Source: Brucella pseudogrignonensis (lineage in GTDB: Bacteria > Pseudomonadota > Alphaproteobacteria > Rhizobiales > Rhizobiaceae). Taken from it: DNA of 64,000 nucleotides. The stretch covers positions 186,001 to 250,000 of the forward strand of contig NZ_NNRM01000044.1 in the NCBI RefSeq assembly GCF_002252525.1. Direction: 5' to 3'. Position 1 is the stretch's first letter; each line of letters begins with the position of its first letter. The position numbers were made by a program, and so were the translations under genes. Shown here piece by piece: positions 1-64,000 of the stretch. The notes under the pieces are model-generated. The model searched no databases. It was not told where the DNA came from and was given only the letters and a program-made list of their open reading frames with translations.

Positions 1-2
1 GG

Positions 3-929
3 CGGCTTGCGGAAACAACCGCAGACGCGGAAAGGCAGTTCGTCGAAACGATGGGAAGCTTTCCGGTCGCAACCCATACCGATGAAGCAAACCGCCAGCA
101 CTACGAGATGCCGGCCGACTTTTTCGCACTGGCGCTGGGACCGCAGCGCAAATATTCCTGTTGTCTCTATCCTACGACCGATATGACGCTCGGCGAAGCT
201 GAGACTGCCGCGCTTGCAGAAACCGTGCAGCACGCAGCCATCACCGATGGCATGACGATCCTTGAACTGGGCTGCGGATGGGGTTCGCTTTCGCTTTATC
301 TTGCACGAAATTTTCCGAGCTCCCGCATCGTCTCGGTGTCGAATTCGACGTCGCAGCGCGCCTACATCCTCGACATTGCTCAGAAAGACGGCCTGATGAA
401 CCTGGACGTCATCACCGCCGACATGAATGACTTCACGACAGGGGATCGGTTTGACCGTGTCGTCTCCGTCGAAATGTTCGAGCATATGTCGAACTGGCGA
501 ACGCTTCTGGAGCGCGTGCGCGGTTGGGTGAAGCCGGACGGCAGGCTTTTCCTGCATGTCTTCACCCATAAGGATCGGTCCTATCGCTTCGATCAGGATG
601 ATCCGGCCGACTGGATCGCCCACCATTTCTTCACGGGCGGCATCATGCCGGCACACGACCTGCCGCATCGCTTCGGCGACCTCTTCCAGGTTGAGCTGGA
701 ATGGCGCTGGTCCGGCACGCATTATCGGCGCACAGCTCTTGATTGGCTCGCCAATTTCGATCGTGAGATCGACCGGATCCAGCCGATCTTAACGGCCGTC
801 TATGGCAAGGACGCCTCGCTGTGGCAGCGCCGCTGGCGGCTGTTCTTTCTCGCGACCGCTGGCCTGTTCGGTCACGAGAACGGCAATGTCTGGGGCGTCG
901 GCCATTATCTACTGGCGCCGACTGCATGA
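3..929 (+). CDS. Cyclopropane-fatty-acyl-phospholipid synthase-like SAM methyltransferase (5' end outside window)
   Basis: Class I SAM-dependent methyltransferase of the cyclopropane-fatty-acid synthase type, expected to modify membrane phospholipid acyl chains. The SAM-binding motif I is LELGCGWGSLS, near residue 72 counted from the ATG at 51, followed by an acidic VSVEMFEHM segment typical of the family. The frame stays open from base 3 up to that ATG with protein-like sequence, so the gene probably starts before the window and the ATG at 51 is internal. Its stop overlaps the start of the next gene (ATGA at 926-929), so the two are translationally coupled. Related clusters in alphaproteobacteria make cyclopropane or furan fatty acids; which one applies here is inference. 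Confidence 0.8.
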   Translation, partial: RLAETTADAERQFVETMGSFPVATHTDEANRQHYEMPADFFALALGPQRKYSCCLYPTTDMTLGEAETAALAETVQHAAITDGMTILELGCGWGSLSLYLARNFPSSRIVSVSNSTSQRAYILDIAQKDGLMNLDVITADMNDFTTGDRFDRVVSVEMFEHMSNWRTLLERVRGWVKPDGRLFLHVFTHKDRSYRFDQDDPADWIAHHFFTGGIMPAHDLPHRFGDLFQVELEWRWSGTHYRRTALDWLANFDREIDRIQPILTAVYGKDASLWQRRWRLFFLATAGLFGHENGNVWGVGHYLLAPTA

Positions 930-1480
930 TGTCCAACAAGGGTATTCAGTCAGACCCACTGACCCAGGCGACGGTCACGATCGCCTGGGTGGTTGCGCTG
1001 AACAAGCCATTCTATCCGCTCTATGTCTGGTACCTGGTAGGCAATGGCGTGGCGGCGTCGCTTTGCACCTTGCTGTCGGCGCCGCTTTTTCTCGCCATTC
1101 CATTCATTGCGCGCCGGTTCCCGCTTACGGCTCGGGTAGCGTTGCCGCTGGTTGGAACCTTCGACACATTGTTCGAGACTAAGCTCTTCGGTCCTGGCTC
1201 AGGCACGGAACTATTCTTCGCGGCTTGTATCATGCTGGTAGCGCTCGCATTTCGTCCCGACGAGAAATGGTGGCAGCGAGGATTGGCGGGACTGGTATTC
1301 ATGGTCTTTATCTTCTCACGCAGTTTTATCGGGCCGCCATTGCATGTGTGGGCCGACACAGAGCTCTACACGCTCTTCAATCTCAACGCATTTGCCGTCG
1401 CCAGTCTGATGGCGTTCGTCGCCCTGCGCTATTCCGGGATCGCAAGAGATCGCGAACCGACAAGCCCGGATGAGAGTTAG
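926..1480 (+). CDS. Small integral membrane protein in the lipid-modification cluster
   Basis: A 184-residue protein with about six hydrophobic stretches, for example LYVWYLVGNGVAASLC and GLAGLVFMVFIF, so almost certainly an inner-membrane protein. I do not recognise a named domain. The chosen start is the ATG at 926, which overlaps the stop of the methyltransferase; a second ATG follows at 929. The longer open frame reaching back to 821 lies inside the methyltransferase and is not credible. Position and coupling suggest a role with the lipid-modifying enzyme, such as supplying or shielding a membrane substrate, but nothing in the sequence shows this directly. Confidence 0.65.
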   Translation: MMSNKGIQSDPLTQATVTIAWVVALNKPFYPLYVWYLVGNGVAASLCTLLSAPLFLAIPFIARRFPLTARVALPLVGTFDTLFETKLFGPGSGTELFFAACIMLVALAFRPDEKWWQRGLAGLVFMVFIFSRSFIGPPLHVWADTELYTLFNLNAFAVASLMAFVALRYSGIARDREPTSPDES

Positions 1481-1520
1481 GACCGTCAGGGTCTCAAAGA
1501 AAAAGAAACAGGAGGGAAGC

Positions 1521-2054
1521 ATGCAGAGAGTTTTCAAGACGATCAATGTCGCGGCACTGGTGTTCATGGCCTTTTCCGGCTCTTCGACACCGGCATGGGC
1601 CGAGCCTAAGCCGGTTGCCGTCGGCATGGACCATTATCGCGGGACCTGGCTTGAAATTGGTCGGACACCAATGTGGCTGACCGATGGTTGCGTCGCCGGA
1701 TATTCGACATACAGGCCGGGCAAGAAATGGGGCGAAATCGCGGTGGAAGACGGATGTCATGTGGACACTCCAAAAGGCCGCTTGAAAACCGTCGAGGGAA
1801 CGGGCCGTATCCTCGATCTCGGATCGACCAACGCTAAAATGCGGGTTCGCTATCCGCTTCTCATCACGTTCAATTACTGGGTGCTCTACAAGTCGCCGGA
1901 CAAATCATGGTTCATCAGCGCAAATCCGGGCATGACCGACCTCTGGATTTACGCGCGCAACGTACCGTCCAAGGCGAAACTGAAAACGATGGTGCGCAAG
2001 GCGAGCCAACTCGGCTACGACATTCGCAAACTCGAGTTTCCGGCACAACGGTAG
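1521..2054 (+). CDS. Lipocalin-family protein, secreted
   Basis: A 177-residue lipocalin-like protein. The N-terminus is a signal peptide (hydrophobic core AALVFMAFSGSS, likely cleavage after AWA). The mature part begins with the lipocalin signature region YRGTWLEIGR, matching the GxW motif of the Blc/Dsb-lipocalin family. The family binds lipids in the periplasm or outer membrane; no lipobox cysteine is seen at the cleavage site, so it is probably soluble. The ATG at 1521 is preceded by a strong AGGAGGG ribosome-binding site, which decides it against the upstream in-frame start at 1470. It follows the membrane protein by 40 bases and probably belongs to the same transcript. Confidence 0.8.
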   Translation: MQRVFKTINVAALVFMAFSGSSTPAWAEPKPVAVGMDHYRGTWLEIGRTPMWLTDGCVAGYSTYRPGKKWGEIAVEDGCHVDTPKGRLKTVEGTGRILDLGSTNAKMRVRYPLLITFNYWVLYKSPDKSWFISANPGMTDLWIYARNVPSKAKLKTMVRKASQLGYDIRKLEFPAQR

Positions 2055-2429
2055 CGAAAAAGGTAACGGGAAGAATTGGTTATCTGACCATCCGCTCCTG
2101 TCCATAGCTCTGCGGACCCGGTCGTCGATCGCCTCTGCCAGCCGGGACCGGTCTTCCAGTGGCAAATCGGGTACAAAGGCAACCGCCCGTTTCTCGATCG
2201 CTTCACGTATGGCCAGATCGGCCATGCAAGCGTCGTGCAAGGCTGCGAATTGCGCATCCCTATCGACGTTAGCTTGTCCCAAAAAAGTCGCCGCCGAAGC
2301 CTTCGCCTCGCGCCGTTGGCAATGATATCCGACAGGCCCGCCCGTGTCTGGCACAGCGCGGCGCGAAAGGGTGCGCTGCTCCGGCGGCATTTCGGCGCCC
2401 GCCACGAGCAAGGATACCGTATCGATCAT
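1905..2429 (-). CDS. Uncertain hypothetical ORF, convergent with the lipocalin gene
   Basis: An open frame of 174 codons whose C-terminal third lies antisense to the lipocalin gene, so that part is unlikely to be functional. The middle (around residues 50-115) has an amphipathic, charged helical composition (RDAQFAALHDACMADLAIRE) that looks more protein-like than the other frames. I recognise no domain. It could be the decayed remainder of a gene whose other parts lie upstream on the same strand. Confidence 0.2.
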   Translation of the reverse strand: MIDTVSLLVAGAEMPPEQRTLSRRAVPDTGGPVGYHCQRREAKASAATFLGQANVDRDAQFAALHDACMADLAIREAIEKRAVAFVPDLPLEDRSRLAEAIDDRVRRAMDRSGWSDNQFFPLPFSLPLCRKLEFANVVAELARLAHHRFQFRLGRYVARVNPEVGHARICADEP

Positions 2430-3387
2430 CCGATGGCCAAATTTTTGCCAAGTGGCACTTCTGACGACCGATCTGACGAGAAAAAATAGAGGATGATCAG
2501 AACGGTGAGGATGAGAGGAGTTCTGTTTATCATATCAATTATCCCCATCATCGACATCGCCGAAGATCGTCGTTGTGTAGCTTTGACTGGACTGGCTGAC
2601 GAATGCCGTGGCGAGCGTCCCGGTCACCGCACCCGATAGGGCTGCAACGATTTCGATGCCCGCCACCAGGTCCTGAGTTTGCGGCTGAGGGACCGGCTCG
2701 ATCCCATTGCTCTGTCTGTGGCGCCGTTTTGTATTTTTACTGGCAGCGGATCAGTTTTCCAGACGCCAAGAATGCCATAGAGCTTCCTTTCTGCATCGAA
2801 AATGGCCTGCTCCTCTGGTGCCTGCGCAGTGGTCCGGGACGGGTCACGACTGGCGTCTGGCCATCTTCTATCATCTAAAAAGGGAAATCCACGAAGGATT
2901 CCATATCGCTGAAAATTGGATTAGATCCAAGTTTGTATTCTTCGGAAAGGTGGTGAATTGGCGACAAATTGCATTCACGAACAAGAAGTTTCGGCAGTGG
3001 CTCTACGCGGAATCTCGGGGCCTCGCTCCGCTGATCAAAGCTTACACCAATAAAACATTCATAAAAACGCGACAGAGCTTCACTAGCGCGCGCTGACGAC
3101 AAAAGCAGTAAGCCGAGCAGTTGGGTAGCGCGTTGGTTTTTCTGATTTCATGTCAAGAACATGAAGTTTGGCACCAAGCCAAGCACACGCCGTTGCCTTC
3201 ACACAGATGCCAGACAGAATTTCGTGTATTTTGCAGCCATCCAGATCGCGCGGTTGCTCCTATATCGAGCAACCTCACGTCTTCATGGGAACGGCGAGCG
3301 ATACATCCTGACACAGTGACCATGCAGATGAGGGCGACCACTCGGGAGTCATTATCTGCCTACGAGTTACATACAGATACCGGTTGA
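2430..3387. other. Gap with apparent minus-strand gene remnants
   Basis: No intact gene is convincing here. On the minus strand a protein-like tail ends at a TGA at 2535-2537 (it contains GIEIVAALSGAVTG and ends DVDDGDN). Immediately after it, a 35-codon frame starts MINRTPLILTVLIILYFF and looks like a small membrane segment. Further upstream in another frame is AERKLYGILGVWKTDP. The pieces shift frame several times, so I read this as decayed coding sequence. Bases 3100-3387 show nothing recognisable. Confidence 0.3.
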
Positions 3388-3409
3388 ATGCGCATATTTA
3401 TGCGCATAT
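3388..3409. promoter_or_regulatory. Duplicated palindromic box, candidate CcdA operator
   Basis: Two copies of ATGCGCATAT begin at 3388 and 3400, spaced 12 bases apart. The core ATGCGCAT is its own reverse complement. The pair lies just upstream of the antitoxin ribosome-binding site (AAAGGAG at 3421-3427), where autoregulatory operators of type II toxin-antitoxin operons normally sit. The repeats are seen directly; binding by CcdA is inference. Confidence 0.55.
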
Positions 3410-3435
3410 AGTGATCCACCAAAGGAGCATGTCTT

Positions 3436-3681
3436 ATGCCACAACTGGAATCTGCCCGGACCTTAAAGCGCGCAACCAATCTTTCAATCGATAATGAGCT
3501 TCTTTCTGAAGCGCGTCGACTTAAGATAAATATTTCGCGTGCAGCCGAGATTGGAATTGCGCAGGCGCTAGCTGCTGCCAAGTCAGCACTTTGGAAAGAA
3601 GAAAATCGTCCAGCAATGCAAAGTTCTAATGCTTACGTCGAAGCAAATGGCTTACCTCTTGAACATTATCGACAATTCTAA
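3436..3681 (+). CDS. ccdA: Type II antitoxin, CcdA family
   Basis: An 81-residue CcdA-type antitoxin. It has the ribbon-helix-helix N-terminus (KRATNLSIDNELLSEARRL) that binds DNA as a dimer and the family's disordered C-terminus ending near HYRQF, which neutralises CcdB. It starts 8 bases after an AAAGGAG ribosome-binding site, and its TAA overlaps the toxin ATG by one base (TAATG), so antitoxin and toxin are translationally coupled. The palindromic repeats upstream suggest autorepression. It probably helps stabilise the replicon or the nearby cluster. Confidence 0.88.
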   Translation: MPQLESARTLKRATNLSIDNELLSEARRLKINISRAAEIGIAQALAAAKSALWKEENRPAMQSSNAYVEANGLPLEHYRQF

Positions 3682-3977
3682 TGCCAAGATATGACGTTTA
3701 CTCCAATCCGGGTGGCGGCTATGTGCTCGACGTACAGGCTGACCTACTGGATGATCTGAAAACACGTATTGTTATCCCTCTCATTGTTAAAGCGCTGGCC
3801 CCAATCCCAGCCAAACGACTCAATCCGGGCTTCGAGATTGAAGGAGAGGAGTATGTGTTAGTTACACAGTTCATGGCGGCAATCCCGGTGTCGGCATTAA
3901 AGAACCCAGTAACGAACCTCTCCGATTCGCATGACGAGATCGTATCCGCTCTCGATATGGCGTTTCACGGGTTTTGA
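3681..3977 (+). CDS. ccdB: Type II toxin, CcdB family (gyrase poison)
   Basis: A 98-residue CcdB family protein of normal length. It has the family's N-terminal YDVYSNPGGGYVLDVQ strand, the RIVIPL segment and the C-terminal DEIVSALDMAFHGF helix. In CcdB the last residues (W99, G100, I101 in F-plasmid CcdB) insert into the GyrA dimer interface; here the end is HGF, so the terminal contacts differ in detail. It is coupled to ccdA by a one-base overlap. CcdB poisons DNA gyrase when the antitoxin is lost. Confidence 0.87.
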   Translation: MPRYDVYSNPGGGYVLDVQADLLDDLKTRIVIPLIVKALAPIPAKRLNPGFEIEGEEYVLVTQFMAAIPVSALKNPVTNLSDSHDEIVSALDMAFHGF

Positions 3978-4174
3978 ACTCTACCGCTCAGTTATTTAGC
4001 TGGCTGACAACATTGATGACCAGTCAGAAATTCGCGACTAGTACTAACCGTTTTTAGATGTCTGTTGGTTAATCGTTGCGATAAAGCACAATGAATGTGT
4101 ATGAACAGCTCAATCGTGTCTTTTGGATTACCCGACCGTTGGCCGTGTGAGGAACTTTTACAACTTGGCTAAAA

Positions 4175-5050
4175 ATGAGTACTCATAAATTCTGTCGCAA
4201 CGTCTGTCTGGAGCGGGGGGAACCTATGCCCGGAGCTGGTGGGACCGCCCCACGTTACGTGCTCCTCCATTGGCCGCGACGCCACTGGCGCGTTCCAAGA
4301 ACAAATGCGTTTGACATGCCCGAAGCACTTTCTCAGGCAATGATAACGGCTAATCAGGCTGGTATCCATGTGGCGCTTGTGGAGGGAGATGAAATTGCTC
4401 TCTCATGCGACAACATTATTCTACGCACAGCAACGACTGACATTCTGACCGAGCAATTGCTGGTTCTGGCCTCGGGAGGGGAACTCTGCGGAGAGCGCGA
4501 TGAGCGCATTACCATCCTTTGCTGTACAGATGGAAAGCAGGACCCTTGCTGCGCACGTTATGGTTTTGCTACCTGGAAAGCGCTGCGTGATCAGGCCGAC
4601 CCGACGGTTTTCCGGGTTCTACAGTCAACGCATATCGGCGGATGTCGCTTTGCCGCGTCGCTGCTCGTTTTGCCACAGCGCGCCAGATATGGACGTCTCG
4701 AACCAAAGGACGTTTCCGATTTCCTGTCCTGCCTTAGCAAAGGTGTTCCATTCCTGCCAGCGTACAGAGGCAATCCGGAACTAGACGCCTTGGAACAGGT
4801 CGCCGAGCACGCCGCGCTTTCATTCTGGAATGATGTTGGGCCACAGGAGAAAGTTGTTCTTGAGCGCAAAGCAGGGAACACGAATGAAATTGAAGCGGAG
4901 ATTATTGCCTCCACTCAATCTCAACAGTTGCTCATCCAGTTGAGGCTGGATCAGTTTGACGTCAATACACGCTGCAGCACGCTAGAGCCAGACGGCGATA
5001 AGGATCAGGTTGAACGCTGGAGTGCAGTTTCAATTAAGCCGTTGGCCTGA
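4175..5050 (+). CDS. Sucraseferredoxin-like (thioredoxin-fold [2Fe-2S]) protein, candidate ferric-siderophore reductase
   Basis: A 291-residue member of the sucrase/ferredoxin-like family. The conserved features are CTDGKQDPCC (about residue 112), STHIGGCRFA (about 150) and LLVLPQRARYG, which carry the cysteines and histidine expected to hold an iron-sulfur cluster on a thioredoxin-like fold. Members of this family found beside siderophore transport genes are thought to reduce ferric siderophores. Here it is convergent with the uptake operon (7 bases apart), which fits that role. The ATG at 4175 is kept because FCRN and the ERGEP motif just after it look conserved; an ATG at 4226 with a purine-rich leader is an alternative. 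Confidence 0.72.
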   Translation: MSTHKFCRNVCLERGEPMPGAGGTAPRYVLLHWPRRHWRVPRTNAFDMPEALSQAMITANQAGIHVALVEGDEIALSCDNIILRTATTDILTEQLLVLASGGELCGERDERITILCCTDGKQDPCCARYGFATWKALRDQADPTVFRVLQSTHIGGCRFAASLLVLPQRARYGRLEPKDVSDFLSCLSKGVPFLPAYRGNPELDALEQVAEHAALSFWNDVGPQEKVVLERKAGNTNEIEAEIIASTQSQQLLIQLRLDQFDVNTRCSTLEPDGDKDQVERWSAVSIKPLA

Positions 5051-5057
5051 CAACCTA

Positions 5058-5990
5058 TTAACGCTTCTGCCGGAGGATTTCCCGCTCGCCGATATGCGAT
5101 AGAAGCAAAGTCGCAGAACCAATCAGGCCTTCCATCGTTTCGCCGTAGCGACTGCGGTTAAAATACAGAAATTGACGATTGCGAACAGCAAACAGATTGC
5201 GCCACTGGACAGTCGACCGGAAGGCGCGCATTTCTGCCTCTTCGTCCAGCATTTCTTCGTAAGTGTCAATGATGATATCACTGTCAAAGTCGGAAAGGCG
5301 TTCTAAGCTATAGGGTATATCGCTTTCGCTATTCTCATAAGCGGGAACATGACCAAGACCAAAATCTTTTATCACCTGTTCCATGCCACCACGCCCGATA
5401 ATCCTGAAACCGTCGCGATAAATCTCCATCGGTGTCACTGTCATTGAAGCGGGTTTCTCTACGCGCCTTCCGAATTCACCGACTATATCCTGATATTCCC
5501 GATGCAATTCATCAAAGCGATGACGCTTACCAACAAGATCAGCCAATTGCTCTGAATAGGTTAATATGCCTTCTTCACGTAAAGGCAGCAGCACAACGGG
5601 CGCAATTGCTGAAAGCTTATCGCGAAGCGCTGCGTGATAAGATAACCCCACGATCAGGTCTGGCTTCAATGCCGCAATTGTTTCAATATCAGGAGCCTGA
5701 TGTGTTCCGATATACTGGATTTCTGACGTGTCGTATCTCTGCGATGCACCCCTATAAATTGTGTCCGCGAGCAAGCGCTTGCGGCCCGATGAACCACAAG
5801 GCACAACGCTTAATTCCAGCAATTGCGTTGTCAGACTGAAATCGTGCAATGACACCACACAGCGTGGGTGAACTGGCACCTCAACCGAGCCGAAACGATT
5901 GGTAAATGTTCTTGTTTCTTCTCCATGAGCACTAACAACAAAGCCGAAACTGCATATAAGAACAAGCAAAGCTGACGCTATTCTGATCAT
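5058..5990 (-). CDS. Iron-siderophore ABC transporter substrate-binding protein
   Basis: A 310-residue periplasmic binding protein of the FecB/FhuD type. It has a signal peptide (LLVLICSFGFVVSAHG), then the type III binding-protein fold with VVSLHDFSLTTQLLEL, a central DIETIAALKPDLIVGL segment and the long connecting helix. It should carry a ferric siderophore to the FecCD permeases. It is the last gene of a four-gene minus-strand operon, and its start overlaps the upstream permease stop (ATGA at 5987-5990). The specific siderophore cannot be told from sequence. Confidence 0.87.
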   Translation of the reverse strand: MIRIASALLVLICSFGFVVSAHGEETRTFTNRFGSVEVPVHPRCVVSLHDFSLTTQLLELSVVPCGSSGRKRLLADTIYRGASQRYDTSEIQYIGTHQAPDIETIAALKPDLIVGLSYHAALRDKLSAIAPVVLLPLREEGILTYSEQLADLVGKRHRFDELHREYQDIVGEFGRRVEKPASMTVTPMEIYRDGFRIIGRGGMEQVIKDFGLGHVPAYENSESDIPYSLERLSDFDSDIIIDTYEEMLDEEAEMRAFRSTVQWRNLFAVRNRQFLYFNRSRYGETMEGLIGSATLLLSHIGEREILRQKR

Positions 5991-7024
5991 CGGGTCGTTC
6001 CTTCTCGCGACAGCAGATATAGAAGATAAGGCGCGCCAACCACTGCAACCACAAGTCCCGCCGGAATCTGAAGCGGGGCGAAAACGGTTCGGCCTATTGT
6101 GTCACTGACAAGCACAATACTTGCACCAATCAATGCAGAGAGTGGCAAAAGCAAGCTATGCCTTTCCCCTACCAGCAGCCTTGCAGCATGAGGGGCTAAG
6201 AGGCCAATAAAGCTCATTGTGCCAACGTTCGCGACCGCAGAAGCCGTGAGCATCACACTCAGCAAAAGTGCGATGATCTGAAAGCGTGCAACATTCAGCC
6301 CGCGACTTGCTGCAACCGCGTTTCCAAGCTGAAACAAGTCAAACTGGCGGGAAAACAACAATATGGGAACAGCGGAAAAGAGCAGCCACAAAAGTTGCCC
6401 CCGCACATTTTCCCACCCTGCCCTGTGCAAGCTGCCTGCAAGCCAAAGCAAAGCCGATTCAACATGTTCGATCCGTCCGTAGGTGATAAGCAGGTCTGCT
6501 AATGCACTAAGTATTGCTGTTACACCAACACCCACCAGAATGAGACGCAAGGGCGAAACCCCTTTGTTCCAGGCAAGAGCGATAACAAACAATGCAACCA
6601 GCAGCCCACCAAGCAAAGCCGCAAGCGGATAAAGCTCAACAACCAGCGCAGATGGCCAAAGAATGAGCGCAGTCAGAACAGTAATGCCAGCCCCTGCCTC
6701 AACCCCCACCAATCCGGGTGCTGCCAGTGAATTGCGTGTCAGTACCTGCAATATCACTCCGGCAAGAGCCATCGCCATACCAGAAAAAATGGCAAGCAAT
6801 ATGCGTGGCAGGCGCGTATCAAACACGATGCTACGCAAAATACTATCGGTGCTTTGGGGCGCTGTAACTGCCTTGATTATTTCAGTTAGTGCGACAGGAT
6901 AGCTGCCGAGCATTATTGCCAATATTGCGGTTACGCCAAGAAACACAGTGGCAGCAATCAGAATGATCCGGCCATGAGAAAACCGAGTGCGGGTGTGATT
7001 GGTGACATGGGTTTGCACTGCCAT
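5987..7024 (-). CDS. FecCD-family siderophore ABC permease (second)
   Basis: A 345-residue integral membrane protein of the FecCD/BtuC family with about ten membrane helices. Typical motifs include RLPRILLAIFSGMAMALAG, the glycine-rich NSLAAPGLVGVEAGA loop and the coupling region TMSFIGLLAPHAARLLVG that contacts the ATPase. It forms a heterodimeric pore with the preceding permease. Starts and stops overlap at both ends, one base with the first permease and four with the binding protein, which supports one transcript and coupled translation. Confidence 0.9.
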   Translation of the reverse strand: MAVQTHVTNHTRTRFSHGRIILIAATVFLGVTAILAIMLGSYPVALTEIIKAVTAPQSTDSILRSIVFDTRLPRILLAIFSGMAMALAGVILQVLTRNSLAAPGLVGVEAGAGITVLTALILWPSALVVELYPLAALLGGLLVALFVIALAWNKGVSPLRLILVGVGVTAILSALADLLITYGRIEHVESALLWLAGSLHRAGWENVRGQLLWLLFSAVPILLFSRQFDLFQLGNAVAASRGLNVARFQIIALLLSVMLTASAVANVGTMSFIGLLAPHAARLLVGERHSLLLPLSALIGASIVLVSDTIGRTVFAPLQIPAGLVVAVVGAPYLLYLLSREGTTR

Positions 7025-8016
7025 TATTTCACTCTCCCCAGAACGAGGGCGATGAAAATAGGGCCGCCCACAATGGCAGTCACAATACCCGTATTGATCT
7101 CCAGTGGACGTAATGCCGTGCGTGATACGATGTCACCGGTAACAATAAGCAATGCACCTATCAGAGGCGCTGCCGGGACGAGAAACCGATAGTCATTACC
7201 GAAAAAAATACGCCCAATATGCGGAGCAATAAGACCGACAAAGCCAATAGGACCAGCTATTGCAACAGATGATCCGGCCAGAAGCACGATCGCCAAAAGT
7301 GATGAAAGCCGCATCCGCAATACATTCAGCCCCATCAGCGCCGCCGACTGCGATCCCAATCGGTGGAGATTAAGTGCGGGAATGTTCGCTATTGCAATGC
7401 ATCCAGCGAGAAGGATGAATGGAAAAGTCTGCCAGCGGGCCACTGAACTGTCAAAAGCAAGCGAACCAACAAGCCAGCGCCGCAGAGTTTCAAGCCCCTG
7501 CTGGTCAAGCAAAAGAACCATAGAGGTCAGGGCACTGAACAGGGCCGCAACCATCACACCAGACAAAACGAGGCGAACCGGATTGGGGTCCGATCCGCTG
7601 TTCAAAAGAACGATCGCTGCTGCAACAATCGCCCCCGCAAAGGCGAGAAGCGGTATCATGGCAAGCGTATTACCGGGGAGCACAAGCAAACCGAAAACGA
7701 CAAAGAAGGCAGCACCACTATTTACCCCCATCAGCCCCGGATCTGCAAGCGGGTTTTCACTGACCGCCTGCATTAACGCGCCTGCAAGACCGAGAGTTGC
7801 ACCGACGATGACAGCACTGATCAAACGAGGCATGCGCATTTCCATCACGATATTATGCAATGGGTCTGCCGGAACATAGGCGACAAGTGCTTGCCAGACC
7901 ACGCTCCAGTCAAGCTGACGCGCACCGAGCTTCAGCTGAAGGATTGCTGCCACGATTAGCAGCACAAAAAGGGCGAAAAACTGAAAAGAACGCAGATAAA
8001 CTGACAAAGGATGCAC
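7024..8016 (-). CDS. FecCD-family siderophore ABC permease (first)
   Basis: A 330-residue FecCD-type permease, paralogous to its neighbour. Motifs are RMPRLISAVIVGATLGLAG, NPLADPGLMGVNSGA and the ATPase-contact loop IGFVGLIAPHIGRIFFG. It begins 3 bases after the ATPase gene ends and overlaps the second permease by one base, so the gene order is ATPase, permease, permease, binding protein. Carrying two different permease subunits is usual for FecBCDE-like siderophore importers. Confidence 0.9.
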   Translation of the reverse strand: MHPLSVYLRSFQFFALFVLLIVAAILQLKLGARQLDWSVVWQALVAYVPADPLHNIVMEMRMPRLISAVIVGATLGLAGALMQAVSENPLADPGLMGVNSGAAFFVVFGLLVLPGNTLAMIPLLAFAGAIVAAAIVLLNSGSDPNPVRLVLSGVMVAALFSALTSMVLLLDQQGLETLRRWLVGSLAFDSSVARWQTFPFILLAGCIAIANIPALNLHRLGSQSAALMGLNVLRMRLSSLLAIVLLAGSSVAIAGPIGFVGLIAPHIGRIFFGNDYRFLVPAAPLIGALLIVTGDIVSRTALRPLEINTGIVTAIVGGPIFIALVLGRVK

Positions 8017-8019
8017 CCT

Positions 8020-8793
8020 TCACGCCCAGGAAGAAGCAATGCACATTGCAATTCCCGTTTCCGGATCATCCAGCATTCTTGATCGCACCGAAAACACATT
8101 ATCGATATTAGGCACATTGAAGACCTGCTGTGTCGCGCCTTCGGCAACCACGCGCCCATCTTTCAGCATGACAAGTTGATCTGCATAACGTGCTGCCTGA
8201 TTGAGGTCGTGAAGGATTGCAACCACTGTGCGCCCTGCATCGCGCAAGACCGACAGCAGATCAAGCAGGCTTAACTGGTTTGCAACGTCCAGAAATGTCG
8301 TAGGTTCGTCGAGCAGAATAACTGGTGTATCCTGAACCAAAGTCATTGCAATCCATGCACGCTGCAACTGACCACCTGAAAGGCTCTGCAATGGTCTGTC
8401 GATGAGTTGTTCAATGCCGCAAAGTGCAACGGCGCGCGAGACAGCGTCTTCGTCTTCACTTGACCAGCCACCGAGCCAGCTTCTCCACGGAAACCGTCCC
8501 TGTGCCAGTAATTCGCGCACACTCATTCCGACCGGCGTATGCACATGTTGTGGCAAGAATGCCATTTGCCGGGCCAGTTCGCGTCTTGAATATGAAACAA
8601 GCTGCTTAGATCCAAGTGCAACATGACCGCTTTGTATCGCGACCGTGTTCGCCATGCTGCCCAGAAGCGTTGACTTGCCAGAGCCGTTCGGCCCGATCAA
8701 AGCGGTAAAACGCCCCGGAAGAATTTTCAGATCAATGTCATGGAGAACATGCTGGGTGCCACGATAAACGTTCACTCGCTTCATTTCGAACAT
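8020..8793 (-). CDS. Iron-siderophore ABC transporter ATP-binding protein
   Basis: An ABC ATPase of the FecE/FhuC type, about 257 residues. It has Walker A GPNGSGKST, signature LSGGQLQRAWIA, Walker B VILLDEPTTFLD and the H-loop ILHDLNQAARYAD. It energises the FecCD permeases. The frame opens at a TTG at 8814, but the ATG at 8793 has a GGAG nine bases upstream and is preferred; an ATG at 8802 would sit right on that site. It is first in the operon and divergent from the receptor gene, so both are probably controlled from the 8794-9026 interval. Confidence 0.9.
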   Translation of the reverse strand: MFEMKRVNVYRGTQHVLHDIDLKILPGRFTALIGPNGSGKSTLLGSMANTVAIQSGHVALGSKQLVSYSRRELARQMAFLPQHVHTPVGMSVRELLAQGRFPWRSWLGGWSSEDEDAVSRAVALCGIEQLIDRPLQSLSGGQLQRAWIAMTLVQDTPVILLDEPTTFLDVANQLSLLDLLSVLRDAGRTVVAILHDLNQAARYADQLVMLKDGRVVAEGATQQVFNVPNIDNVFSVRSRMLDDPETGIAMCIASSWA

Positions 8794-8953
8794 AGCCAGC
8801 ATCTCCGTGCGCAATTGTAAGAAGCGGCTCTGACAGGCTCTTCCAATCGCGTCATATCATCCGCGCGACAGTGAGCGCGCTGCAATAAGTGTGTTGTGAC
8901 ACTTTTTTAATTTCTTCAAAGTGAATCACATGATAGCCAGAGCATATCTTTGT

Positions 8954-8968
8954 TGACTGCACTTGTCA
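8954..8968. promoter_or_regulatory. Candidate iron-responsive (IRO/RirA) box
   Basis: TGA at 8954-8956 and TCA at 8966-8968 are separated by exactly nine bases, matching the TGA-N9-TCA iron-responsive operator bound by RirA in rhizobia and relatives. It lies between the divergent transporter ATPase and TonB receptor genes, 59 bases before the receptor start. A short motif like this can occur by chance, so the location is the main support. Confidence 0.45.
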
Positions 8969-9026
8969 TGTTTATGCGATGACTTGCCAGCCTCCACTAA
9001 TTCATGCATCGCTATTGGGGAATTCT

Positions 9027-11213
9027 ATGCCGGTAAACCATCTGAAATCGAATATCGGCAGCCTGCCCTACATGTCAGCATTGCCATATAGCATTCCACT
9101 CGCTTGCGCGATGATGGCGCTTGCGGTCAGCAGTGTTTTAGCACAGGAAACGAATGCTGGAATTCAGCTGCAAACGATTGTCGTTCAGGACAATGCCAGC
9201 TCAACCGAACCTGTTAAGGGATATGTGGCTAAGGTCAGCAGCAGTGGCACGAAAACGGATACACCTATCCTGCTTACGCCCCAATCAGTTTCGGTGGTCT
9301 CAGCTACCGAAATCAAAGATCGCGAAGCGCAAACTCTTGCTGACGTGCTTGCTTATACGCCAAGTTTCACGGCACAGCCCGGCCCATTCTCGCGCGTCGC
9401 TGACCGGTTCAGAATTCGTGGATTCGACGTCGAATCCGGCACCGGCGGGATGCTGCGCGACGGCATGCGGCTGCAGAACAACTCTTATGATGGCACGCAG
9501 GAGCCATTTGGTTTTGAACGCGTCGATGTTGTACGCGGTGCGGCTTCGGTTCTTTATGGCCAGCTTTCGCCGGGTGGCTTTGTGAACGGCGTCAGCAAAC
9601 GCCCGACATCCGAGCCTCTGCGTGAAGTCTCGGTTCAGGGCGGGCTTCATAACCGTAAACAGCTTACCGCAGATTTCAGCGATGCCATAACCGACACATT
9701 GTCATATCGTTTGACTTTTCTTGGTCGCGACAGCAACACCGACGTCGATTACATGAACAATGACCGCATTTATATCGCCCCGGCTTTGGAATGGAAGCCT
9801 GATGAAGACACATCGCTGACCATGCTTGGCTTCTACCAGAAGACCAGCACACGTTTCCCCGCTGCGTTACCCTACGAGATTGTGGAAGGCATCGGTAATG
9901 GCCCATTCATCCTCGGCCGCGACACTTTTATTGGCGAACCGGACTATGACCGGATGAAAACTAATATGGGTGCGCTGGGTTACGAATTTACCCATCGTTT
10001 CGACAATGATGTTCGGTTCTCAGCAAAATCACGCTATTACGAATCCGATCTGGACTGGCGTTATATGATGGCCCAGACGAGCGCCGCTGCCGTTAATCAG
10101 GTCGCACAGACAGGCATACTCGCTCGCCAGTACAGCGACCGTCATGATCGTGCGAAGGGCTTCACACATGATATGAATGTTGCATTCGATGTGGATACAG
10201 GTCCACTCTCGCATTCATTGCTCGTCGGTTATGACTTTTACGACACAACATATGATTCAGATAATTTTCGCGCAGCTGCTCCATCAATCGACCTGAACAA
10301 TCCCGTCTATGGCGCAAGCTTCACAGTTAATCGTGACCCTGCTCGTAACCGTGGTGCGAAAACAAAAACCGTACAGCATGGTATTTATCTGCAAGACAAA
10401 ATCACCTTTGATGAACGCTGGAACGTACTGCTTGGCGTAAGACACGACTGGGCTGATCAGGATTTCGGCTATCACGCGAACAACCAGTCGATCAGCCGCA
10501 ATTCTGAAAAAACAACTTGGCGCGCGGGGGTGGTTTACGAAGCTGAGAATGGACTGGCTCCCTATGTCAGTTACGCACAATCCTTCTTCCCGATTTCTGT
10601 GGCTGAATATGTCGAAGACATGAATTTCTCACCTATGACGGGAGAACAAATTGAGGCCGGCATCCGTTATCAGCCGCTTGGAACAAACATGTTGTTCAGC
10701 GCAGCCGTGTATCAGCTTGATCAGAACAATGTCGTCACCCGTACACTTGCAGGTGATATCACACAGATCGGTCAGCGGCGTGCGCGTGGATTTGAGCTTG
10801 AGGCCAAAGCCGAGCTGACTGATTATCTGACCATGGTGGGCTCATATTCGTACACAGATGCCCGGATCACCAAGAGTGAAGAACTTTTGGAACTTGGTCA
10901 GCGCAGCGAAAACACGCCCTATCATCAGGCTGCTCTCTGGATGACTTATGATGTAACTCAGTTGGGCATCGACGGACTGACCTTTGGAGGTGGTGTACGA
11001 TACACCGGATCGACCAGCGCATCAGGCATAGGTAAGCCAATACCCGGCTACACGCTTGTCGATGCAATGGTTCGCTATGAACTGACCAAAAACATTACCT
11101 TGTCATTGAATGCCACAAACCTCTTCAATGAAGAATACGCTGTCTGCGAATTTGCAAAGTGTCTTTACGGAGATGGCAGAGAGGTTATGGTGTCTTCCAG
11201 TTTCAAATGGTGA
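9027..11213 (+). CDS. TonB-dependent siderophore receptor
   Basis: A 728-residue outer-membrane receptor of the siderophore (FhuA/FoxA-like) family. It has a signal peptide ending near VLAQE, a TonB-box-like LQTIVVQDN, the plug domain with TPQSVSVVSATEIKDREA, then a 22-stranded barrel with the NLFNEEYAVCE segment near the end and a C-terminal aromatic residue (SSFKW) for barrel assembly. No N-terminal FecA-type signalling domain is present. The ATG at 9027 has GGGGAA upstream and gives a proper signal peptide; the frame opens earlier at 8979. It should import ferric siderophore that the divergent ABC operon then carries across the inner membrane. Confidence 0.92.
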   Translation: MPVNHLKSNIGSLPYMSALPYSIPLACAMMALAVSSVLAQETNAGIQLQTIVVQDNASSTEPVKGYVAKVSSSGTKTDTPILLTPQSVSVVSATEIKDREAQTLADVLAYTPSFTAQPGPFSRVADRFRIRGFDVESGTGGMLRDGMRLQNNSYDGTQEPFGFERVDVVRGAASVLYGQLSPGGFVNGVSKRPTSEPLREVSVQGGLHNRKQLTADFSDAITDTLSYRLTFLGRDSNTDVDYMNNDRIYIAPALEWKPDEDTSLTMLGFYQKTSTRFPAALPYEIVEGIGNGPFILGRDTFIGEPDYDRMKTNMGALGYEFTHRFDNDVRFSAKSRYYESDLDWRYMMAQTSAAAVNQVAQTGILARQYSDRHDRAKGFTHDMNVAFDVDTGPLSHSLLVGYDFYDTTYDSDNFRAAAPSIDLNNPVYGASFTVNRDPARNRGAKTKTVQHGIYLQDKITFDERWNVLLGVRHDWADQDFGYHANNQSISRNSEKTTWRAGVVYEAENGLAPYVSYAQSFFPISVAEYVEDMNFSPMTGEQIEAGIRYQPLGTNMLFSAAVYQLDQNNVVTRTLAGDITQIGQRRARGFELEAKAELTDYLTMVGSYSYTDARITKSEELLELGQRSENTPYHQAALWMTYDVTQLGIDGLTFGGGVRYTGSTSASGIGKPIPGYTLVDAMVRYELTKNITLSLNATNLFNEEYAVCEFAKCLYGDGREVMVSSSFKW

Positions 11214-11257
11214 CACCGCTTTAAGGGCTGTTGGGAATTCATGAGTAACGTCGGCTT

Positions 11258-12613
11258 CTAAGAATGATCCCCTATTTTCAACCGCGAGAGCAATGTTAGA
11301 CCTGTGGTCAGGTCTTCCATACCAAGACCACCCAGACACAGCCGGATACCCGTCGCATTATCGTTTCGATCAGCACGAACGGCGTCCGGCTCTGTAACAA
11401 CAACGCCAAGCGTCGCCGCTGCCTTTTCGAAGGCTTCCGCTTCCGTATGAGGCATTGGCAGCCACGCATGAAAAGCACAATCATCGGTTATGATTGTTCT
11501 GTTGTCGAAGAATGACCGGGCCAGTTTTGCCCTTTGCCGCGCCTCGGCACGCAAAGTACCCCTCACCGTTTCCATAACACCACTGGTAAACCACTCTTCG
11601 AGGAGCGCATAGTCTACTGGCGAAGAAGACAGTGGCAGCGCACGCAAGGCTTCCTCGGCATGCTCCTCCCAGCCTGAAGGCAAAACCAGAACGCCCAGTC
11701 GCAATCCTGGACTGAGTGACTTGGAGAGGCTCGTCACATGAAAGACGCGATCCGGTGCCAGGGTGACAAGTGGAGGAAGGTTGGGAGAGGCACCCAGTGT
11801 ATAGACACCATCTTCAACAATCGGGACGTTTCGCTTGTTGCAGACGTCCACAATGTCCTTTCGCCGGTTTGCTCCCATAGAAATCGTCGTAGGATTATGA
11901 AGTGTGGGGGTCAGATAAACAAGGCGACGGCGCCCACTGTTCTCTTCTTCGCATAGCACCCGATCGAGATCATCCGGCACCATACCCTGGTCATCAATAT
12001 CAACGCTCCGCATTGGATGGCCGCGATAGCGCGCAAGTGCAATAGCTCCCGAGTAACTGAGACGTTCTGTGACAATCAAACCATTGCCGCCGCACAGAAT
12101 ATCGAAAGCAAGCCAAAGTGCCTGCTGCCCGCTTCCAGCTAATATAATCCTCTTTGCGTCCGCCTCAATGCTCAGGCTTTCGAGCCAGCGCGCCAATAAA
12201 CGCCGATGCTCATCATGGCCTGCTGGTGGGGGATAAAGATTGACGTGGGCTGAGTTTATTTTTCTGGAGATTGCAGAAAGTGTGCCGGCCAACAATCTGT
12301 CACTTAGCATAACAGGCAGCCGATTGACCGAGAAATCAATTGCAGGGCCCTTTCGTGATTCAAATACGGCGACGAATGTACCACTGCCCTTTACACTTCG
12401 CGCCAATCCGCGCCGTTCAAGCATCGCATAGGCTTTCGTAACTGTGCCTACTCCGAGGTTCAGTTTCCAGGCTAAATCCCGATGGGCAGGCAGTCTGTCG
12501 CCGCCAAGCAACTGCCCCGAGAGAATATCTTCAGACAAAGCTTCTACCAGCCTGTTTGCGGTTGTATTGCCATTATCTGAAAGACGAGGAGTCCATGGAG
12601 ACTGAAGGCGCAT
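11258..12613 (-). CDS. MocR/PdxR-type transcriptional regulator (GntR HTH plus aminotransferase domain)
   Basis: A two-domain regulator of about 451 residues. The N-terminal GntR winged helix has LPAHRDLAWKLNLGVGTVTKAY. The C-terminal class I aminotransferase-like domain has the PLP-lysine region TSLSKSLSPGLRLG and PTLHNPTTISM. Such regulators sense PLP or amino-compound ligands. The ATG at 12613 is preferred over the GTG at 12661 because the family usually starts close to the HTH; ribosome-binding sites are weak at both. It is convergent with the siderophore receptor. A perfect 9-bp palindrome lies about 60 bases upstream, a possible autoregulatory site. Its target genes are not evident. Confidence 0.85.
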   Translation of the reverse strand: MRLQSPWTPRLSDNGNTTANRLVEALSEDILSGQLLGGDRLPAHRDLAWKLNLGVGTVTKAYAMLERRGLARSVKGSGTFVAVFESRKGPAIDFSVNRLPVMLSDRLLAGTLSAISRKINSAHVNLYPPPAGHDEHRRLLARWLESLSIEADAKRIILAGSGQQALWLAFDILCGGNGLIVTERLSYSGAIALARYRGHPMRSVDIDDQGMVPDDLDRVLCEEENSGRRRLVYLTPTLHNPTTISMGANRRKDIVDVCNKRNVPIVEDGVYTLGASPNLPPLVTLAPDRVFHVTSLSKSLSPGLRLGVLVLPSGWEEHAEEALRALPLSSSPVDYALLEEWFTSGVMETVRGTLRAEARQRAKLARSFFDNRTIITDDCAFHAWLPMPHTEAEAFEKAAATLGVVVTEPDAVRADRNDNATGIRLCLGGLGMEDLTTGLTLLSRLKIGDHS

Positions 12614-12674
12614 GTTTGTAATCCGACAGAGTGCTCGATATAACACCGTTAGTACCGTCACAAGACATCATTGC

Positions 12675-12693
12675 AAACCGCTTTAAGCGGTTT
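12675..12693. promoter_or_regulatory. Perfect palindrome upstream of the MocR gene
   Basis: AAACCGCTT (12675-12683) and AAGCGGTTT (12685-12693) form a perfect inverted repeat around one base. It sits 62 bases before the MocR-type start, a natural place for an operator. No T-run follows on either strand, so it is not a good terminator. Confidence 0.4.
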
Positions 12694-13176
12694 AAATTCG
12701 ATGAAAGAACACCGCAAAGCATTGCGAGTTTAATTGAGTACCAGTCAGAGACATTGGTTCCTTTAAAGCGGGCATGAACTGGTAGCAGGAACTGATTCGT
12801 TATGTGTGCTTTCCGGAAGATTTTGACGTAGAGTCAAGAACATGAGCCTCCCACCTACAGCAGGTACACCCAGCTGCGATTTCATGTTACCAGTCAAGAA
12901 TATTTTCTGCGTAGAACTAAAATTGGGAATTCCATGAGAATTTACCCCGCTGTTATGTTCTAAAAATATTTACCCGCTTCGAAGGATGTGGTTTCCGGCG
13001 AATACGAGAGACGAAAATAGGTAGTATTATGCGATATTAAAACCGTCGCAGGTCCAGCAAAAGTACAACGGTTAAACAACAGGTAGTCGCACTCGAGGAG
13101 TCACGACCTTCGAATGACTGGATACAGTGGGCTCAAGTTTAGTCAAACTATCATCAGAAATGCGGAGTTTAATGAT
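12694..13176. other. Intergenic region, nothing recognised
   Basis: About 480 bases between the MocR gene palindrome and the terminator hairpin of the Septu-like pair. No open frame with protein-like composition and no RNA gene were seen. A 13-base string GTCAAGAACATGA at 12833-12845 recurs at 3152-3164 and partly at 33424-33434. Confidence 0.4.
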
Positions 13177-13204
13177 AACCACAGACAACACATTGTCTGT
13201 GGTT
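13177..13204 (-). terminator. Hairpin downstream of the Septu-like operon
   Basis: An 11-bp perfect stem, AACCACAGACA (13177-13187) with TGTCTGTGGTT (13194-13204) around a six-base loop, 26 bases beyond the HNH stop. The T-run is weak in both directions, so termination could be inefficient or the hairpin may act as an mRNA stabiliser. Confidence 0.5.
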
Positions 13205-13229
13205 TCACGTCCTCATGTCCTGCCCACGG

Positions 13230-13808
13230 TTATAGCCCCCTTGCGGCAAGCTCATTATCCAATTCGGTTTGCACACGTGCTTCAAGCATTGGCAACTCTC
13301 TCTCTAACCGCCGAAGCGAAATCTGCGTGACATTTTGGAGATTAAAAAGATTAATGTGATTTTCTCCCTTCGATGAAGAAGGTTTTGCGAAGGGGATCTC
13401 TCCTGAAGCACCAGAAAACTCCAGATGTTCGTGGATATCATCAAGCCTTGGATGAACTATATTAAACGTCGAATTTTCATAAACAATGTTTTTAATAACA
13501 ATCGTATCTCTAGCGTTTTTTACTTCAAGTCCATTGCAAACCGAGCAAGCTGCGACCAAGTTATTGGGATGAAAGCGAAACTCTGGGTGCAGAGAATCGG
13601 GAGCGATGTGGTCGCGCTCTACTCGGCGACGTGAATCGCGTCCCATTTTGAGTCCACAGTACGCGCACATGCCCGCCTGTGTAGCATCAAATATTTTATC
13701 CATTATTCTCTTGTATTCTTTAACTTTTTTCGCTCTGCTTTTCCATTTTCTGATATTGCAATCTGGGATTAGATCACTTGCGAGAATAATAATTGGAAGA
13801 TTACGCAT
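13230..13808 (-). CDS. HNH endonuclease, PtuB-like (Septu defence)
   Basis: A 192-residue HNH nuclease. The metal-binding pairs are CAYCG and CSVCN, with the catalytic region ERDHIAP and HPNNLVAAC between them, all within residues about 45-105. Its start overlaps the end of the upstream ATPase gene by 8 bases. An AAA ATPase followed by a small HNH protein is the layout of the Septu anti-phage system (PtuA-PtuB). In Septu the ATPase is thought to control the nuclease, which cuts nucleic acid on infection. No reverse transcriptase is nearby, so a retron carrying PtuAB is not supported. Confidence 0.78.
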   Translation of the reverse strand: MRNLPIIILASDLIPDCNIRKWKSRAKKVKEYKRIMDKIFDATQAGMCAYCGLKMGRDSRRRVERDHIAPDSLHPEFRFHPNNLVAACSVCNGLEVKNARDTIVIKNIVYENSTFNIVHPRLDDIHEHLEFSGASGEIPFAKPSSSKGENHINLFNLQNVTQISLRRLERELPMLEARVQTELDNELAARGL

Positions 13809-15255
13809 TGTTGAGAATCTCAGCGATCAATGGCATAACCTCAAGAACCACGGGAGCGCGCGCAGCCGCTGATTTTTGGAGCCTTAATTTTATTTCCAAA
13901 ACCTCTTCCAATTGCCTTGTATTGAGCTTGGATTCGGTCCTTTGAGATTGCGATATTTCGATTATCCTTTGCACGTCTTTCAGCGCGTAATAGCTCGTTG
14001 CTGCATCGATTCCAAAAACAGAATAAAGTACTTGTTCCGATGGAAGGCCGTGCGGATCGAGTTCCATCGCCAAGAATTGCTTTCTTGCTCCTATCGAAGG
14101 TCTCATAGAGATAACTGATGAGTTCTTGGGTAGATTTGACACCAGCAGATTCGAGTGTGTTGCCATAACCACTGTGCAGCTATCGATAAATGGAACATTC
14201 CGATAGAGACCAGGAACATATTCCTGCTGCCGTTTCGGATGCAAGCTTACTTCTGGCTCATCTATCAATATTAATGATCGCGGTTCAATCTCTGAAACTA
14301 ATCTAAGGTTTGTTCCTAATATTTGTTGATCTCCGCTACTTAGATCAGAAAATTTTACTTCGTTGCCATCTGATTTTTTTTTAAATAAAATTTCCGGATT
14401 CGTTATTACTTTAATATCTCTTAGAAATTCCATTCCTAAAATGTCGTTGGAAAATTTCCTATCAAGTAATTCAAATTTAATAAAATCATCATTACTTTTC
14501 GATAAACGTTGAACCGAACTCGCTCCGGCGCCTTCGATAAAACTGAATGCTTGAAATATAATATCATCATTCTTCGCTGAAAATATATCACTGTCAATCG
14601 AATTAACATTTCTTAAAGTGAACTGAAGTCTGCTACGAAAGCCTTCAAAATCATTAATACTCAAAAGTTCTTTGTCTCTAATTTTGAAACTTGCAGTTAC
14701 ACTTCTATCAAGTCCAACTGTTTGCAATGTATCAGATATCATATCTGCTCGAAGTGTATCCCTTGAAGCAATCCAAATACTTTTCATTATTTTCGACACC
14801 AGAGCACTTGTGCTCATCATATTGGTAGTTTGTCGCAGGCCTAAATAAACGTACCTGCTATCATCCGTTTGGATCTTGAACGGATAACGATCTGTCGGCA
14901 GGTGCGCGAAAGCAAGTACTTTGCGGGGCATAAAGCTCAAACTTGGTTGGATCAATCTTCGATCCAACATCATGGAAACATTATTTCCTTCAACAGATAA
15001 AATAATTTCTTTACTATCAATAATATACTTTATCGAAGAAAATTTTTGCTGCTGGTTTTTCTGTGATTTTCGGCGAGAGTGTTTATTCATTATTATTTCG
15101 AAAGCACGATCAAACAGATGCGCTATATTGAAAAGTACAGAACTCTTACCGGCTCCATTTTCCCCCACGATAATTGAGCACTTCACATCATAACTATCTG
15201 CTATGAAGTTTACAGTCGTAGTAGAGTTTTCGAACTGGATAAGTCTCAAAGTCAC
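13801..15255 (-). CDS. AAA ATPase, PtuA-like (Septu defence)
   Basis: A 484-residue ATPase of the ABC/OLD-like AAA_21 group. It has Walker A GENGAGKSS near residue 32, signature-like LSSGDQQIL, Walker B SLILIDEPEVSLHP and the switch histidine in VMATHSNLLVSN. There is no TOPRIM domain, which separates it from OLD and GajA proteins. Together with the overlapping HNH gene it fits Septu. The gene is clearly richer in A and T than its neighbours and is followed upstream by transposase fragments, signs of horizontal transfer. The subtype was not resolved. Confidence 0.78.
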   Translation of the reverse strand: MTLRLIQFENSTTTVNFIADSYDVKCSIIVGENGAGKSSVLFNIAHLFDRAFEIIMNKHSRRKSQKNQQQKFSSIKYIIDSKEIILSVEGNNVSMMLDRRLIQPSLSFMPRKVLAFAHLPTDRYPFKIQTDDSRYVYLGLRQTTNMMSTSALVSKIMKSIWIASRDTLRADMISDTLQTVGLDRSVTASFKIRDKELLSINDFEGFRSRLQFTLRNVNSIDSDIFSAKNDDIIFQAFSFIEGAGASSVQRLSKSNDDFIKFELLDRKFSNDILGMEFLRDIKVITNPEILFKKKSDGNEVKFSDLSSGDQQILGTNLRLVSEIEPRSLILIDEPEVSLHPKRQQEYVPGLYRNVPFIDSCTVVMATHSNLLVSNLPKNSSVISMRPSIGARKQFLAMELDPHGLPSEQVLYSVFGIDAATSYYALKDVQRIIEISQSQRTESKLNTRQLEEVLEIKLRLQKSAAARAPVVLEVMPLIAEILNNA

Positions 15256-15420
15256 GCGCTAGGCCCCCATACTGACAATACATATCAACGTTGCTTGTTC
15301 AACGATTACGCGAAATCAATGTCTCAAATCAACATCGAAAAATAGCTAGACAGCGAACTAAACATCGTTCTCTACAACAGGCATACGCTGGTATAATTCG
15401 TAAGCGCGTCCCGCGCCCGC

Positions 15421-15738
15421 GTGTTCGCAAATGCTCCGTTGGGTGAAACGTTGAAATACATCGCTAAATACTGGGACGGCTTGTGCCTGTTTCTGCCTGA
15501 CGGTCGCGTCGAGCTGGATAACAACAGCGTCGAAAGAACAATCCGGCCAATAGCATTGAGCAGAAAAAATGCATTATTCGCAGGTCATGAAGCAGGCGCT
15601 CATAACTGGGCTACAATCGCCTCACTGATCGAAACATGCAAACTCAATTCAGTCGATCCGCAGAAATGGCTGACCAGCACGCTCACTGCAATCGTCAATG
15701 GTCATTGGCAGAGCCACATTGACCAACTATTGCAGTAA
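15421..15738 (+). pseudogene. IS66-family transposase, C-terminal fragment
   Basis: About 105 codons matching the C-terminal end of IS66 TnpC transposases: WDGLCLFLPDGRVELDNNSV, ERTIRPIALSRKNALFAG, then the small C-terminal IS66 domain. Everything N-terminal of this (the zinc-finger and most of the DDE core) is missing, and no terminal inverted repeats were recognised. It is a leftover of an IS66 element beside the Septu-like genes. Confidence 0.82.
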
Positions 15739-15825
15739 GATGATACCGATAAGGTGTGATTGAGACACCGCTCTGATGTCCGTTATCAATGCTTTGGGCG
15801 CGAGGTGCAAGTTCGATGCGGCGAC

Positions 15826-16940
15826 TTACGATCTGATCGACTGCGCCTCCCTTGCAACGGCCCACATGAAGCCACTCAGCTCGCGGGCAATGGCGGTACA
15901 AACGACCGTCGTTCGCTTTCCTCGTCTGATTAACGTTCGATACCGCGCAGTCAACCGGCTCTGAGCCTTCCATGCTATCTCCCGCACTTTCGGAGGCGCT
16001 TGCTCCATACGGTACACCTTCCTCGCGCCGACCTTCGGTGGATGGCGATATGTCCAGGCGCTCTCGACCAACATGTGCCGAACGCGCCCATTGCCCGCCT
16101 TGGTGATTGAGCCCCGTCTGACCGTCTCACCCGTTGATCGCTCACCCGGAACCAGGCCGAGATAGCCCATCAATTGGCGGGAGCTTTAAAAGCGGGTCAC
16201 ATCACCGACCTCTGTTGCATAGGTGACGGCAACGATCAAATCGACCCCTCGTAACGTCTGTAGAGCTCGAACGACGCGCGCGAGAGACCAGGTGGGGATA
16301 AACTCTTCAATGACCTTCTCCAGTCGTTCGACACGCTCCTTCGAGAGGCGAACTGCCTCGACCATTTCCTGCAAAGCGATCTGATGCGCGGGGTGATCGA
16401 AGTGTTGATCCTGCAGCCAGCACAGATATCGCATCGTCCAGCCCTTCTTTCGTGGATAGATGCGACTATGCTTGAGCTTAAAGGCACTTACCTGTTGCCG
16501 ATGAACCCGTAATGTCTAGACAGCAGCAGCTCGAGCACGAACAAGGTCGCGCATAGCCTCATGGCCCTCGTCGGGGACCCACACTGCCGTAAGCTCGCCG
16601 GCCCTCAATAGCCGGGCGAGCGCGAGTGCGTCTCGACGGTTCGTCTTCACCCGGTCGCCAGGCTTCCTCGGGATCAATGACGGGGCAACAACCATGCATT
16701 TATGACCAAGGGATGGATCAGCCGATAGAGGCCATAACCGGTAGGTCCGGCTTCATAGCAGAAATGCACGTGATCAAACTTCGCGGCTATTCGCTGAATT
16801 ATGCGGCGCATGCTGCCATCGGAGGCGTCAACCTCGCCGAAGTAGCGCACCTCTCCGTCCCGGCCAGATTCGGCAACAGCAATCGCATTCTTCAGCTTGG
16901 CGACATCAATTCCGACAAAAGCTTCTCTATAATCTGCCAT
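15826..16940 (-). pseudogene. IS110-family transposase, frameshifted
   Basis: The whole length of an IS110-type transposase can be followed on the minus strand but in several frames. The N-terminal DEDD domain (MADYREAFVGIDVAKLKN) is open to 16674. The middle ([20 protein letters not shown]) continues in another frame near 16510-16670. A linker runs at 16186-16434, and the C-terminal transposase_20 part (MGYLGLVPGERSTGETVRRG) lies at 15826-16173. At least three frame changes are needed, so it is inactive. The ATG at 16940 is taken as the original start. Confidence 0.82.
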
Positions 16941-17205
16941 GGCTCGTCCTCCTGTGATGAGGATCGGCTCGGCCCGTCCGAGCAAACCTCGGAAGACCAG
17001 TGTAGGGCGAGCCACCTCAGGCGCAAAGACGGACATACGGTCTTACTTTAATTCATTGATGAACAATCGCTTTCACAACAGGTATAATCTATTTTTATTC
17101 TAAAGTTGTCACCAGACCAAACCCAAAAGCATCATCGAAATTGCAACAGAGCCAATATTCGGTTTCGATTAACACCCTTTTCCAAAATGAACTGGTAAGA
17201 CACAC

Positions 17206-17955
17206 CTATGGTTGAAAAATCGTCGCCCGATGCCATTCCATAAACATCCGGTGTTTTTGTGTAAGACTCAAATGTTCCCGAAAGCGTAATGTTGATCGAG
17301 CTTCCAGAGTTAAACGCACCGAGAATTCTGGGCTTCCATCGTCATTAAACGTCACCAATCCTGTATCAAAAGCAGCATCCCAGAGCGCAGACAGCAGTAA
17401 ACCATTATGTACATCAAGCCGCTCGGCATCGTTGTCACAATCCTTCCAAGGCTTGATGTGGGAGGCTCGGAGAAGCGCTTTGTCCGTAATACCCGTCAGA
17501 GGGCAACGCCCCTGCCAGTACGCCATCAGCCGCTCGCGAAAGATGTTTTGCCCGACCCGTTGAACGACGAGCCGTTCCGCTTCGGTCGTTTTCGGCAGAC
17601 CCTTCGTCTGGTATAAGAACTCGTGTAGCGGCGCATCCGGAAGACTGACGGCAAGTTCATAAACGCGCGGCATCGCGGCATACAGCATAGCTAGATCGGC
17701 GAACCGATAGCGCGCAAGCCCCGGCCCTCCTCCTTCAATCGGCTCCAAACCAATCTCTGCGACGATACCGGGGTGATCGATCGCGACTACCCAGCCTCCC
17801 TTATTTTCGCGTGCGAGCCAGAGTGAGCCTTGCGCAGTTGTCGAGGTGTAGTGCCGCCAGCCGTTAAGCTCCTCATGTGGCCGCCGGAATCCGTTCTGAA
17901 ATGCTACCTTGTCGCATTCCTGACGGATGACAAAGGACTGCGGCGACTCGATCAT
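17206..17955 (-). CDS. HNH endonuclease, last gene of the DISARM-like operon
   Basis: A 249-residue protein with an HNH nuclease domain in the C-terminal half. It has CPLTGI at about residue 150, then LLRASHIKPWKDC and LDVHNGLLLSALWDAAFD, the pattern of HNH_2 family restriction-type nucleases. The N-terminal half has no recognised domain. Its ATG overlaps the stop of the SMC-like gene (ATGA at 17952-17955), so it is translated with it. In context it is the likely DNA-cutting effector of the five-gene operon. Many HNH proteins of this type occur alone as restriction enzymes. Confidence 0.75.
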   Translation of the reverse strand: MIESPQSFVIRQECDKVAFQNGFRRPHEELNGWRHYTSTTAQGSLWLARENKGGWVVAIDHPGIVAEIGLEPIEGGGPGLARYRFADLAMLYAAMPRVYELAVSLPDAPLHEFLYQTKGLPKTTEAERLVVQRVGQNIFRERLMAYWQGRCPLTGITDKALLRASHIKPWKDCDNDAERLDVHNGLLLSALWDAAFDTGLVTFNDDGSPEFSVRLTLEARSTLRFREHLSLTQKHRMFMEWHRATIFQP

Positions 17956-19919
17956 AAGAAGTCCATTGCAAAGAGCCGCGCTTCAGGCGGCGTCGATGAA
18001 AGTTTGAGCCGCAACGCAGGATGATCAAGCGTGATCTGCGAGGGCGCCGTTGTTGTCGTGACGATATACTGGAATGGGGGCGGACTTCCCTTTTTCTCCA
18101 AACTAAGAGCGAAATCAAAAAGATTGGCGTAGATTCCGGCGTCTAGGTCTGCTTCGCGTGGGCTGTCGTGGATAAGAAAGGACGGCATGTCGGCCTTACC
18201 ATTCACAGACAGGATCATTGCGGCGAGATCGAAGGCTACGATTTTGAACGACTCGACAGCGGCCGTTGATAGTCCCGCGCCACGTTGCAGCAAAATTTCT
18301 GGATGAAGGCCGTTGCCATCGAGCTTCATTTTACCAAAACAGCCTTTAGGCATCAGTGTGGCGACGAGTTGCCCAAAAAGCCCCGCTAGATCACCGATTG
18401 CTGCCGCGGCACGCTCTCGCTCAAGCGCCGTCTTCTGCCGCGCCCCTTCTAGTTTTTTGTCGATGAGAGCTAGGCGTTGAGCTATCCCAACACGATCCTT
18501 CAACTGAAGGTCAAACCAAGTTGTCTCTCTTACGAGTTCGCTCGCTCGGTTGACTGCCATATTAGTCGCCGACATCTGCTGTTCGAGCTGAGCAAATGAA
18601 CCATCGATCTGAGCGATCTCTCGGTCTAGTCGAAGAATCTCTCGGTCTAGTTTGTCGATTTCTGCTGGCAAAGCGAGCTGCTGGCGCTCTAGCTCCTTTA
18701 TCTGTTGCTCGGCCAGCGCAATCCTTGACCGCACTTCGTCGAGGTTGCAACGTTCCAATGAGATGCCGCATCCATTGGCCGTCACTTCATCTATGTCGAC
18801 GTGACAAATTGCACAGCGGACAATGACGCCTGTTTCCAGCCTCGCCTGCTCGGTTCCCTGTTCAGCGCGGGCGGCAGCAACCTGACTCGGAAGGCTATGC
18901 AATAGGGCTTTCTTCTCAGCTCTCGCGTCACTGCTCTTGTTCCGTTCGGATTGCAAAATTTGGCGTTTCTCGCGCAGCCCGTCGCCTGGTCTCTGACCTT
19001 TTGCGTGCTCAGCACCAACGGCCTTTGCCAGCACTTCATTCGCCTTGTCGATGAGTTCCTTGCGGACCAATTCCTCGGTCGGATCACGCTCCTTCGGGAA
19101 AGAAAGCCTTTCACAAAGCTCAGAAAACCGTTGGTTTTGAAACCAGTCGAGATGACCAAGCTTCTCGCGCAGTTTGTCCCGCTCACGCGTGAGAACTCTG
19201 GCCTCGGCGGTGGCCTGGATTTCGTCAGCGGAGAGCGCGCGGATAGCAAGGCGCACCACAGTCAGCTTTGTTTCAAGAGAGAGCTCCTGTGCAGGTGATC
19301 CTGAGCCGGATCGCTTGGACCGCCAATCAAACACGTCATCCAGCCGACACTCTTGATCGCGGGTGAGCCATGCGAGCAAGACGTCCCAAACTTGTTCTGC
19401 CTTCAAGTTTTCAGGAACCTGATCTCGGTAGCGGGTACAAAAGCTCTCCGAAATCATGGGGGCAATCGTCGGAGGTACGGTGGCCACCAGAAGCTCGTCA
19501 AAAGTTTCCTCAATGCGCTCCGCGCGGGAGGCGCGTGACGGTAGGTTCATGCCGAAAGGACGGGTAATCACCCAGCATTCGTCATCTATGATTATCTCCG
19601 CCCCAACAAAACCATTGGGCAGCTTCTGCTGCATGAGTGGTCGCTGTTCTTCGTGGGAGAAGTGCCGCTCACCCAGGCAGTATCGGATCAGACGGCAGAA
19701 TGTTGTTTTGCCACTGCCGTGAGGTGTGGCGCCAGTCCCGTTCGTCGAGAGATCCGGCGACCAGACAATATTGACGCCGCGCCGAAGCGGAATGTCACGC
19801 AGCAAGGTCTGAGGGTCCTGCCAGAGCGCTATGCGTCGAACCCACAGCCTTGGTCCTTGCTGACCTTCCGGCAAGGTGAGCTCAATTTCGGCCGGCTGAA
19901 ACAGATCAGGCTGCAACAC
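17952..19919 (-). CDS. SMC/Rad50-like ATPase with coiled coil and hook-like CxxC
   Basis: A 655-residue ATPase. An N-terminal Walker A (HGSGKTTFC, about residue 68) is followed by a long charged coiled-coil region interrupted near residue 369 by CAIC, placed like the zinc hook of Rad50. The second coiled coil leads to a C-terminal ATPase half with FLIHDSPREADLD (about residue 583), the Walker B-like segment seen in DUF2326-type proteins. Such proteins sense or tether DNA in several defence systems. It overlaps the methylase gene by 14 bases and the HNH gene by 4. A pairing of hook ATPase and nuclease, as in Mre11-Rad50, is an inference from order. Confidence 0.7.
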   Translation of the reverse strand: MLQPDLFQPAEIELTLPEGQQGPRLWVRRIALWQDPQTLLRDIPLRRGVNIVWSPDLSTNGTGATPHGSGKTTFCRLIRYCLGERHFSHEEQRPLMQQKLPNGFVGAEIIIDDECWVITRPFGMNLPSRASRAERIEETFDELLVATVPPTIAPMISESFCTRYRDQVPENLKAEQVWDVLLAWLTRDQECRLDDVFDWRSKRSGSGSPAQELSLETKLTVVRLAIRALSADEIQATAEARVLTRERDKLREKLGHLDWFQNQRFSELCERLSFPKERDPTEELVRKELIDKANEVLAKAVGAEHAKGQRPGDGLREKRQILQSERNKSSDARAEKKALLHSLPSQVAAARAEQGTEQARLETGVIVRCAICHVDIDEVTANGCGISLERCNLDEVRSRIALAEQQIKELERQQLALPAEIDKLDREILRLDREIAQIDGSFAQLEQQMSATNMAVNRASELVRETTWFDLQLKDRVGIAQRLALIDKKLEGARQKTALERERAAAAIGDLAGLFGQLVATLMPKGCFGKMKLDGNGLHPEILLQRGAGLSTAAVESFKIVAFDLAAMILSVNGKADMPSFLIHDSPREADLDAGIYANLFDFALSLEKKGSPPPFQYIVTTTTAPSQITLDHPALRLKLSSTPPEARLFAMDFL

Positions 19920-22900
19920 GGCCCTCCCGGATGAATGGTAGGATAACCGCAGGAACCCGCGCCAATCCCTGATCGAGACTTATGCCTTTGAGCCGAGACC
20001 AAGCGAAAAGTGCGCGACCGACAGCAGGATCATTTGCATTCAAGGTTGATCGATCGAGCCTCTTGCCTGCGCCCCAGAGGGTACCGTCGCTGGAAACATC
20101 AAGCACGGCCGATGAAACGAGGGCATTGAATGCTGTACCCCATGCAACATTTGTTGGCGGAACGAGCTGGGTCACTTTGCTCGGGTGTGCCACGAGACGT
20201 TGCCACTCGCGACGATCTTCTTCAGACAGAAAGCCATCAAGGAGAGCAGGCTGCAGGCAGGCCAGCGCGGCCAGCCGGACGCGACGCACGTCGGAAGGTT
20301 CCGGCAGAATACCCACTAGAGCGCGAAGCTGGGTGCGCACCCTGTCGTGTTCGTTATTAGCTTGCGACCAAGCCCAAACTGCATCCGGTAATTGTCCGAG
20401 CGACGGAAGCTCGATCGGATGCGCAGCAGCAAATATTGCTTCGGCCGTACCAAGAGTGGCACTTCCGTCTCGCTCTAGCCGATCCCATGCTTCCTCGATC
20501 AACCGCTGGGTTCGGAACTCCTTGAACTCGCGGAGTTCAGCGTTTCGAAGTGCTTTGAAGGTTTCCACTCCACAGTCCAGACCAAGGATGTTGTCGGGAT
20601 CGAGGATGTAGAGCATTTCCTGCTTCGACTGGCCGAATACGTCGCGAGCAACAAGAACGTCGATCTCAGCGGCAACGACCGCACGCTGTTCGGGGTCTTC
20701 GACGATTGCATCGGGTGCTTCTAGGATGCCTGCCTTCACCGCCTGTGCCCTGAACTCCTCCATCTCGTCGCCTACGGCACAGAGCGAACAGACGCGGCTC
20801 GCAATGGCAGCGGCTGACGGGGTACGCGCGAAGTCGCGCGGAAAGGGCAGGCTGTCCATGATCGTGTAGGACATCTTTAGTGCAACCTTCTTTCTTACCA
20901 AGAAGTCCATCACGATCGAGTTGGCGACCCCAAGCCAAAGCAAGTGGTCGCGTGGATCAGCAGACAAGATGATCGTTGGCACCTTGTCCCCGCAGATCAC
21001 CCCCGGCGGGATGAGCGCTGCGGTAAGCGCTCGTTGGTTCGTCGGGCTGGCGACGTCGCCGAACCCGATACGATAGCGATAAACCCGGCCCCCTAGCTTT
21101 TCTGGGATCCGATCTTCGACGATGCGCCATTGCGGCTGAATACGCTTTTCTGCCAACCCAAAAGGGAAGTCGTGCCACTCTGCCGACCGTCCTCGGCCGG
21201 ATACATAGCCCTTGGCACGGTAGTCGTAGGCGTCAATCATCCGGCCTTCGAATACGGGAAGGCCCTCAGCCCCCTCCGTGAACAGCTCACGGTTATTGCC
21301 CATGTGAGCTTCGGCCATGTAGTGACGATGCGGCAAGTCTTCGATGTCCGCCCCGAACTTAGGATAAAGGGCATACATTCGGGCGCAGATGTCGATTTCT
21401 GACTGTGCGGCAAATTCCATCACCGCGATCGCCTCCGGCGAGAACTCTTCGACCACGGAAACCGGGATACGCAACCCACCGCCGGTCATAAACTCCTGCA
21501 ACTTCTGGCTGGAGTTGACGCGGAAGGCCGCATTGAACTGCTCGGTCCTGCCGCCCTTCCAGGCGACGTAGAGGCAGAACTTCATACGAGTATCGATCTT
21601 GTCGAACCAGATGCCCTTGGTGTTTTCGAACCCGGCGAGGTGCTCCAAACGAAAGGCCGTGAGCAGTTCCCGCCGGATTGCTGTCGCGTTCGCCCCGTTG
21701 TAAAGGCCCTCGGGCACGAACTGGGCGGCAACCCGGCCCCGTCGTGTTGCGGCAAGGGCGGTTTCGACGAACATGCGGTAGACGTTGAAATCCCCCTTGC
21801 CCAGATTGCCCTCGGCAAACAGGCGGTATCTACCACTCGACTTGATGAAATGGACGGCCGCGTAGAGGTCCGAGCAGTGCTGCTCCCACTGTGCAGCAAG
21901 CACAGGATTGCTTAGCAGTCGGCCATAAGCTTCTTCCTGTTCTTCGGGAGACATGTGCCGGATGTTCGGCTCGTAGACCGAGAAGAACTCCTTGTAATCC
22001 GGGCTCATCGTGTCCCAGGGCGGATTGCCCAGAACAACATCGAACCCGCCCTGCTCGATTATGTCGGGAAACTCCAGCGGCCAGTGAAAGGCGCGGGCGC
22101 GGCGCGCGGCCTTGGGCGCGTCCATCATCGCCTGCCGGATCTTGCCCTGATTGAGGGCCATCCACAGTTCCTCAGTCGTCGGCACGGTGCGGCTTGATGC
22201 CCCTGCCGGCGCGCTGCCCATCTTAGGCAGCAGGAAGGCCGCGACATAAAGGTCTGCCGCCGCCTTGGCGCGGACAAAGGTCTGCTCCTTGCGCAGTTCC
22301 TTGAACCGCTTGGCCTTGGCGCCAATTTGTTCCACCGTATCCTCGGGCAGATCGCGGAAGCCTGAAAAATCCAACGCCAGCGGTTTCATCGCGGGCATTG
22401 ACGCTTGGCCAGTGCCGAAGTCGAACCCGCCTTGGCCAAGTGTCGCGGCTCGATTGGCCTGCAGATAGTAGCGCGCCGTATCCTTGTTGTCGCCCGTCAA
22501 CGGCTTGTAGGCAGCATCGGGGATGCCGTCCTGCAGCACCTTCAGGTCGAACACCCCAAGCAGCGCGTCGCCGCAGCGGATCTGCGCGTCAAAGAAGCCG
22601 AGGGGAAGGCCGGGGTCCACCGTCTCAATCCAGAGCGCTACCTTGGTCAGCTCCACCGCCATTGGATTGCGGTCCACCCCGTGGATACAGCAGCGCGCGA
22701 CATCGCGCAGCGCATGGCGGAAATCCGCGAGCGAGGGCGTGCCCTCGGCCCGGATGCGCGCGAGCCGCGTGGCGATGCGGCGGGCGGCGGCCAGCAGGAA
22801 GTGGCCCGATCCGCAGGCGGGGTCGATGACTGACAGTTTCAGTAGCGCCTTAGCGGGATCGCCCGCCTCGGCCTCGGTCTTGTCGAGGACGGGATCGAGA

Positions 22901-24285
22901 GCGGTGTCGAGCAGCGCCTGAACCAGGCTGTCGGGTGTGTAATAAGAGCCGGTGGTCTTGCGCTGGTTGCCCTTCTGCTCGGCCGCCTCGGAGGCGAAGA
23001 CAAGCGTCTTGCCATCGTCGCCGAATTGCGGCTGCAGCTCGAGAAGGGATTCGTAGACGGAGCCCAATTCCTCGGTCTCCATCGCGCGCCAGTTGACCGG
23101 CACCATGCCGTTCTTGTCCGCGAGCCAAGAGAGGCGGTAGAGCGCCTCCATGAAGGCGCGGTTGCGCAGCGTGGCGGTTTCGAGGTGTGGTAGTCTGTCT
23201 TCCGCGAAGAGCCCGCCGAGAGCGGGCAGCGCGAGGGCCGGCTGGCCATGCGTGAGGGCGTGGAAGACGACCTTCACGCCCTCGTAGCGGTCATGGTGCT
23301 TGTCCCAGGTGGCGGCACGGTAGCATTGCTTGCGTAGCGACTGTAGTGAGTAACCTTCGGCGTAAAGGGTTCGCGCCTCCGGTTTTGCCTTGTCCGGATG
23401 AAGCAGGTTCCGGTCTTCGGCCACCATGAGGAAGATTAGGCGGTAAACAAGACGCAGGAGCTCGTTGAACCACGCAGTGAGGTTCACTTCGCCGGATTGC
23501 AATTTTGCCGCAAGATCTGGGTTGGCTTCGAGGAAGCCGGAGCCGAGAAGCTTGAGAGCATCCTTAACCTGGTATGCCAGGCGATCACGCGCAGCTTCAC
23601 CTTCCTTGGAGCCGGCGTCGCGCCAACGTTCAAGGGGGCAATCGGTGGCGGGGGTCTCTGCTGCGCCAAAGCGGGAGCGGTGGATCAAGAGCCAGAGCAC
23701 AGCGAAGGAGGCAATGTCCTCGTTCGTAAACATCTGGGCGAGATCCGCCTCGATGTATGCGGGTCTGGTCAGCGAGGCATTATCACGCATCAAGCGCAAC
23801 TGCATGCCGTTGGTCACGATGCCCCACAGGGCATCGTCACTGTCGTTCAGGTAGTCCTGGAGCGCGAAGGCCGGGGAGCGCGACCGATCTGTCGAGAGCG
23901 TCGGACTGCGGCGATCGATCTGCTCTTGAGGAGGGACAACCACCATGGGCACACGGCCAGACGCCGACAAAGCAATAGGCGCCAACGCGGCCGTCAGGTC
24001 GTCGTAGCCGAAGGTTTCCTTGAAGAGACCAGAGATGAAGCGAGTTGTCGTTGCCGCCGATGGATGCTCTATCTTCGCGAAGGCGTCAAAATGTGATTGC
24101 CCAACACGGAAGGCTGTTGCGATTTCCTCGCGGATCTGCAGCCCCTTTCGAACGGCATAATCTTCGGGCGTCTGCTCTGGCGCCTGACGTTGATCGATCT
24201 TGGCGATCATTGCAGGAGCGATCAGGTTGCCTTCGAGGCTCAGCGATGGCCAAGCCGACATATCAGTGATGGTCTTGCGAGCCAT
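19906..24285 (-). CDS. Large Eco57I-type N6-adenine DNA methyltransferase
   Basis: A 1459-residue protein with an N6-adenine methylase core of the Eco57I/type IIG kind. It has GSYYTPDSLV, the SAM motif I DPACGSGHF (about residue 487) and the catalytic NPPW in VVLGNPPWDTMSP (about residue 752). Long N- and C-terminal regions (specificity or scaffold) have no recognised motif, and I see no PD-(D/E)xK motif in the N-terminus. It corresponds in size and type to DrmMI of class 1 DISARM. It starts 2 bases after the SNF2 helicase stop. It probably marks host DNA as self; this role is inferred from its family and neighbours. Confidence 0.8.
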   Translation of the reverse strand: MARKTITDMSAWPSLSLEGNLIAPAMIAKIDQRQAPEQTPEDYAVRKGLQIREEIATAFRVGQSHFDAFAKIEHPSAATTTRFISGLFKETFGYDDLTAALAPIALSASGRVPMVVVPPQEQIDRRSPTLSTDRSRSPAFALQDYLNDSDDALWGIVTNGMQLRLMRDNASLTRPAYIEADLAQMFTNEDIASFAVLWLLIHRSRFGAAETPATDCPLERWRDAGSKEGEAARDRLAYQVKDALKLLGSGFLEANPDLAAKLQSGEVNLTAWFNELLRLVYRLIFLMVAEDRNLLHPDKAKPEARTLYAEGYSLQSLRKQCYRAATWDKHHDRYEGVKVVFHALTHGQPALALPALGGLFAEDRLPHLETATLRNRAFMEALYRLSWLADKNGMVPVNWRAMETEELGSVYESLLELQPQFGDDGKTLVFASEAAEQKGNQRKTTGSYYTPDSLVQALLDTALDPVLDKTEAEAGDPAKALLKLSVIDPACGSGHFLLAAARRIATRLARIRAEGTPSLADFRHALRDVARCCIHGVDRNPMAVELTKVALWIETVDPGLPLGFFDAQIRCGDALLGVFDLKVLQDGIPDAAYKPLTGDNKDTARYYLQANRAATLGQGGFDFGTGQASMPAMKPLALDFSGFRDLPEDTVEQIGAKAKRFKELRKEQTFVRAKAAADLYVAAFLLPKMGSAPAGASSRTVPTTEELWMALNQGKIRQAMMDAPKAARRARAFHWPLEFPDIIEQGGFDVVLGNPPWDTMSPDYKEFFSVYEPNIRHMSPEEQEEAYGRLLSNPVLAAQWEQHCSDLYAAVHFIKSSGRYRLFAEGNLGKGDFNVYRMFVETALAATRRGRVAAQFVPEGLYNGANATAIRRELLTAFRLEHLAGFENTKGIWFDKIDTRMKFCLYVAWKGGRTEQFNAAFRVNSSQKLQEFMTGGGLRIPVSVVEEFSPEAIAVMEFAAQSEIDICARMYALYPKFGADIEDLPHRHYMAEAHMGNNRELFTEGAEGLPVFEGRMIDAYDYRAKGYVSGRGRSAEWHDFPFGLAEKRIQPQWRIVEDRIPEKLGGRVYRYRIGFGDVASPTNQRALTAALIPPGVICGDKVPTIILSADPRDHLLWLGVANSIVMDFLVRKKVALKMSYTIMDSLPFPRDFARTPSAAAIASRVCSLCAVGDEMEEFRAQAVKAGILEAPDAIVEDPEQRAVVAAEIDVLVARDVFGQSKQEMLYILDPDNILGLDCGVETFKALRNAELREFKEFRTQRLIEEAWDRLERDGSATLGTAEAIFAAAHPIELPSLGQLPDAVWAWSQANNEHDRVRTQLRALVGILPEPSDVRRVRLAALACLQPALLDGFLSEEDRREWQRLVAHPSKVTQLVPPTNVAWGTAFNALVSSAVLDVSSDGTLWGAGKRLDRSTLNANDPAVGRALFAWSRLKGISLDQGLARVPAVILPFIREGRVAA

Positions 24286-24287
24286 GA

Positions 24288-27059
24288 TTACACCTCCCCC
24301 GGAACGAGCACGAAGAGGCCAATGACATCTGGGGGAATAACAGGTTCGACACTGATACGAGACGTCGAACCAGCGGCGGCGCGAAGACGTCCATGATCTT
24401 CAACCAATTCGCCCGCACGCTTTCGAACAAAGCCGGCAATCGGACCTGTGAGGAGATCCGGCAGAGCAGCCCGTGCCGAGTTTATCATGCGATCTCGAGC
24501 AACAGGCGCCAAGTCTGCGGTCGCGGGAGAGGCGAGTAATTCTCGCGCCTCGCTGCCGGAAGCGATGAGGGTGTTGATTTCGAGGGCAACAAGCGCCGCT
24601 TCTTCCGCCAGCAAAAGGCGCTCGCGCCTTGCATGAACCGTCAGTTTGTAACGGATGCGCAGAAGCGCAACCCGCGTCATCTGAGTTACCGCGGCACTCG
24701 GCCAGGCGCCGACACGACCTATGCCCAGGTCCGGGAGCGATTCACTGTCCAGTGAGGCCTCAAGAAGGCTTTCTGCCAAGGAAGATGTCAGCGGGTGCGT
24801 TCTAGTCAGGAGGGATGTCCCTGACGGCGCTGGCTCCTGCAGTGCAAGCTTGATGGATCCTGTGAGGCCACGTTGTTCCAACGTTTCCTTCAGACTGGGC
24901 TGAAGAGCATGGACATGTGCAAGCTGCAACGACTTCTTCTTTTCCAGTGGAACTCCGAACCGCGACATGGCGCGCTCGACAAATTCAAGCGTCTCATCCG
25001 GTGACCCAAGCAGGGATTTGACCTTCTCCCATTCGGGGGCGACCTCACTGGGCTTCATGGCATTTTGCGCAAAACGAGCACGTGACCGCTTTTCGTTTTC
25101 GCTTGCGTCTCGCCACCGGGTCTCCATCACCTGGATGCCGTTGGTTAGCTGCAGGTCGAGGGTGAGCTGTTGTTGGACTCCGCCACCGCGGCGAAGCATC
25201 ATCGCGGCCATCAACGCATCGGTGACCGGTCCCCGCTCATCTGGTAGAGGAACAGTGACTCCGGTCGCCTTTCGGATTTCCTCTGCTTTTCGGAGAATCA
25301 CGTCGAGCACGGCGCCGTCGATCGCGCTATCGGGCGAAAACATCATGATCGACCGCACGAGCTCGGCAGGTTGGCCAAAGCGATCCACACGGCCTTCACG
25401 CTGTTGATGGCGTGTCGGATTCCAAGAGAGATCATAGTGGATCACCGTGTCGAACAGTTGCTGAAGGTTAATACCCTCCGACAGGCAGTCGGTAGCAACG
25501 AGAATGCGCTGCTCATCAGTGTCAGAATTCACGGCCACCATTTGCGCAACGCGATCGCGGCGTTCGTCCGGTGTGAGCTCTCCCGTCACGGCTTGCACGT
25601 TCAGCTTCGGGAAGGTTTTGCGGAGCCCTTCCTTCACGTGTTCCGCCGTCGCGAGGTAGCGGCAGAAAACGACAGGGTTCGCGCCTTCCTTGATCAAAGG
25701 CTTGAGGGCCTTGATGAGGGCGTTCAGCTTGGGATCATCCGCTGAAAGAAGTGTGCTGGCCTTATCAAGCAGGCCTTGGAGCGCGGGATCGTTGGAGAAG
25801 ACGGTGTTTGGCTCGATGTCGACAGCGTCTTCGTCATCGCCATCCTCGTCATAGATCTGCGGCTCGAGGCGCTCATCTTCGTTGGACGCCCGATTTCGCA
25901 GCGCACTCATTGCCGCAGCAGGAGATGAGCCGACACACCGCATCAGTGCCAGCGTGCCCCAGAAGGCAAGACGACGATCCTTCTGCGTATCTCCCGCCCG
26001 AGAGACGACAGCGAAGCAATAATCGAGGACAGCCTCATGAAATGCTCGATGTTCGTCGTTCAGACGGTACGAGTATTCGGTGGTCTCGTGCTTCGGGAAG
26101 GCACGGTTTTCGTCCCACGCCCCCTCTATGAGATCGACGCGTCGCCGCTGAACGAATTGTCTGGCAAGGCGCTCCCGGTACTTTGGGTCATCAAAGTTCA
26201 CGGTACCGAACTCCTGGTCGATCAACGACAGGAGCCGGGCGAATGCCTCTTCATCTCCGGAATGCGGTGTTGCGGTCAACAGGACCAGCCGACGCTCCGG
26301 ATCGCGTGAAAGACCCTGCAGCAAGTCGAAGCGCTGCTGCCTCCCTTTATGCGTCCCCACGCAGGCATGGGCTTCATCTATGATCACGAAGTCTGGGCAC
26401 GCCCTGGCAAAACCATCGCGACGCTTTTCTGCCTTGATGTAGTCGAGACTGACGACTGTGAAGGGGTAAGCATCGAACAAGGTCTGCGCCAACGGCAGAT
26501 TTCGCTCCAGACGTACGGCCGTCCCGGAGGTGACGGCAACAGCGTCAATCCCGAACCTGTCCTTCAGCTCGATGATCCACTGATCAACGAGATGAGGTGG
26601 GCATAACACCGAAAAGGCGTCGACCTCACCACGATCCATGAGTTCGCGAAGAATCAGGCCCGCTTCGATCGTTTTGCCGATTCCGACGTCGTCAGCGATC
26701 AGTAGGCGCGGCACCTGTAGACGCAAAGCCATCAACAACGGAACGAGTTGGTAGCTGCGCGGCTCGAATGCGAGCTGCGCGGCCGAGCGAAACGGCCCCG
26801 CGCCGCGACGAAGGGTCAGCCGGAGCGAATCCGCAAGGAGTGCCGCCTTTGACTGAACAGTCGGGCGAGCATCGTCCGGCAGGTCAAAGCGAGCAGCTTC
26901 GACAGGCGTCAGTTCGAGATCCGGTGCGAGAACAACGATGTCGTTTTCGTTACCTGAGAGTGGGCGTAGAGCGAGGAGCCCCTCCCCAGGTGCCGGCAAA
27001 GCTACCCATTCCCGGCCGCGTGCTTTGATTAGGTCGCCAGGAGTAAAATTCAGTGTCAT
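24288..27059 (-). CDS. SNF2-family DNA helicase/translocase, DrmD-like
   Basis: A 923-residue SNF2/HepA-like ATPase. It has motif I DDVGIGKTIEAG near residue 120, motif II IIDEAHAC, motif III LLTATPHSG, and in the second RecA domain QREGRVDRFGQ (motif VI). After the helicase core there is a long region of unknown function. The ATG at 27059 lies one base after the upstream TGA and is preferred to the longer frame opening at 27131 inside the previous gene. Size and class resemble DrmD of DISARM. It would move along DNA, probably to find or process unmodified invading DNA. Confidence 0.82.
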   Translation of the reverse strand: MTLNFTPGDLIKARGREWVALPAPGEGLLALRPLSGNENDIVVLAPDLELTPVEAARFDLPDDARPTVQSKAALLADSLRLTLRRGAGPFRSAAQLAFEPRSYQLVPLLMALRLQVPRLLIADDVGIGKTIEAGLILRELMDRGEVDAFSVLCPPHLVDQWIIELKDRFGIDAVAVTSGTAVRLERNLPLAQTLFDAYPFTVVSLDYIKAEKRRDGFARACPDFVIIDEAHACVGTHKGRQQRFDLLQGLSRDPERRLVLLTATPHSGDEEAFARLLSLIDQEFGTVNFDDPKYRERLARQFVQRRRVDLIEGAWDENRAFPKHETTEYSYRLNDEHRAFHEAVLDYCFAVVSRAGDTQKDRRLAFWGTLALMRCVGSSPAAAMSALRNRASNEDERLEPQIYDEDGDDEDAVDIEPNTVFSNDPALQGLLDKASTLLSADDPKLNALIKALKPLIKEGANPVVFCRYLATAEHVKEGLRKTFPKLNVQAVTGELTPDERRDRVAQMVAVNSDTDEQRILVATDCLSEGINLQQLFDTVIHYDLSWNPTRHQQREGRVDRFGQPAELVRSIMMFSPDSAIDGAVLDVILRKAEEIRKATGVTVPLPDERGPVTDALMAAMMLRRGGGVQQQLTLDLQLTNGIQVMETRWRDASENEKRSRARFAQNAMKPSEVAPEWEKVKSLLGSPDETLEFVERAMSRFGVPLEKKKSLQLAHVHALQPSLKETLEQRGLTGSIKLALQEPAPSGTSLLTRTHPLTSSLAESLLEASLDSESLPDLGIGRVGAWPSAAVTQMTRVALLRIRYKLTVHARRERLLLAEEAALVALEINTLIASGSEARELLASPATADLAPVARDRMINSARAALPDLLTGPIAGFVRKRAGELVEDHGRLRAAAGSTSRISVEPVIPPDVIGLFVLVPGEV

Positions 27060-27060
27060 A

Positions 27061-30000
27061 TCAACCTGCAAAATTCTTGATAAAACCGTCTGGTAGCCCT
27101 TCGGACGAAACTTCGGGCAAGCTGTATACAACCCAGCCCTTGCTCATCGCATCCGCCTTAGCTTCCGATGTCAGCTTTTTGGTTGACGCAGCAACCATAC
27201 TTGCACGCCACGCAAACTCGAACTCGACGCCCCCGAAACGGGCGGGGATTGTATCGATCTGAGGAATGCCAGCGGCTCCGAACGCCTCAAGCCAAGGCGA
27301 TACCACTGCGCCTGGTGCTGCCTTTGCCGCTCGGGAAATCTTTCCCCGACTCAGATCGATTAGGAACTGCGCAACTTGTGGGCTCGCGCGATTGATCAGC
27401 TCGTGGTCTGGCTGATTGAAGTAGGAGAGAAGGCAGCGATAGCAGCCACGTACGCAACTCCCATCCTCTTTCTTCTGCAGCAGATCTGCATCCCCCGCCG
27501 CAATCGCAGCATCTACATTTTCGAAATGCATCAAGCAGAGCGCCGTCTTGGCGACCTCATTGATTGCTCTTCCGTCGTCAATCAGGCGCGTAAGCACGCC
27601 GGCTCCGCCTTCGGTCGCCTCATAGGTGAGAATTGCTCGCCTGTTATCTCTCGCGGGCAACGGCTCACTTAGGATTTCACCTTCCTCGAGCTGGAAGACC
27701 ACCTCTATCCCACGCAGCAATGCATATTGAACCGTTGCGATCGTTTCCGGCTCGTATTGTTCTGGCCTTTCAAAGCGGAGCAGCAAGGCATTCTTTCGGT
27801 CGCGAACGATTGGTACTATGCGGACCGGTTTCACCACATCCGGCGGCACATCCGTGTCACCATCCTCTCCGTCGGACTTCGCCCAGTAACCGGATCTGGG
27901 ATCGATGTGGAAGCCGAAGACGGTCTGATCTTTTCGACGCTTCAGGCCCTTGTTCAAGCGGCTGATTTCGGCGCTATTGGCGTATTGAAGTGAAAGGAGC
28001 GACGTTTCTTCACAGACGAACTTGGCGTTGGTCACCTGGATCTGGCCATCCCTTTTCGGCCAGGAGAACACGGTCTGGATATCAAAGCCCTGCCTTACCC
28101 GTTCTTCATCGTTTGCCGTAATGCGCTCAGTCGGCGCCGCTTCGACATTGTCGATACGAAGCGTCTTCTTGATGGGGACCTCTCCAGCCATGTGATTGTC
28201 GCACCCGTGACAACGCTCCACTTCGCCTTCGTGGGACGCACCACAGTTGGAGCAAATGTAGATATCCTTGGTCGCCAACTCGGATCCATCGCCTTGGCGT
28301 ACCTCGGGGGGCAGCTTAGCCTTCATAACCCGATAGGCACGGCCTTCATGGTATATCAGACTGCGCGGCCCGAACTCGGAAATGGCTAGAAAACGGGCCC
28401 TGGACAGGAATGTGCCGGTTTTCCCTTCACCGGGTACGAACGCGTACAGCGGTAGGCGTGGGAAATTGTACCCAGGCAGGAAGCCTTCCGTCGCGAGATA
28501 CCGATACGAATAGAAATCGGATCCATTCGAGGCCTTGCCTTGTTCGAGGATTGCAATTTGATCCTGGGCTTGCATCTGCGCGGCCTTGATCTTGCGTCGG
28601 TCCGCTCCCGAGAGCCCAGTGATCTCCGAGCGCTTGTTCGCCTCGGCCAACTGCGTTCTTGCGGAGCTGTAGAGCTCACGCCAACGGTCAAATGCCCGAT
28701 CAAATGCCTTCGGCGCGTTCATGGCCGTTTGAAGAACGAACGCGTCCGGATCTTCCATCCAGATTGGGGTCTTGCCACCATCGGACGCCAGAATCTGTTT
28801 CAGAACTCGCGTCATCGGATCGCGCGCGCCAGAGACAAGAGTAGACTTCGAAACTACCGCCAGAACCTCGTCCTTCAGCGGGAATTTATCGGCGTGAAGG
28901 TCTAGGATTTCAGGAATATCGGGGGAAAGCGCCAATTTCGCTTCCGCCAGCCAAACCGCATGAAGGTGCGACCGGACAAGTTCCTCATTCGTGATGTCAA
29001 GCGCGGGCGGCCGAACTACACCGGCCACCATATCATTGCGCCGTTCAAAGAAATACTGGTCGTGCGGAGATCCCGAAGCGCAGTACGTCACGACAACCGC
29101 CGCCTGCCCAGACCGTCCGGCACGTCCGGCGCGTTGTGCATAATTCGCAGGCGTGGGCGGTACGTTGCGGAGATACACCGCGTTCAATGCCGAAATGTCG
29201 ACGCCGAGTTCCATCGTCGGGGAGCAGAATAGCGCTGGCAAAAACCGGTCGGTTTCGCCGGTTGCTCGAATTTCCGTGCGGTACTCCGAAGTCGCGAGAT
29301 GTTGCATATCATCCTGTTCGAACCGGAACCGCCATTCACGCCATTCGCGCTGTTTCTGTGATACCTGCGCCGTATGTTCACGGCCCTCCAGGCCCCAGTA
29401 GGAACTACGCCCATCGGCAAAGTCGTTCGCGATCGCGGTGTAAAGGTCATGGAAGTATCGGTTGCCGCGCTGGCTTTCATCAGAAAGCGCGGGCCCGGGG
29501 ACAAGCCGGACCGCGGATGGTGACAGGCGCCAACCTGTCACGTCACCATCAAGATCGACGGGCACAAGCAGCCCTTCATCGCTCAGGAAGGCAAACACTC
29601 CCTTCATGAACTCGTAGTACTCATCCTTGTTCAGCTTCACGCCTAGTACGGACTTCCGGTTCAGGAACCTTGCAATTCTGGAATTGGGGCCAGCTCGGAG
29701 AAGAGTTTGTTCTTCGCGAAGCGTGACCACATTCTTGCTACCGCCGCGCAGGACCAGAGAAGAGCGTGCTCTCGGCTTCTCCTTCTGGTCAATTGCCCAC
29801 GGGGCCTGAAGAAGCATACGGGATTTCTGAGCCACACCATCGAGGAAGGTCAGGTCTAAGGCCTCGGTCTGAACAGCCAGGCCTTCGAGCATCGCAGACA
29901 ATATAGCCTTGATAATAGCCTGCCGCTGATCGATGCCGAGATCGCCAAGGAGTGGATGGATGGCCATGAAGCGCTCGCGATCTTCCGAAAGTTCCTCAAG

Positions 30001-32241
30001 GCCGAGGAAATTAACATCGATCAGATTGAGAACAGACAGGCTGGGATTGGTGAAGCGCCATCCACGGCGTAGGTCCGTCCAGACACGATGGGCGAGCACT
30101 TTAGCGAGCGAACGCTGTGCGTCTTCACGGATAATGGCGCCAACATTTGCATCGAGAAGCCAATGCTGCCGAGCCTCCTTGTTGGCAGCGGTGAAACCAA
30201 GCGCCTTCACTACCTGAAGGCCGTACTCGTCTTCTGCAAGGCCTTCTGAGCCAGCGGAGATCACCGCGTGAAGAATGGCTCCGCGCAACAGACTTACGAA
30301 CAAGAAGTCGTTGAAATGACCTGACTGCAGTGCGGCATCCTGACGGTTGTCGGTAAAGCCCAGCAGTTTGCGCTTCGTCACAGGTACGCCGCTGCCCGGT
30401 TTGTGCATCCACTCCAGGGCACTGGCCACGAGCAGTGTTGTCGCAGAACTCCGCCCTTCGCCAGAGAGCCCGGCAAGCTTGCTGCGTTCACGCATGCCTT
30501 GCGTGGGCTCGTCATGACAGCAAAGGCAGAAAGCAAACTTCCCTGGGATGAACCAGAAATCATTGCCGCCCGCTCCATGGCGGCCGTCTGCACCCACCGC
30601 ATATGATATCGGGGTGCGCTTCTTACGATAGCCTCTCAGCCGCTCGATGCCATTCTTTTCCTCCCGCCAGCTCTCAGGGTAGCCCTCAAGCTCCCCGGTG
30701 AACTGAAAGTCACTATCGTCGACATTTACTGGGCAGAGATAGCCGGCAACCTCGTCGTCCTCAGTATCGAGCGGGGTGTCATCAATGCTTCGGGGAAGAA
30801 AATACAAATCCCCATCATCCTCGACCTTCGTCACTACATGGTATTCTTGACCACAGCTTCTGCAAAAACGGGTCGGATACAGGCGATTGCCAGGTGCATC
30901 CGGATCCTCAAGCTGCCCTTCAAATAAGATCCGCCGAGGTCTGTCTGTGAGTGTTGTAAATACCTCGCCTGCGCCCGAGATGAACCGATTGAGTTTGAAG
31001 GCTAGAAAAGCACCATCCTTTGTGCCTCCGCGCTCATTCTCAGGCAAGCTTATCCGGGTCAGGAACTTTTCGAGGTAGTCGCGGCAGATTTCGGCCTCGA
31101 CCCCAGTGGCCGACGACAGCTTTTCGACAGCTTGTTCGAATGGGACCGGCTTTTTTCTACGAAGTTCAAGCCCGTCGTCCAATCCGAGCTCCAACTCCAC
31201 CCACACCGAGAGCGGGTGGTGTTTCAAGGCCTCGTCGTCGAGTGTGTCCGGGAGGGACTGTGTTAAGATCTTGCTCAAGGCGCCAACAACGTGCTCAGCC
31301 TTCAAGGCATCATCGGTGGCACGCTGCAAAGACTCGTCGATGACCGCATCCGGGCCAATCTCAGCACCAAACAGTCGTGATGCGACGTTTGCGACAGCAA
31401 CAGCACGGCTCTCATCCGATCCCTCGGATGCCATCGTCGCCGAGGTGCCGATGCAGATCGGTTCTTTGTCAGGAGAGCATCGATCTCGCAGACGCCGAAC
31501 GAGAACTGCAACGTCAGCCCCCTGGCGTCCGCGGTAGGTGTGCAGTTCGTCCAGAATTATGAACTCGAGGCCGGATGCATTTGCGACTACTTGCGAGTCA
31601 AGATCGTCCTGCCGCGTCAGCAGCAACTCGGCCATCATGTAGTTGGTCAGGAGAATATCTGGCGGGCTGGCGGCAATTCGCTCACGCTCTTCTCGGCTTT
31701 CCTGACCTGTGTAACGCTTCACCACCGGCCTGAGGTTGTCGGGCAAACCAGAACCAGCGATGAACTTGTCAATTTCCTTCAGCTGGCTATTAGCCAGGGC
31801 GTTCATAGGATAGACGATGATTGCCGATGTCCGCCGCGGTTTTCCTGCGCGACGAGCACGGATAATTGCGTCGACAACCGGCACAAAGAAGCACAGGGAT
31901 TTCCCCGAGCCTGTGCCGGTCGTGACAACGTAGCTCTTGCCCTGTTTCGCCTTCGCAATTGCTTCGGCTTGGTGACGATGGAAGCGAAGGGGTGTAGCTC
32001 CAAACCGGAAGACTTTGCCCGTACCCTCATCAAGGTCACCTGTGGCGACGAGTTCATCGACCGTCGGCCCAGCCATAAAGCGCGGATTGAGTGATAGGAG
32101 GGCATCAGGCCAAAATTTTCCAGCGTCGTACTGGGCGTCGATCTCGGACTTCAGGTCGGGCGCTCGAATAGTGCTGAATGAACGCGAAAACTGCTCGTAG
32201 GCACCAATTAGCTGATGATCAAATTCAAACGCTCTCATCAA
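27061..32241 (-). CDS. Giant DEAD-like helicase with C-terminal DUF1998 (MrfA/DruE/DrmAB-like)
   Basis: A 1726-residue superfamily 2 helicase. It has motif I TTGTGSGKSLCF (about residue 105), DELHTYRGRQG, TSATM and the motif VI QRAGRAGRSGQ (about residue 1050). Zinc-type cysteines occur in CRSCGQ and in CSNCG...CHGC. The C-terminus carries the DUF1998 signature CVRGCYRCLLSYFNQ. MrfA, DISARM DrmA/DrmB and Druantia DruE all combine this kind of helicase with DUF1998, either in one chain or two; here one chain holds both. It is the first gene of the operon. A second ATG at 32238 is equally possible. Confidence 0.82.
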   Translation of the reverse strand: MMRAFEFDHQLIGAYEQFSRSFSTIRAPDLKSEIDAQYDAGKFWPDALLSLNPRFMAGPTVDELVATGDLDEGTGKVFRFGATPLRFHRHQAEAIAKAKQGKSYVVTTGTGSGKSLCFFVPVVDAIIRARRAGKPRRTSAIIVYPMNALANSQLKEIDKFIAGSGLPDNLRPVVKRYTGQESREERERIAASPPDILLTNYMMAELLLTRQDDLDSQVVANASGLEFIILDELHTYRGRQGADVAVLVRRLRDRCSPDKEPICIGTSATMASEGSDESRAVAVANVASRLFGAEIGPDAVIDESLQRATDDALKAEHVVGALSKILTQSLPDTLDDEALKHHPLSVWVELELGLDDGLELRRKKPVPFEQAVEKLSSATGVEAEICRDYLEKFLTRISLPENERGGTKDGAFLAFKLNRFISGAGEVFTTLTDRPRRILFEGQLEDPDAPGNRLYPTRFCRSCGQEYHVVTKVEDDGDLYFLPRSIDDTPLDTEDDEVAGYLCPVNVDDSDFQFTGELEGYPESWREEKNGIERLRGYRKKRTPISYAVGADGRHGAGGNDFWFIPGKFAFCLCCHDEPTQGMRERSKLAGLSGEGRSSATTLLVASALEWMHKPGSGVPVTKRKLLGFTDNRQDAALQSGHFNDFLFVSLLRGAILHAVISAGSEGLAEDEYGLQVVKALGFTAANKEARQHWLLDANVGAIIREDAQRSLAKVLAHRVWTDLRRGWRFTNPSLSVLNLIDVNFLGLEELSEDRERFMAIHPLLGDLGIDQRQAIIKAILSAMLEGLAVQTEALDLTFLDGVAQKSRMLLQAPWAIDQKEKPRARSSLVLRGGSKNVVTLREEQTLLRAGPNSRIARFLNRKSVLGVKLNKDEYYEFMKGVFAFLSDEGLLVPVDLDGDVTGWRLSPSAVRLVPGPALSDESQRGNRYFHDLYTAIANDFADGRSSYWGLEGREHTAQVSQKQREWREWRFRFEQDDMQHLATSEYRTEIRATGETDRFLPALFCSPTMELGVDISALNAVYLRNVPPTPANYAQRAGRAGRSGQAAVVVTYCASGSPHDQYFFERRNDMVAGVVRPPALDITNEELVRSHLHAVWLAEAKLALSPDIPEILDLHADKFPLKDEVLAVVSKSTLVSGARDPMTRVLKQILASDGGKTPIWMEDPDAFVLQTAMNAPKAFDRAFDRWRELYSSARTQLAEANKRSEITGLSGADRRKIKAAQMQAQDQIAILEQGKASNGSDFYSYRYLATEGFLPGYNFPRLPLYAFVPGEGKTGTFLSRARFLAISEFGPRSLIYHEGRAYRVMKAKLPPEVRQGDGSELATKDIYICSNCGASHEGEVERCHGCDNHMAGEVPIKKTLRIDNVEAAPTERITANDEERVRQGFDIQTVFSWPKRDGQIQVTNAKFVCEETSLLSLQYANSAEISRLNKGLKRRKDQTVFGFHIDPRSGYWAKSDGEDGDTDVPPDVVKPVRIVPIVRDRKNALLLRFERPEQYEPETIATVQYALLRGIEVVFQLEEGEILSEPLPARDNRRAILTYEATEGGAGVLTRLIDDGRAINEVAKTALCLMHFENVDAAIAAGDADLLQKKEDGSCVRGCYRCLLSYFNQPDHELINRASPQVAQFLIDLSRGKISRAAKAAPGAVVSPWLEAFGAAGIPQIDTIPARFGGVEFEFAWRASMVAASTKKLTSEAKADAMSKGWVVYSLPEVSSEGLPDGFIKNFAG

Positions 32242-32396
32242 TTTCCCCCACCTGTTACGACACTTTGATCTTTATAGAATTACTTTTCAAGACCCGCGTC
32301 TTTCCCGCTTAAAAACGCGATCCAGCTTCCCCTTATCAGGGTGTGTCGCGAATAGCATTAATTGCGGATAGAAAAACGCACCGTCTGGTATACGAA

Positions 32397-33395
32397 TTAC
32401 AAGACGCCCCACGCTCGAAACCTCCCCCTGCCGGTCATTTCGCGTAAGCTGAGCTCTTCAACGAGGCGCAGTGCCGCACGGGGCGTGATATCGAGTTCTT
32501 TGGCGATGAGTCCTGTCGACACCAGCGGCCTCGCCAGCACCAGTTCAATCAGGCCTGGCAGATTGGAAGACGCGCGGCGGCCCGCAAGGCGCCGTTCAAC
32601 ACGGATGGTTTTCAGGCCGGTGTTGAAGGCCAGCAAATCCGCTTTGCTTGTCAACCCTTCGCGCCGCAGCCGGGAGGCCGCTAACAATCGCCCCAGCCAC
32701 GGCGCCCGCTGCAACACGGCCAGCTCGTTCCAGGCATCGAGTGCCAGCATGGCCTGCAGCACCGACGGCAAAGCACTGAGCGGCCGCAACACGGTTTGCC
32801 ATTCGTCAAGCCGCTCGTCCTCCTCCTAATCGGGATCACGGATCAGCGGATCGGTTTCCGGCTTCGGCAACCGCTGCGGCTGTTTCACCTTTGCCAGCAC
32901 GTCGTCGGAGCGGGCCAGTAGCGCATCAATGGCGTCGAGAACAAGGCCGGGCAGCAACCGATCCTGCCTCCCCTCGCCGTCCCACTTCGGCAGATCATCC
33001 GCCGCCTTTTGCACCGCGGTGCTTTTGCTGTCGGCGACGATGCCACCATCCCCAAGAGATGCTGCAGGCCACGCCTGCCGCAGACTGCGCAAACCGTTTG
33101 GGCTCAATGCCCAGTCCGGCGGCTGTACCGCAATGCGCCGTCGGTTTTGCAACACATCACGGGCAATGGTCAGCGCGTGACTGGGCGAACGAATATCGCG
33201 CGCCGCGTAATGCAGGATCAGATCTTCCATTTCGACCAGCTCGCCGTCGAGCCACAAAGATGCGCAGGCATCGGAAAAATGAAACCGTTCGATCAGTCCT
33301 GTGCCAACGGGTGAATGCGCAAGACGCTCATCCAGACGCGCCAAGGCTTCGCTGGCGCGTGCCAATGGTGAAAGCAAGTGACTGGGGCAGATTTG
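32397..33395 (-). pseudogene. RHE_PE00001-type (DUF1612 plus HTH) protein, interrupted by an in-frame TAG
   Basis: Two adjacent minus-strand frames form one protein of the RHE_PE00001 type found on rhizobial plasmids. The N-terminal DUF1612-like part runs from LLSPLARASEALARLDERL through FSDACASLWLDGELVEMEDL to LIRDPD. The C-terminal part holds the helix-turn-helix (LIAKELDITPRAALRLVEEL). They are separated only by a TAG at 32826-32828 and remain in the same frame, where the next codons read EEDERLDEW. So this is a nonsense mutation rather than a frameshift. The true N-terminus is unclear: the frame runs upstream to 33713 through sequence that does not look like the family. Confidence 0.72.
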
Positions 33396-33863
33396 GTGAC
33401 GGTTCTTTTGTTTTTGAGTCAAAGTCAAGAACATAGCTATGCCTGGATGGTGCTCAATGCACGCATACATGCGCTGACTATCGGTCCAGATCATGGGTGA
33501 ACAGCAACGGCTGCAATGGGGCCGTAAGCTGTCAGTCCGGTTCCAATGAACAAGGTCAATAAAGTAGACATCCACAGCGCATTCGAAACACGAACTACCG
33601 GTTCGAATCTCATCCGGCGGGCCATGCGGGATAGCGATGAGAACTATATCTACTCCATAGCCCTCTATAACCCTACCAAATAAGCATACGGACACAGCTG
33701 CGCTGCTTGGCACCCACCAGACGTCGCTTCCCCCATTCCAGTTTTCATTCGTTCTATACGCCGAGGTTAAAAGCGGTTATTTACAAGACATTTTACAGAA
33801 AATAGTTCATTGAAGAGCATCGCAATATTCGGTGATGGTGCGGATCGCTTGGGGGAGGATTCG

Positions 33864-35798
33864 ATGAAGCTTACGCATTTGCGTATTTGCAACTTCAGAT
33901 GCTTTGGGAGCGTCGCGACAGACATTACGTTAGATGACACAACGTTCATCCTCGGACCAAACGGCACTGGCAAGACCGCGGTGCTGCAGGCACTGGCGAG
34001 GATGTTCAGTCTCGATCCTGCGCTGCGCAAAATCAGAACCTCCGATTTCCACATTGCGGCCGATGAGGCGCCCGATGAGGCACCGGAAGAGCGCAAGCTC
34101 TGGATCGAAGCCGATTTCGAATTTCCGGAGCTCGAACTGGAAGATGCCGACATGCCCGCAGTGCCGGGCAATTTCGCCCATATGCTGATGGTAGATGACG
34201 ACGAAGTTGTTCGCGTCCGTTTCCGCTTGGCGGCAACGCTTGATCAGGATGGCGATATCGAAGAGACCTTCACCTATGTAACCAAGATCGACGATGACGG
34301 GCTGCCGATCGAGGAAAGCCGGGCTTCCAAGCAAGATCGCAACGCCGTTCAGGTGCATTATCTACCTGCTCGCCGCGACCCGTCTGACCATATCTCCTAT
34401 TCCGCCAATGCGTTGTTGGGCCGGGCATTGCGGGCGGCAGACTGGAGCCTCGAGCGCGAGGCGATCGGCGATCTCACAGCCCAGATTACCGCTGCCCTGA
34501 CCGGCAACGCCGCCATCGAAGGAATCGGCGAGTCGCTGACCGAGATCTGGACCCAGCTTCACAAGGGCCAGTTCTTCGCCAGCCCCGCTGTCTCTTTCGC
34601 GCAGAGTGAGATCGACGCGCTGCTTCGCCATCTGAGCCTTACGTTCACGCCGGGACACGGCGAGCCCCTCGTCAATTTTTCGCGGCTGAGCGACGGTCAA
34701 CAGTCACTACTGTATATCTCGCTGGTGCTCGCAATGCGCAAGATCAGCGACAAAGTGCTCGCCGGTGAGCTAGAAGGTTTTGACATCGACAAACTGCGGC
34801 CCGCTATCTTCACACTGATTGCCGTCGAAGAGCCGGAGAACAGCCTGTCGCCGCATTATTTGGGACGTGTCATCCGCGCGATCTCGGAATTTGCAGAAGG
34901 TCAGAACACACAGGCGTTGGTGGCAACACACGCGCCGTCGCTCCTTCGCCGTGTTGCGCCCGAGACCATCCGCTATCTACGGCTAGACGGCAATCGTCGA
35001 ACGGTCATTGCTCGGGTCGTGCTCCCGCAAAATGAGGACGCGGCAAAATATGTGCGCGAAGGCGTACAGGCCTTTCCGGAACTGTATTTCTCGCGGTTTG
35101 TGATTCTGGGAGAAGGCGACAGTGAGGAGGTCGTACTCCCGCGACTGCTCGCTGCCCGTGGGATTCTCACTGATGATGCATCGATCTCGATTGTTCCCTT
35201 GGGCGGGCGCCACGTCAATCATTTCTGGCGGTTGCTGCATGGGCTCGGCATCCCGCACGTCACCCTGCTCGACCTCGACCTTGCTCGCTATCAGGGCGGC
35301 TGGGGCCGGATCAAATATGCCGCCAAGCAGCTCCTCAAATATGGCGATGTCGAAAACGCCGGCATTGATGAAGCCGATATTGCGGACATTCCGGCTTGGG
35401 ACAGCGAACAGGGGCTGCTGATCGATGACGACGACTGGCTCGAATATTTCAAAGATCGAGGAGTCTTTTTTTCGTCGCCGCTCGATCTTGACTTCATGAT
35501 GATCGAGGCGTTTGCCGAGGTATATCAAGTCGATGATGACGAACGTGAGGAACCAGACGACACCACGCTCAAGGCTGTCCTAGGCAAGAAGCACCAAACC
35601 GTCGCGGGCCAATATACCGACGAACAGCTTGAGCTGTTCGATGCCTATTACCATCGCTTTAAGCTTGGTAGCAAGCCGACTTGGCATATTCGGGCGATGG
35701 CCGTGCTCGACGATGCTGAGCTCGCGGCCGACATGCCTGCGGTCATTACCGCGCTGTTCGACCATGTCGAAACCGCACTGGAAAGCCTGCCGGAATGA
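33864..35798 (+). CDS. gajA: GajA-like OLD-family ATPase/TOPRIM nuclease (Gabija)
   Basis: A 644-residue protein with an N-terminal ABC-type ATPase (Walker A GPNGTGKTAV near residue 33, SDGQQSLLYIS, Walker B LIAVEEPENSLSP, ATHAPSLL) and a C-terminal TOPRIM nuclease domain (GEGDSEEVVLPRLL near residue 415, then LLDLDLARYQGGWGR). This is the OLD/GajA layout. GajA cuts DNA at specific sites and is held back by nucleotides until phage replication or transcription depletes them. The ATG at 33864 has GGGGAGG six bases before it; the frame opens at 33810 but lacks such a site. Its stop overlaps the next start (ATGA), giving a standard Gabija pair. Confidence 0.87.
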   Translation: MKLTHLRICNFRCFGSVATDITLDDTTFILGPNGTGKTAVLQALARMFSLDPALRKIRTSDFHIAADEAPDEAPEERKLWIEADFEFPELELEDADMPAVPGNFAHMLMVDDDEVVRVRFRLAATLDQDGDIEETFTYVTKIDDDGLPIEESRASKQDRNAVQVHYLPARRDPSDHISYSANALLGRALRAADWSLEREAIGDLTAQITAALTGNAAIEGIGESLTEIWTQLHKGQFFASPAVSFAQSEIDALLRHLSLTFTPGHGEPLVNFSRLSDGQQSLLYISLVLAMRKISDKVLAGELEGFDIDKLRPAIFTLIAVEEPENSLSPHYLGRVIRAISEFAEGQNTQALVATHAPSLLRRVAPETIRYLRLDGNRRTVIARVVLPQNEDAAKYVREGVQAFPELYFSRFVILGEGDSEEVVLPRLLAARGILTDDASISIVPLGGRHVNHFWRLLHGLGIPHVTLLDLDLARYQGGWGRIKYAAKQLLKYGDVENAGIDEADIADIPAWDSEQGLLIDDDDWLEYFKDRGVFFSSPLDLDFMMIEAFAEVYQVDDDEREEPDDTTLKAVLGKKHQTVAGQYTDEQLELFDAYYHRFKLGSKPTWHIRAMAVLDDAELAADMPAVITALFDHVETALESLPE

Positions 35799-37447
35799 TC
35801 GCGGTCGAGCGATGGTCGCCCGCGGATGGATTGACGCTCGAGCCAAACGCGCTGGCCACCGCTACGGAGATCGCGCGCAATATGGTGCTGACCGCAGGCC
35901 CGGGTGCCGGCAAGACCGAGATGCTGGCGCAACGTGCCGACTTCCTGCTTCGCACGGGTACTTGCCGTTATCCGCGGCGGATTCTCGCTATTTCGTTCAA
36001 GACCGATGCCAGCCAGAATCTCAAGGCGCGCGTCCGCAAACGCTGCGGACCTGATCTGGCCGCGCGTTTCGACAGCCACACCTTCCATGCATTCGCCAAG
36101 CGGATCATCGATCGCTTTCGTCCGGTGCTTACCGGACGCGATGCGCTAGACCCGGAATATTCGATTGGCCCGCGCCGGGTACAGCACCAGTCCATCACCT
36201 TCGCCGACATGGTGCCGCTCGCTCATATGATCATCGAAGCCAGTCTCGTCGCGCGCAACGCGGTACGCCAGACCTACACCCATGTTTTCCTTGATGAATT
36301 CCAAGACTGTACGGCCGAGCAATATCGCCTGATACTCGCCTGTTTCGGAGGCACCTCAACAATCCTGACGGCGGTGGGCGATACCAAGCAAAGCATCATG
36401 GGCTGGGCCGGCGCGCTCGAGGGTATCTTCCAGACCTTTTCCGTTGCCTTCGATGCGCTGCCGCGCAATCTCTACCAGAATTTCCGATCCGCACCGGGGC
36501 TCCGCCGCATGCAGAATGCGATGGTCAAAGTGATGGATCCACCGGCCGCGCTCGACGATGCGGATATTGTCGGCGACGAGGGCGAGATCGGCATTCTTCG
36601 TTTCGACGATGACGGCGACGAAGCCGCGGGCCTGACCGAGCGGATCCGCGGCCTGATCGACGATGGCGTTGAGCCCTCGGAAATCGCGATCCTCGTCAGC
36701 AAACAGCAAAATCTCTATTGCCAGCGTCTCACGGCCGCATTCGAGGCAGCTGAGATCCCGTTTCGCCAAGAGGACAAGGAACAGGACTTAGCGTCGGAGC
36801 CGGTCGCCTGTCTGCTCATCGATTTTCTCCTGATCGCGAGCGGCTCGAGGCAACCCGCCGCCTATCGCCGCTTGCTAGATCTCGTTGTCTTCAACCACGG
36901 TTATGACGAGGAACGTGAATATCAGCTGCGCTCACGTTGGGATCGCTTCGTTACCGAAACCAAGCGGCAGATCGCGGCTTATGAGATCGATCTTCGACAC
37001 ATCAACGGCTTGCAAACTCTCGCTATGGCACTGACCGATGCGGTTGGCCGCGACAATCTCATCGCGCTGTCGCCGGATTATGCGTACGGCGGTCGCCTCG
37101 ATCAACTGATCAACCAGGTACTCGAACGCGCGCATCTGCTGCTACAAAGCGGCGCGGATCCGACAACAGCCTTGGCCTCCTTTTCTGGCGACAGCGCTGT
37201 CCGCATCATGTCGGTGCACAAAAGCAAGGGTCTGGAGTTTGATACGGTCGTCATCCTAGGGGTCGAAGGCGAGACGTTCTGGGGAGAGCCGTCAGCGGAA
37301 CGCGCAGCATATTTTGTCGGTATCTCCCGTGCAAAACAGCGGCTCTTGCTGACCGCGTGCCGCTACCGCGAACGCCCGGAGGGTGCGAAGCGGTGGACCG
37401 TCGAACGCCATGAGCACCAAGAATTTCTGGGCTACGCACCGAAATGA
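35795..37447 (+). CDS. gajB: GajB-like UvrD/Rep helicase (Gabija)
   Basis: A 550-residue superfamily 1 helicase. It has Walker A TAGPGAGKTEM near residue 33, motif II DEFQDCTAEQ, motif III VGDTKQSIMGW, motif V VHKSKGLEFDTVVILG and motif VI VGISRAKQRLLLT. It overlaps gajA by four bases. In Gabija, GajB senses DNA ends produced by GajA and hydrolyses nucleotides, strengthening the response. Length fits GajB rather than full UvrD or PcrA (about 700 residues). Confidence 0.87.
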   Translation: MIAVERWSPADGLTLEPNALATATEIARNMVLTAGPGAGKTEMLAQRADFLLRTGTCRYPRRILAISFKTDASQNLKARVRKRCGPDLAARFDSHTFHAFAKRIIDRFRPVLTGRDALDPEYSIGPRRVQHQSITFADMVPLAHMIIEASLVARNAVRQTYTHVFLDEFQDCTAEQYRLILACFGGTSTILTAVGDTKQSIMGWAGALEGIFQTFSVAFDALPRNLYQNFRSAPGLRRMQNAMVKVMDPPAALDDADIVGDEGEIGILRFDDDGDEAAGLTERIRGLIDDGVEPSEIAILVSKQQNLYCQRLTAAFEAAEIPFRQEDKEQDLASEPVACLLIDFLLIASGSRQPAAYRRLLDLVVFNHGYDEEREYQLRSRWDRFVTETKRQIAAYEIDLRHINGLQTLAMALTDAVGRDNLIALSPDYAYGGRLDQLINQVLERAHLLLQSGADPTTALASFSGDSAVRIMSVHKSKGLEFDTVVILGVEGETFWGEPSAERAAYFVGISRAKQRLLLTACRYRERPEGAKRWTVERHEHQEFLGYAPK

Positions 37448-37543
37448 GATCAAGGCGTAGACTGCGGGAACAGAACAAGTTAAGAACGGAAACGGGGCAC
37501 CCCCCCTGTTGCCTCGGGGTAGACCCCAAGCTAAGTGGATTCC

Positions 37544-37999
37544 ATGCGTTATACCCAAGGACAAGTACGTGATCTTCTCGACCTGTCTGTCGACGGTTTC
37601 CGAACCTGGCGAGAGCTTATTCCCGCTTTGGTCGCTCATAAAGGGCACGGTCCGACCTTCACGCCCGGCGACGTTGTTGCCCTTGCGATCATCGGCGAGC
37701 TGGTGAAGGACTATGGTGTGCGGGTGGGGCTCATGACCGATCGTTTCGATCGCCTATTCGCAGCGTGCCGGGGGCAGTCCTGGGTTTCGCTCGAAACGTG
37801 TATCGTGATGTTTTCGCGTGACGGGATTCGTGTGGCTGACGCGTGCGCACCGCAGGTGTCAAGCGCAGATGCCGCCACTGCGATCATCATACCTTGCGCG
37901 CCGATTGTGGCGCGGCTGCGCACTGCGCTTGTCACATCAGAGGTCGAGCAGCAGCAAGGGTTTCTGCAGTTCCCTCCGACTGCAGTAGGCGCACGATGA
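37544..37999 (+). CDS. MerR-like HTH protein coupled to a methylase
   Basis: A protein of about 151 residues whose N-terminus resembles a MerR-type winged helix: YTQGQVRDLLDLSVDGFRTW, then a wing-like FTPGDVVALAIIGELV. The rest is not recognised. The ATG at 37544 is chosen; a GTG at 37535 is possible. Its TGA overlaps the methylase ATG (ATGA at 37996-37999), so it is the first gene of a three-gene restriction-modification-like operon that starts about 100 bases after gajB. It may act as a controller of that operon or as a DNA-recognition partner; neither is shown. Confidence 0.6.
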   Translation: MRYTQGQVRDLLDLSVDGFRTWRELIPALVAHKGHGPTFTPGDVVALAIIGELVKDYGVRVGLMTDRFDRLFAACRGQSWVSLETCIVMFSRDGIRVADACAPQVSSADAATAIIIPCAPIVARLRTALVTSEVEQQQGFLQFPPTAVGAR

Positions 38000-40900
38000 A
38001 AGACTTCGCCCGACATGTCCTGGAGCAGACCGGTTACTTGGTTGAAGGCGGCGCCCCTGCCGAAGGCCTGATCTTGCCTGACTCTATTTTGGAGTCGGCT
38101 GGCGATGCCGCACGGCTGGGTCCGATCTTCACTCAAAACGATGCCAGCCTCGGCGCCGACGCGGTGTTCCGGGTAGGCACGTCTCCAGTCATCTTATTCA
38201 AGTCTGCCGATGCGACCGACGAAAGGGAGATCGACTGGCATCGGACCGCCTGGAATTTTGGTGTCGCACCGCTACTCTGGGTGACGACCCCACAATATGT
38301 GCGACTGTACAATGCCTATCAGCCCCCGGAGGAATATGCGAAACGGTCGCCACTGATCGCTGAATTCGCAATCGGCGACGCCTTGGTGTCGGCGATGAGG
38401 CAGATAGAAGAGGCGTGCGGTCGCCGTCATGTCGCAATGGGTTCGTTCTGGAAATCCGCACTCGCCCGCGACATCGACCGTCGGACGCGCATCGATAACG
38501 TCCTATTGGGCGAACTCGGCGAACTGTTGCGAACGCTGGTCAAGCGCGGGCTGAAGCCATCCCTGGCTCAGAAGCTCGTCGGTCGGTGTGTCTTCTTTCA
38601 GTATCTGGTCCACCGCGGGTATCTGACGGCAGCTGAACTTGAAAGCCACTTCGGTGCGCCCAACCTCTATTCTATCCTGTCGGACCTTGATAAGGCTTAT
38701 GCGCTTTTTCGATGGATCCGGGCAACCTTCAACGGCGATCTCTTTCCGATCGAGGATGAGGCAAGCGAACGCGCGCAACTCAGCGAGAGCGACGATCCGA
38801 TCGGTCCGCTTGCAGACTTTTTCGGCCACTTTAGCATCGTCGATGGCCAAGGGCGCCTCTTTCCTTTCCGTTTCGACGCCATTCCGGTCGAACTGATCAG
38901 CTCGATCTACGAGAAGTTCGTCCATATGTCCGAAACGGATGGATCTCCCAAGGCGGGGGTTCACTACACTCCGATCAACCTCGTCGATCTGGTGCTCGAT
39001 CCCGTCTTCGAAGGACTGGAACCAGGGGCGCGAGTGCTCGATCCGGCTTGCGGGTCAGGAGTTTTCCTCGTGGAAAGCCTGCGCCGTCTCGTCTGGCTCC
39101 AGGCTCGCCATTCGCCGCTTACGCGGACCTTGATCCGCCAAACACTGCTCCAGCAAGTTCGCGGCGTGGATATCAGTCCTGCCGCGCTTTCTGTCGCGGC
39201 ATTCAGTCTCTATCTCGCTCTGCTCGAACTGGATCCTGATCCCCCTCGAGGAATCGACGGGTTGAGCTGCCTCAAATTCGAACCGCTAATGGATAAGGTG
39301 CTGTTTGCCACGAGCACCTTCGAGCCCGGCCTTGAGACACGTCTGTTACCGAATGGCCACGATCAGCGCTTCGAAGTCATCGTCGGTAATCCACCTTGGA
39401 CATGCAGCGCCGACGAAAAGGCTCTCGACCGCGAACTTGCGCGGGCATTCGATGACGAGGATGCAATTGATGAGGAGCTTACCGTCAGCGATATCACACC
39501 TGCCCTCGCTAATGACCTTCCCGGTCAACGGTCGGGAACAACCTATGCGCGGCTAAAAGGATTGCCGATTCCGCCGCGATCGACCGACTGGCCGTTTCTC
39601 TGGCGGTGCCGGGAACTGGGCGGCTCTGATACGCGGATCGCTCTGGTGTTGAAGGCGACTCCGTTCTTCAGTCAGGCTCCAGCAACGCATGCGGCCCGGG
39701 ATGCCATCCTGCGTAGCTTTGAGAACGTGACCTTAGTCAATCTCTCACAGCTGCGGACGTCGCGGCTTTTCCAAGAATATGAAGGTGCTGCGGGAGACGG
39801 GAGCCAGAAGAAACGAGCGGCAGGGCCGGCAATGTTGTTTCTCTCTAACTGCTTGCCCGTCGACAAGGGATCGGTCGCGGTCTTGAACTTTCCATGGTCG
39901 TCGTCTTTCAATCGGACCGGAGTGTTCGAACTGCCGGCGGATCCGCCAAAGCTCCTCGATCTCGCCAGGCTCCAATCGCAACCGGGACTGGTAAAGGCTG
40001 CGACGTTTGGAACAAGTCGAGATGCGTGGTTCCTGGAACGCCTGTCGCGCAATCCACGCCTTGCTTCTTTCCAGGCATGGTGCGTCGCTGCCGATGTACC
40101 GGCGGGACGGGGACTGCGCGCCGGTTCCGGTATGGACGCTGCGCATCTACGCGGCCTGCCGCACGTTACCGCGCGGGACTTGAAAAAGGGACGCATTGCT
40201 ATCGACCTTCCCATTTTCAATGATGAGGAGGTCAATCGATCGCGTGAGCCGGCGCTTTTCAAAGGGCCAGTCGTGCTTCTGCCAGAGGGGTCACTGACCG
40301 CCGCCCCACTCTACGGACGATACACCGCCGCGGTGGACAGGCGAGACCTCGCCTACAACAGTTCATTCGTCGGCGTGTCGTTCCATGACAAGCCCGCGGC
40401 GCTTGGTCGGGCCTTCGCCGCCATGATGCATTCACGCTTTGTCGCGCATCAGCTCGCCTTCACCGCTGGCACGTTGGGCGTCAAGCAGACGAAGGTTGAG
40501 GTCGTAGATCTCGAAGCTCTCTATCTACCTCTGTTCGAGAAGCTGTCTGAAGGTGACATAGCAGCGCTTGCGGGTGCCTATGATTGGCTTGCGGGCAACG
40601 AGGACGCGGACGACGTTCGCGATGCAGCTGCTCGTATTGATGAGATCATCGAGAATCTGGCGGGCCTGAACGAGGATGACAGAAGCCTTCTAGCCGATGC
40701 GGATCGGCGGACGCGCGCGATCTTCTTCGAAACCGAAACCGCGCGGCGGGCTATGGAAGCGGAACCAGTTGAGGCCGAACTCCGCCTTTATGCACACAAC
40801 CTCTGCTCGGCTTTCAACGCGTTCGCGACAGAGCCTGAGGATGAACGCCTTTTCCCTGATCGATACACCCGGCTTACCCACGACGTGGTCGTTCTTCGTT

Positions 40901-41178
40901 TTGGACTGATCCAAGGCAAACCCGCGCAGGATACAGCGCTCAGTCTTGGGACGATGGAGGAGATGAGTGATGCTCCCCTTGAATTTCTCGGAGGTTCCGA
41001 GCTGCCATATCTGAAGCCATCCAAGTCGCTGCGGCTCTATGTCGGATCGTTCGCCTATGTCTTGAAACCTGCCCAATATCGGTGTTTCTCGCCAGCGGCT
41101 GGGCAGACCGATGCCGATCAAATTGTCTCGGATCTGATGAACCCGGCATTTCCGGCTGCCGAGTATGGTGCTGCGTGA
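37996..41178 (+). CDS. N6-adenine DNA methyltransferase of a restriction-modification-like operon
   Basis: A 1060-residue methylase. An N-terminal region of about 300 residues contains nuclease- or scaffold-like sequence with no clear motif. It is followed by VHYTPINLVDLVLD, SAM motif I LDPACGSGVF (about residue 350) and catalytic NPPW in VIVGNPPWTCS (about residue 465). The C-terminal 500 residues are probably target recognition. The start is the ATG at 37996 overlapping the HTH gene stop. The longer frame from 37843 overlaps that gene and has a cysteine-rich, unnatural composition. It overlaps the next gene by four bases (GTGA). Confidence 0.8.
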   Translation: MKDFARHVLEQTGYLVEGGAPAEGLILPDSILESAGDAARLGPIFTQNDASLGADAVFRVGTSPVILFKSADATDEREIDWHRTAWNFGVAPLLWVTTPQYVRLYNAYQPPEEYAKRSPLIAEFAIGDALVSAMRQIEEACGRRHVAMGSFWKSALARDIDRRTRIDNVLLGELGELLRTLVKRGLKPSLAQKLVGRCVFFQYLVHRGYLTAAELESHFGAPNLYSILSDLDKAYALFRWIRATFNGDLFPIEDEASERAQLSESDDPIGPLADFFGHFSIVDGQGRLFPFRFDAIPVELISSIYEKFVHMSETDGSPKAGVHYTPINLVDLVLDPVFEGLEPGARVLDPACGSGVFLVESLRRLVWLQARHSPLTRTLIRQTLLQQVRGVDISPAALSVAAFSLYLALLELDPDPPRGIDGLSCLKFEPLMDKVLFATSTFEPGLETRLLPNGHDQRFEVIVGNPPWTCSADEKALDRELARAFDDEDAIDEELTVSDITPALANDLPGQRSGTTYARLKGLPIPPRSTDWPFLWRCRELGGSDTRIALVLKATPFFSQAPATHAARDAILRSFENVTLVNLSQLRTSRLFQEYEGAAGDGSQKKRAAGPAMLFLSNCLPVDKGSVAVLNFPWSSSFNRTGVFELPADPPKLLDLARLQSQPGLVKAATFGTSRDAWFLERLSRNPRLASFQAWCVAADVPAGRGLRAGSGMDAAHLRGLPHVTARDLKKGRIAIDLPIFNDEEVNRSREPALFKGPVVLLPEGSLTAAPLYGRYTAAVDRRDLAYNSSFVGVSFHDKPAALGRAFAAMMHSRFVAHQLAFTAGTLGVKQTKVEVVDLEALYLPLFEKLSEGDIAALAGAYDWLAGNEDADDVRDAAARIDEIIENLAGLNEDDRSLLADADRRTRAIFFETETARRAMEAEPVEAELRLYAHNLCSAFNAFATEPEDERLFPDRYTRLTHDVVVLRFGLIQGKPAQDTALSLGTMEEMSDAPLEFLGGSELPYLKPSKSLRLYVGSFAYVLKPAQYRCFSPAAGQTDADQIVSDLMNPAFPAAEYGAA

Positions 41179-41849
41179 GTATCCTGATCGAGCACCTTGC
41201 CCCGAGCGCGCTCGCTCGCCCTAACGGCTTTTACCGTGCCCGTCCCCAGGTATTGCGCGTCGTGCTTGAGACATTGGGACGCGCCCTCGATCAAACCGTC
41301 TCGATCGTGGGCGACGTGAGGCTGACTGAACCACGCTTCACGCGGCAACTCTTCCTTGATTTCGAACGGGCACGTGATGAAACTCCCGGTTCGCCGCGCT
41401 ACGATATCACGCATCAGCCTGAGCTACCTATTGCAGGTGCGACAGGGGCGGTAGCCGAGCTAAGAAGGCTAGATTTTCGTCTCGTGTTCCTCCGGCAGAT
41501 CGGCCGGACCGGCGATTATCTGTGCCTCGAATTCAAGTATTTAGACACCAATGATCGGAACACGGATCGCGAATACGTCGCCGAGGGTGTCGATCGGATC
41601 GTTATCGGCGACTACGCGCGCAACCATCCTTGGGCGATCATGGTTGGATTGGAGCGAACCGGTCCGCTCGAACGGACTTCTGGGAATATCGGGGCTCGGC
41701 TGACTGCCCGATATGGTGCTGGGATAGACTATCGATCTTCTGTCGAAATTGGGCTTCCGAACGCCTTCAAAAGCAATCACCTCCAGGCGAATGGCCCTCA
41801 TCAAATTACAATAGTCCACGCCTACTACCTGCTTCAACCAACTATTTAA
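41175..41849 (+). CDS. Unknown 224-residue protein, candidate restriction nuclease
   Basis: Not recognised by family. It starts with GTG at 41175 overlapping the methylase stop. Near residue 118 there is CLEFKYL, an E-x-K pair on a predicted beta strand, with an aspartate about 18 residues earlier (RRLDFRL). This is the arrangement of a PD-(D/E)xK nuclease core. Further on, EGVDRIVIGDYARNHPWAIM gives alternating helix and strand. As the last gene after a large methylase, a restriction nuclease would be expected here. The catalytic reading is a hypothesis; the gene itself is supported by coupling and composition. Confidence 0.6.
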   Translation: MSILIEHLAPSALARPNGFYRARPQVLRVVLETLGRALDQTVSIVGDVRLTEPRFTRQLFLDFERARDETPGSPRYDITHQPELPIAGATGAVAELRRLDFRLVFLRQIGRTGDYLCLEFKYLDTNDRNTDREYVAEGVDRIVIGDYARNHPWAIMVGLERTGPLERTSGNIGARLTARYGAGIDYRSSVEIGLPNAFKSNHLQANGPHQITIVHAYYLLQPTI

Positions 41850-41974
41850 TCAGGCACCTAAAGGTCGGACCGAAAAAGACGACGAGCTTTCGGCCTACCG
41901 CGGGTAATTCTTCCGCGTCCTTTCGGCCCTAATTTCGGTATTCAACTGCCTAAGTGCGGGGCTGTTGTCGCAAA

Positions 41975-42133
41975 ATCGGCGGTGATTTGCTGTGAGAGGT
42001 TCTCACACGGTGGCATGTGAGAACCTGCCTTTTATCGTGCCATAGAGGGCTATCGGCGGGGCAACTTCCGCGAACCCGAAAATTCTGGTGCGGTGATCGG
42101 CGGCTATCGGCGGCAATATCGCGCAATCGGCGG
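41975..42133. repeat. Five copies of ATCGGCGG
   Basis: The 8-mer ATCGGCGG occurs at 41975, 42052, 42096, 42106 and 42126, all in the same direction and ending 5 bases before the tRNA-like attachment site. Three copies extend to CTATCGGCGG or CAATCGGCGG. The clustering is seen directly. Arm-type binding sites for a recombinase or excisionase would look like this, but that is inference. Confidence 0.6.
41991..42025. repeat. Nested inverted repeats
   Basis: TGTGAGA (41991-41997), GGT, TCTCACA (42001-42007) form one perfect palindrome. GGTTCTCACA (41998-42007) also pairs perfectly with TGTGAGAACC (42016-42025) across an 8-base loop. The middle arm can therefore pair with either side, as in an attenuator or a recombinase/regulator binding region. 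It is located 140 bases after the restriction-modification-like operon. Confidence 0.6.
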
Positions 42134-42137
42134 TGTT

Positions 42138-42161
42138 TGGCGGACCGTGCGGGATTCGAAC
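42138..42161 (-). other. tRNA 3'-end fragment, candidate integration attachment site
   Basis: The minus strand reads GTTCGAATCCCGCACGGTCC then GCCA. It splits into a T-loop (TTCGAAT), T-stem 3' strand (CCCGC), acceptor 3' strand (ACGGTCC), discriminator G and CCA. This is the exact 3' end of a tRNA, with discriminator G as in tRNA-Ser. Upstream of the T-loop the sequence no longer pairs, so only the 3' end is present. Tyrosine recombinases commonly use this part of tRNAs, and one is encoded 1.5 kb away. The orientation implies the inserted DNA lies to the right. Confidence 0.55.
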
Positions 42162-42714
42162 ATATACACCGAAGTAATCGGTTGGGGCTCGGCTGCTACA
42201 TAAGCAGTGTCGGCTTTTGGCAAATCTAAGTTGTCATTCGAACGGCAGGAATAGAGCGCAAAGCAGCCGTTGCAAGCTGGATAGTCGGCCGTCTGCTACC
42301 CACACCATAGCCGACAAATAGCGAAGTTCCGGTAGGCTGCGGCTTTATTGATGATCGCGAGCTTCATTCCATAGCGTGAGTGCTGTGCATCGTCGTGAAC
42401 CCATCGCCCTCCCCGCATGATCTTGCTGATGCGCGCGACCGGATGCCGGAAAAGAAAAACGGCGTCAACGGATAGGTTGGCCCGATTTCCGATTCTCAAA
42501 AAACCGGCACTTCTCAGCTTTATCAAATTGTAATTATTAACTATTGCTTCTTCAATTCAACTTAAAATGACACTCAGTATGGTTACTGGGACATTAACTA
42601 TGTTGGTCTCTGACCTTCGATAAGTATAGGTTATCGGATATGATATGTACGAGACACTTGTACGTGCTGTAAAACAATGGTATCAATGGCGTATGACCAA
42701 TCCCGGAGGTCCCG
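42162..42714. other. Gap before the Phd/VapC operon
   Basis: About 550 bases without a convincing gene. A 76-codon minus-strand frame (42296-42526) is open but has no recognised family and no ribosome-binding site I trust. Bases 42520-42660 are AT-rich and probably hold the promoter of the toxin-antitoxin operon. Confidence 0.4.
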
Positions 42715-43008
42715 ATGCCCCAGACAAGCTACAAGATCAGCGAAGCCCGAAAGAATTTCGCCGAAGTCCTCGATCGCGCCAACCAGGGCGAAGAGATCGT
42801 CATCATGCGTGGCAACGAAGTTTACGCCCGCATCGGTCCGGCAGCGGACGGAGGCAAGCGCCCTTTTGGCCTGTTGCGCCATCGTGGCCTGCCCGACAAC
42901 CTGTTCGATACAGCTGATGCGGAGCAGGCGGCGATCGATGCCGGAGACTGGAATGATGATACCGGCGTCTGGCAAGGCAAATCCAACAATAGCGAAAACA
43001 CGCAATGA
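42715..43008 (+). CDS. Phd/YefM-type antitoxin
   Basis: A 97-residue antitoxin with the Phd fold at the N-terminus (YKISEARKNFAEVLDRANQG, EEIVIMRGNEVYARI) and a charged C-terminal tail that would wrap the toxin. A GGAGGT ribosome-binding site lies 6 bases upstream. Its TGA overlaps the toxin ATG (ATGA at 43005-43008). It should repress its own operon and neutralise the PIN toxin. Confidence 0.85.
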   Translation: MPQTSYKISEARKNFAEVLDRANQGEEIVIMRGNEVYARIGPAADGGKRPFGLLRHRGLPDNLFDTADAEQAAIDAGDWNDDTGVWQGKSNNSENTQ

Positions 43009-43382
43009 AAATCCTGCTCGACAGCCACGCCGTCTACTGGTGGACAATCGGTAGTGATCGCCTGTCCACGAAGGCACGATCACTGATCGAGGACAAGGCA
43101 AATGCTATCCTCGTCAGTGCGGTCACGTTCTATGAGCTGGACAACAAGATGCGCCTGAACAAGCTTGATCTCAAGCCCCAGGAACTGCGGGCAGCCGTCA
43201 CGGAAAGCGGCCTGCAAACACTGGCCATCACCGATCTGCATGCCGAACTTGCAGCAAATTTTGATTGGGAACATCGCGATCCGTGGGACCGGATTCTTGC
43301 CGCTCAGGCGCGGCTTGAGCACTGCACTTTCATCTCGACGAATCTGGCGTTCGATGCGATTCTGCATGAGCGAGTCTGGTAA
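43005..43382 (+). CDS. PIN-domain RNase toxin (VapC-like)
   Basis: A 125-residue PIN-domain protein. It has the first catalytic aspartate in ILLDSHAVYWW, an acidic residue in FYELDNKMRL and the HRDPWDRILAAQA motif, ending with TNLAFDAIL. These match the four-acid site of VapC ribonucleases in the subgroup that pairs with Phd-type antitoxins. It is coupled to the antitoxin by a four-base overlap. Such toxins cut tRNA or other RNA when released. Confidence 0.85.
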   Translation: MKILLDSHAVYWWTIGSDRLSTKARSLIEDKANAILVSAVTFYELDNKMRLNKLDLKPQELRAAVTESGLQTLAITDLHAELAANFDWEHRDPWDRILAAQARLEHCTFISTNLAFDAILHERVW

Positions 43383-43393
43383 GGGCAGTAACG

Positions 43394-43642
43394 GTGAAGG
43401 TATTCGTGGACATTGCCGAGGCGGCGGAGCGATTTGACGAACTGATTGACTTCGTTTTGCGCGATGACGAGGTTATCATCTGTCGAGCTGGCGATCCTAT
43501 TGCCGCGATCGTGCCAATTTCGCAGAACGGTCAGGGCACATGGGATGAAGTCCGGGCACTGGCGCTTAAGGGAAGGCCTGCAAACACGCACCAGAATTCG
43601 AACCACGATGAACTATATGACGAGAACGGACTGCCGAAATGA
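43394..43642 (+). CDS. Second Phd-like antitoxin, coupled to a recombinase gene
   Basis: An 82-residue Phd/YefM-like protein (KVFVDIAEAAERFDELIDFV, DDEVIICRAGDPIAAIVPI) with a short acidic tail. It starts with GTG 11 bases after the VapC stop. Its TGA overlaps the ATG of the tyrosine recombinase (ATGA at 43639-43642). No toxin follows: the position usually held by a toxin is taken by the recombinase. It may be an orphan antitoxin or a repressor of the recombinase. Confidence 0.72.
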   Translation: MKVFVDIAEAAERFDELIDFVLRDDEVIICRAGDPIAAIVPISQNGQGTWDEVRALALKGRPANTHQNSNHDELYDENGLPK

Positions 43643-44784
43643 GCAGCTCGTCGTCAGGTTCGATTGAAAAACGCACCGAGACTTTAGATACGATAGCGGC
43701 CGTTCTGCCGCTGAACCGCCTCGACAGGCTCGTTGGGCTATTGACCGATCAGGATATCGAAACCCTGCGCCACCTCGTCAATGAAGGCATGGGCGAAAAC
43801 ACGTTGCGCGCGCTAACCTCGGATCTGGCCTATCTCGAAGCCTGGTCGATGGCCGCAACTGGCAGCCCCCTGCCTTTCCCGGCACCGGAAGCCCTGTTGC
43901 TGAAGTTCGTTGCGCATCATTTGTGGCGGCCGCAGCAACGGGAGATCGAACCCGATCATGGCATGCCGGCCAACGTGGAAACAGACCTGCGCCGACAAGG
44001 CTTTCTGCGGGTATCTGGACCGCATTCGCCTGCCACCGTCCGCCGTCGTCTGGCCAACTGGTCGACACTCACCCGTTGGCGCGGCCTGGAGGGTGCTTTT
44101 TCATCGCCGTCCGTCAAATCGGCAATCCGGCTTGCCGTGCGCGCCCTGAACCGGCCACGCAGCCGCAAGAGTGCCCATGCGATTACCGGCGATATTCTGG
44201 AAAAGCTGCTGGCAACCTGTTCCGGCGAGGATCTCACCGCCTTGCGGGATCGGGCTATCCTGATGGTAGCCTTTGCCTCAGGCGGGCGCAGACGCAGCGA
44301 AGTCGCTGGCTTGCGTGTAGAACAGCTTGTCAAACAGCCCCCCGTCACCGATGAGGACGGCTCTCCCCTCCCATCGCTCGGCATCCATCTCGGTCGCACC
44401 AAAACCAGTGGGGCCGGTCACGATGAAACTGTCTATCTGACCGGCCGACCCATCGAAGCCCTGACCCGCTGGCTGGAAGCAGCCAGGATCGACAAGGGCA
44501 GCGTGTTTCGAAAAGTTGATCGCTGGGGCAATGTGTCGGCTCGCGCACTTGAACCGAGCGCCGTCAACCGGATCGTCAAACAGCGCGCGCAAATGGCAGG
44601 GCTGGATGCCACAGAATTCTCCGCCCACGGCCTGCGCTCTGGCTATCTCACCGAAGCCGCCAATCGTGGCATTCCGCTGCCCGAAGCCATGGAACAATCG
44701 CGCCATCGCTCCGTGCAGCAAGCCTCCGATTATTATAACACTGCCAAGCGGCGCAGCGGGCGGGCGTCGCGGCTATTGAGCTGA
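43639..44784 (+). CDS. Tyrosine recombinase / integrase
   Basis: A 381-residue phage-type integrase. The N-terminal SAM-like core-binding domain contains LRHLVNEGMGENTLRALTSD. The catalytic domain has the first arginine in SGGRRRSEVAGL, the lysine in GRTKTSG, HGLR in SAHGLRSGYLTEAA, the second histidine in SRHRSVQQ and the nucleophile in DYYNT. All catalytic residues are present. It is the last gene of a four-gene operon with two antitoxins and a PIN toxin. A decayed second copy lies 600 bases downstream. It may resolve replicon dimers or move the adjacent element. Confidence 0.87.
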   Translation: MSSSSSGSIEKRTETLDTIAAVLPLNRLDRLVGLLTDQDIETLRHLVNEGMGENTLRALTSDLAYLEAWSMAATGSPLPFPAPEALLLKFVAHHLWRPQQREIEPDHGMPANVETDLRRQGFLRVSGPHSPATVRRRLANWSTLTRWRGLEGAFSSPSVKSAIRLAVRALNRPRSRKSAHAITGDILEKLLATCSGEDLTALRDRAILMVAFASGGRRRSEVAGLRVEQLVKQPPVTDEDGSPLPSLGIHLGRTKTSGAGHDETVYLTGRPIEALTRWLEAARIDKGSVFRKVDRWGNVSARALEPSAVNRIVKQRAQMAGLDATEFSAHGLRSGYLTEAANRGIPLPEAMEQSRHRSVQQASDYYNTAKRRSGRASRLLS

Positions 44785-44918
44785 TCGCTCGACGTTCCAC
44801 CTCTCCACATCTTTGCTGTTCTCGACAATGTGATACGGCATCTGCCGTATTGAAGTCGTTGCATTGCAGAGCTAGACGCGATGATGATATATAAGCCCCA
44901 TCGCTGTGGGGCAGCGTT

Positions 44919-45396
44919 TTGGGGGCATTGATGGGACGGCAACCTACACTAACCAATTCTCCGCTTGCACTTTGTTCAAAGCGTCGGCGAAACTTAATGT
45001 GGCTCTCGACCGTTGCGGTCTGCACTTCGCTCAACTTACAATCTTCGGTTCACGCCGAAACCTGGGTCAACAATGGCACTTATCTTTGGGGGGAAGCCAC
45101 TAACTGGCAAGAAGGGACTGTTCCCAATGCGCCAGGAGCAGTTGCGACGTTCATAGGAAATAATTGGCAAGGCTATTACAGCTACCTTGACGGGCAGCAA
45201 TTCACGGTCGGCGAACTCAATATTTCTGGGTCGGAAAATGGAGGGTTTCTCTTCCAACATGGTACATTGGTACTATCCGATCCTGATGGAAGTGCCGCTA
45301 TCCATGTTAGCACCAGCAACCCTTATACAGATTTCGGTGAATATTATCCCACTACAGTCGAACTCGCTTCCGCTACCTTAATCGATACATCTGATG
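44919..45396 (+). pseudogene. Autotransporter-like secreted protein N-terminus, truncated by a recombinase copy
   Basis: The frame opens with a TTG at 44919 (ATG at 44931). It encodes a long signal peptide (LMWLSTVAVCTSLN, cleavage near SSVHA) and then autotransporter-type passenger sequence (NNGTYLWGEATNWQ, then QFTVGELNISGSENGG and FQHGTLVLSDPDG). After about 158 residues the frame runs into the second recombinase copy (DVETLRHLVNEGM) and continues to 45836 as nonsense. The beta-barrel part is missing. The junction near 45395 is a clean recombination point. Confidence 0.65.
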
Positions 45397-46400
45397 CGGA
45401 TGTCGAAACCCTGCGTCATCTCGTCAATGAAGGCATGGACCACAACACCGTGCGCGCCGAGTTCAGATCTGGCCTATCGCGAAGCATGGCCCATGGCCGA
45501 AACTGGCAGCCCCTGCCCCACCCGTTGCCCTGTTGCAGAAATTCGATGACCATCATCTCTGGCGACCTTAGGCAGCAGGAGATCGAACCCAATCATGGCA
45601 GGCCTACCAATGTTGAAGAAGAATTGCGTAAACTTGGGTTCTTGCGGGTATCCGGACCGCACGCATCAGCTTCCACGCCGCCTGGCCTACTGATCAACAA
45701 AGACTCGATGGTGCGGACAGAAGGGCACCTTTTCCTTACCAGCAATCAAATCCGCCATCCGTCTTGCCGTACGCGCCATCAATCAACCGCCAAGTCGCAA
45801 GAGTGCGAACGCCATCACCAGCGCTATTCTTACTAATCCCTTGGCGAACTGTTCTGATAAAACCTGACCGGCATTCGAGGCCGGCAGCGCTGACGATGGC
45901 ATTTGCCTACGGTGGTCGTCGTTGCACCAAAATAGCAAGTATTCGAACAGAAGAAATTGTCGAGCAGGCACCTGTCACCGTGGAAGACGGCTCCGCCTCC
46001 ACCAGCTCGGCATTCACCTCGGTTTCACCAAAACGACCGGGGGTCGATTACGATGATACCGTAACCTGACCGGGAGGCACGTTGAAGCAACTACGCGCTG
46101 GCTTGAAGCGGCAACGATTGAAAATAGCAGCGTGTTTGGCAGAATTGATCGCTGGGGAATGTATCCACACGGGCGTAAGAACCAATTGCCATGAATGCGA
46201 TCGTCAAAAAGCGCGCACACATCGCGGGCATTGACGCAAATAAGTTTCGGCACATGGTCTGCGTGCTGGCGACCGAAGCCGCCAATCGCGACATTCCAGG
46301 CCGTAAGCCATGGAGTAATCCCGCCACTGCTCCGTTCAACAGGCTTCTTATTACAATAACAGTGCCAAACAGCGTAGCGGACGGGCATCGCGAAAGCTAG
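45397..46400 (+). pseudogene. Decayed second copy of the tyrosine recombinase
   Basis: Nucleotide and protein similarity to the intact recombinase at 43748-44784 is visible along the whole length: GTCGAAACCCTGCG at 45402, GFLRVSGPH near 45640, AFAYGGRR near 45900, and the C-terminal ANRDIPGRKPW with matching HRSVQQ/YYN region near 46290-46370. The frame changes many times and the catalytic motifs are damaged. It lacks the first 36 or so codons, replaced by the autotransporter-like fragment. Confidence 0.75.
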
Positions 46401-47244
46401 AGGTTAGCAACCCTGGTTGTGCCGTCACAGCACCCGGGTGCAGGTCCACAAATTTTCCAACAGCGCTTAGGAACAAATTTTTGAACTCATAAGAGAAGGA
46501 CTCTTACTGACATCAATTGTGTAACAGAGTTTATCTCACCAAATAACCGGTCCTGGCCAAACTGAGAGGTGCGGTTACATTCAATCCTCTCGAACGAGAC
46601 GAGGCATTTCAATAGGTACTAGCCAAGGGCGACCAATCGAGCGGCACTACCCTCTCTATAGGAGCCTCAACTAAGGATAATTCTAGAGGCTGCGGCAACT
46701 TACAGGCAACTCCGCGGCGTCATCGATTTTTGTCAGCCGTACTTTTTGCGATAAAACCTATTTTTTTCAATTATTTACTAGAATTGACCAAGTATGGGCG
46801 AGCCGCCCGGCACGCTTTGGCGGCTCAAGTAAGCCTATCCGTATTATTGTGTGTCATGCATGACAGTTCGTTAAATCGGACAGGACAATTTGCGGACAGT
46901 TTTACAGATGAGCCTTAGCTGGGTTTAAGCGGAACAAGCGAGCACAATCAGCAATCTCCCTTAGCTTTCCTATTGAGGGCTTAAAACGGCGATCGATCAC
47001 CGGCGCTGCGCGTTTATCTCTCGAGAACAAAGATTGTTTGACCAACAAACGGATTCTTTACGCCAGGGAAGCGCCAGGCGCAGAGAGGTAGCGGACGTCA
47101 GCACTAAAAATAGCGCGGCTTTTATCAAGGCAGTTGTAGCGGTTTTAAAGCCAACGAGACTTCGCGCGCAGAAGAAGCGATAGACATTATTTGATAGAAA
47201 GCGATTGTCGGGTGAGCGTTAATCTTTCATTAACCTTAAACTCC
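46401..47244. other. Long intergenic region upstream of repABC
   Basis: About 850 bases without a gene I can support; a 62-codon frame at 46730 is unconvincing. It holds a small inverted repeat, GTTTG (47036-47040) with CAAAC (47046-47050). I did not find a copy of the repABC parS consensus (GTT-N4-GC-N4-AAC) here, although centromere sites are often located next to these operons. Confidence 0.4.
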
Positions 47245-47274
47245 TTGCAGAGCGGGCAGAATCGGAATTATAGT
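47245..47274 (+). promoter_or_regulatory. Candidate repABC promoter
   Basis: TTGCAG at 47245-47250 and TATAGT at 47269-47274 are separated by 18 bases, a good match to a housekeeping promoter, 67 bases before the repA ATG. repABC promoters are normally repressed by RepA with RepB. Confidence 0.45.
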
Positions 47275-47340
47275 TGCGAAAATATGAATGCCGGGCGCTT
47301 TTTTGCGAAAGTGTCATAAGCAAGGACATTAGTTCTAAAA

Positions 47341-48531
47341 ATGAACGAACACAATGCGAACCGTTTCGACCACGAAATTGCCAGTCAGGGCGCCAAGATT
47401 TCCGGTGCGCTCAACATGTTGCGCACGCAACAATATCCGCCTGACGCACGGAAGACCCTGCGTCGCTTTCAGCTTCCGGAGGTCGCCGATCTGATTGGCG
47501 TCACGCAATCGCATTTGCGGCAGTTGCACAGCGAAGGCAAAGGTCCCGAAATCGAGGTGGTTTCCGGTCGTCGGTACTATAGCGCAGAGCAGATGCTGGA
47601 ATTGCGCTCCTATCTTGAAGAAAACAAGAAATCCGACAAGAGGATCTATCTGCCGCGCCGCAAGGCCAACGAGCCGCTGCAGATTCTTTCTGTGGTCAAT
47701 TTCAAGGGCGGTTCCGGCAAGACAACGACATCGGCACATCTCGCGCAATATCTCGCCTTGACCGGGCACCGGGTGCTGGCGATTGATCTCGATCCGCAGG
47801 CTTCGCTCACATCGCTTTTCGGGATCCAGCCGGAGCTCGACGAAATTGCCTCGCTTTATGAAGCCTTGCGTTTTGACGAGGAAAGGAAGCCGATCGCCGA
47901 TGTGGTGCAGTCAACCAACATTCCCAATCTGGATATCATTCCGGCAAACTTGCTGCTCCAGGAATATGAATATGACGTTCCGCTTGCCATCTCTGGACGA
48001 AAGGGCGAGGAGGGGCGGCTGTTTCACCTTCGGATCGTCAATGCGCTCAAGGAAATCGAAGACAACTACGATGTTGTAGTCATCGATTGCCCCCCCCAGC
48101 TCGGCTATCTCACAATTACCGCTCTGATGGCATCGACCGGCATCCTCATCACCATCCATCCGCAAATGCTCGATATCATGTCGATGTCGCAGTTCTTGCA
48201 GATGCTCGGCGGTATTATGACCTCGGTTGCAGACGCCGGCGCTGAAATCAGGGTCAAATGGTTTCGCTATCTCATTACCAGATTTGAACCCACAGACATC
48301 CCGCAGGCGCAGATGGTTGGTTTCATGCAATCGATGTTTGCTCAGAACATGTTGCGGAACCACGTTCTCAAGTCGACAGCGATTTCAGACGCGTCGATCA
48401 AGAAGCAGACCCTTTATGAGGTCGAGAAGGGTGATTTTGTGCGGTCGACCTATGAACGCGCAATGGAAAGCCTCAATGCCTCCAACGGTGAGGTCGCAGA
48501 ACTCATCCATCAAACCTGGGGACGGAAATGA
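47341..48531 (+). CDS. repA: RepA, ParA-like partition ATPase of a repABC replicon
   Basis: A 396-residue ParA-type ATPase. It has an N-terminal helix-turn-helix (FQLPEVADLIGVTQSHLRQL) used for autorepression, then the deviant Walker A KGGSGKTTTSAH (about residue 122), LAIDLDPQASLTSLFG and VVIDCPPQLGYLT. It moves plasmid copies apart with RepB and represses the operon. The order repA-repB-repC, the lengths and the spacing (81 bases to repB) are those of the alphaproteobacterial family. The AAGGA leader at 47322 is rather far (14 bases) from the ATG. Confidence 0.93.
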   Translation: MNEHNANRFDHEIASQGAKISGALNMLRTQQYPPDARKTLRRFQLPEVADLIGVTQSHLRQLHSEGKGPEIEVVSGRRYYSAEQMLELRSYLEENKKSDKRIYLPRRKANEPLQILSVVNFKGGSGKTTTSAHLAQYLALTGHRVLAIDLDPQASLTSLFGIQPELDEIASLYEALRFDEERKPIADVVQSTNIPNLDIIPANLLLQEYEYDVPLAISGRKGEEGRLFHLRIVNALKEIEDNYDVVVIDCPPQLGYLTITALMASTGILITIHPQMLDIMSMSQFLQMLGGIMTSVADAGAEIRVKWFRYLITRFEPTDIPQAQMVGFMQSMFAQNMLRNHVLKSTAISDASIKKQTLYEVEKGDFVRSTYERAMESLNASNGEVAELIHQTWGRK

Positions 48532-48612
48532 TGAATTTGTCAGCCGTTTTTTTTGGTAAATTCTCTCCTATTTTCAGAGACTTATTCAAAATGAGCCTGG
48601 AGGACATCATCC

Positions 48613-49608
48613 ATGTCGCGTAAGAACCCCTTTGCGAACCTTGATCTTTCTTCGATTAGCGGCACTGGCCCTGCGGCAAAGAGCGGTTATGGTATGACCG
48701 GCGCCGCTAAAACCGTTGTCCGCTCAATCGAGGAAATGGCAGAAAACACCAAGCGTCTTATGGATGGCGAGACGATTGTCGAGATTGAGCCGCAATTGCT
48801 TGACGTTTCTTTCGCCTCCGACCGGCTTTCGGACGAAGATGCCGAACTTCTTGCCCTGCAAGAGGCAATCAGGGATCATGGCCAGACCTCGCCTATTCTG
48901 GTGCGTCCAAATCCGCGTAATTCCGAACGTTATATGGTGGTGTTTGGTCATCGCCGTGCACGCGTTGCGATGAATTTGGGGGTGAAGGTCAAGGCGGTCG
49001 TCAAGAAACTTGATGATGTGGCATCGGCCATCGCGCAGGGACAGGAAAACTCGGCTCGTTCCAATCTCTCTTTTATTGAACGGGCTTATTTCGCTCAGAA
49101 CCTGCTTTCCAGCGGCATGACGAAGGAGACAGTCAAGTCGGCCATCGGTATCGACGATGCGCTGCTGTCAAAGATGCTCAGCGTCATCGAGACGATCCCG
49201 TTGACGATGACCATGGCTTTGGGTGCCTCCAAGAAGATCGGTCGTGATAAATGGCTGTCGCTGCGCCAGCTCATTCTCAATCCGGCCTATCTGAATATCG
49301 CGCTTGAAAAAATCAACTCCGAAGCCTTCATGGCATTGCCAGAAGAAGACCGTTTCGACGCCCTGCACGACTATCTGAAGAAATATAGTGCCCGTTCGAC
49401 AGCGAAAGCACCTGCCAAAGCGGTGATTGAGAAATCCTGGGCTTCCGATGATAAATCGGTGCGGTTTTCCATGAAACAGAAGCCAAAAAGCGTGGCGATT
49501 GAATTGACCAGCGCAGAAGCGCGGCCGTTCAGTGACTGGCTGTCAGGGAATATGGATCGGTTCTACCAAGAGTATAAAACTGCAAGAACGCAAAACAGCG
49601 GAGATTAA
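48613..49608 (+). CDS. repB: RepB, ParB-like centromere-binding protein
   Basis: A 331-residue ParB-type protein. It starts with the short RepA-interacting segment MSRKNPFANLDLSSI. The ParB/Srx domain follows with SPILVRPNP and YMVVFGHRRARVA, then the helix-turn-helix region (TKETVKSAIGIDDALLSKML). It binds parS sites and works with RepA in partition and autoregulation. A good AGCCTGGAGGA leader lies 9-17 bases upstream of the ATG. Confidence 0.93.
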   Translation: MSRKNPFANLDLSSISGTGPAAKSGYGMTGAAKTVVRSIEEMAENTKRLMDGETIVEIEPQLLDVSFASDRLSDEDAELLALQEAIRDHGQTSPILVRPNPRNSERYMVVFGHRRARVAMNLGVKVKAVVKKLDDVASAIAQGQENSARSNLSFIERAYFAQNLLSSGMTKETVKSAIGIDDALLSKMLSVIETIPLTMTMALGASKKIGRDKWLSLRQLILNPAYLNIALEKINSEAFMALPEEDRFDALHDYLKKYSARSTAKAPAKAVIEKSWASDDKSVRFSMKQKPKSVAIELTSAEARPFSDWLSGNMDRFYQEYKTARTQNSGD

Positions 49609-49617
49609 CAGCAAAAG

Positions 49618-49653
49618 AAAAAGGCCCCCGATAACGTTGCCGTCATGGAAGCC
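49618..49653 (-). terminator. Intrinsic terminator of the counter-transcribed RNA
   Basis: On the minus strand GGCTTCC pairs with GGGGGCC, and inside it ATGACG pairs with CGTTAT around a GCAA tetraloop. Five Ts follow (A-run 49618-49622 on the plus strand). This is a classic rho-independent terminator. Confidence 0.75.
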
Positions 49654-49669
49654 TTCCTCAAGTTTGGTC
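49618..49669 (-). ncRNA. repABC counter-transcribed RNA (incompatibility/copy control)
   Basis: In the repB-repC gap the minus strand carries a consensus promoter and, about 50 bases on, a strong intrinsic terminator. This predicts a small RNA of roughly 52 nt complementary to the leader of repC, as in other repABC plasmids, where it blocks RepC synthesis and sets copy number. The start near 49669 is estimated as 7 bases after the -10 box. Confidence 0.78.
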
Positions 49670-49675
49670 GCTTAG

Positions 49676-49704
49676 AGAATCGCATTTCCATGAATCACTG
49701 TCAA
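49676..49704 (-). promoter_or_regulatory. Promoter of the counter-transcribed RNA
   Basis: Minus-strand TTGACA (49699-49704) and GATTCT (49676-49681) are spaced by exactly 17 bases. The perfect -35 box fits the strong constitutive expression expected for a copy-control RNA. Confidence 0.72.
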
Positions 49705-49763
49705 GAGCGTTAGGCGTCAATTTGGCGGGCAGATTTCTTTTGCCTTGAGAAAGGTGAAGGTAA

Positions 49764-50987
49764 ATGCACATTCAGGAGAATGTCACGTCCACGTTTCGTG
49801 GGCGAGGGGCTTCGTTTGCCCAAATGAAATTTGCTAGCCAGAAAGTTTCCCCTACCGGGACGGTCAATCGCTGGTTGGTCTATAGACATCTTTGCATCGC
49901 CAAGGCGACATTCGGCATCAATGATCGTTGCCTTGCTGTGTTGAATGCCTTGCTGTCCTTTTACCCGGAAAATGAACTGAGTGCCCGAAACGGTCTGGTG
50001 GTGTTTCCATCGAACCGGCAACTCGCGTTACGGGCGCATGGCATGCCGGAATCAACGCTGCGCCGTCATCTTGCGTCACTGCTTGATGCCGGGCTGATAA
50101 TCCGACGCGACAGCCCCAACGGCAAACGTTACGCCCATAAGACAGATGCCGGAGAGATTGAGGAAGCCTTTGGCTTTTCCGTTGCTCCATTGCTGGAACG
50201 GGCTTCGGAAATTGCCAAAGTTGCTGAGGCCATTGTCGCCGACGCCAAGCATTTAAAGCGCACCAGGGAGCGTCTAACGCTCTGCCGCAGGGATTGCTTG
50301 CAGCTTCTCGACACTGCCGAACTGCTGGAGCAGGGCGATGTCCATCAGGCCTATCATGATCAATACCGGGCTATCGTTGATCGCATTCCACGCCGTGCGA
50401 CTTGCGAGCAGTTGGACGCGATCTTCAACGAATTGTCCGTTCTTCGCGGCGAAATAGCTAACTGCATGAATTTTAACGATGATGCAGAAGAATTGAGCGT
50501 CAATCATGCTCATATTGAGCGGCAACATATTGAATCAGAACCTGAATCTCTTCTTAAAACTAATAAAGAGAATTTGTTTGATATTAAGAAAGAGCCAGTT
50601 CAATCATCGCAGCCTGGTCTCATTCCAGCCAAGGCGCGTCTACAGAATGTCGATGTTTCATTGGATCTCGTTCTACGAACCTGTCCCGACATTCATGATT
50701 ATGCCACCACACCGATACGGTCCTGGCGTGAATTAAGCGATGCGTGTCATGTCGTGTCGAGCTTTCTGGGGATTGCGCAATCCGTCTATCGGGAGGCGCA
50801 GCTGTTTTTAGGGCAGGAGAGAACCTCTGCGATCATTGCGTGGCTCCTGCAGCGTATTGCTGGGATCCAGTCAGCAGGTGGTTATTTGCGGTTTCTCCTC
50901 AATAAAGCGAGGATCAGCGATTTGTCGGTTTCAAAACTGCTTCTGATGGATCCCGTCAAACAGATGCAGACGACAATGTGCAGGTGA
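49764..50987 (+). CDS. repC: RepC, replication initiator of a repABC replicon
   Basis: A 407-residue RepC initiator. The N-terminal winged-helix region includes VNRWLVYRHLCIAKATFGI, RCLAVLNALLSFYPE and the DNA-binding stretch GMPESTLRRHLASLLDAGLI. The C-terminal domain ends near RISDLSVSKLLL. RepC is the limiting initiator and the origin normally lies inside its own coding sequence; a distinctly AT-rich stretch at about 50540-50600 in the middle of this gene is the best candidate. Expression is controlled by the antisense RNA upstream. Confidence 0.93.
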   Translation: MHIQENVTSTFRGRGASFAQMKFASQKVSPTGTVNRWLVYRHLCIAKATFGINDRCLAVLNALLSFYPENELSARNGLVVFPSNRQLALRAHGMPESTLRRHLASLLDAGLIIRRDSPNGKRYAHKTDAGEIEEAFGFSVAPLLERASEIAKVAEAIVADAKHLKRTRERLTLCRRDCLQLLDTAELLEQGDVHQAYHDQYRAIVDRIPRRATCEQLDAIFNELSVLRGEIANCMNFNDDAEELSVNHAHIERQHIESEPESLLKTNKENLFDIKKEPVQSSQPGLIPAKARLQNVDVSLDLVLRTCPDIHDYATTPIRSWRELSDACHVVSSFLGIAQSVYREAQLFLGQERTSAIIAWLLQRIAGIQSAGGYLRFLLNKARISDLSVSKLLLMDPVKQMQTTMCR

Positions 50988-51652
50988 AAACGCAACCCGG
51001 AATGAAATTATAGCAAGCCTGATGATCGCGGCTCTGCGTCCGGTCTGATCGCTGGGGCAAAACATAGAGAAATGCGCTTTATCAGTTGCTCGTCATTAGA
51101 GGACCGTCTCAATGAACGGGAGAAGGGGATGAACGCTGCATTAACTGACAGTATTGCTTAATTCACTATGGCTTTGTTAATTTATGGGAAAAGCAGGTAA
51201 ATGAAATCTAATAGCGCATTTTGTTTCACAACATCGATGGCTGGGAAAGCCCCGGATTTCAAAGCATCACAAGCAAGGTCGTTGCGATCGGCCCGGGATG
51301 ACAATAGTTCGCAATGACCGCCAATCTATCATCATAGATTCATCCTGAGCAAGACGGCGTTATGGCTTGATTGGAGCGGGGGAGGCCGGCTGCGAGCAAA
51401 CCTGAGACAAGCTATCGCTGTTTCATGCGTGAAGCATAAAGGGTCTATGCTGCGGGTTGATTGCCGATGACGTGCAAAGCCGGAAAGAAAAGCCGCAGGG
51501 CTTTTGCCTTCCTGCACGTTATATGGCGAAGGTCCTGGGGAATTGCGCGCTGAAGAACCAAGCCCGCTTCCATGCGACGTTCGCGAGATCTCGGAGACGT
51601 GATAGGCCTTGGGCGCGATGCGGAAATGCCGAGAATCAGATAGGAAGCCGCT
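50988..51652. other. Gap downstream of repC
   Basis: About 665 bases with no supported gene. A 130-codon minus-strand frame (51332-51724) overlaps the start of the next gene and has a basic, low-complexity composition that I regard as non-coding. No parS-like palindrome was found. Confidence 0.4.
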
Positions 51653-52597
51653 ATGACAAAAGCGATAGATGATCCGCCATCCGCCCCTTTTTCTGATCAC
51701 CTTGACCAAACAGCGCTTCTTCACCTGTTGGAGACGGCAGAAAGCACGCGCAAGCAGGCGTTATCCGCCAGTCTGTGTCTCGCCTTTGCGCTTGGCGCCA
51801 AGGTTTCGCAACTCAGCCTTTTCAATGTCGCGGTTATTGGGCCTTATGTGGCAGCGTTGATGATCGCAGGTTTATGCTGGGAATGTTCCAATCGACTTTG
51901 GCGTATGCGCGCATTAAAGCTCGTTGCACCTCAGATTGCCGCTTCGTTCGGGCAGACGTGTTTTTCAACCGGGTGGGAAGCGCTCGATATCGAGCAGTGG
52001 CTGAAGGATCAGTTCTCCTCAAGCGGTTCCAAGTCTACCTCCTGGCAAACAGCAGGACTTTATCGTGGCATCTCCTATCGTTGCAGCGAGCAGTCGATCT
52101 TTCATCCTCGTCTGAACAAGAGTGCTGGCAGAAGACCGCCAAGCTATCATTACTTGATAGAAATCTCCGTTCCTCTAAAGTTTGTCGGTTGTCTGGAAAT
52201 TATCCCTCGTGCCGCCATCAGCAGCCTGTTTGACACGATCACCAGAGACGCCTTGAGATCGGACCAGCGTGTTCAAACCGGTGATCCGCAGTTTGATCAG
52301 GTCTTTTCTGTTCACGCGGACAAGGGTGCAAGCGTCTCTCAACTTCTCAGCCCCGCAGTCAGACAAATTTTCGTGGCGATCGCCAAGGAAAACCAATCGC
52401 CGAAACTCAAAGCGGGCTTTCGCAATGGTTGGTTTCATCTCGAGTTTCCAATCCCTGAGGAATCCTTCTCCAGCCTTTCTTTGCTGAGGCCTATGCCTGA
52501 ACTGATAAGCTCAACCCAGCGGATCTGCTGGCAGCTGACTTTTGCACAGCGCTTGATCGATAGGTTCAGGGGGGATTATGGCGGACCGCTAGGTTGA
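51653..52597 (+). CDS. DUF3137-like membrane protein
   Basis: A 314-residue protein of the DUF3137 type. Two hydrophobic segments near the N-terminus (ASLCLAFALGAKVS, GPYVAALMIAGLC) are followed by a soluble domain containing the family's GDPQFDQVFSVHADKGASVS, then SPAVRQIFVAIAKEN and a C-terminal WHLEFPIP-like strand. The function of the family is unknown. It lies 666 bases after repC on the same strand. Whether it belongs to replicon maintenance or is just a neighbour cannot be told. Confidence 0.62.
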   Translation: MTKAIDDPPSAPFSDHLDQTALLHLLETAESTRKQALSASLCLAFALGAKVSQLSLFNVAVIGPYVAALMIAGLCWECSNRLWRMRALKLVAPQIAASFGQTCFSTGWEALDIEQWLKDQFSSSGSKSTSWQTAGLYRGISYRCSEQSIFHPRLNKSAGRRPPSYHYLIEISVPLKFVGCLEIIPRAAISSLFDTITRDALRSDQRVQTGDPQFDQVFSVHADKGASVSQLLSPAVRQIFVAIAKENQSPKLKAGFRNGWFHLEFPIPEESFSSLSLLRPMPELISSTQRICWQLTFAQRLIDRFRGDYGGPLG

Positions 52598-52710
52598 GAG
52601 GATGCCAGAAAGTCTTGTACCAACGCGCATGGCCGGCGAAAAGAATTTGATCGCGGCGGCATTGCCAGGCCGTTTCATGCATCGCTCCGCCGGTCTCAAC
52701 GGGTGCGCGC

Positions 52711-53934
52711 TTATAGATTGGTATCGAGCTTCGGTGTCATGACCTCAAACATTGGCATCGATGCCGCTCCGAGCGCTGCGGTAAATTGCCCGGTCTGTCC
52801 GCGCAGCACACGCGGCAGCATCCGGCCATTTCTATTGGCGACAGAGATAGGAAGTTGATCCATATGCAGGATGAGTGAATCGATCAAAGGGTCAGGCAGC
52901 ATTCCGCCCAAAACGACGGTCTCTGGATCCAGAATATTTTCGATGATTGCGATCATCTGCGCGAGATGTTTCGCGGCGTCCGCGATCCAATCCAGGACCA
53001 CGGGATTTTTGTCGCGCAACAGTTCCGAAAGCTTGTCGAAGCTGACATCGAAAAGCCCAGCATTGGATAGTCTTTCCTTGAGAACATGCACCGAGGAATA
53101 GGTTTCCAGGCAGCCATGCTGGCCACAGGAGCACGGCCGCCCGCCAGGCACGATGGAGATATGTCCTATTTCCCCGGCATTGCCGAAAGCCCCTCGAAAG
53201 GGCGCACCATCCTGGATCATGCCAAGGCCGATGCCAGCACCAAAATAGATCATCGCGAAGTTTGAAACGGCACGCCCCGCGCCAAACAGGCGTTCGCCGA
53301 CGGCTGCGGCATTGGCATCATTTTCGACGATAACCGGCTCTGCGAAGGCTTGGCTCAATACATCTGCAGCATCGATGCCCGCCCAACCCGGCAAAGTGGT
53401 CGGGCCGACCGATGTCATACCCTCAATACCAAAAGGCCCCGGCATCACGACACCGATTCCGAGGAGACGGGCATCAAACTCTGTTTTGATCCGATCAATC
53501 TCGATGCGAAGCTGAGCACAGAGCGCGTCTGGACGCGTATCACCCATCAGATGCACTTGCTGTTTCCGTGGCACGCCTGACAGATCGAGAACCGTTGTCA
53601 CAATATGGGTCGAACCCATTTCGATCCCGATGGTCATCGCTCCCGATGGATTGACAGCAAATTGGATAGGGGGTTGTCCGCGTCCTGTCTTCAATCGCCC
53701 AAGCTGCATCAGAAAATTCTCCGCGACCAATTCATCGACAATATTGGCGATGGCTTGCGCAGTCAGATGCGTCAAACGGGCGATATGCATGCGACCGACC
53801 GGGCCATGACGTCGAACGACATCCAGAACGACACGCCGATTATGGTCCCGGATTCGCTCAGGATTTTTACCAAGAGTGATCGGTTGCGTGTCCGCATGCG
53901 CTATAGCTGGTGAAGTTGTCGCCTTCGATTTCAT
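52711..53934 (-). CDS. ROK-family transcriptional repressor (NagC/Mlc-like)
   Basis: A 407-residue ROK regulator. It has an N-terminal winged helix (RRVVLDVVRRHGPVGRMHIA, then LTAQAIANIVDELV), an actin-like sugar-kinase fold with IGIEMGSTHIV, FGAGIGLGMIQDG and the ROK zinc site GHISI...CSCGQHGCLE. The ATG at 53934 has GGGAGAAGG upstream; the frame opens at a TTG at 53955. It is divergent from the sugar uptake operon across 265 AT-rich bases, so it very probably represses that operon and is relieved by a sugar or sugar phosphate. Confidence 0.88.
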   Translation of the reverse strand: MKSKATTSPAIAHADTQPITLGKNPERIRDHNRRVVLDVVRRHGPVGRMHIARLTHLTAQAIANIVDELVAENFLMQLGRLKTGRGQPPIQFAVNPSGAMTIGIEMGSTHIVTTVLDLSGVPRKQQVHLMGDTRPDALCAQLRIEIDRIKTEFDARLLGIGVVMPGPFGIEGMTSVGPTTLPGWAGIDAADVLSQAFAEPVIVENDANAAAVGERLFGAGRAVSNFAMIYFGAGIGLGMIQDGAPFRGAFGNAGEIGHISIVPGGRPCSCGQHGCLETYSSVHVLKERLSNAGLFDVSFDKLSELLRDKNPVVLDWIADAAKHLAQMIAIIENILDPETVVLGGMLPDPLIDSLILHMDQLPISVANRNGRMLPRVLRGQTGQFTAALGAASMPMFEVMTPKLDTNL

Positions 53935-54199
53935 ACCTTCTCCCGAATGCTTCAAATTTGATAGCGCAGCTGACTTTTAACAGCAATATATTAATTCAAC
54001 TAAATTATCTTATTGACAAATGTGTCGCAAAATAGAAGCCTAGCGCTGGGGCGAAGTCGCTCTGCCGACATTGATGGCAGTGTGCCGATCAGTCGACGGT
54101 GAGGATGCTGCGAAGAACGCAGCGATGGTGGAACCGGCAGGTCATTGACCTGCACATGCCTTGCTCGGGCGCCATAGGGGCTGAGCAATGGGAGGTCTT

Positions 54200-55453
54200 A
54201 TGAAAATGGGTAAGTTGCTGCTTGCAGGTCTTGTGGCCGGTTTGAGCTCAATCGCAATCAATGCCGCACAGGCAGTTGAAATCGAATATTGGCAATATGT
54301 CTTTGAATCGCGCGTCAAGACGATTGACAAGCTGATCGAAAATTTCGAAAAAGCCAATCCTGACATCAAGGTCAAACAGGTCACGTTCCCTTACGACGAT
54401 TATCAGACCCGTGTCATTGCTGCGAAGATGGCGGGCAAAAGTCCGGAGGTCATGCAGCTGTTCTACGGCTGGCTCGACAAGTTTGCCGCAGGAGGCATTC
54501 TGCAGCCGCTGCCGCAGGACGCATTTCCGCATGACAAGATCGAAAGCGAATTCTTCCCGATTGTCAGTGCAATGAAGCGCGGCGATGAATATTACGGCTT
54601 GCCGACCGCTGTGCGATCTCTGGCGCTGTTTTACAACAAGAAGCTTTTTGAAGAAGCGGGCCTTGATCCCAACAACCCACCGAAAAACCTGGATGAGTTG
54701 CTGGCCTATGCGCAGAAAGCCACGAAGCGCGATGCTTCCGGCAATCTGTTGAGCGAAGGCATCACCTTGGATATGCCGGGCCAGGATCTGCATTGGTGGC
54801 GCGAAGTGCTGGTACGCCAGTTCGGCGGCAAGCCATACAGCGATGATTATCGCAAGGTTGCCTATGACGACGCTGCCGGTGAAAAGGCTTTGCAGTTCTA
54901 CACCGATCTTCAGACCAAATATAAGGTCGGTGAAGTGAAATTCATGGATGAAGGTCATGCAGCTTTCCGTTCCGGTAAAGCGGCAATGACGGTGGATGGT
55001 ACCTTCCGTCTGGCAGCCTTCAACACCATCAAGGACTTCGAATGGGGCGTGACGGAGCTGCCAGCCAATGCCGAAGGCGTGCGTTCAAACTATGCCAGCT
55101 ATTTTGCCAATGGCATCAGTGCGTCGGCAAAGGGCGAAAAGCTGGAAGCAGCCGCGAAGTTCCTCAACTACATCACCTCGCCTGAAGCCATGGAAATCTG
55201 GCTGAAGGGTGTTGGTGAATTGCCGGCCCGTCGTTCGGCCGCTTTGACGCAAGCCAATCTGGCGGATCCGGTTTATGGGCCATTCCTCAAAGGTCTGGAA
55301 TATGCCCACACCACCATGTTCACCGATGAATTGAAGCAACGTCAGATCGTCGTCGACATGTCAAACCGCGTGATCCTGCAGAACCAGCCGGTTAAGGAAT
55401 CTCTTGATGAAGCTGCCAAGGCTGAACAGGCCATTCTGGACACTGCGAAGTAG
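54200..55453 (+). CDS. Carbohydrate ABC transporter substrate-binding protein
   Basis: A 417-residue family 1 extracellular solute-binding protein. It has a signal peptide (LLLAGLVAGLSSIAINAAQA), then VEIEYWQYVFESRVKTID and the family's DEGHAAFRSGKAAMTVDGTF. It captures the substrate in the periplasm. The ATG at 54200 follows GGAGGT by 4 bases; an ATG at 54206 is also possible and the one at 54188 is not. First gene of a seven-gene operon. A strong hairpin after its stop may keep its mRNA level above that of the downstream genes. Confidence 0.9.
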   Translation: MKMGKLLLAGLVAGLSSIAINAAQAVEIEYWQYVFESRVKTIDKLIENFEKANPDIKVKQVTFPYDDYQTRVIAAKMAGKSPEVMQLFYGWLDKFAAGGILQPLPQDAFPHDKIESEFFPIVSAMKRGDEYYGLPTAVRSLALFYNKKLFEEAGLDPNNPPKNLDELLAYAQKATKRDASGNLLSEGITLDMPGQDLHWWREVLVRQFGGKPYSDDYRKVAYDDAAGEKALQFYTDLQTKYKVGEVKFMDEGHAAFRSGKAAMTVDGTFRLAAFNTIKDFEWGVTELPANAEGVRSNYASYFANGISASAKGEKLEAAAKFLNYITSPEAMEIWLKGVGELPARRSAALTQANLADPVYGPFLKGLEYAHTTMFTDELKQRQIVVDMSNRVILQNQPVKESLDEAAKAEQAILDTAK

Positions 55454-55466
55454 ATGCGGTTCGGTT

Positions 55467-55487
55467 GGGCGGCTGTCACGGCCGCCC
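55467..55487 (+). terminator. Hairpin after the binding-protein gene (partial terminator or mRNA stabiliser)
   Basis: GGGCGGC (55467-55473) pairs perfectly with GCCGCCC (55481-55487) around a 7-base loop, 14 bases after the stop codon. Only a short TTTT occurs later. Such hairpins between binding-protein and permease genes often allow more binding protein than permease. Confidence 0.55.
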
Positions 55488-55597
55488 GCTTCCGATTTTC
55501 ATCAGCTTTCACGCTGTTTTGAACAACAAGGCTCGAAGTCGAAAGCAATTGCTTGCGACCGTGGATGCAGAGCATCGCTGGCCGAAGGATTTATACT

Positions 55598-56542
55598 ATG
55601 ACCATGACGGCTGAACCCGACGATGGAGCGCGCAGAGCTTTCGCTTCGCGATTGACAGATCGCCTGTCGATGAAAACCAGACGATTGATCTGGGTATGGA
55701 GCTTTCTGGCTCTGCCCATTCTTTTCTATAGCGTCATCCGCTTCTATCCGACGATTGAGGCTTTCTGGTTATCATTCACCAACTGGGATCTGATGAGCCC
55801 GCCGGAATTCATCGGTATCGCCAACTATCAGAAGTTGTTTGCCGATCCCGAATTCTGGAAAGTGTTCAAGAACACCTTCATCTACCTGTTGGTGGGCACG
55901 CCTATCAGCCTGGTTCTGGCTTTTGTCATCGCTTATTATCTCGACCGTATCAGGCTGATGCACGGCTTCATTCGTGCGCTGTATTTCCTGCCCTATCTGA
56001 CCACAGCCGCAGCAATGGCATGGGTATGGCGCTGGTTCTATCAGCCTGCGCCAATTGGCTTCATCAACAATATCCTGAGTTCTCTCGGTCTACCGCAACA
56101 AGGCTTTCTGCGCTCGGTTGATCAGGGGCTTTATGCTATCATGGCAACATCAATCTGGGCAGGACTTGGCTTCCAGATCATTATTTTCATGGCGGGCTTG
56201 CGTGCCATTCCCGGCACATTCTATGAGGCGGCGCGCATTGACGGTCTCGGAGAATGGGCGATCCTGCGCAAAATCACCATTCCGTTGCTAAAGCCAACCA
56301 CCGTGTTTCTGGTGGTGTTCTCCTCAATCGGCTTCCTGCGTATTTTTGATCAGGTCTACAATATGACCACCAATGATCCTGGTGGGCCACTGGGATCGAC
56401 CAAACCTCTCGTGCTGATGATCTATCAGACGGCATTCTCATCCTATGCGATGGGCTATGCGGCTGCGCAAACCATCATCCTCTTCATCATTCTGCTTTGC
56501 GTATCCCTGCTGCAGCTCTGGATTCTGAGGGAAAAGAAATGA
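55598..56542 (+). CDS. Sugar ABC transporter permease, MalF/UgpA-type
   Basis: A 314-residue inner-membrane permease with six helices and the EAA loop (FYEAARIDGLGEWAILRKIT, then IPLLKP) that contacts the ATPase. The N-terminal helix is WSFLALPILFYSVI. The ATG at 55598 is preceded by GAAGGA and is preferred over the frame start at 55553. It partners the next gene, which overlaps it by four bases. Confidence 0.9.
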   Translation: MTMTAEPDDGARRAFASRLTDRLSMKTRRLIWVWSFLALPILFYSVIRFYPTIEAFWLSFTNWDLMSPPEFIGIANYQKLFADPEFWKVFKNTFIYLLVGTPISLVLAFVIAYYLDRIRLMHGFIRALYFLPYLTTAAAMAWVWRWFYQPAPIGFINNILSSLGLPQQGFLRSVDQGLYAIMATSIWAGLGFQIIIFMAGLRAIPGTFYEAARIDGLGEWAILRKITIPLLKPTTVFLVVFSSIGFLRIFDQVYNMTTNDPGGPLGSTKPLVLMIYQTAFSSYAMGYAAAQTIILFIILLCVSLLQLWILREKK

Positions 56543-57384
56543 CCGTCCAAACCAAACCTCTCCCATTCCAGCATCTCAAGCCCGGGCGGATCGTCACATG
56601 GACTTTGCTGTTCATCGGCGGCCTGATCATGGTAACGCCGCTGGCATTCATGTTTTCCACCTCGTTGAAAACCGCCAGTCAGGTCTATGATCTTCGACTT
56701 ATTCCCGCCGAACCGACGCTTCAGAACTATGCCACCATTCTTGCCGACGGGCGTTTTCTGCGCTGGTTCATGAATTCGATGATCGTGGCAGTGGTCGTGA
56801 CCGCGTCCAACGTGTTTTTTGACAGTCTTGTCGGTTATACGCTGGCTAAATTTCAGTTCCGGGGCCGCTATTTCATCTTCCTGGCGATCCTCTCAACCTT
56901 GATGATCCCGACAGAAATGCTGGTCATCCCGTGGTATCTAATGTCGAGCAAACTTGGCTGGCTGGATAGTTATTGGGGCATCATGTTCCCCGGCATGATG
57001 ACAGCCTTTGGCACCTTTCTGATGAAGCAGTTCTTTGAAGGCGTGCCAAATGATTTCCTCGAGGCCGCGCGCGTGGACGGGCTCAACGAATTCCAGATCT
57101 GGTGGAAAATTGCGATGCCGCTGGTCACACCGGCTCTGTCTGCTCTGGCGATCTTTACTTTCCTGGGCAATTGGACGGCATTTTTCTGGCCGCTGATCGT
57201 TTCCACCAGCCCTGAACTTTATACGTTGCCGGTGGGACTTTCGAGCTTCGCCGTTGAACAATCGATCCAATGGGAAATGATTATGACCGGGGCCGCTATT
57301 GCCACCCTGCCAACGCTGATCGTTTTCATGCTGCTACAACGCTACATCGTGCGGGGCGTCATGCTTGCAGGTCTGAAAGGTTGA
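56539..57384 (+). CDS. Sugar ABC transporter permease, MalG/UgpE-type
   Basis: A 281-residue permease with six helices. It has the EAA loop FLEAARVDGLNEFQIWWKIA and the typical TPLAFMFSTSLK start. The ATG at 56539 overlaps the stop of the first permease (ATGA). It ends 3 bases before the lyase-like gene, so the lyase is embedded in the transport operon. Confidence 0.9.
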   Translation: MTVQTKPLPFQHLKPGRIVTWTLLFIGGLIMVTPLAFMFSTSLKTASQVYDLRLIPAEPTLQNYATILADGRFLRWFMNSMIVAVVVTASNVFFDSLVGYTLAKFQFRGRYFIFLAILSTLMIPTEMLVIPWYLMSSKLGWLDSYWGIMFPGMMTAFGTFLMKQFFEGVPNDFLEAARVDGLNEFQIWWKIAMPLVTPALSALAIFTFLGNWTAFFWPLIVSTSPELYTLPVGLSSFAVEQSIQWEMIMTGAAIATLPTLIVFMLLQRYIVRGVMLAGLKG

Positions 57385-57387
57385 ACC

Positions 57388-58902
57388 ATGTCCGAGCTTG
57401 ATCCGAAATTAACCGACAGCAGTGTTTTTCCAGATCCGATCTACAAAGAAACCGTGTTGCGCCCTTTGTTCGACGGAGCCAAGACGCACCATGTCGATGG
57501 TTTCAGGCGCATTGATCGCGCCCATCTGGTGATGCTGGTTGAAACCGGCATTCTCGATCGCGATCAGGCGGCACAGATCGCCGGTGCGTTGCAAGCCATT
57601 GATCAGGAAATCAATCCGGCGCAATTGTGCTATACGGGGGAGGTTGAGGACTTCTTCTTCCTCATCGAGAAAGAACTAAAGGCCCGGATTGGTGCCGATA
57701 TTGCAGGGCGTCTGCATACCGCACGCTCACGCAACGACATTGACCATACGCTGTTCAAACTCGGCTTGAAAAAGCGCATTGATGAATTGTTGAAGAAGTC
57801 ACGGCATTTGCTGGACGTGCTGGTTGCGGCTGTTGAACGCGAACAGACAACATTGATCGTTGCCTATACCCATGGACAGCCGGCACAGCCAACCACATTC
57901 GGGCATTATCTTGCTGCGGCGACCGAAGTCCTCATCAGGGATATCGAACGGCTGGAAACCGCCCGCGCGATTGTGAACCAGTCTCCGATGGGGGCAGCAG
58001 CCATCACCACCTCCGGCTTTCCGATCGACCGCCAGCGCGTCTCGGAGCTGTTGGGCTTTGCTGCCCCCTTACAGAATTCCTACAGCTGTATCGCCGCAGT
58101 TGATTATGTCACCTCGACCTATTCCGCCCTGGAACTGATGTTCATTCATCTGGGAAGGCTCATTCAGGACTTCCAGTTCTGGACGAGCTTTGAAGTCGGG
58201 CAGATTTATGTGCCGAACGCCTTTGTGCAGATCTCCTCCATCATGCCGCAAAAGCGCAATCCGGTGCCGATTGAACATATGCGTCATTTGTCGAGCCAGA
58301 CCATGGGGCGTGCGCGCACCGTGCTCGATGTGATGCACAATACGCCCTTCACGGATATGAACGACAGTGAGGGCGAAACCCAGCAGATGGGCTATGAGGC
58401 TTTCACGTCTGCTGGGCGCGTTCTGGATCTGCTGGCCGCATTCATTCAAGCCATCCGCATCGATCCCGCCCGCGTTGCGGAAAATATCCGTCGCTCCTGC
58501 ATTACCATCACGGAACTGGCGGATTCGCTGGTGCGGATCGAGGATCTTTCCTTCCGTCAGGCGCACGAGATCGCCGCAAGCGTGGCGCGCGCGGTGGTGG
58601 CACAGGGCGGCGGCCTGGAGAAGGACGGCTTTGCGCCCTTCCTTGCGGCATTTGGTGAAGCGACCAGGCGCGAACCAAGCTTTGATCGGGCAAAATTTGA
58701 AGAACTGGTTTCACCGCAGCATTTCGTTGCGGTCCGTGACCGCCTGGGCGGTCCGGCACCGCAGCCGATGGGCGAAGCACTCGCTCGCTACCAGCGCGAT
58801 GTTGTCGGTTTCGCGGCACGCGCTGCAGAGCACGAAGCTTATGAAGGCAGAGCCAATCAGGAACTTGATGAGAAATTCAGCGCAGTTGCGGAGACACGTT
58901 AA
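57388..58902 (+). CDS. Argininosuccinate-lyase-like enzyme (fumarase/aspartase superfamily)
   Basis: A 504-residue member of the argininosuccinate lyase family. It has the family's HTARSRNDIDHT near residue 111, YTHGQPAQPTTFGHY and the superfamily signature SSIMPQKRNPVPIEH near residue 287. The serine of the SS-M-P-Q-K-R-N-P loop is the usual catalytic acid/base. Enzymes of this fold split a C-N bond and release fumarate. The gene sits between the permeases and the ATPase of a sugar importer, far from any arginine genes, so a housekeeping ArgH role is unlikely. Cleavage of an N-substituted aspartate delivered by the importer is a reasonable guess. Confidence 0.8.
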   Translation: MSELDPKLTDSSVFPDPIYKETVLRPLFDGAKTHHVDGFRRIDRAHLVMLVETGILDRDQAAQIAGALQAIDQEINPAQLCYTGEVEDFFFLIEKELKARIGADIAGRLHTARSRNDIDHTLFKLGLKKRIDELLKKSRHLLDVLVAAVEREQTTLIVAYTHGQPAQPTTFGHYLAAATEVLIRDIERLETARAIVNQSPMGAAAITTSGFPIDRQRVSELLGFAAPLQNSYSCIAAVDYVTSTYSALELMFIHLGRLIQDFQFWTSFEVGQIYVPNAFVQISSIMPQKRNPVPIEHMRHLSSQTMGRARTVLDVMHNTPFTDMNDSEGETQQMGYEAFTSAGRVLDLLAAFIQAIRIDPARVAENIRRSCITITELADSLVRIEDLSFRQAHEIAASVARAVVAQGGGLEKDGFAPFLAAFGEATRREPSFDRAKFEELVSPQHFVAVRDRLGGPAPQPMGEALARYQRDVVGFAARAAEHEAYEGRANQELDEKFSAVAETR

Positions 58903-59939
58903 TGGCAACCATTGAACTTGAGAAACTTGTCAAACGCTATGGCAAGGTCGAAGCGGTTCGCGAAATCGATTTGCAGATCGAAGACGGAGAATTTGTCGTT
59001 TTCGTTGGCCCTTCCGGCTGCGGTAAATCAACGACGCTGCGCATGATCGCTGGTCTGGAGGATATTTCCGCCGGAAAGCTGAAAATAGGCGGCGACGTGG
59101 TCAATGAACGCGATCCGAAGCAACGCAATATTGCGATGGTATTTCAAAATTATGCGATTTATCCGCATATGAGCGTGCGCCAGAATATTGGTTTCGGGCT
59201 TTACACCTCAAAACTTTCCAAGGCGGAAAAATCCAGACGTATCGAAGAGGTTGGTACCTCATTGGGACTGACAGCCTATCTGGATCGACGTCCAGCGGCG
59301 TTGTCCGGCGGACAGCGTCAACGCGTGGCGATTGGCCGTGCCATGGTGCGCAATCCGTCAGCCTTCCTGTTTGATGAACCCTTGTCCAATCTTGATGCGC
59401 AATTGCGTGCGCAGATGCGCATCGAAATCAAGCGCCTGCACCAGAGTCTCAAGACCACCACGGTCTATGTGACCCATGATCAGGTCGAAGCGATGACGAT
59501 GGCTGATCGCATCGTGGTGATGCGCGATGGCCATATTCTACAGACTGGCACGCCGACAGAGCTTTATGAGCATCCGGTGGATGTGTTTACCGCGCGCTTC
59601 ATCGGCAGCCCGTCGATGAACCTTCTCAAGGGCCGCCGCAGCGGCGAGACCGTGGAATTTGCTGGTGATGGCGACATGCTGATCGGTATCCGGCCACATG
59701 AATTGACGGTGGATGAAAACGGCACGGCTGGCGGGATATCCCTCCAAGGCATTGTCACGGCTGTCGAACCCCTGGGATCGGAAACACTTGTCCATCTTGA
59801 TGTCGATGGCGCCGCGATCATTGCGACAGCACCGGGAAAAACCGTGCCAAAGTCTGGCGCAACGCTGCGCGTCTCTGCGCCGGTTGGCAGCCTGTATCTG
59901 TTCGATGCCAAGACAGAAAAGAGCCTCGGTCGTCTATAA
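58902..59939 (+). CDS. Sugar ABC transporter ATP-binding protein, MalK/UgpC-type
   Basis: A 345-residue ABC ATPase. It has Walker A GPSGCGKST, Q-loop VFQNYAIYPHM, signature LSGGQRQRVAIGRA, Walker B FLFDEPLSNLDA, H-loop VTHDQVEA and a C-terminal TOBE/OB domain as in MalK. The start overlaps the lyase stop (TAATG) and the stop overlaps the kinase start in the same way. It powers the two permeases of this operon. Confidence 0.92.
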   Translation: MATIELEKLVKRYGKVEAVREIDLQIEDGEFVVFVGPSGCGKSTTLRMIAGLEDISAGKLKIGGDVVNERDPKQRNIAMVFQNYAIYPHMSVRQNIGFGLYTSKLSKAEKSRRIEEVGTSLGLTAYLDRRPAALSGGQRQRVAIGRAMVRNPSAFLFDEPLSNLDAQLRAQMRIEIKRLHQSLKTTTVYVTHDQVEAMTMADRIVVMRDGHILQTGTPTELYEHPVDVFTARFIGSPSMNLLKGRRSGETVEFAGDGDMLIGIRPHELTVDENGTAGGISLQGIVTAVEPLGSETLVHLDVDGAAIIATAPGKTVPKSGATLRVSAPVGSLYLFDAKTEKSLGRL

Positions 59940-60829
59940 TGTCAAACACGTTCAAAACGCCTGCGGTCCTGAGCATAGGACGGATTTATTGCGACCTGAT
60001 TTTCACAGGTCTGGAAGCATTGCCACAGCCAGGCCGCGAAGTATTCGCGGCTGATATGAAAATCGTCGCCGGAGGGGGGGCGTTCATTTCCGCCGCGCAT
60101 TTCGCCCATGTGGGTCGGTCGGTTGCCCTGGTCGCGCGGCTGGGAACAGACAGCCTTTCACAGGGCTTGATGCCCGATCTGACAATGGAAGGTCTCGATC
60201 TGCGTTTCCTGGAAGTGTCCGATGAGGCGGGACCACAAGTCACGGTGGCGAGCGTTATCGGAGATGATCGTGCATTTCTGTCGCGTCGCGCGGGAACAGC
60301 ACAGCCATCGACACTTGAAGAGGCGCTCCGCTGGGAAAGTGCAAAGCACCTGCATATCGCTGAATATGCCACATTGCATGAAATTCCCGATCTGATCAAA
60401 GAAGCCAAATCGACCGGTTTGACCGTGTCCCTCGATCCGAGCTGGGACGAGACTTTGATCTATAGCGCTGATTTCCTGAAAAATTGCGCGGGCGTCGATA
60501 TTTTCCTGCCAAACAGCGCAGAAGCAGAAGCTTTGACGGGCGAGAGGGATGCCAGCAAAGCACTCGACATCCTGTCGCAACATTTTCCCGTCGTCGCACT
60601 GAAAGCTGGGGCCGAGGGAGCATGGGTCCGTGTGGCGGATACGGCCATGCACCTCCCTGCGGAAAAGGTCGAGGTTATAGACACCACCGGCGCTGGGGAT
60701 GCCTTTAATGCTGGCTTCATTGATCGGTGGATTGATGGACGCTGTGCCTTGGACTGCCTGGAGGCTGGGGTTCAGCGTGGCAGCCTCGCGGTTCAGGCTC
60801 GCGGTGGCGCTTCCGCCCTGCAAGGCTAA
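59939..60829 (+). CDS. PfkB-family sugar kinase
   Basis: A 296-residue ribokinase-like kinase. The N-terminal substrate region has IYCDLIFTGLEALPQPG and VAGGGAFISAAHFAHVG. The C-terminal PfkB signature is DTTGAGDAFNAGFI, with the catalytic aspartate in GAGD. It should phosphorylate the imported sugar or sugar conjugate. The family includes fructosamine kinases (FrlD, FraD) and ribokinases. Coupled to the ATPase gene by a one-base overlap. Confidence 0.88.
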   Translation: MSNTFKTPAVLSIGRIYCDLIFTGLEALPQPGREVFAADMKIVAGGGAFISAAHFAHVGRSVALVARLGTDSLSQGLMPDLTMEGLDLRFLEVSDEAGPQVTVASVIGDDRAFLSRRAGTAQPSTLEEALRWESAKHLHIAEYATLHEIPDLIKEAKSTGLTVSLDPSWDETLIYSADFLKNCAGVDIFLPNSAEAEALTGERDASKALDILSQHFPVVALKAGAEGAWVRVADTAMHLPAEKVEVIDTTGAGDAFNAGFIDRWIDGRCALDCLEAGVQRGSLAVQARGGASALQG

Positions 60830-60866
60830 ACCACCACAAAGTTTAAATTTTCAAATGAGGGTTTCA

Positions 60867-61898
60867 ATGGCTACGACATCTCTTATGCGCCAGGAAACGA
60901 TGGAAGCGTCATCCGTGGTTTCTCGCCTGTTGAGCGCGGAAGCGGCGACAATCGACGAAATCAAGCGCATTTTCCGGCAGCGCGCCCCACGCGTGCTCAC
61001 AACGGCTGCGCGTGGATCGTCGGATCATGCTGCGTCGTTCTTCAAGTATCTGTTTGAAATCAGTGTTGGATTGCCTGTGGCGTCGATTGGCCCCTCGGTC
61101 ACCTCTGTTTACAATGCCCGCCTGCAATTGCAGGACGGCTTGCACTTCACAGTATCGCAATCGGGCGCGAGCCCAGACATCGTGGCATTGCAGAAAGCTG
61201 CCAAACAGGGAGGCGCCGTGACCGTTGCAGTGGTCAATGTGATCGATAGTCCCCTGGCCAACGATGCCGATATTGTTTTGAACCTTAACGCCGGCAAGGA
61301 ACAAAGTGTTGCAGCGACAAAATCCTGCATCGCGGCTGCAGCGGCGCTAGCGGCCGTTACGGCGGCGATTACGGAGGATCAGTCGCTTGACCGCGCCTTG
61401 GCACGATTGCCGGAAGCGCTTGAACTGACGACCCATTCAACCATCGATCCCGCTGTGATTTCTCGTCTCGCAGCCATCAATGAAATCTATGCGGTTGGGC
61501 GCGGAACCGGCTTTGCGGTGGCATTGGAGGCAGCTCTGAAAGCCAAAGAGACCTGCGGCATCCATGCAGAAGCATTTTCGCTCGCTGAAGTGATGCACGG
61601 CCCGATCCGCCTCGTCCGCAGTGATTTCCCGATCCTGGCATTCCTCAATCAGGATGAAGCCTATAATGCAAGCCGGCAGGCTGTTGAAAGATTGGTCGGA
61701 CTGGGGGCGGATGTCGTGGCAATTGGTGAAGGGTTTGTGCCGGAAAAAACCATTCGCACAGCTTACACCGGCAACAGTTTGCTGGATCCGATCGTCGGAC
61801 TGGGGGCTTATTATCGATGCATTGAACAGGTAGCACAGGCCCGCGGGTTAAATCCTGACACACCAGTGAACCTTAGCAAGGTCACGGAAACGCTATAG
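60867..61898 (+). CDS. SIS-domain sugar-phosphate isomerase/deaminase (GlmS-C / NagB-II-like)
   Basis: A 343-residue protein with two SIS domains. The first has AARGSSDHAASFFKYL and VSQSGASPDIVAL. The second has AVGRGTGFAVALEAALKAKE and the IHAEAFSLAEVMHGP motif shared by GlmS isomerase domains, NagB-II deaminases and some deglycases (FrlB, FraB). The ATG at 60867 follows GAGGG by 5 bases; another at 60855 is possible. In this operon it would act on the phosphorylated substrate made by the kinase, releasing a hexose phosphate and ammonia or an amino acid. Confidence 0.85.
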   Translation: MATTSLMRQETMEASSVVSRLLSAEAATIDEIKRIFRQRAPRVLTTAARGSSDHAASFFKYLFEISVGLPVASIGPSVTSVYNARLQLQDGLHFTVSQSGASPDIVALQKAAKQGGAVTVAVVNVIDSPLANDADIVLNLNAGKEQSVAATKSCIAAAAALAAVTAAITEDQSLDRALARLPEALELTTHSTIDPAVISRLAAINEIYAVGRGTGFAVALEAALKAKETCGIHAEAFSLAEVMHGPIRLVRSDFPILAFLNQDEAYNASRQAVERLVGLGADVVAIGEGFVPEKTIRTAYTGNSLLDPIVGLGAYYRCIEQVAQARGLNPDTPVNLSKVTETL

Positions 61899-62468
61899 AT
61901 CGCACGAATGTTTTCGGACCTATTGCGGCGGTTGATGGCGAGAGTGTTGACTTATGCCGAAAACTCACCGCGCAGGGGCGGACGAAAACGTGGAATATAA
62001 CTGAGGTCGGTTAATAATAAGTGGCTGACCGATCTCACTGAATTCCATATCCCGGATTAGGGTGCTCGATGCAGCCGTAGACACTGTTTCCGGTCCGATG
62101 ACGGGCCTGGAGCGCAATAAATTCCTTTGCCCACCACCGCTCGCCGGGTCGGCTATTGTTCTTAGGAAGGCTGGAGAAAGAACTGTTTTACCTGCGTGAT
62201 TGGTCCAACACGCCCAAGCAATTTATCAACGAAGGTGATTGCTGGATATGATGGTTTAGCTAGAAACGCATCATGATATCAACTGGCGCTCCACCCGGTT
62301 ACGTAAACCGTCCTGAAACTTTGCCGTAAAAAAAGTCCAAGTTTTTATCCATATCCCTTTTAGATCATTGCCCGAGTCATTCAGGAAAGAGTGCGCCGAT
62401 GGTTGCCTCCCCTGTAACCTGATAATCCCCACAACCCTGATCAAACCAGAAAAAGGATAGTAATTAAA
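61899..62468. other. Gap downstream of the sugar operon
   Basis: About 570 bases with no supported gene or RNA. The sugar operon presumably ends here, but I did not find a convincing intrinsic terminator. Bases 62320-62470 are AT-rich, next to the convergent regulator gene. Confidence 0.4.
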
Positions 62469-62819
62469 CTATTCATTCTTGGATATAAGTCGTTCAAAAA
62501 CGCTTTTTGCGAACCCAAACTGTCTGGCTGTTCCGCGCCCGAGGGAGTTTTTTCCCATCGTTTGTGTCAGAATGCCGCGCTCAACGAGGTTGTCCATGGT
62601 CTCCAGGACTCCACCACGTGTCATACCTGTAATTTCTATAACAGATGCAAGCGTTAAAGGCTCATGTGCCTGATGCATCACATAGAGAACATTTAACATA
62701 CCGATTTGTTTAATGCGCGACTGTGGTGTCTCATTAACGAGCGGCTTTTCCAGGATTTCCTGGATGCCAAAAAGAGGGAGCGCTTGGTTCTGTAACCGTT
62801 CGCTTATATTGCTTGCCAT
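62469..62819 (-). CDS. Small MarR-like winged-helix regulator
   Basis: A 116-residue winged-helix protein. LTLASVIEITGMTRGGVLET forms the helix-turn-helix, followed by MDNLVERGIL and a wing region SLGRGTARQFGFA. It resembles the DNA-binding core of MarR proteins but is shorter than most (about 140). Nothing next to it on the same strand suggests a target. AT-rich sequence lies on both sides. Confidence 0.65.
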   Translation of the reverse strand: MASNISERLQNQALPLFGIQEILEKPLVNETPQSRIKQIGMLNVLYVMHQAHEPLTLASVIEITGMTRGGVLETMDNLVERGILTQTMGKNSLGRGTARQFGFAKSVFERLISKNE

Positions 62820-64000
62820 TTTCCTTAACTACTTATTGTTGAGAGAGTAAAGAACAGGATCGCACATTGTTTTTTTAGCGTTCCAAACAACAATTCGGGC
62901 GATGGGAGGCATGATGAACTTCTCTTTTGCCGTGCAATTGCACTCTTCGGTATGGGGCCGCTGTATCCTGGTTTTGGCCAGAAGAAATACGCGAATGATT
63001 GGGGGTATCAGTTTACCCTTTGCTTACCCAAGCTGAGTGGGACAATGCAATATACACGCCCCGGCTGTTAATACAAAACTATAGCGCCAACCTGCAGGAG
63101 GAAGTCACTTCTCACTTGTCGGAGTGTCGGATTTCGAACTTTGCTCACATGCTTATCTCCCATACTACTGCAGTGCAGCCCCGAACTTTCCGGATCAAAT
63201 CGGGCGGCCAGCCCAATCAGGTCCGCGGTGGCCGCCGTGGTGTCCTAGTTCATTGTTCGCCAAATGCGGAGGAACTCGTCTGGGTGACACTGCGTGGCAA
63301 TATCGTCGGTACAGGAATCACCTCTTTTCGCAAAGACCCCGATGATGGCGGCATCAGAAGCCCCACGGTTTGCGGCTGAATATGCGTGCGCTTTCGTGCC
63401 GGCAGCGCAGCTCCCGTCAGAGCCCAGTCCGGCTCTTGCCGGCTTAATTTCCTTGTTCCACCACGGACCCTTCCGATCAACCTCCTGCGAGGCCCGACTA
63501 ACTAAGCGTACCGCCGCTCAAGGCTTCGCCATCGCGGGGATGGCGGTCCCGTCCGGACGCTGATGGTACCGGTCATCGTCTTCAGGGTCGGCAAAGATGA
63601 GTATGGCGTTCTTCCTGATGACGACCTCAAGGTCGATGCACTTTCCTGGTCCGGCGCTCGCGTGGTTCCCGCCGGGTTGATCGTCGTACCCACGATCGGA
63701 CACCAAGGCTTGCCGCTGGATGCCCCCGCACGCACGGGCGCCTTTATCGGACGCTGACCCGGTGTGAAACGCAAGCCGAATGCTCGGTTGCCGGCGGCCT
63801 TCCTGATATCGCGCGACAGAGACGCAGCTTGATTTCAGCGCGTGGGTCAGCCTGGCCGGAAATGTCGCGAAGTTAGCGTTCGGACTTCCGAACCAAGCCC
63901 CGGTTTCGTTGCGGTCGAGGGACTATGGGTGCGATTCCTCGCCGGGGTCCAGGTCTTTGTTTAGCCTGACTGGAAGTCGGGAGGCTCATTTGCGAACGAT
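62820..64000. other. Right end, no recognised gene
   Basis: About 1.2 kb with several short overlapping open frames on both strands (for example 62999-63379 plus, 63563-63757 plus, 63502-63774 minus). None has a recognisable family or consistent ribosome-binding site. Composition and broken frames suggest mobile-element or gene debris; I cannot name it. Confidence 0.4.

What the first reader, a model, noticed from the sequence alone, without database searches (positions are those of the whole stretch)
17206..32241. Five-gene DISARM-like operon that matches no class I know
Seen: five minus-strand genes with gaps of two bases or less or overlaps: DEAD-like helicase with DUF1998 (1726 aa), SNF2 helicase (923 aa), Eco57I-type adenine methylase (1459 aa), SMC-like ATPase (655 aa), HNH nuclease (249 aa). 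Established: class 1 DISARM has DrmD (SNF2), DrmMI (adenine methylase), DrmA (helicase), DrmB (DUF1998) and DrmC (phospholipase D). Here DrmA and DrmB functions may be in one chain, and instead of the PLD protein there is a hook ATPase plus HNH nuclease. Inference: a distinct DISARM-related restriction system with its own effector module.
Basis: partly seen in the sequence, partly recalled or inferred. Interest (0 to 1): 0.88.

Follow-up and report, generated by a model that had tools for sequence, protein, structure and literature searches.

The report
ARMADA-like operon with swapped nuclease
A bacterial operon that looks like a recently named anti-phage system (ARMADA), in which the built-in DNA-cutting domain has lost its active-site motif and a separate cutting enzyme probably does that job, with a hook-shaped ATPase plugged onto its DNA-marking enzyme.

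Summary
The five genes are real and tightly packed. The first three (YprA/DUF1998 helicase, BrxHII/DrmD-like SNF2 helicase, PglX/DrmMI-like adenine methylase, in that order) match the core of ARMADA Type I, named in a 2025 preprint (PMC12458937), so this is not an unknown DISARM class. The last two genes are not one module.

(1) The HNH nuclease co-diverges with the core (distance correlation with SNF2 0.94 for its N-terminal half, n=58). It excludes the Vsr-like active-site motif fused to YprA: of 70 operons counted, 53 had HNH without the motif, 16 the motif without HNH, 1 neither, 0 both. HNH looks like a replacement nuclease, but only one or two switches are seen on the tree.

(2) The zinc-hook, LmuB-like ATPase travels with an unannotated ~190-residue C-terminal domain of the methylase (CTD): distance correlation 0.94, partial 0.91 (n=60); gained or lost together in 6 of 7 independent comparisons. 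The same pair sits on Type I restriction HsdS subunits.

The putative target-recognition region is swapped independently.

Verdict: new variant of a known kind, with a portable ATPase cassette I did not see described in what I could read.

The parts
27061..32241 (-). YprA-family DEAD helicase with MZB/DUF1998 (1726 aa), first gene of the operon
   Evidence: DEAD, Helicase_C, MZB; PADLOC best DruE (E 4.5e-78), DpdJ 4.2e-25, DrmA 2.6e-16. Start may be TTG 32241 or ATG 32238 (sequence).
27064..27390 (-). Degenerate Vsr/PD-(D/E)xK-like C-terminal region of YprA (residues about 1618-1726), active-site motif lost
   Evidence: alignment; no DGPxH motif; no Pfam match, while 3 of 6 intact-motif relatives pass the DUF559 cut-off; alignable to the intact form, profile probability 99.8%, partly driven by the shared DUF1998 end
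24288..27059 (-). BrxHII/DrmD/DpdE-like SNF2 helicase (923 aa)
   Evidence: NCBIfam DrmD 288 bits (cut-off 610), DpdE 196 bits (cut-off 500)
22015..24285 (-). Adenine methylase residues 1-757: N-terminal and catalytic part (Eco57I, NPPW), co-diverges with the core
20521..21993 (-). Methylase residues 765-1255: putative target-recognition region, swapped independently between operons
   Evidence: segments 22-31% (L126) and 18-38% (L072) identical although the catalytic part is 87-93%; correlation with ATPase 0.22. 'Target-recognition' is inferred from position and swapping.
19909..20502 (-). Methylase residues 1262-1459: unannotated C-terminal domain (CTD) that goes with the ATPase
   Evidence: no Pfam family matched more than 2 of 48 members at E up to 1, no PDB match better than E 0.74; AlphaFold2 model pLDDT 86.9, mostly helical
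17952..19919 (-). DUF2326/LmuB-like zinc-hook ABC ATPase (655 aa), GTG start overlapping the methylase stop by 14 bases
   Evidence: C-x2-C hook region at about 18747-18815; HDSPREAD at 18147-18170, read here as a Walker B without the usual Glu (my reading)
17206..17955 (-). HNH endonuclease (249 aa); HNH_2 half at residues 125-249 (17209-17583); N-terminal half of unidentified fold
   Evidence: HNH half matches PDB 6yex, E 3e-34; AlphaFold2 pLDDT 91.6; HNH_2 in 43 of 43 members; no other family in more than 1

Best explanation
The operon is an ARMADA Type I-like, methylation-guided anti-invader system built from three evolutionary blocks. Block 1 (core: YprA helicase, SNF2 helicase, catalytic half of the methylase, HNH) is the marking-and-destruction machine. 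The methylase marks host DNA at sites set by its target-recognition region. The two helicases load on unmarked or single-stranded invader DNA. Cutting is done by the separate HNH enzyme, because the nuclease domain fused to YprA has lost its active-site motif. Block 2 (methylase CTD plus zinc-hook ATPase) is an optional plug-in. The ATPase docks on the CTD, dimerises through its hook and acts as a slow, switch-like DNA sensor or clamp that licenses the complex bound at a recognition site; the same plug-in is used on Type I HsdS. Block 3 (the target-recognition region) is exchanged freely to change specificity. Shown by sequence: gene content, loss of the Vsr-like motif, its exclusion with HNH, CTD-ATPase and core-HNH co-divergence. 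Inferred: DNA cutting by HNH, CTD-ATPase binding, sensing or clamping, anti-phage activity of this operon.
For: Core identity: order and families as in ARMADA Type I; a tree of 30 YprA proteins places the window family apart from an E. coli ARMADA II-like helicase (L142), DruE3 (L143) and an annotated DrmA (89% SH-aLRT, long branches). Nuclease swap: 53 HNH without motif, 16 motif without HNH, 1 neither, 0 both, of 70 operons. HNH_N vs SNF2 distances r=0.94 and HNH_C 0.87 (n=58); HNH_N vs ATPase 0.62 (n=48). Plug-in: CTD found in 57 of 59 operons with ATPase and 0 of 11 without; 7 independent comparisons on supported branches, 6 same, 0 opposite, 1 no difference (p 0.031); r=0.94, partial 0.91, 0 of 999 permutations as high; CTD on Type I HsdS before the same ATPase. 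Phylum sample, own genome included: all 8 ATPase genomes are among the 14 YprA genomes of 398. The kind works: ARMADA II defends E. coli, all four genes are needed, the methylase NPPW mutant loses protection and a SAM-motif mutant loses it partly (PMC12458937).
Against: Vsr-to-HNH changed only once or twice on the tree, so the exclusion could be one historical accident; Fisher's p ignores kinship, and the 70 operons include near-identical ones (L070, L120). Most of the 70 came from a search with the ATPase, so they do not give population frequencies. Two ATPase operons (L131, L132) have no detectable CTD, two (L128, L135) only weak matches; in L131 and L132 the methylase is split. L019 has neither motif nor HNH (an IS21 follows its methylase). 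Of the intact-motif C-termini scanned, L012 matched no Pfam family. No interaction, cutting or phage assay exists for this variant. The paper's ARMADA I reference protein could not be fetched, so clade membership is by features only. In G714 the ATPase frame holds one stop, so it may be dispensable or a draft error.
Confidence: 0.7

Rival explanations
1. One reading: one obligate five-gene system whose effector is a joint ATPase-HNH module, distinct from other DISARM relatives.
For: Five genes in the same order with tiny gaps in many relatives; 36 of 54 core+ATPase loci have HNH within 150 bases of the ATPase.
Against: 7 operons with HNH but no ATPase (L017, L018, L020, L122, L127, L139, L141) and 13 with ATPase but no HNH found (L012, L014, L035, L051, L058, L073, L076, L084, L088, L095, L131, L132, L135) among the 70. 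ATPase and HNH states are uncorrelated in independent comparisons (0.2 same, 0.2 opposite, 6.6 no difference of 7).
Confidence: 0.1
2. HNH is an autonomous restriction or modification-dependent enzyme that merely sits next to the operon.
For: Its HNH half matches PDB 6yex (E 3e-34), which belongs to VcaM4I, a modification-dependent enzyme; remnant loci keep HNH after most of the core is gone (L005/L138, L013).
Against: Co-diverges with SNF2 (r 0.94) and YprA (0.91) across 58 operons; in the 70 operons it occurs only where YprA has lost its nuclease motif.
Confidence: 0.15
3. The ATPase is a back-up suicide arm, like PrrC/RloC or like Lamassu, fired when the restriction complex is inhibited.
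For: LmuB-like family (PADLOC E 1e-18), hook, and a Walker B without Glu, comparable to the E-to-Q change reported for LmuB (PMC10586767, passages); association with restriction systems including Type I.
Against: No Pfam match to a toxin or nuclease in the 655-aa chain; its direct neighbours in the window are methylase and HNH, with no LmuA or LmuC among their listed PADLOC matches; it co-diverges with the methylase CTD, not with HNH. ARMADA II was reported as non-abortive (PMC12458937).
Confidence: 0.2
4. The ATPase serves modification, not defence: it moves or clamps the methylase during scanning, as proposed for DndD with DndE.
For: Co-divergence of a coiled-coil ABC ATPase with a DNA-recognition partner is the pattern reported for DndD-DndE (PMC10853773, passages); here r=0.94 with the CTD.
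Against: The ATPase is absent with the methylase present in 11 of 70 operons.
Confidence: 0.3

Closest known systems
ARMADA Type I (PMC12458937)
   Same: YprA first, then BrxHII-like SNF2, then PglX-like methylase; helicase and DUF1998 in one chain; no ArmD.
   Different: Paper describes a predicted active C-terminal Vsr nuclease in ARMADA I/II; here its motif is lost and an HNH is encoded in trans. A word search of the main text found HNH only in a reference title, and no SMC, Lamassu or DUF2326; supplements not seen.
Type-1 BREX-related (BR) systems (PMC12839542, passages)
   Same: Helicase-nuclease fusion in 79% of taxa; where it is missing, other nucleases including HNH sit nearby and are proposed to compensate: a precedent for the nuclease swap.
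   Different: Core is DUF499 ATPase, methylase and BrxHII-like helicase; no YprA (the word does not occur in that text).
DISARM class 1
   Same: SNF2 related to DrmD, methylase related to DrmMI.
   Different: DrmA and DrmB fused, no DrmC phospholipase among the five; DrmD score far below the NCBIfam cut-off.
Druantia (DruE)
   Same: DruE is the best PADLOC match of the YprA protein.
   Different: No other Druantia gene in the listed PADLOC matches of the ten window proteins scanned; SNF2 and methylase instead.
Lamassu / ABC-3C (LmuB)
   Same: About 650-aa zinc-hook ATPase with altered Walker B.
   Different: Tied to a methylase/HsdS C-terminal domain; no LmuA or LmuC found beside it in the window.
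DISARM-like cassette next to McrBC (PMC11090510, passages)
   Same: L140 (Nocardioides plasmid) has the same core followed by genes annotated AAA family ATPase and McrC.
   Different: Other accessory genes in the slot after the methylase.
PrrC/RloC anticodon nucleases
   Same: PrrC is linked to Type Ic restriction; RloC has a Rad50-like zinc hook (PMC3874168, passages).
   Different: RloC is only rarely linked to restriction genes; no anticodon-nuclease domain detected here; this ATPase follows a dedicated CTD on the methylase or specificity subunit.

Membership tests
ARMADA Type I | Gene order YprA, BrxHII-like helicase, PglX-like methylase | tested here: met
   against the description
ARMADA Type I | YprA with OB-CON-DUF1998 in the same chain | tested here: met
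   MZB (DUF1998 region) at residues 1505-1604; OB and CON folds not tested
ARMADA Type I | YprA falls in the ARMADA I clade of the published tree | tested here: inconclusive
   separate from ARMADA II-like, DruE3 and DrmA proteins, but the paper's ARMADA I reference was not available
ARMADA Type I | C-terminal predicted active Vsr nuclease (reported property, not the naming criterion) | tested here: not met
ARMADA Type I | BrxA-like helical insert, beta-barrel zinc module, MarR-like insert | not tested
   CxxC motifs at 460, 572, 1330, 1344 and 1600 seen; no fold made
ARMADA Type II | ArmD (RelE-UvrD) after the YprA gene; BrxHII-like and methylase genes first | tested here: not met
   contrast L142
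DISARM class 1 | Separate DrmA and DrmB, plus DrmC phospholipase | tested here: not met
   one 1726-aa chain; no PLD protein among the five
DISARM class 1 | DrmD and DrmMI | tested here: inconclusive
   homologous, but NCBIfam DrmD 288 bits vs cut-off 610; PADLOC DrmMI E 1.2e-76
Dpd | DpdE and DpdJ plus 7-deazaguanine genes | tested here: not met
   PADLOC DpdE matches SNF2 (5.8e-189) and DpdJ matches YprA (4.2e-25), but NCBIfam DpdE 196 vs 500 and DpdJ 82 vs 800; 7-deazaguanine genes not searched for in the whole window
Druantia | DruE with its partner genes | tested here: not met
   DruE models match YprA only partly; no partner gene in the listed matches of the ten window proteins scanned
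Lamassu / ABC-3C | LmuB with LmuA effector and (often) LmuC | tested here: not met
   only an LmuB-like ATPase; its neighbours in the window are methylase and HNH
ARMADA | Anti-phage activity | not testable with these tools
   shown in print for a Type II system only (PMC12458937, parts read)

The most novel reading that the evidence does not exclude
A portable two-part cassette (a ~190-residue C-terminal docking domain plus a zinc-hook ABC ATPase) is exchanged among unrelated DNA-methylation defence systems (ARMADA I methylases and Type I HsdS), giving each the same ATPase-driven DNA sensing or clamping step. Separately, one large ARMADA I clade replaced its fused Vsr-like nuclease with an HNH acting in trans.
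Probability: 0.6. Interest if true: 0.75.

Novelty: new variant of a known kind. Interest (0 to 1): 0.6.

Why it matters
ARMADA is new and its restriction mechanism is listed as unknown in a 2026 review (PMC12904381, passage). The natural swap of a fused nuclease for a separate one points to the cutting subunit and separates cutting from unwinding, so each can be assayed alone. The CTD-ATPase cassette on two unrelated kinds of system suggests a shared, so far unnamed step between reading methylation and destroying DNA. It also gives annotation tools two handles: a CTD profile, and the rule 'HNH or Vsr-like motif, not both'.

Tried and rejected
Rejected: unknown DISARM class (core order is ARMADA I); ATPase-HNH as one module (states uncorrelated); ATPase as a chance neighbour (56 of 63 loci with the whole core upstream; the 7 others are L059, L067, L069, L074, L075, L078, L099); HNH as a passenger (r 0.94 with SNF2).

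Led nowhere: PDB and Pfam searches for the CTD gave no credible relative; the PDB search for the ATPase gave two weak matches in coiled-coil or fibre chains; the methylase matched no PDB chain; promoter and terminator scans were at chance. Structure-library search was off, so the folds of the CTD and of the HNH N-terminal half stay unidentified although models exist. Krishnan et al. 2020 (ABC-ATPase survey, cited in PMC12839542) is not held and supplements could not be opened, so an earlier description there cannot be excluded. The lookup for DUF2326 found two unrelated papers.

Rows dropped before counts: loci L001-L003, L033 and L100-L119 (own, duplicate or short copies) were left out, and of 82 loci with YprA and SNF2 only the 70 with a YprA C-terminus and at least 1.5 kb after the methylase/ATPase were counted. 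HNH was sought within 6 kb; loci with little downstream sequence (for example L132, 1.7 kb) could hide one. One search used 69 of the 70 (long enough SNF2). Searches used 60 and 58 (48 with ATPase) loci with complete parts. The CTD profile was built from methylases that mostly precede the ATPase, so its presence there is partly by construction; the five HsdS-type members were not seeds.
Full report
Observation. The five genes are present at the stated coordinates with the stated sizes; the SNF2 frame is 947 aa from a TTG and 923 aa from an internal ATG. Gaps are 1 and 2 bases, then overlaps of 14 and 4 bases. Family searches show a DEAD helicase with an MZB/DUF1998 zinc domain, an SNF2 helicase, an Eco57I-type adenine methylase, a DUF2326/LmuB-like ATPase (DUF2326 below its cut-off) and an HNH_2 nuclease. 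The helicase, methylase, ATPase and HNH motifs looked for are present; the ATPase family carries HDSPREAD where I would expect a Walker B Glu.

What the core is. PMC12458937 (abstract, passages, the first of three parts of Results and Discussion, the section on nucleases and the figure legends read) names ARMADA. Its Type I generally has a YprA helicase first, then a BrxHII-like helicase, then a PglX-like methylase; the helicase is nearest Druantia, the other two are shared with DISARM class 1. The window fits: PADLOC ranks DruE above DpdJ and DrmA for the first protein (4.5e-78, 4.2e-25, 2.6e-16), and SNF2 and methylase match DrmD and DrmMI, DrmD below equivalog level. In a tree of 30 YprA proteins the window family (27 rows) stands apart from an E. 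coli helicase in an ARMADA II-like context (L142: methylase, YprA, GajB-like), from DruE3 (L143) and from an annotated DrmA (L140). Support is 89% with long outgroup branches that the tool warns about, and the paper's own Type I reference was not available, so I call it ARMADA Type I-like.

Relatives. In 72,556 plasmid records the YprA protein matched 164, 70 of them over at least 80% of its length, and the ATPase 10, 8 over at least 80%. Of those 8, five have all five genes in order (L009, L010, L011, L015, L016), two have core and ATPase without a detected HNH (L012, L014), and one has ATPase and HNH without the core (L013). A profile of the ATPase returned 78 loci in genome contigs, the best 80 of 213 confirmed candidates. 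Of 63 with at least 8.5 kb upstream, 56 have YprA, SNF2 and methylase before the ATPase; of 54 of these with downstream sequence, 43 have an HNH within 6 kb, 36 of them within 150 bases. In an even sample of 398 genomes of the phylum, own genome included, YprA was found in 14 and the ATPase in 8, all 8 among the 14. In 385 genomes of the class, YprA was found in 7; the single-protein ATPase query tallied 6, of which 2 are full-length (G000, G311), one is a remnant (G066) and three are weak partial matches. So the ATPase mostly goes with the core, but the core does not need the ATPase. The slot after the methylase is variable: HNH (L018, L020, L127), annotated AAA ATPase plus McrC (L140), a UvrD-type helicase plus HNH (L141), other genes (L129).

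Nuclease swap. The paper calls the fused domain Vsr; here, of six intact-motif C-termini scanned, three pass the Pfam DUF559 cut-off (L035, L073, L084), two fall just under it (L088, L140), one matches nothing (L012), and the Vsr model itself appears only for L084 at E 0.12. These carry a DGPxH-type motif. The window and L072 C-termini match nothing, and the motif is missing in all 53 HNH-bearing operons counted. The remaining region is still alignable to the intact form (99.8% probability, partly driven by the shared DUF1998 end). Of 70 operons: 53 HNH and no motif, 16 motif and no HNH, 1 neither (L019, where an IS21 follows the methylase), 0 both. On the SNF2 tree the motif state changes 2 times and HNH 3 times, so the exclusion is strict but rests on few events. 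HNH distances follow the core: HNH_N-SNF2 0.94, HNH_C-SNF2 0.87, HNH_N-YprA 0.91, HNH_C-YprA 0.85, n=58. The HNH half matches PDB 6yex at E 3e-34; a search listing (PMC7897488) ties 6yex to VcaM4I, an EVE-HNH modification-dependent enzyme. No Pfam family besides HNH_2 is found in more than 1 of 43 HNH proteins. A precedent exists: PMC12839542 (passages) proposes nearby nucleases, HNH included, as stand-ins where a BREX-related helicase lacks its fused nuclease.

ATPase cassette. Segment identities to two near relatives show the pattern plainly. L126: SNF2 91%, methylase 1-760 87-93%, 761-1270 22-31%, 1271-1459 74%, ATPase 79% (over 491 residues; its frame holds a stop). L072: SNF2 92%, methylase 1-760 89-93%, 761-1270 18-38%, 1271-1459 31%, ATPase 31%. 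Across 60 operons CTD and ATPase distances correlate at 0.94 (partial 0.91 given SNF2, methylase N-terminus and target region; 0 of 999 permutations as high), while the target region is barely correlated with the ATPase (0.22; partial -0.06). CTD is found in 57 of 59 operons with ATPase and in 0 of 11 without; of 7 independent comparisons on supported branches 6 go the same way, 0 the other way (p 0.031). ATPase and HNH do not co-vary. Contrary cases: L131 and L132 lack a detectable CTD, and L128 and L135 have only weak matches. A CTD profile found 2 of 398 phylum genomes, both with ATPase, so it missed six other ATPase genomes.

Type I restriction. In L074, L075, L077, L078 and L099 the ORF before the ATPase carries the CTD (E 2e-49 to 5e-39), although it is not an ARMADA methylase. 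Pfam finds HsdR in L074 and L075, HsdM in L075, and Methylase_S in the CTD-bearing ORFs of L074 and L075; L099 has a sub-threshold Methylase_S match in the ORF before the CTD-bearing one; L077 and L078 are read by resemblance only. In L075 and L077 a DUF5655 protein follows the ATPase (with a sub-threshold NucS_C match in L075).

Mechanism. Best reading: methylation marks self; helicases engage unmarked invader DNA; HNH cuts in trans; the hook ATPase, docked on the methylase CTD, acts as a switch or clamp. The need for marking enzyme and helicases follows ARMADA II genetics (all four genes needed, NPPW mutant loses protection, SAM-motif mutant loses it partly; PMC12458937). The rest is inference from co-divergence and from LmuB and DndD precedents (PMC10586767; PMC10853773; passages only).

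Literature limits. Searches for ARMADA, YprA, DISARM, DUF1998, HNH, DUF2326, ABC-3C, Lamassu, HsdS and zinc hook showed, in listings and the passages I opened, no paper describing the HNH swap in ARMADA or the CTD-ATPase cassette. Supplements and Krishnan et al. 2020 could not be read, so this is not a claim of absence from print.

Noticed in passing
window 13230-15255 (-): A second, unrelated ATPase + HNH pair: Septu PtuA (PADLOC E 4.8e-69) and PtuB (8.1e-26).
   Followed up: partly
window 33810-37447 (+): A Gabija pair, GajA (5.7e-262) and GajB (6.6e-212), divergent from the operon, followed by a Type IIG-like methylase at 37843-41178 (1.5e-33): a defence island.
   Followed up: partly
window 47341-50987 (+): repA, repB and repC-like genes (recognised by eye, not tested), suggesting that the island lies on a repABC replicon; the best plasmid matches to 46500-57000 cover at most 28% at about 76-78% identity.
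   Followed up: no
window 15421-17036: Short transposase-like remnants right after the HNH gene (IS66- and IS110-like by eye; Pfam found nothing in 16674-17036).
   Followed up: no
L005 / L138 (G066), L013, L059: Decayed relatives: an SNF2 fragment 95% identical to the window beside an ATPase end and an intact HNH; ATPase+HNH without core (Paracoccus versutus pBEN); a YprA N-terminus abutting the ATPase.
   Followed up: partly
L130-L132: Relatives from the phylum sample with the methylase split into two ORFs; small ORFs lie between them in L130 and L131.
   Followed up: no
L070 11914-13815, L056 12080-13966: A DUF262/GmrSD-looking gene between ATPase and HNH (by eye); annotated DUF262 genes also lie near the operons in L014, L017 and L020.
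   Followed up: no
PADLOC model PDLC02853 ('DpdE'): Matches the window SNF2 over nearly its full length at 5.8e-189 while NCBIfam DpdE is far below cut-off: the PADLOC model may be built from ARMADA-type helicases and mislabel them.
   Followed up: no
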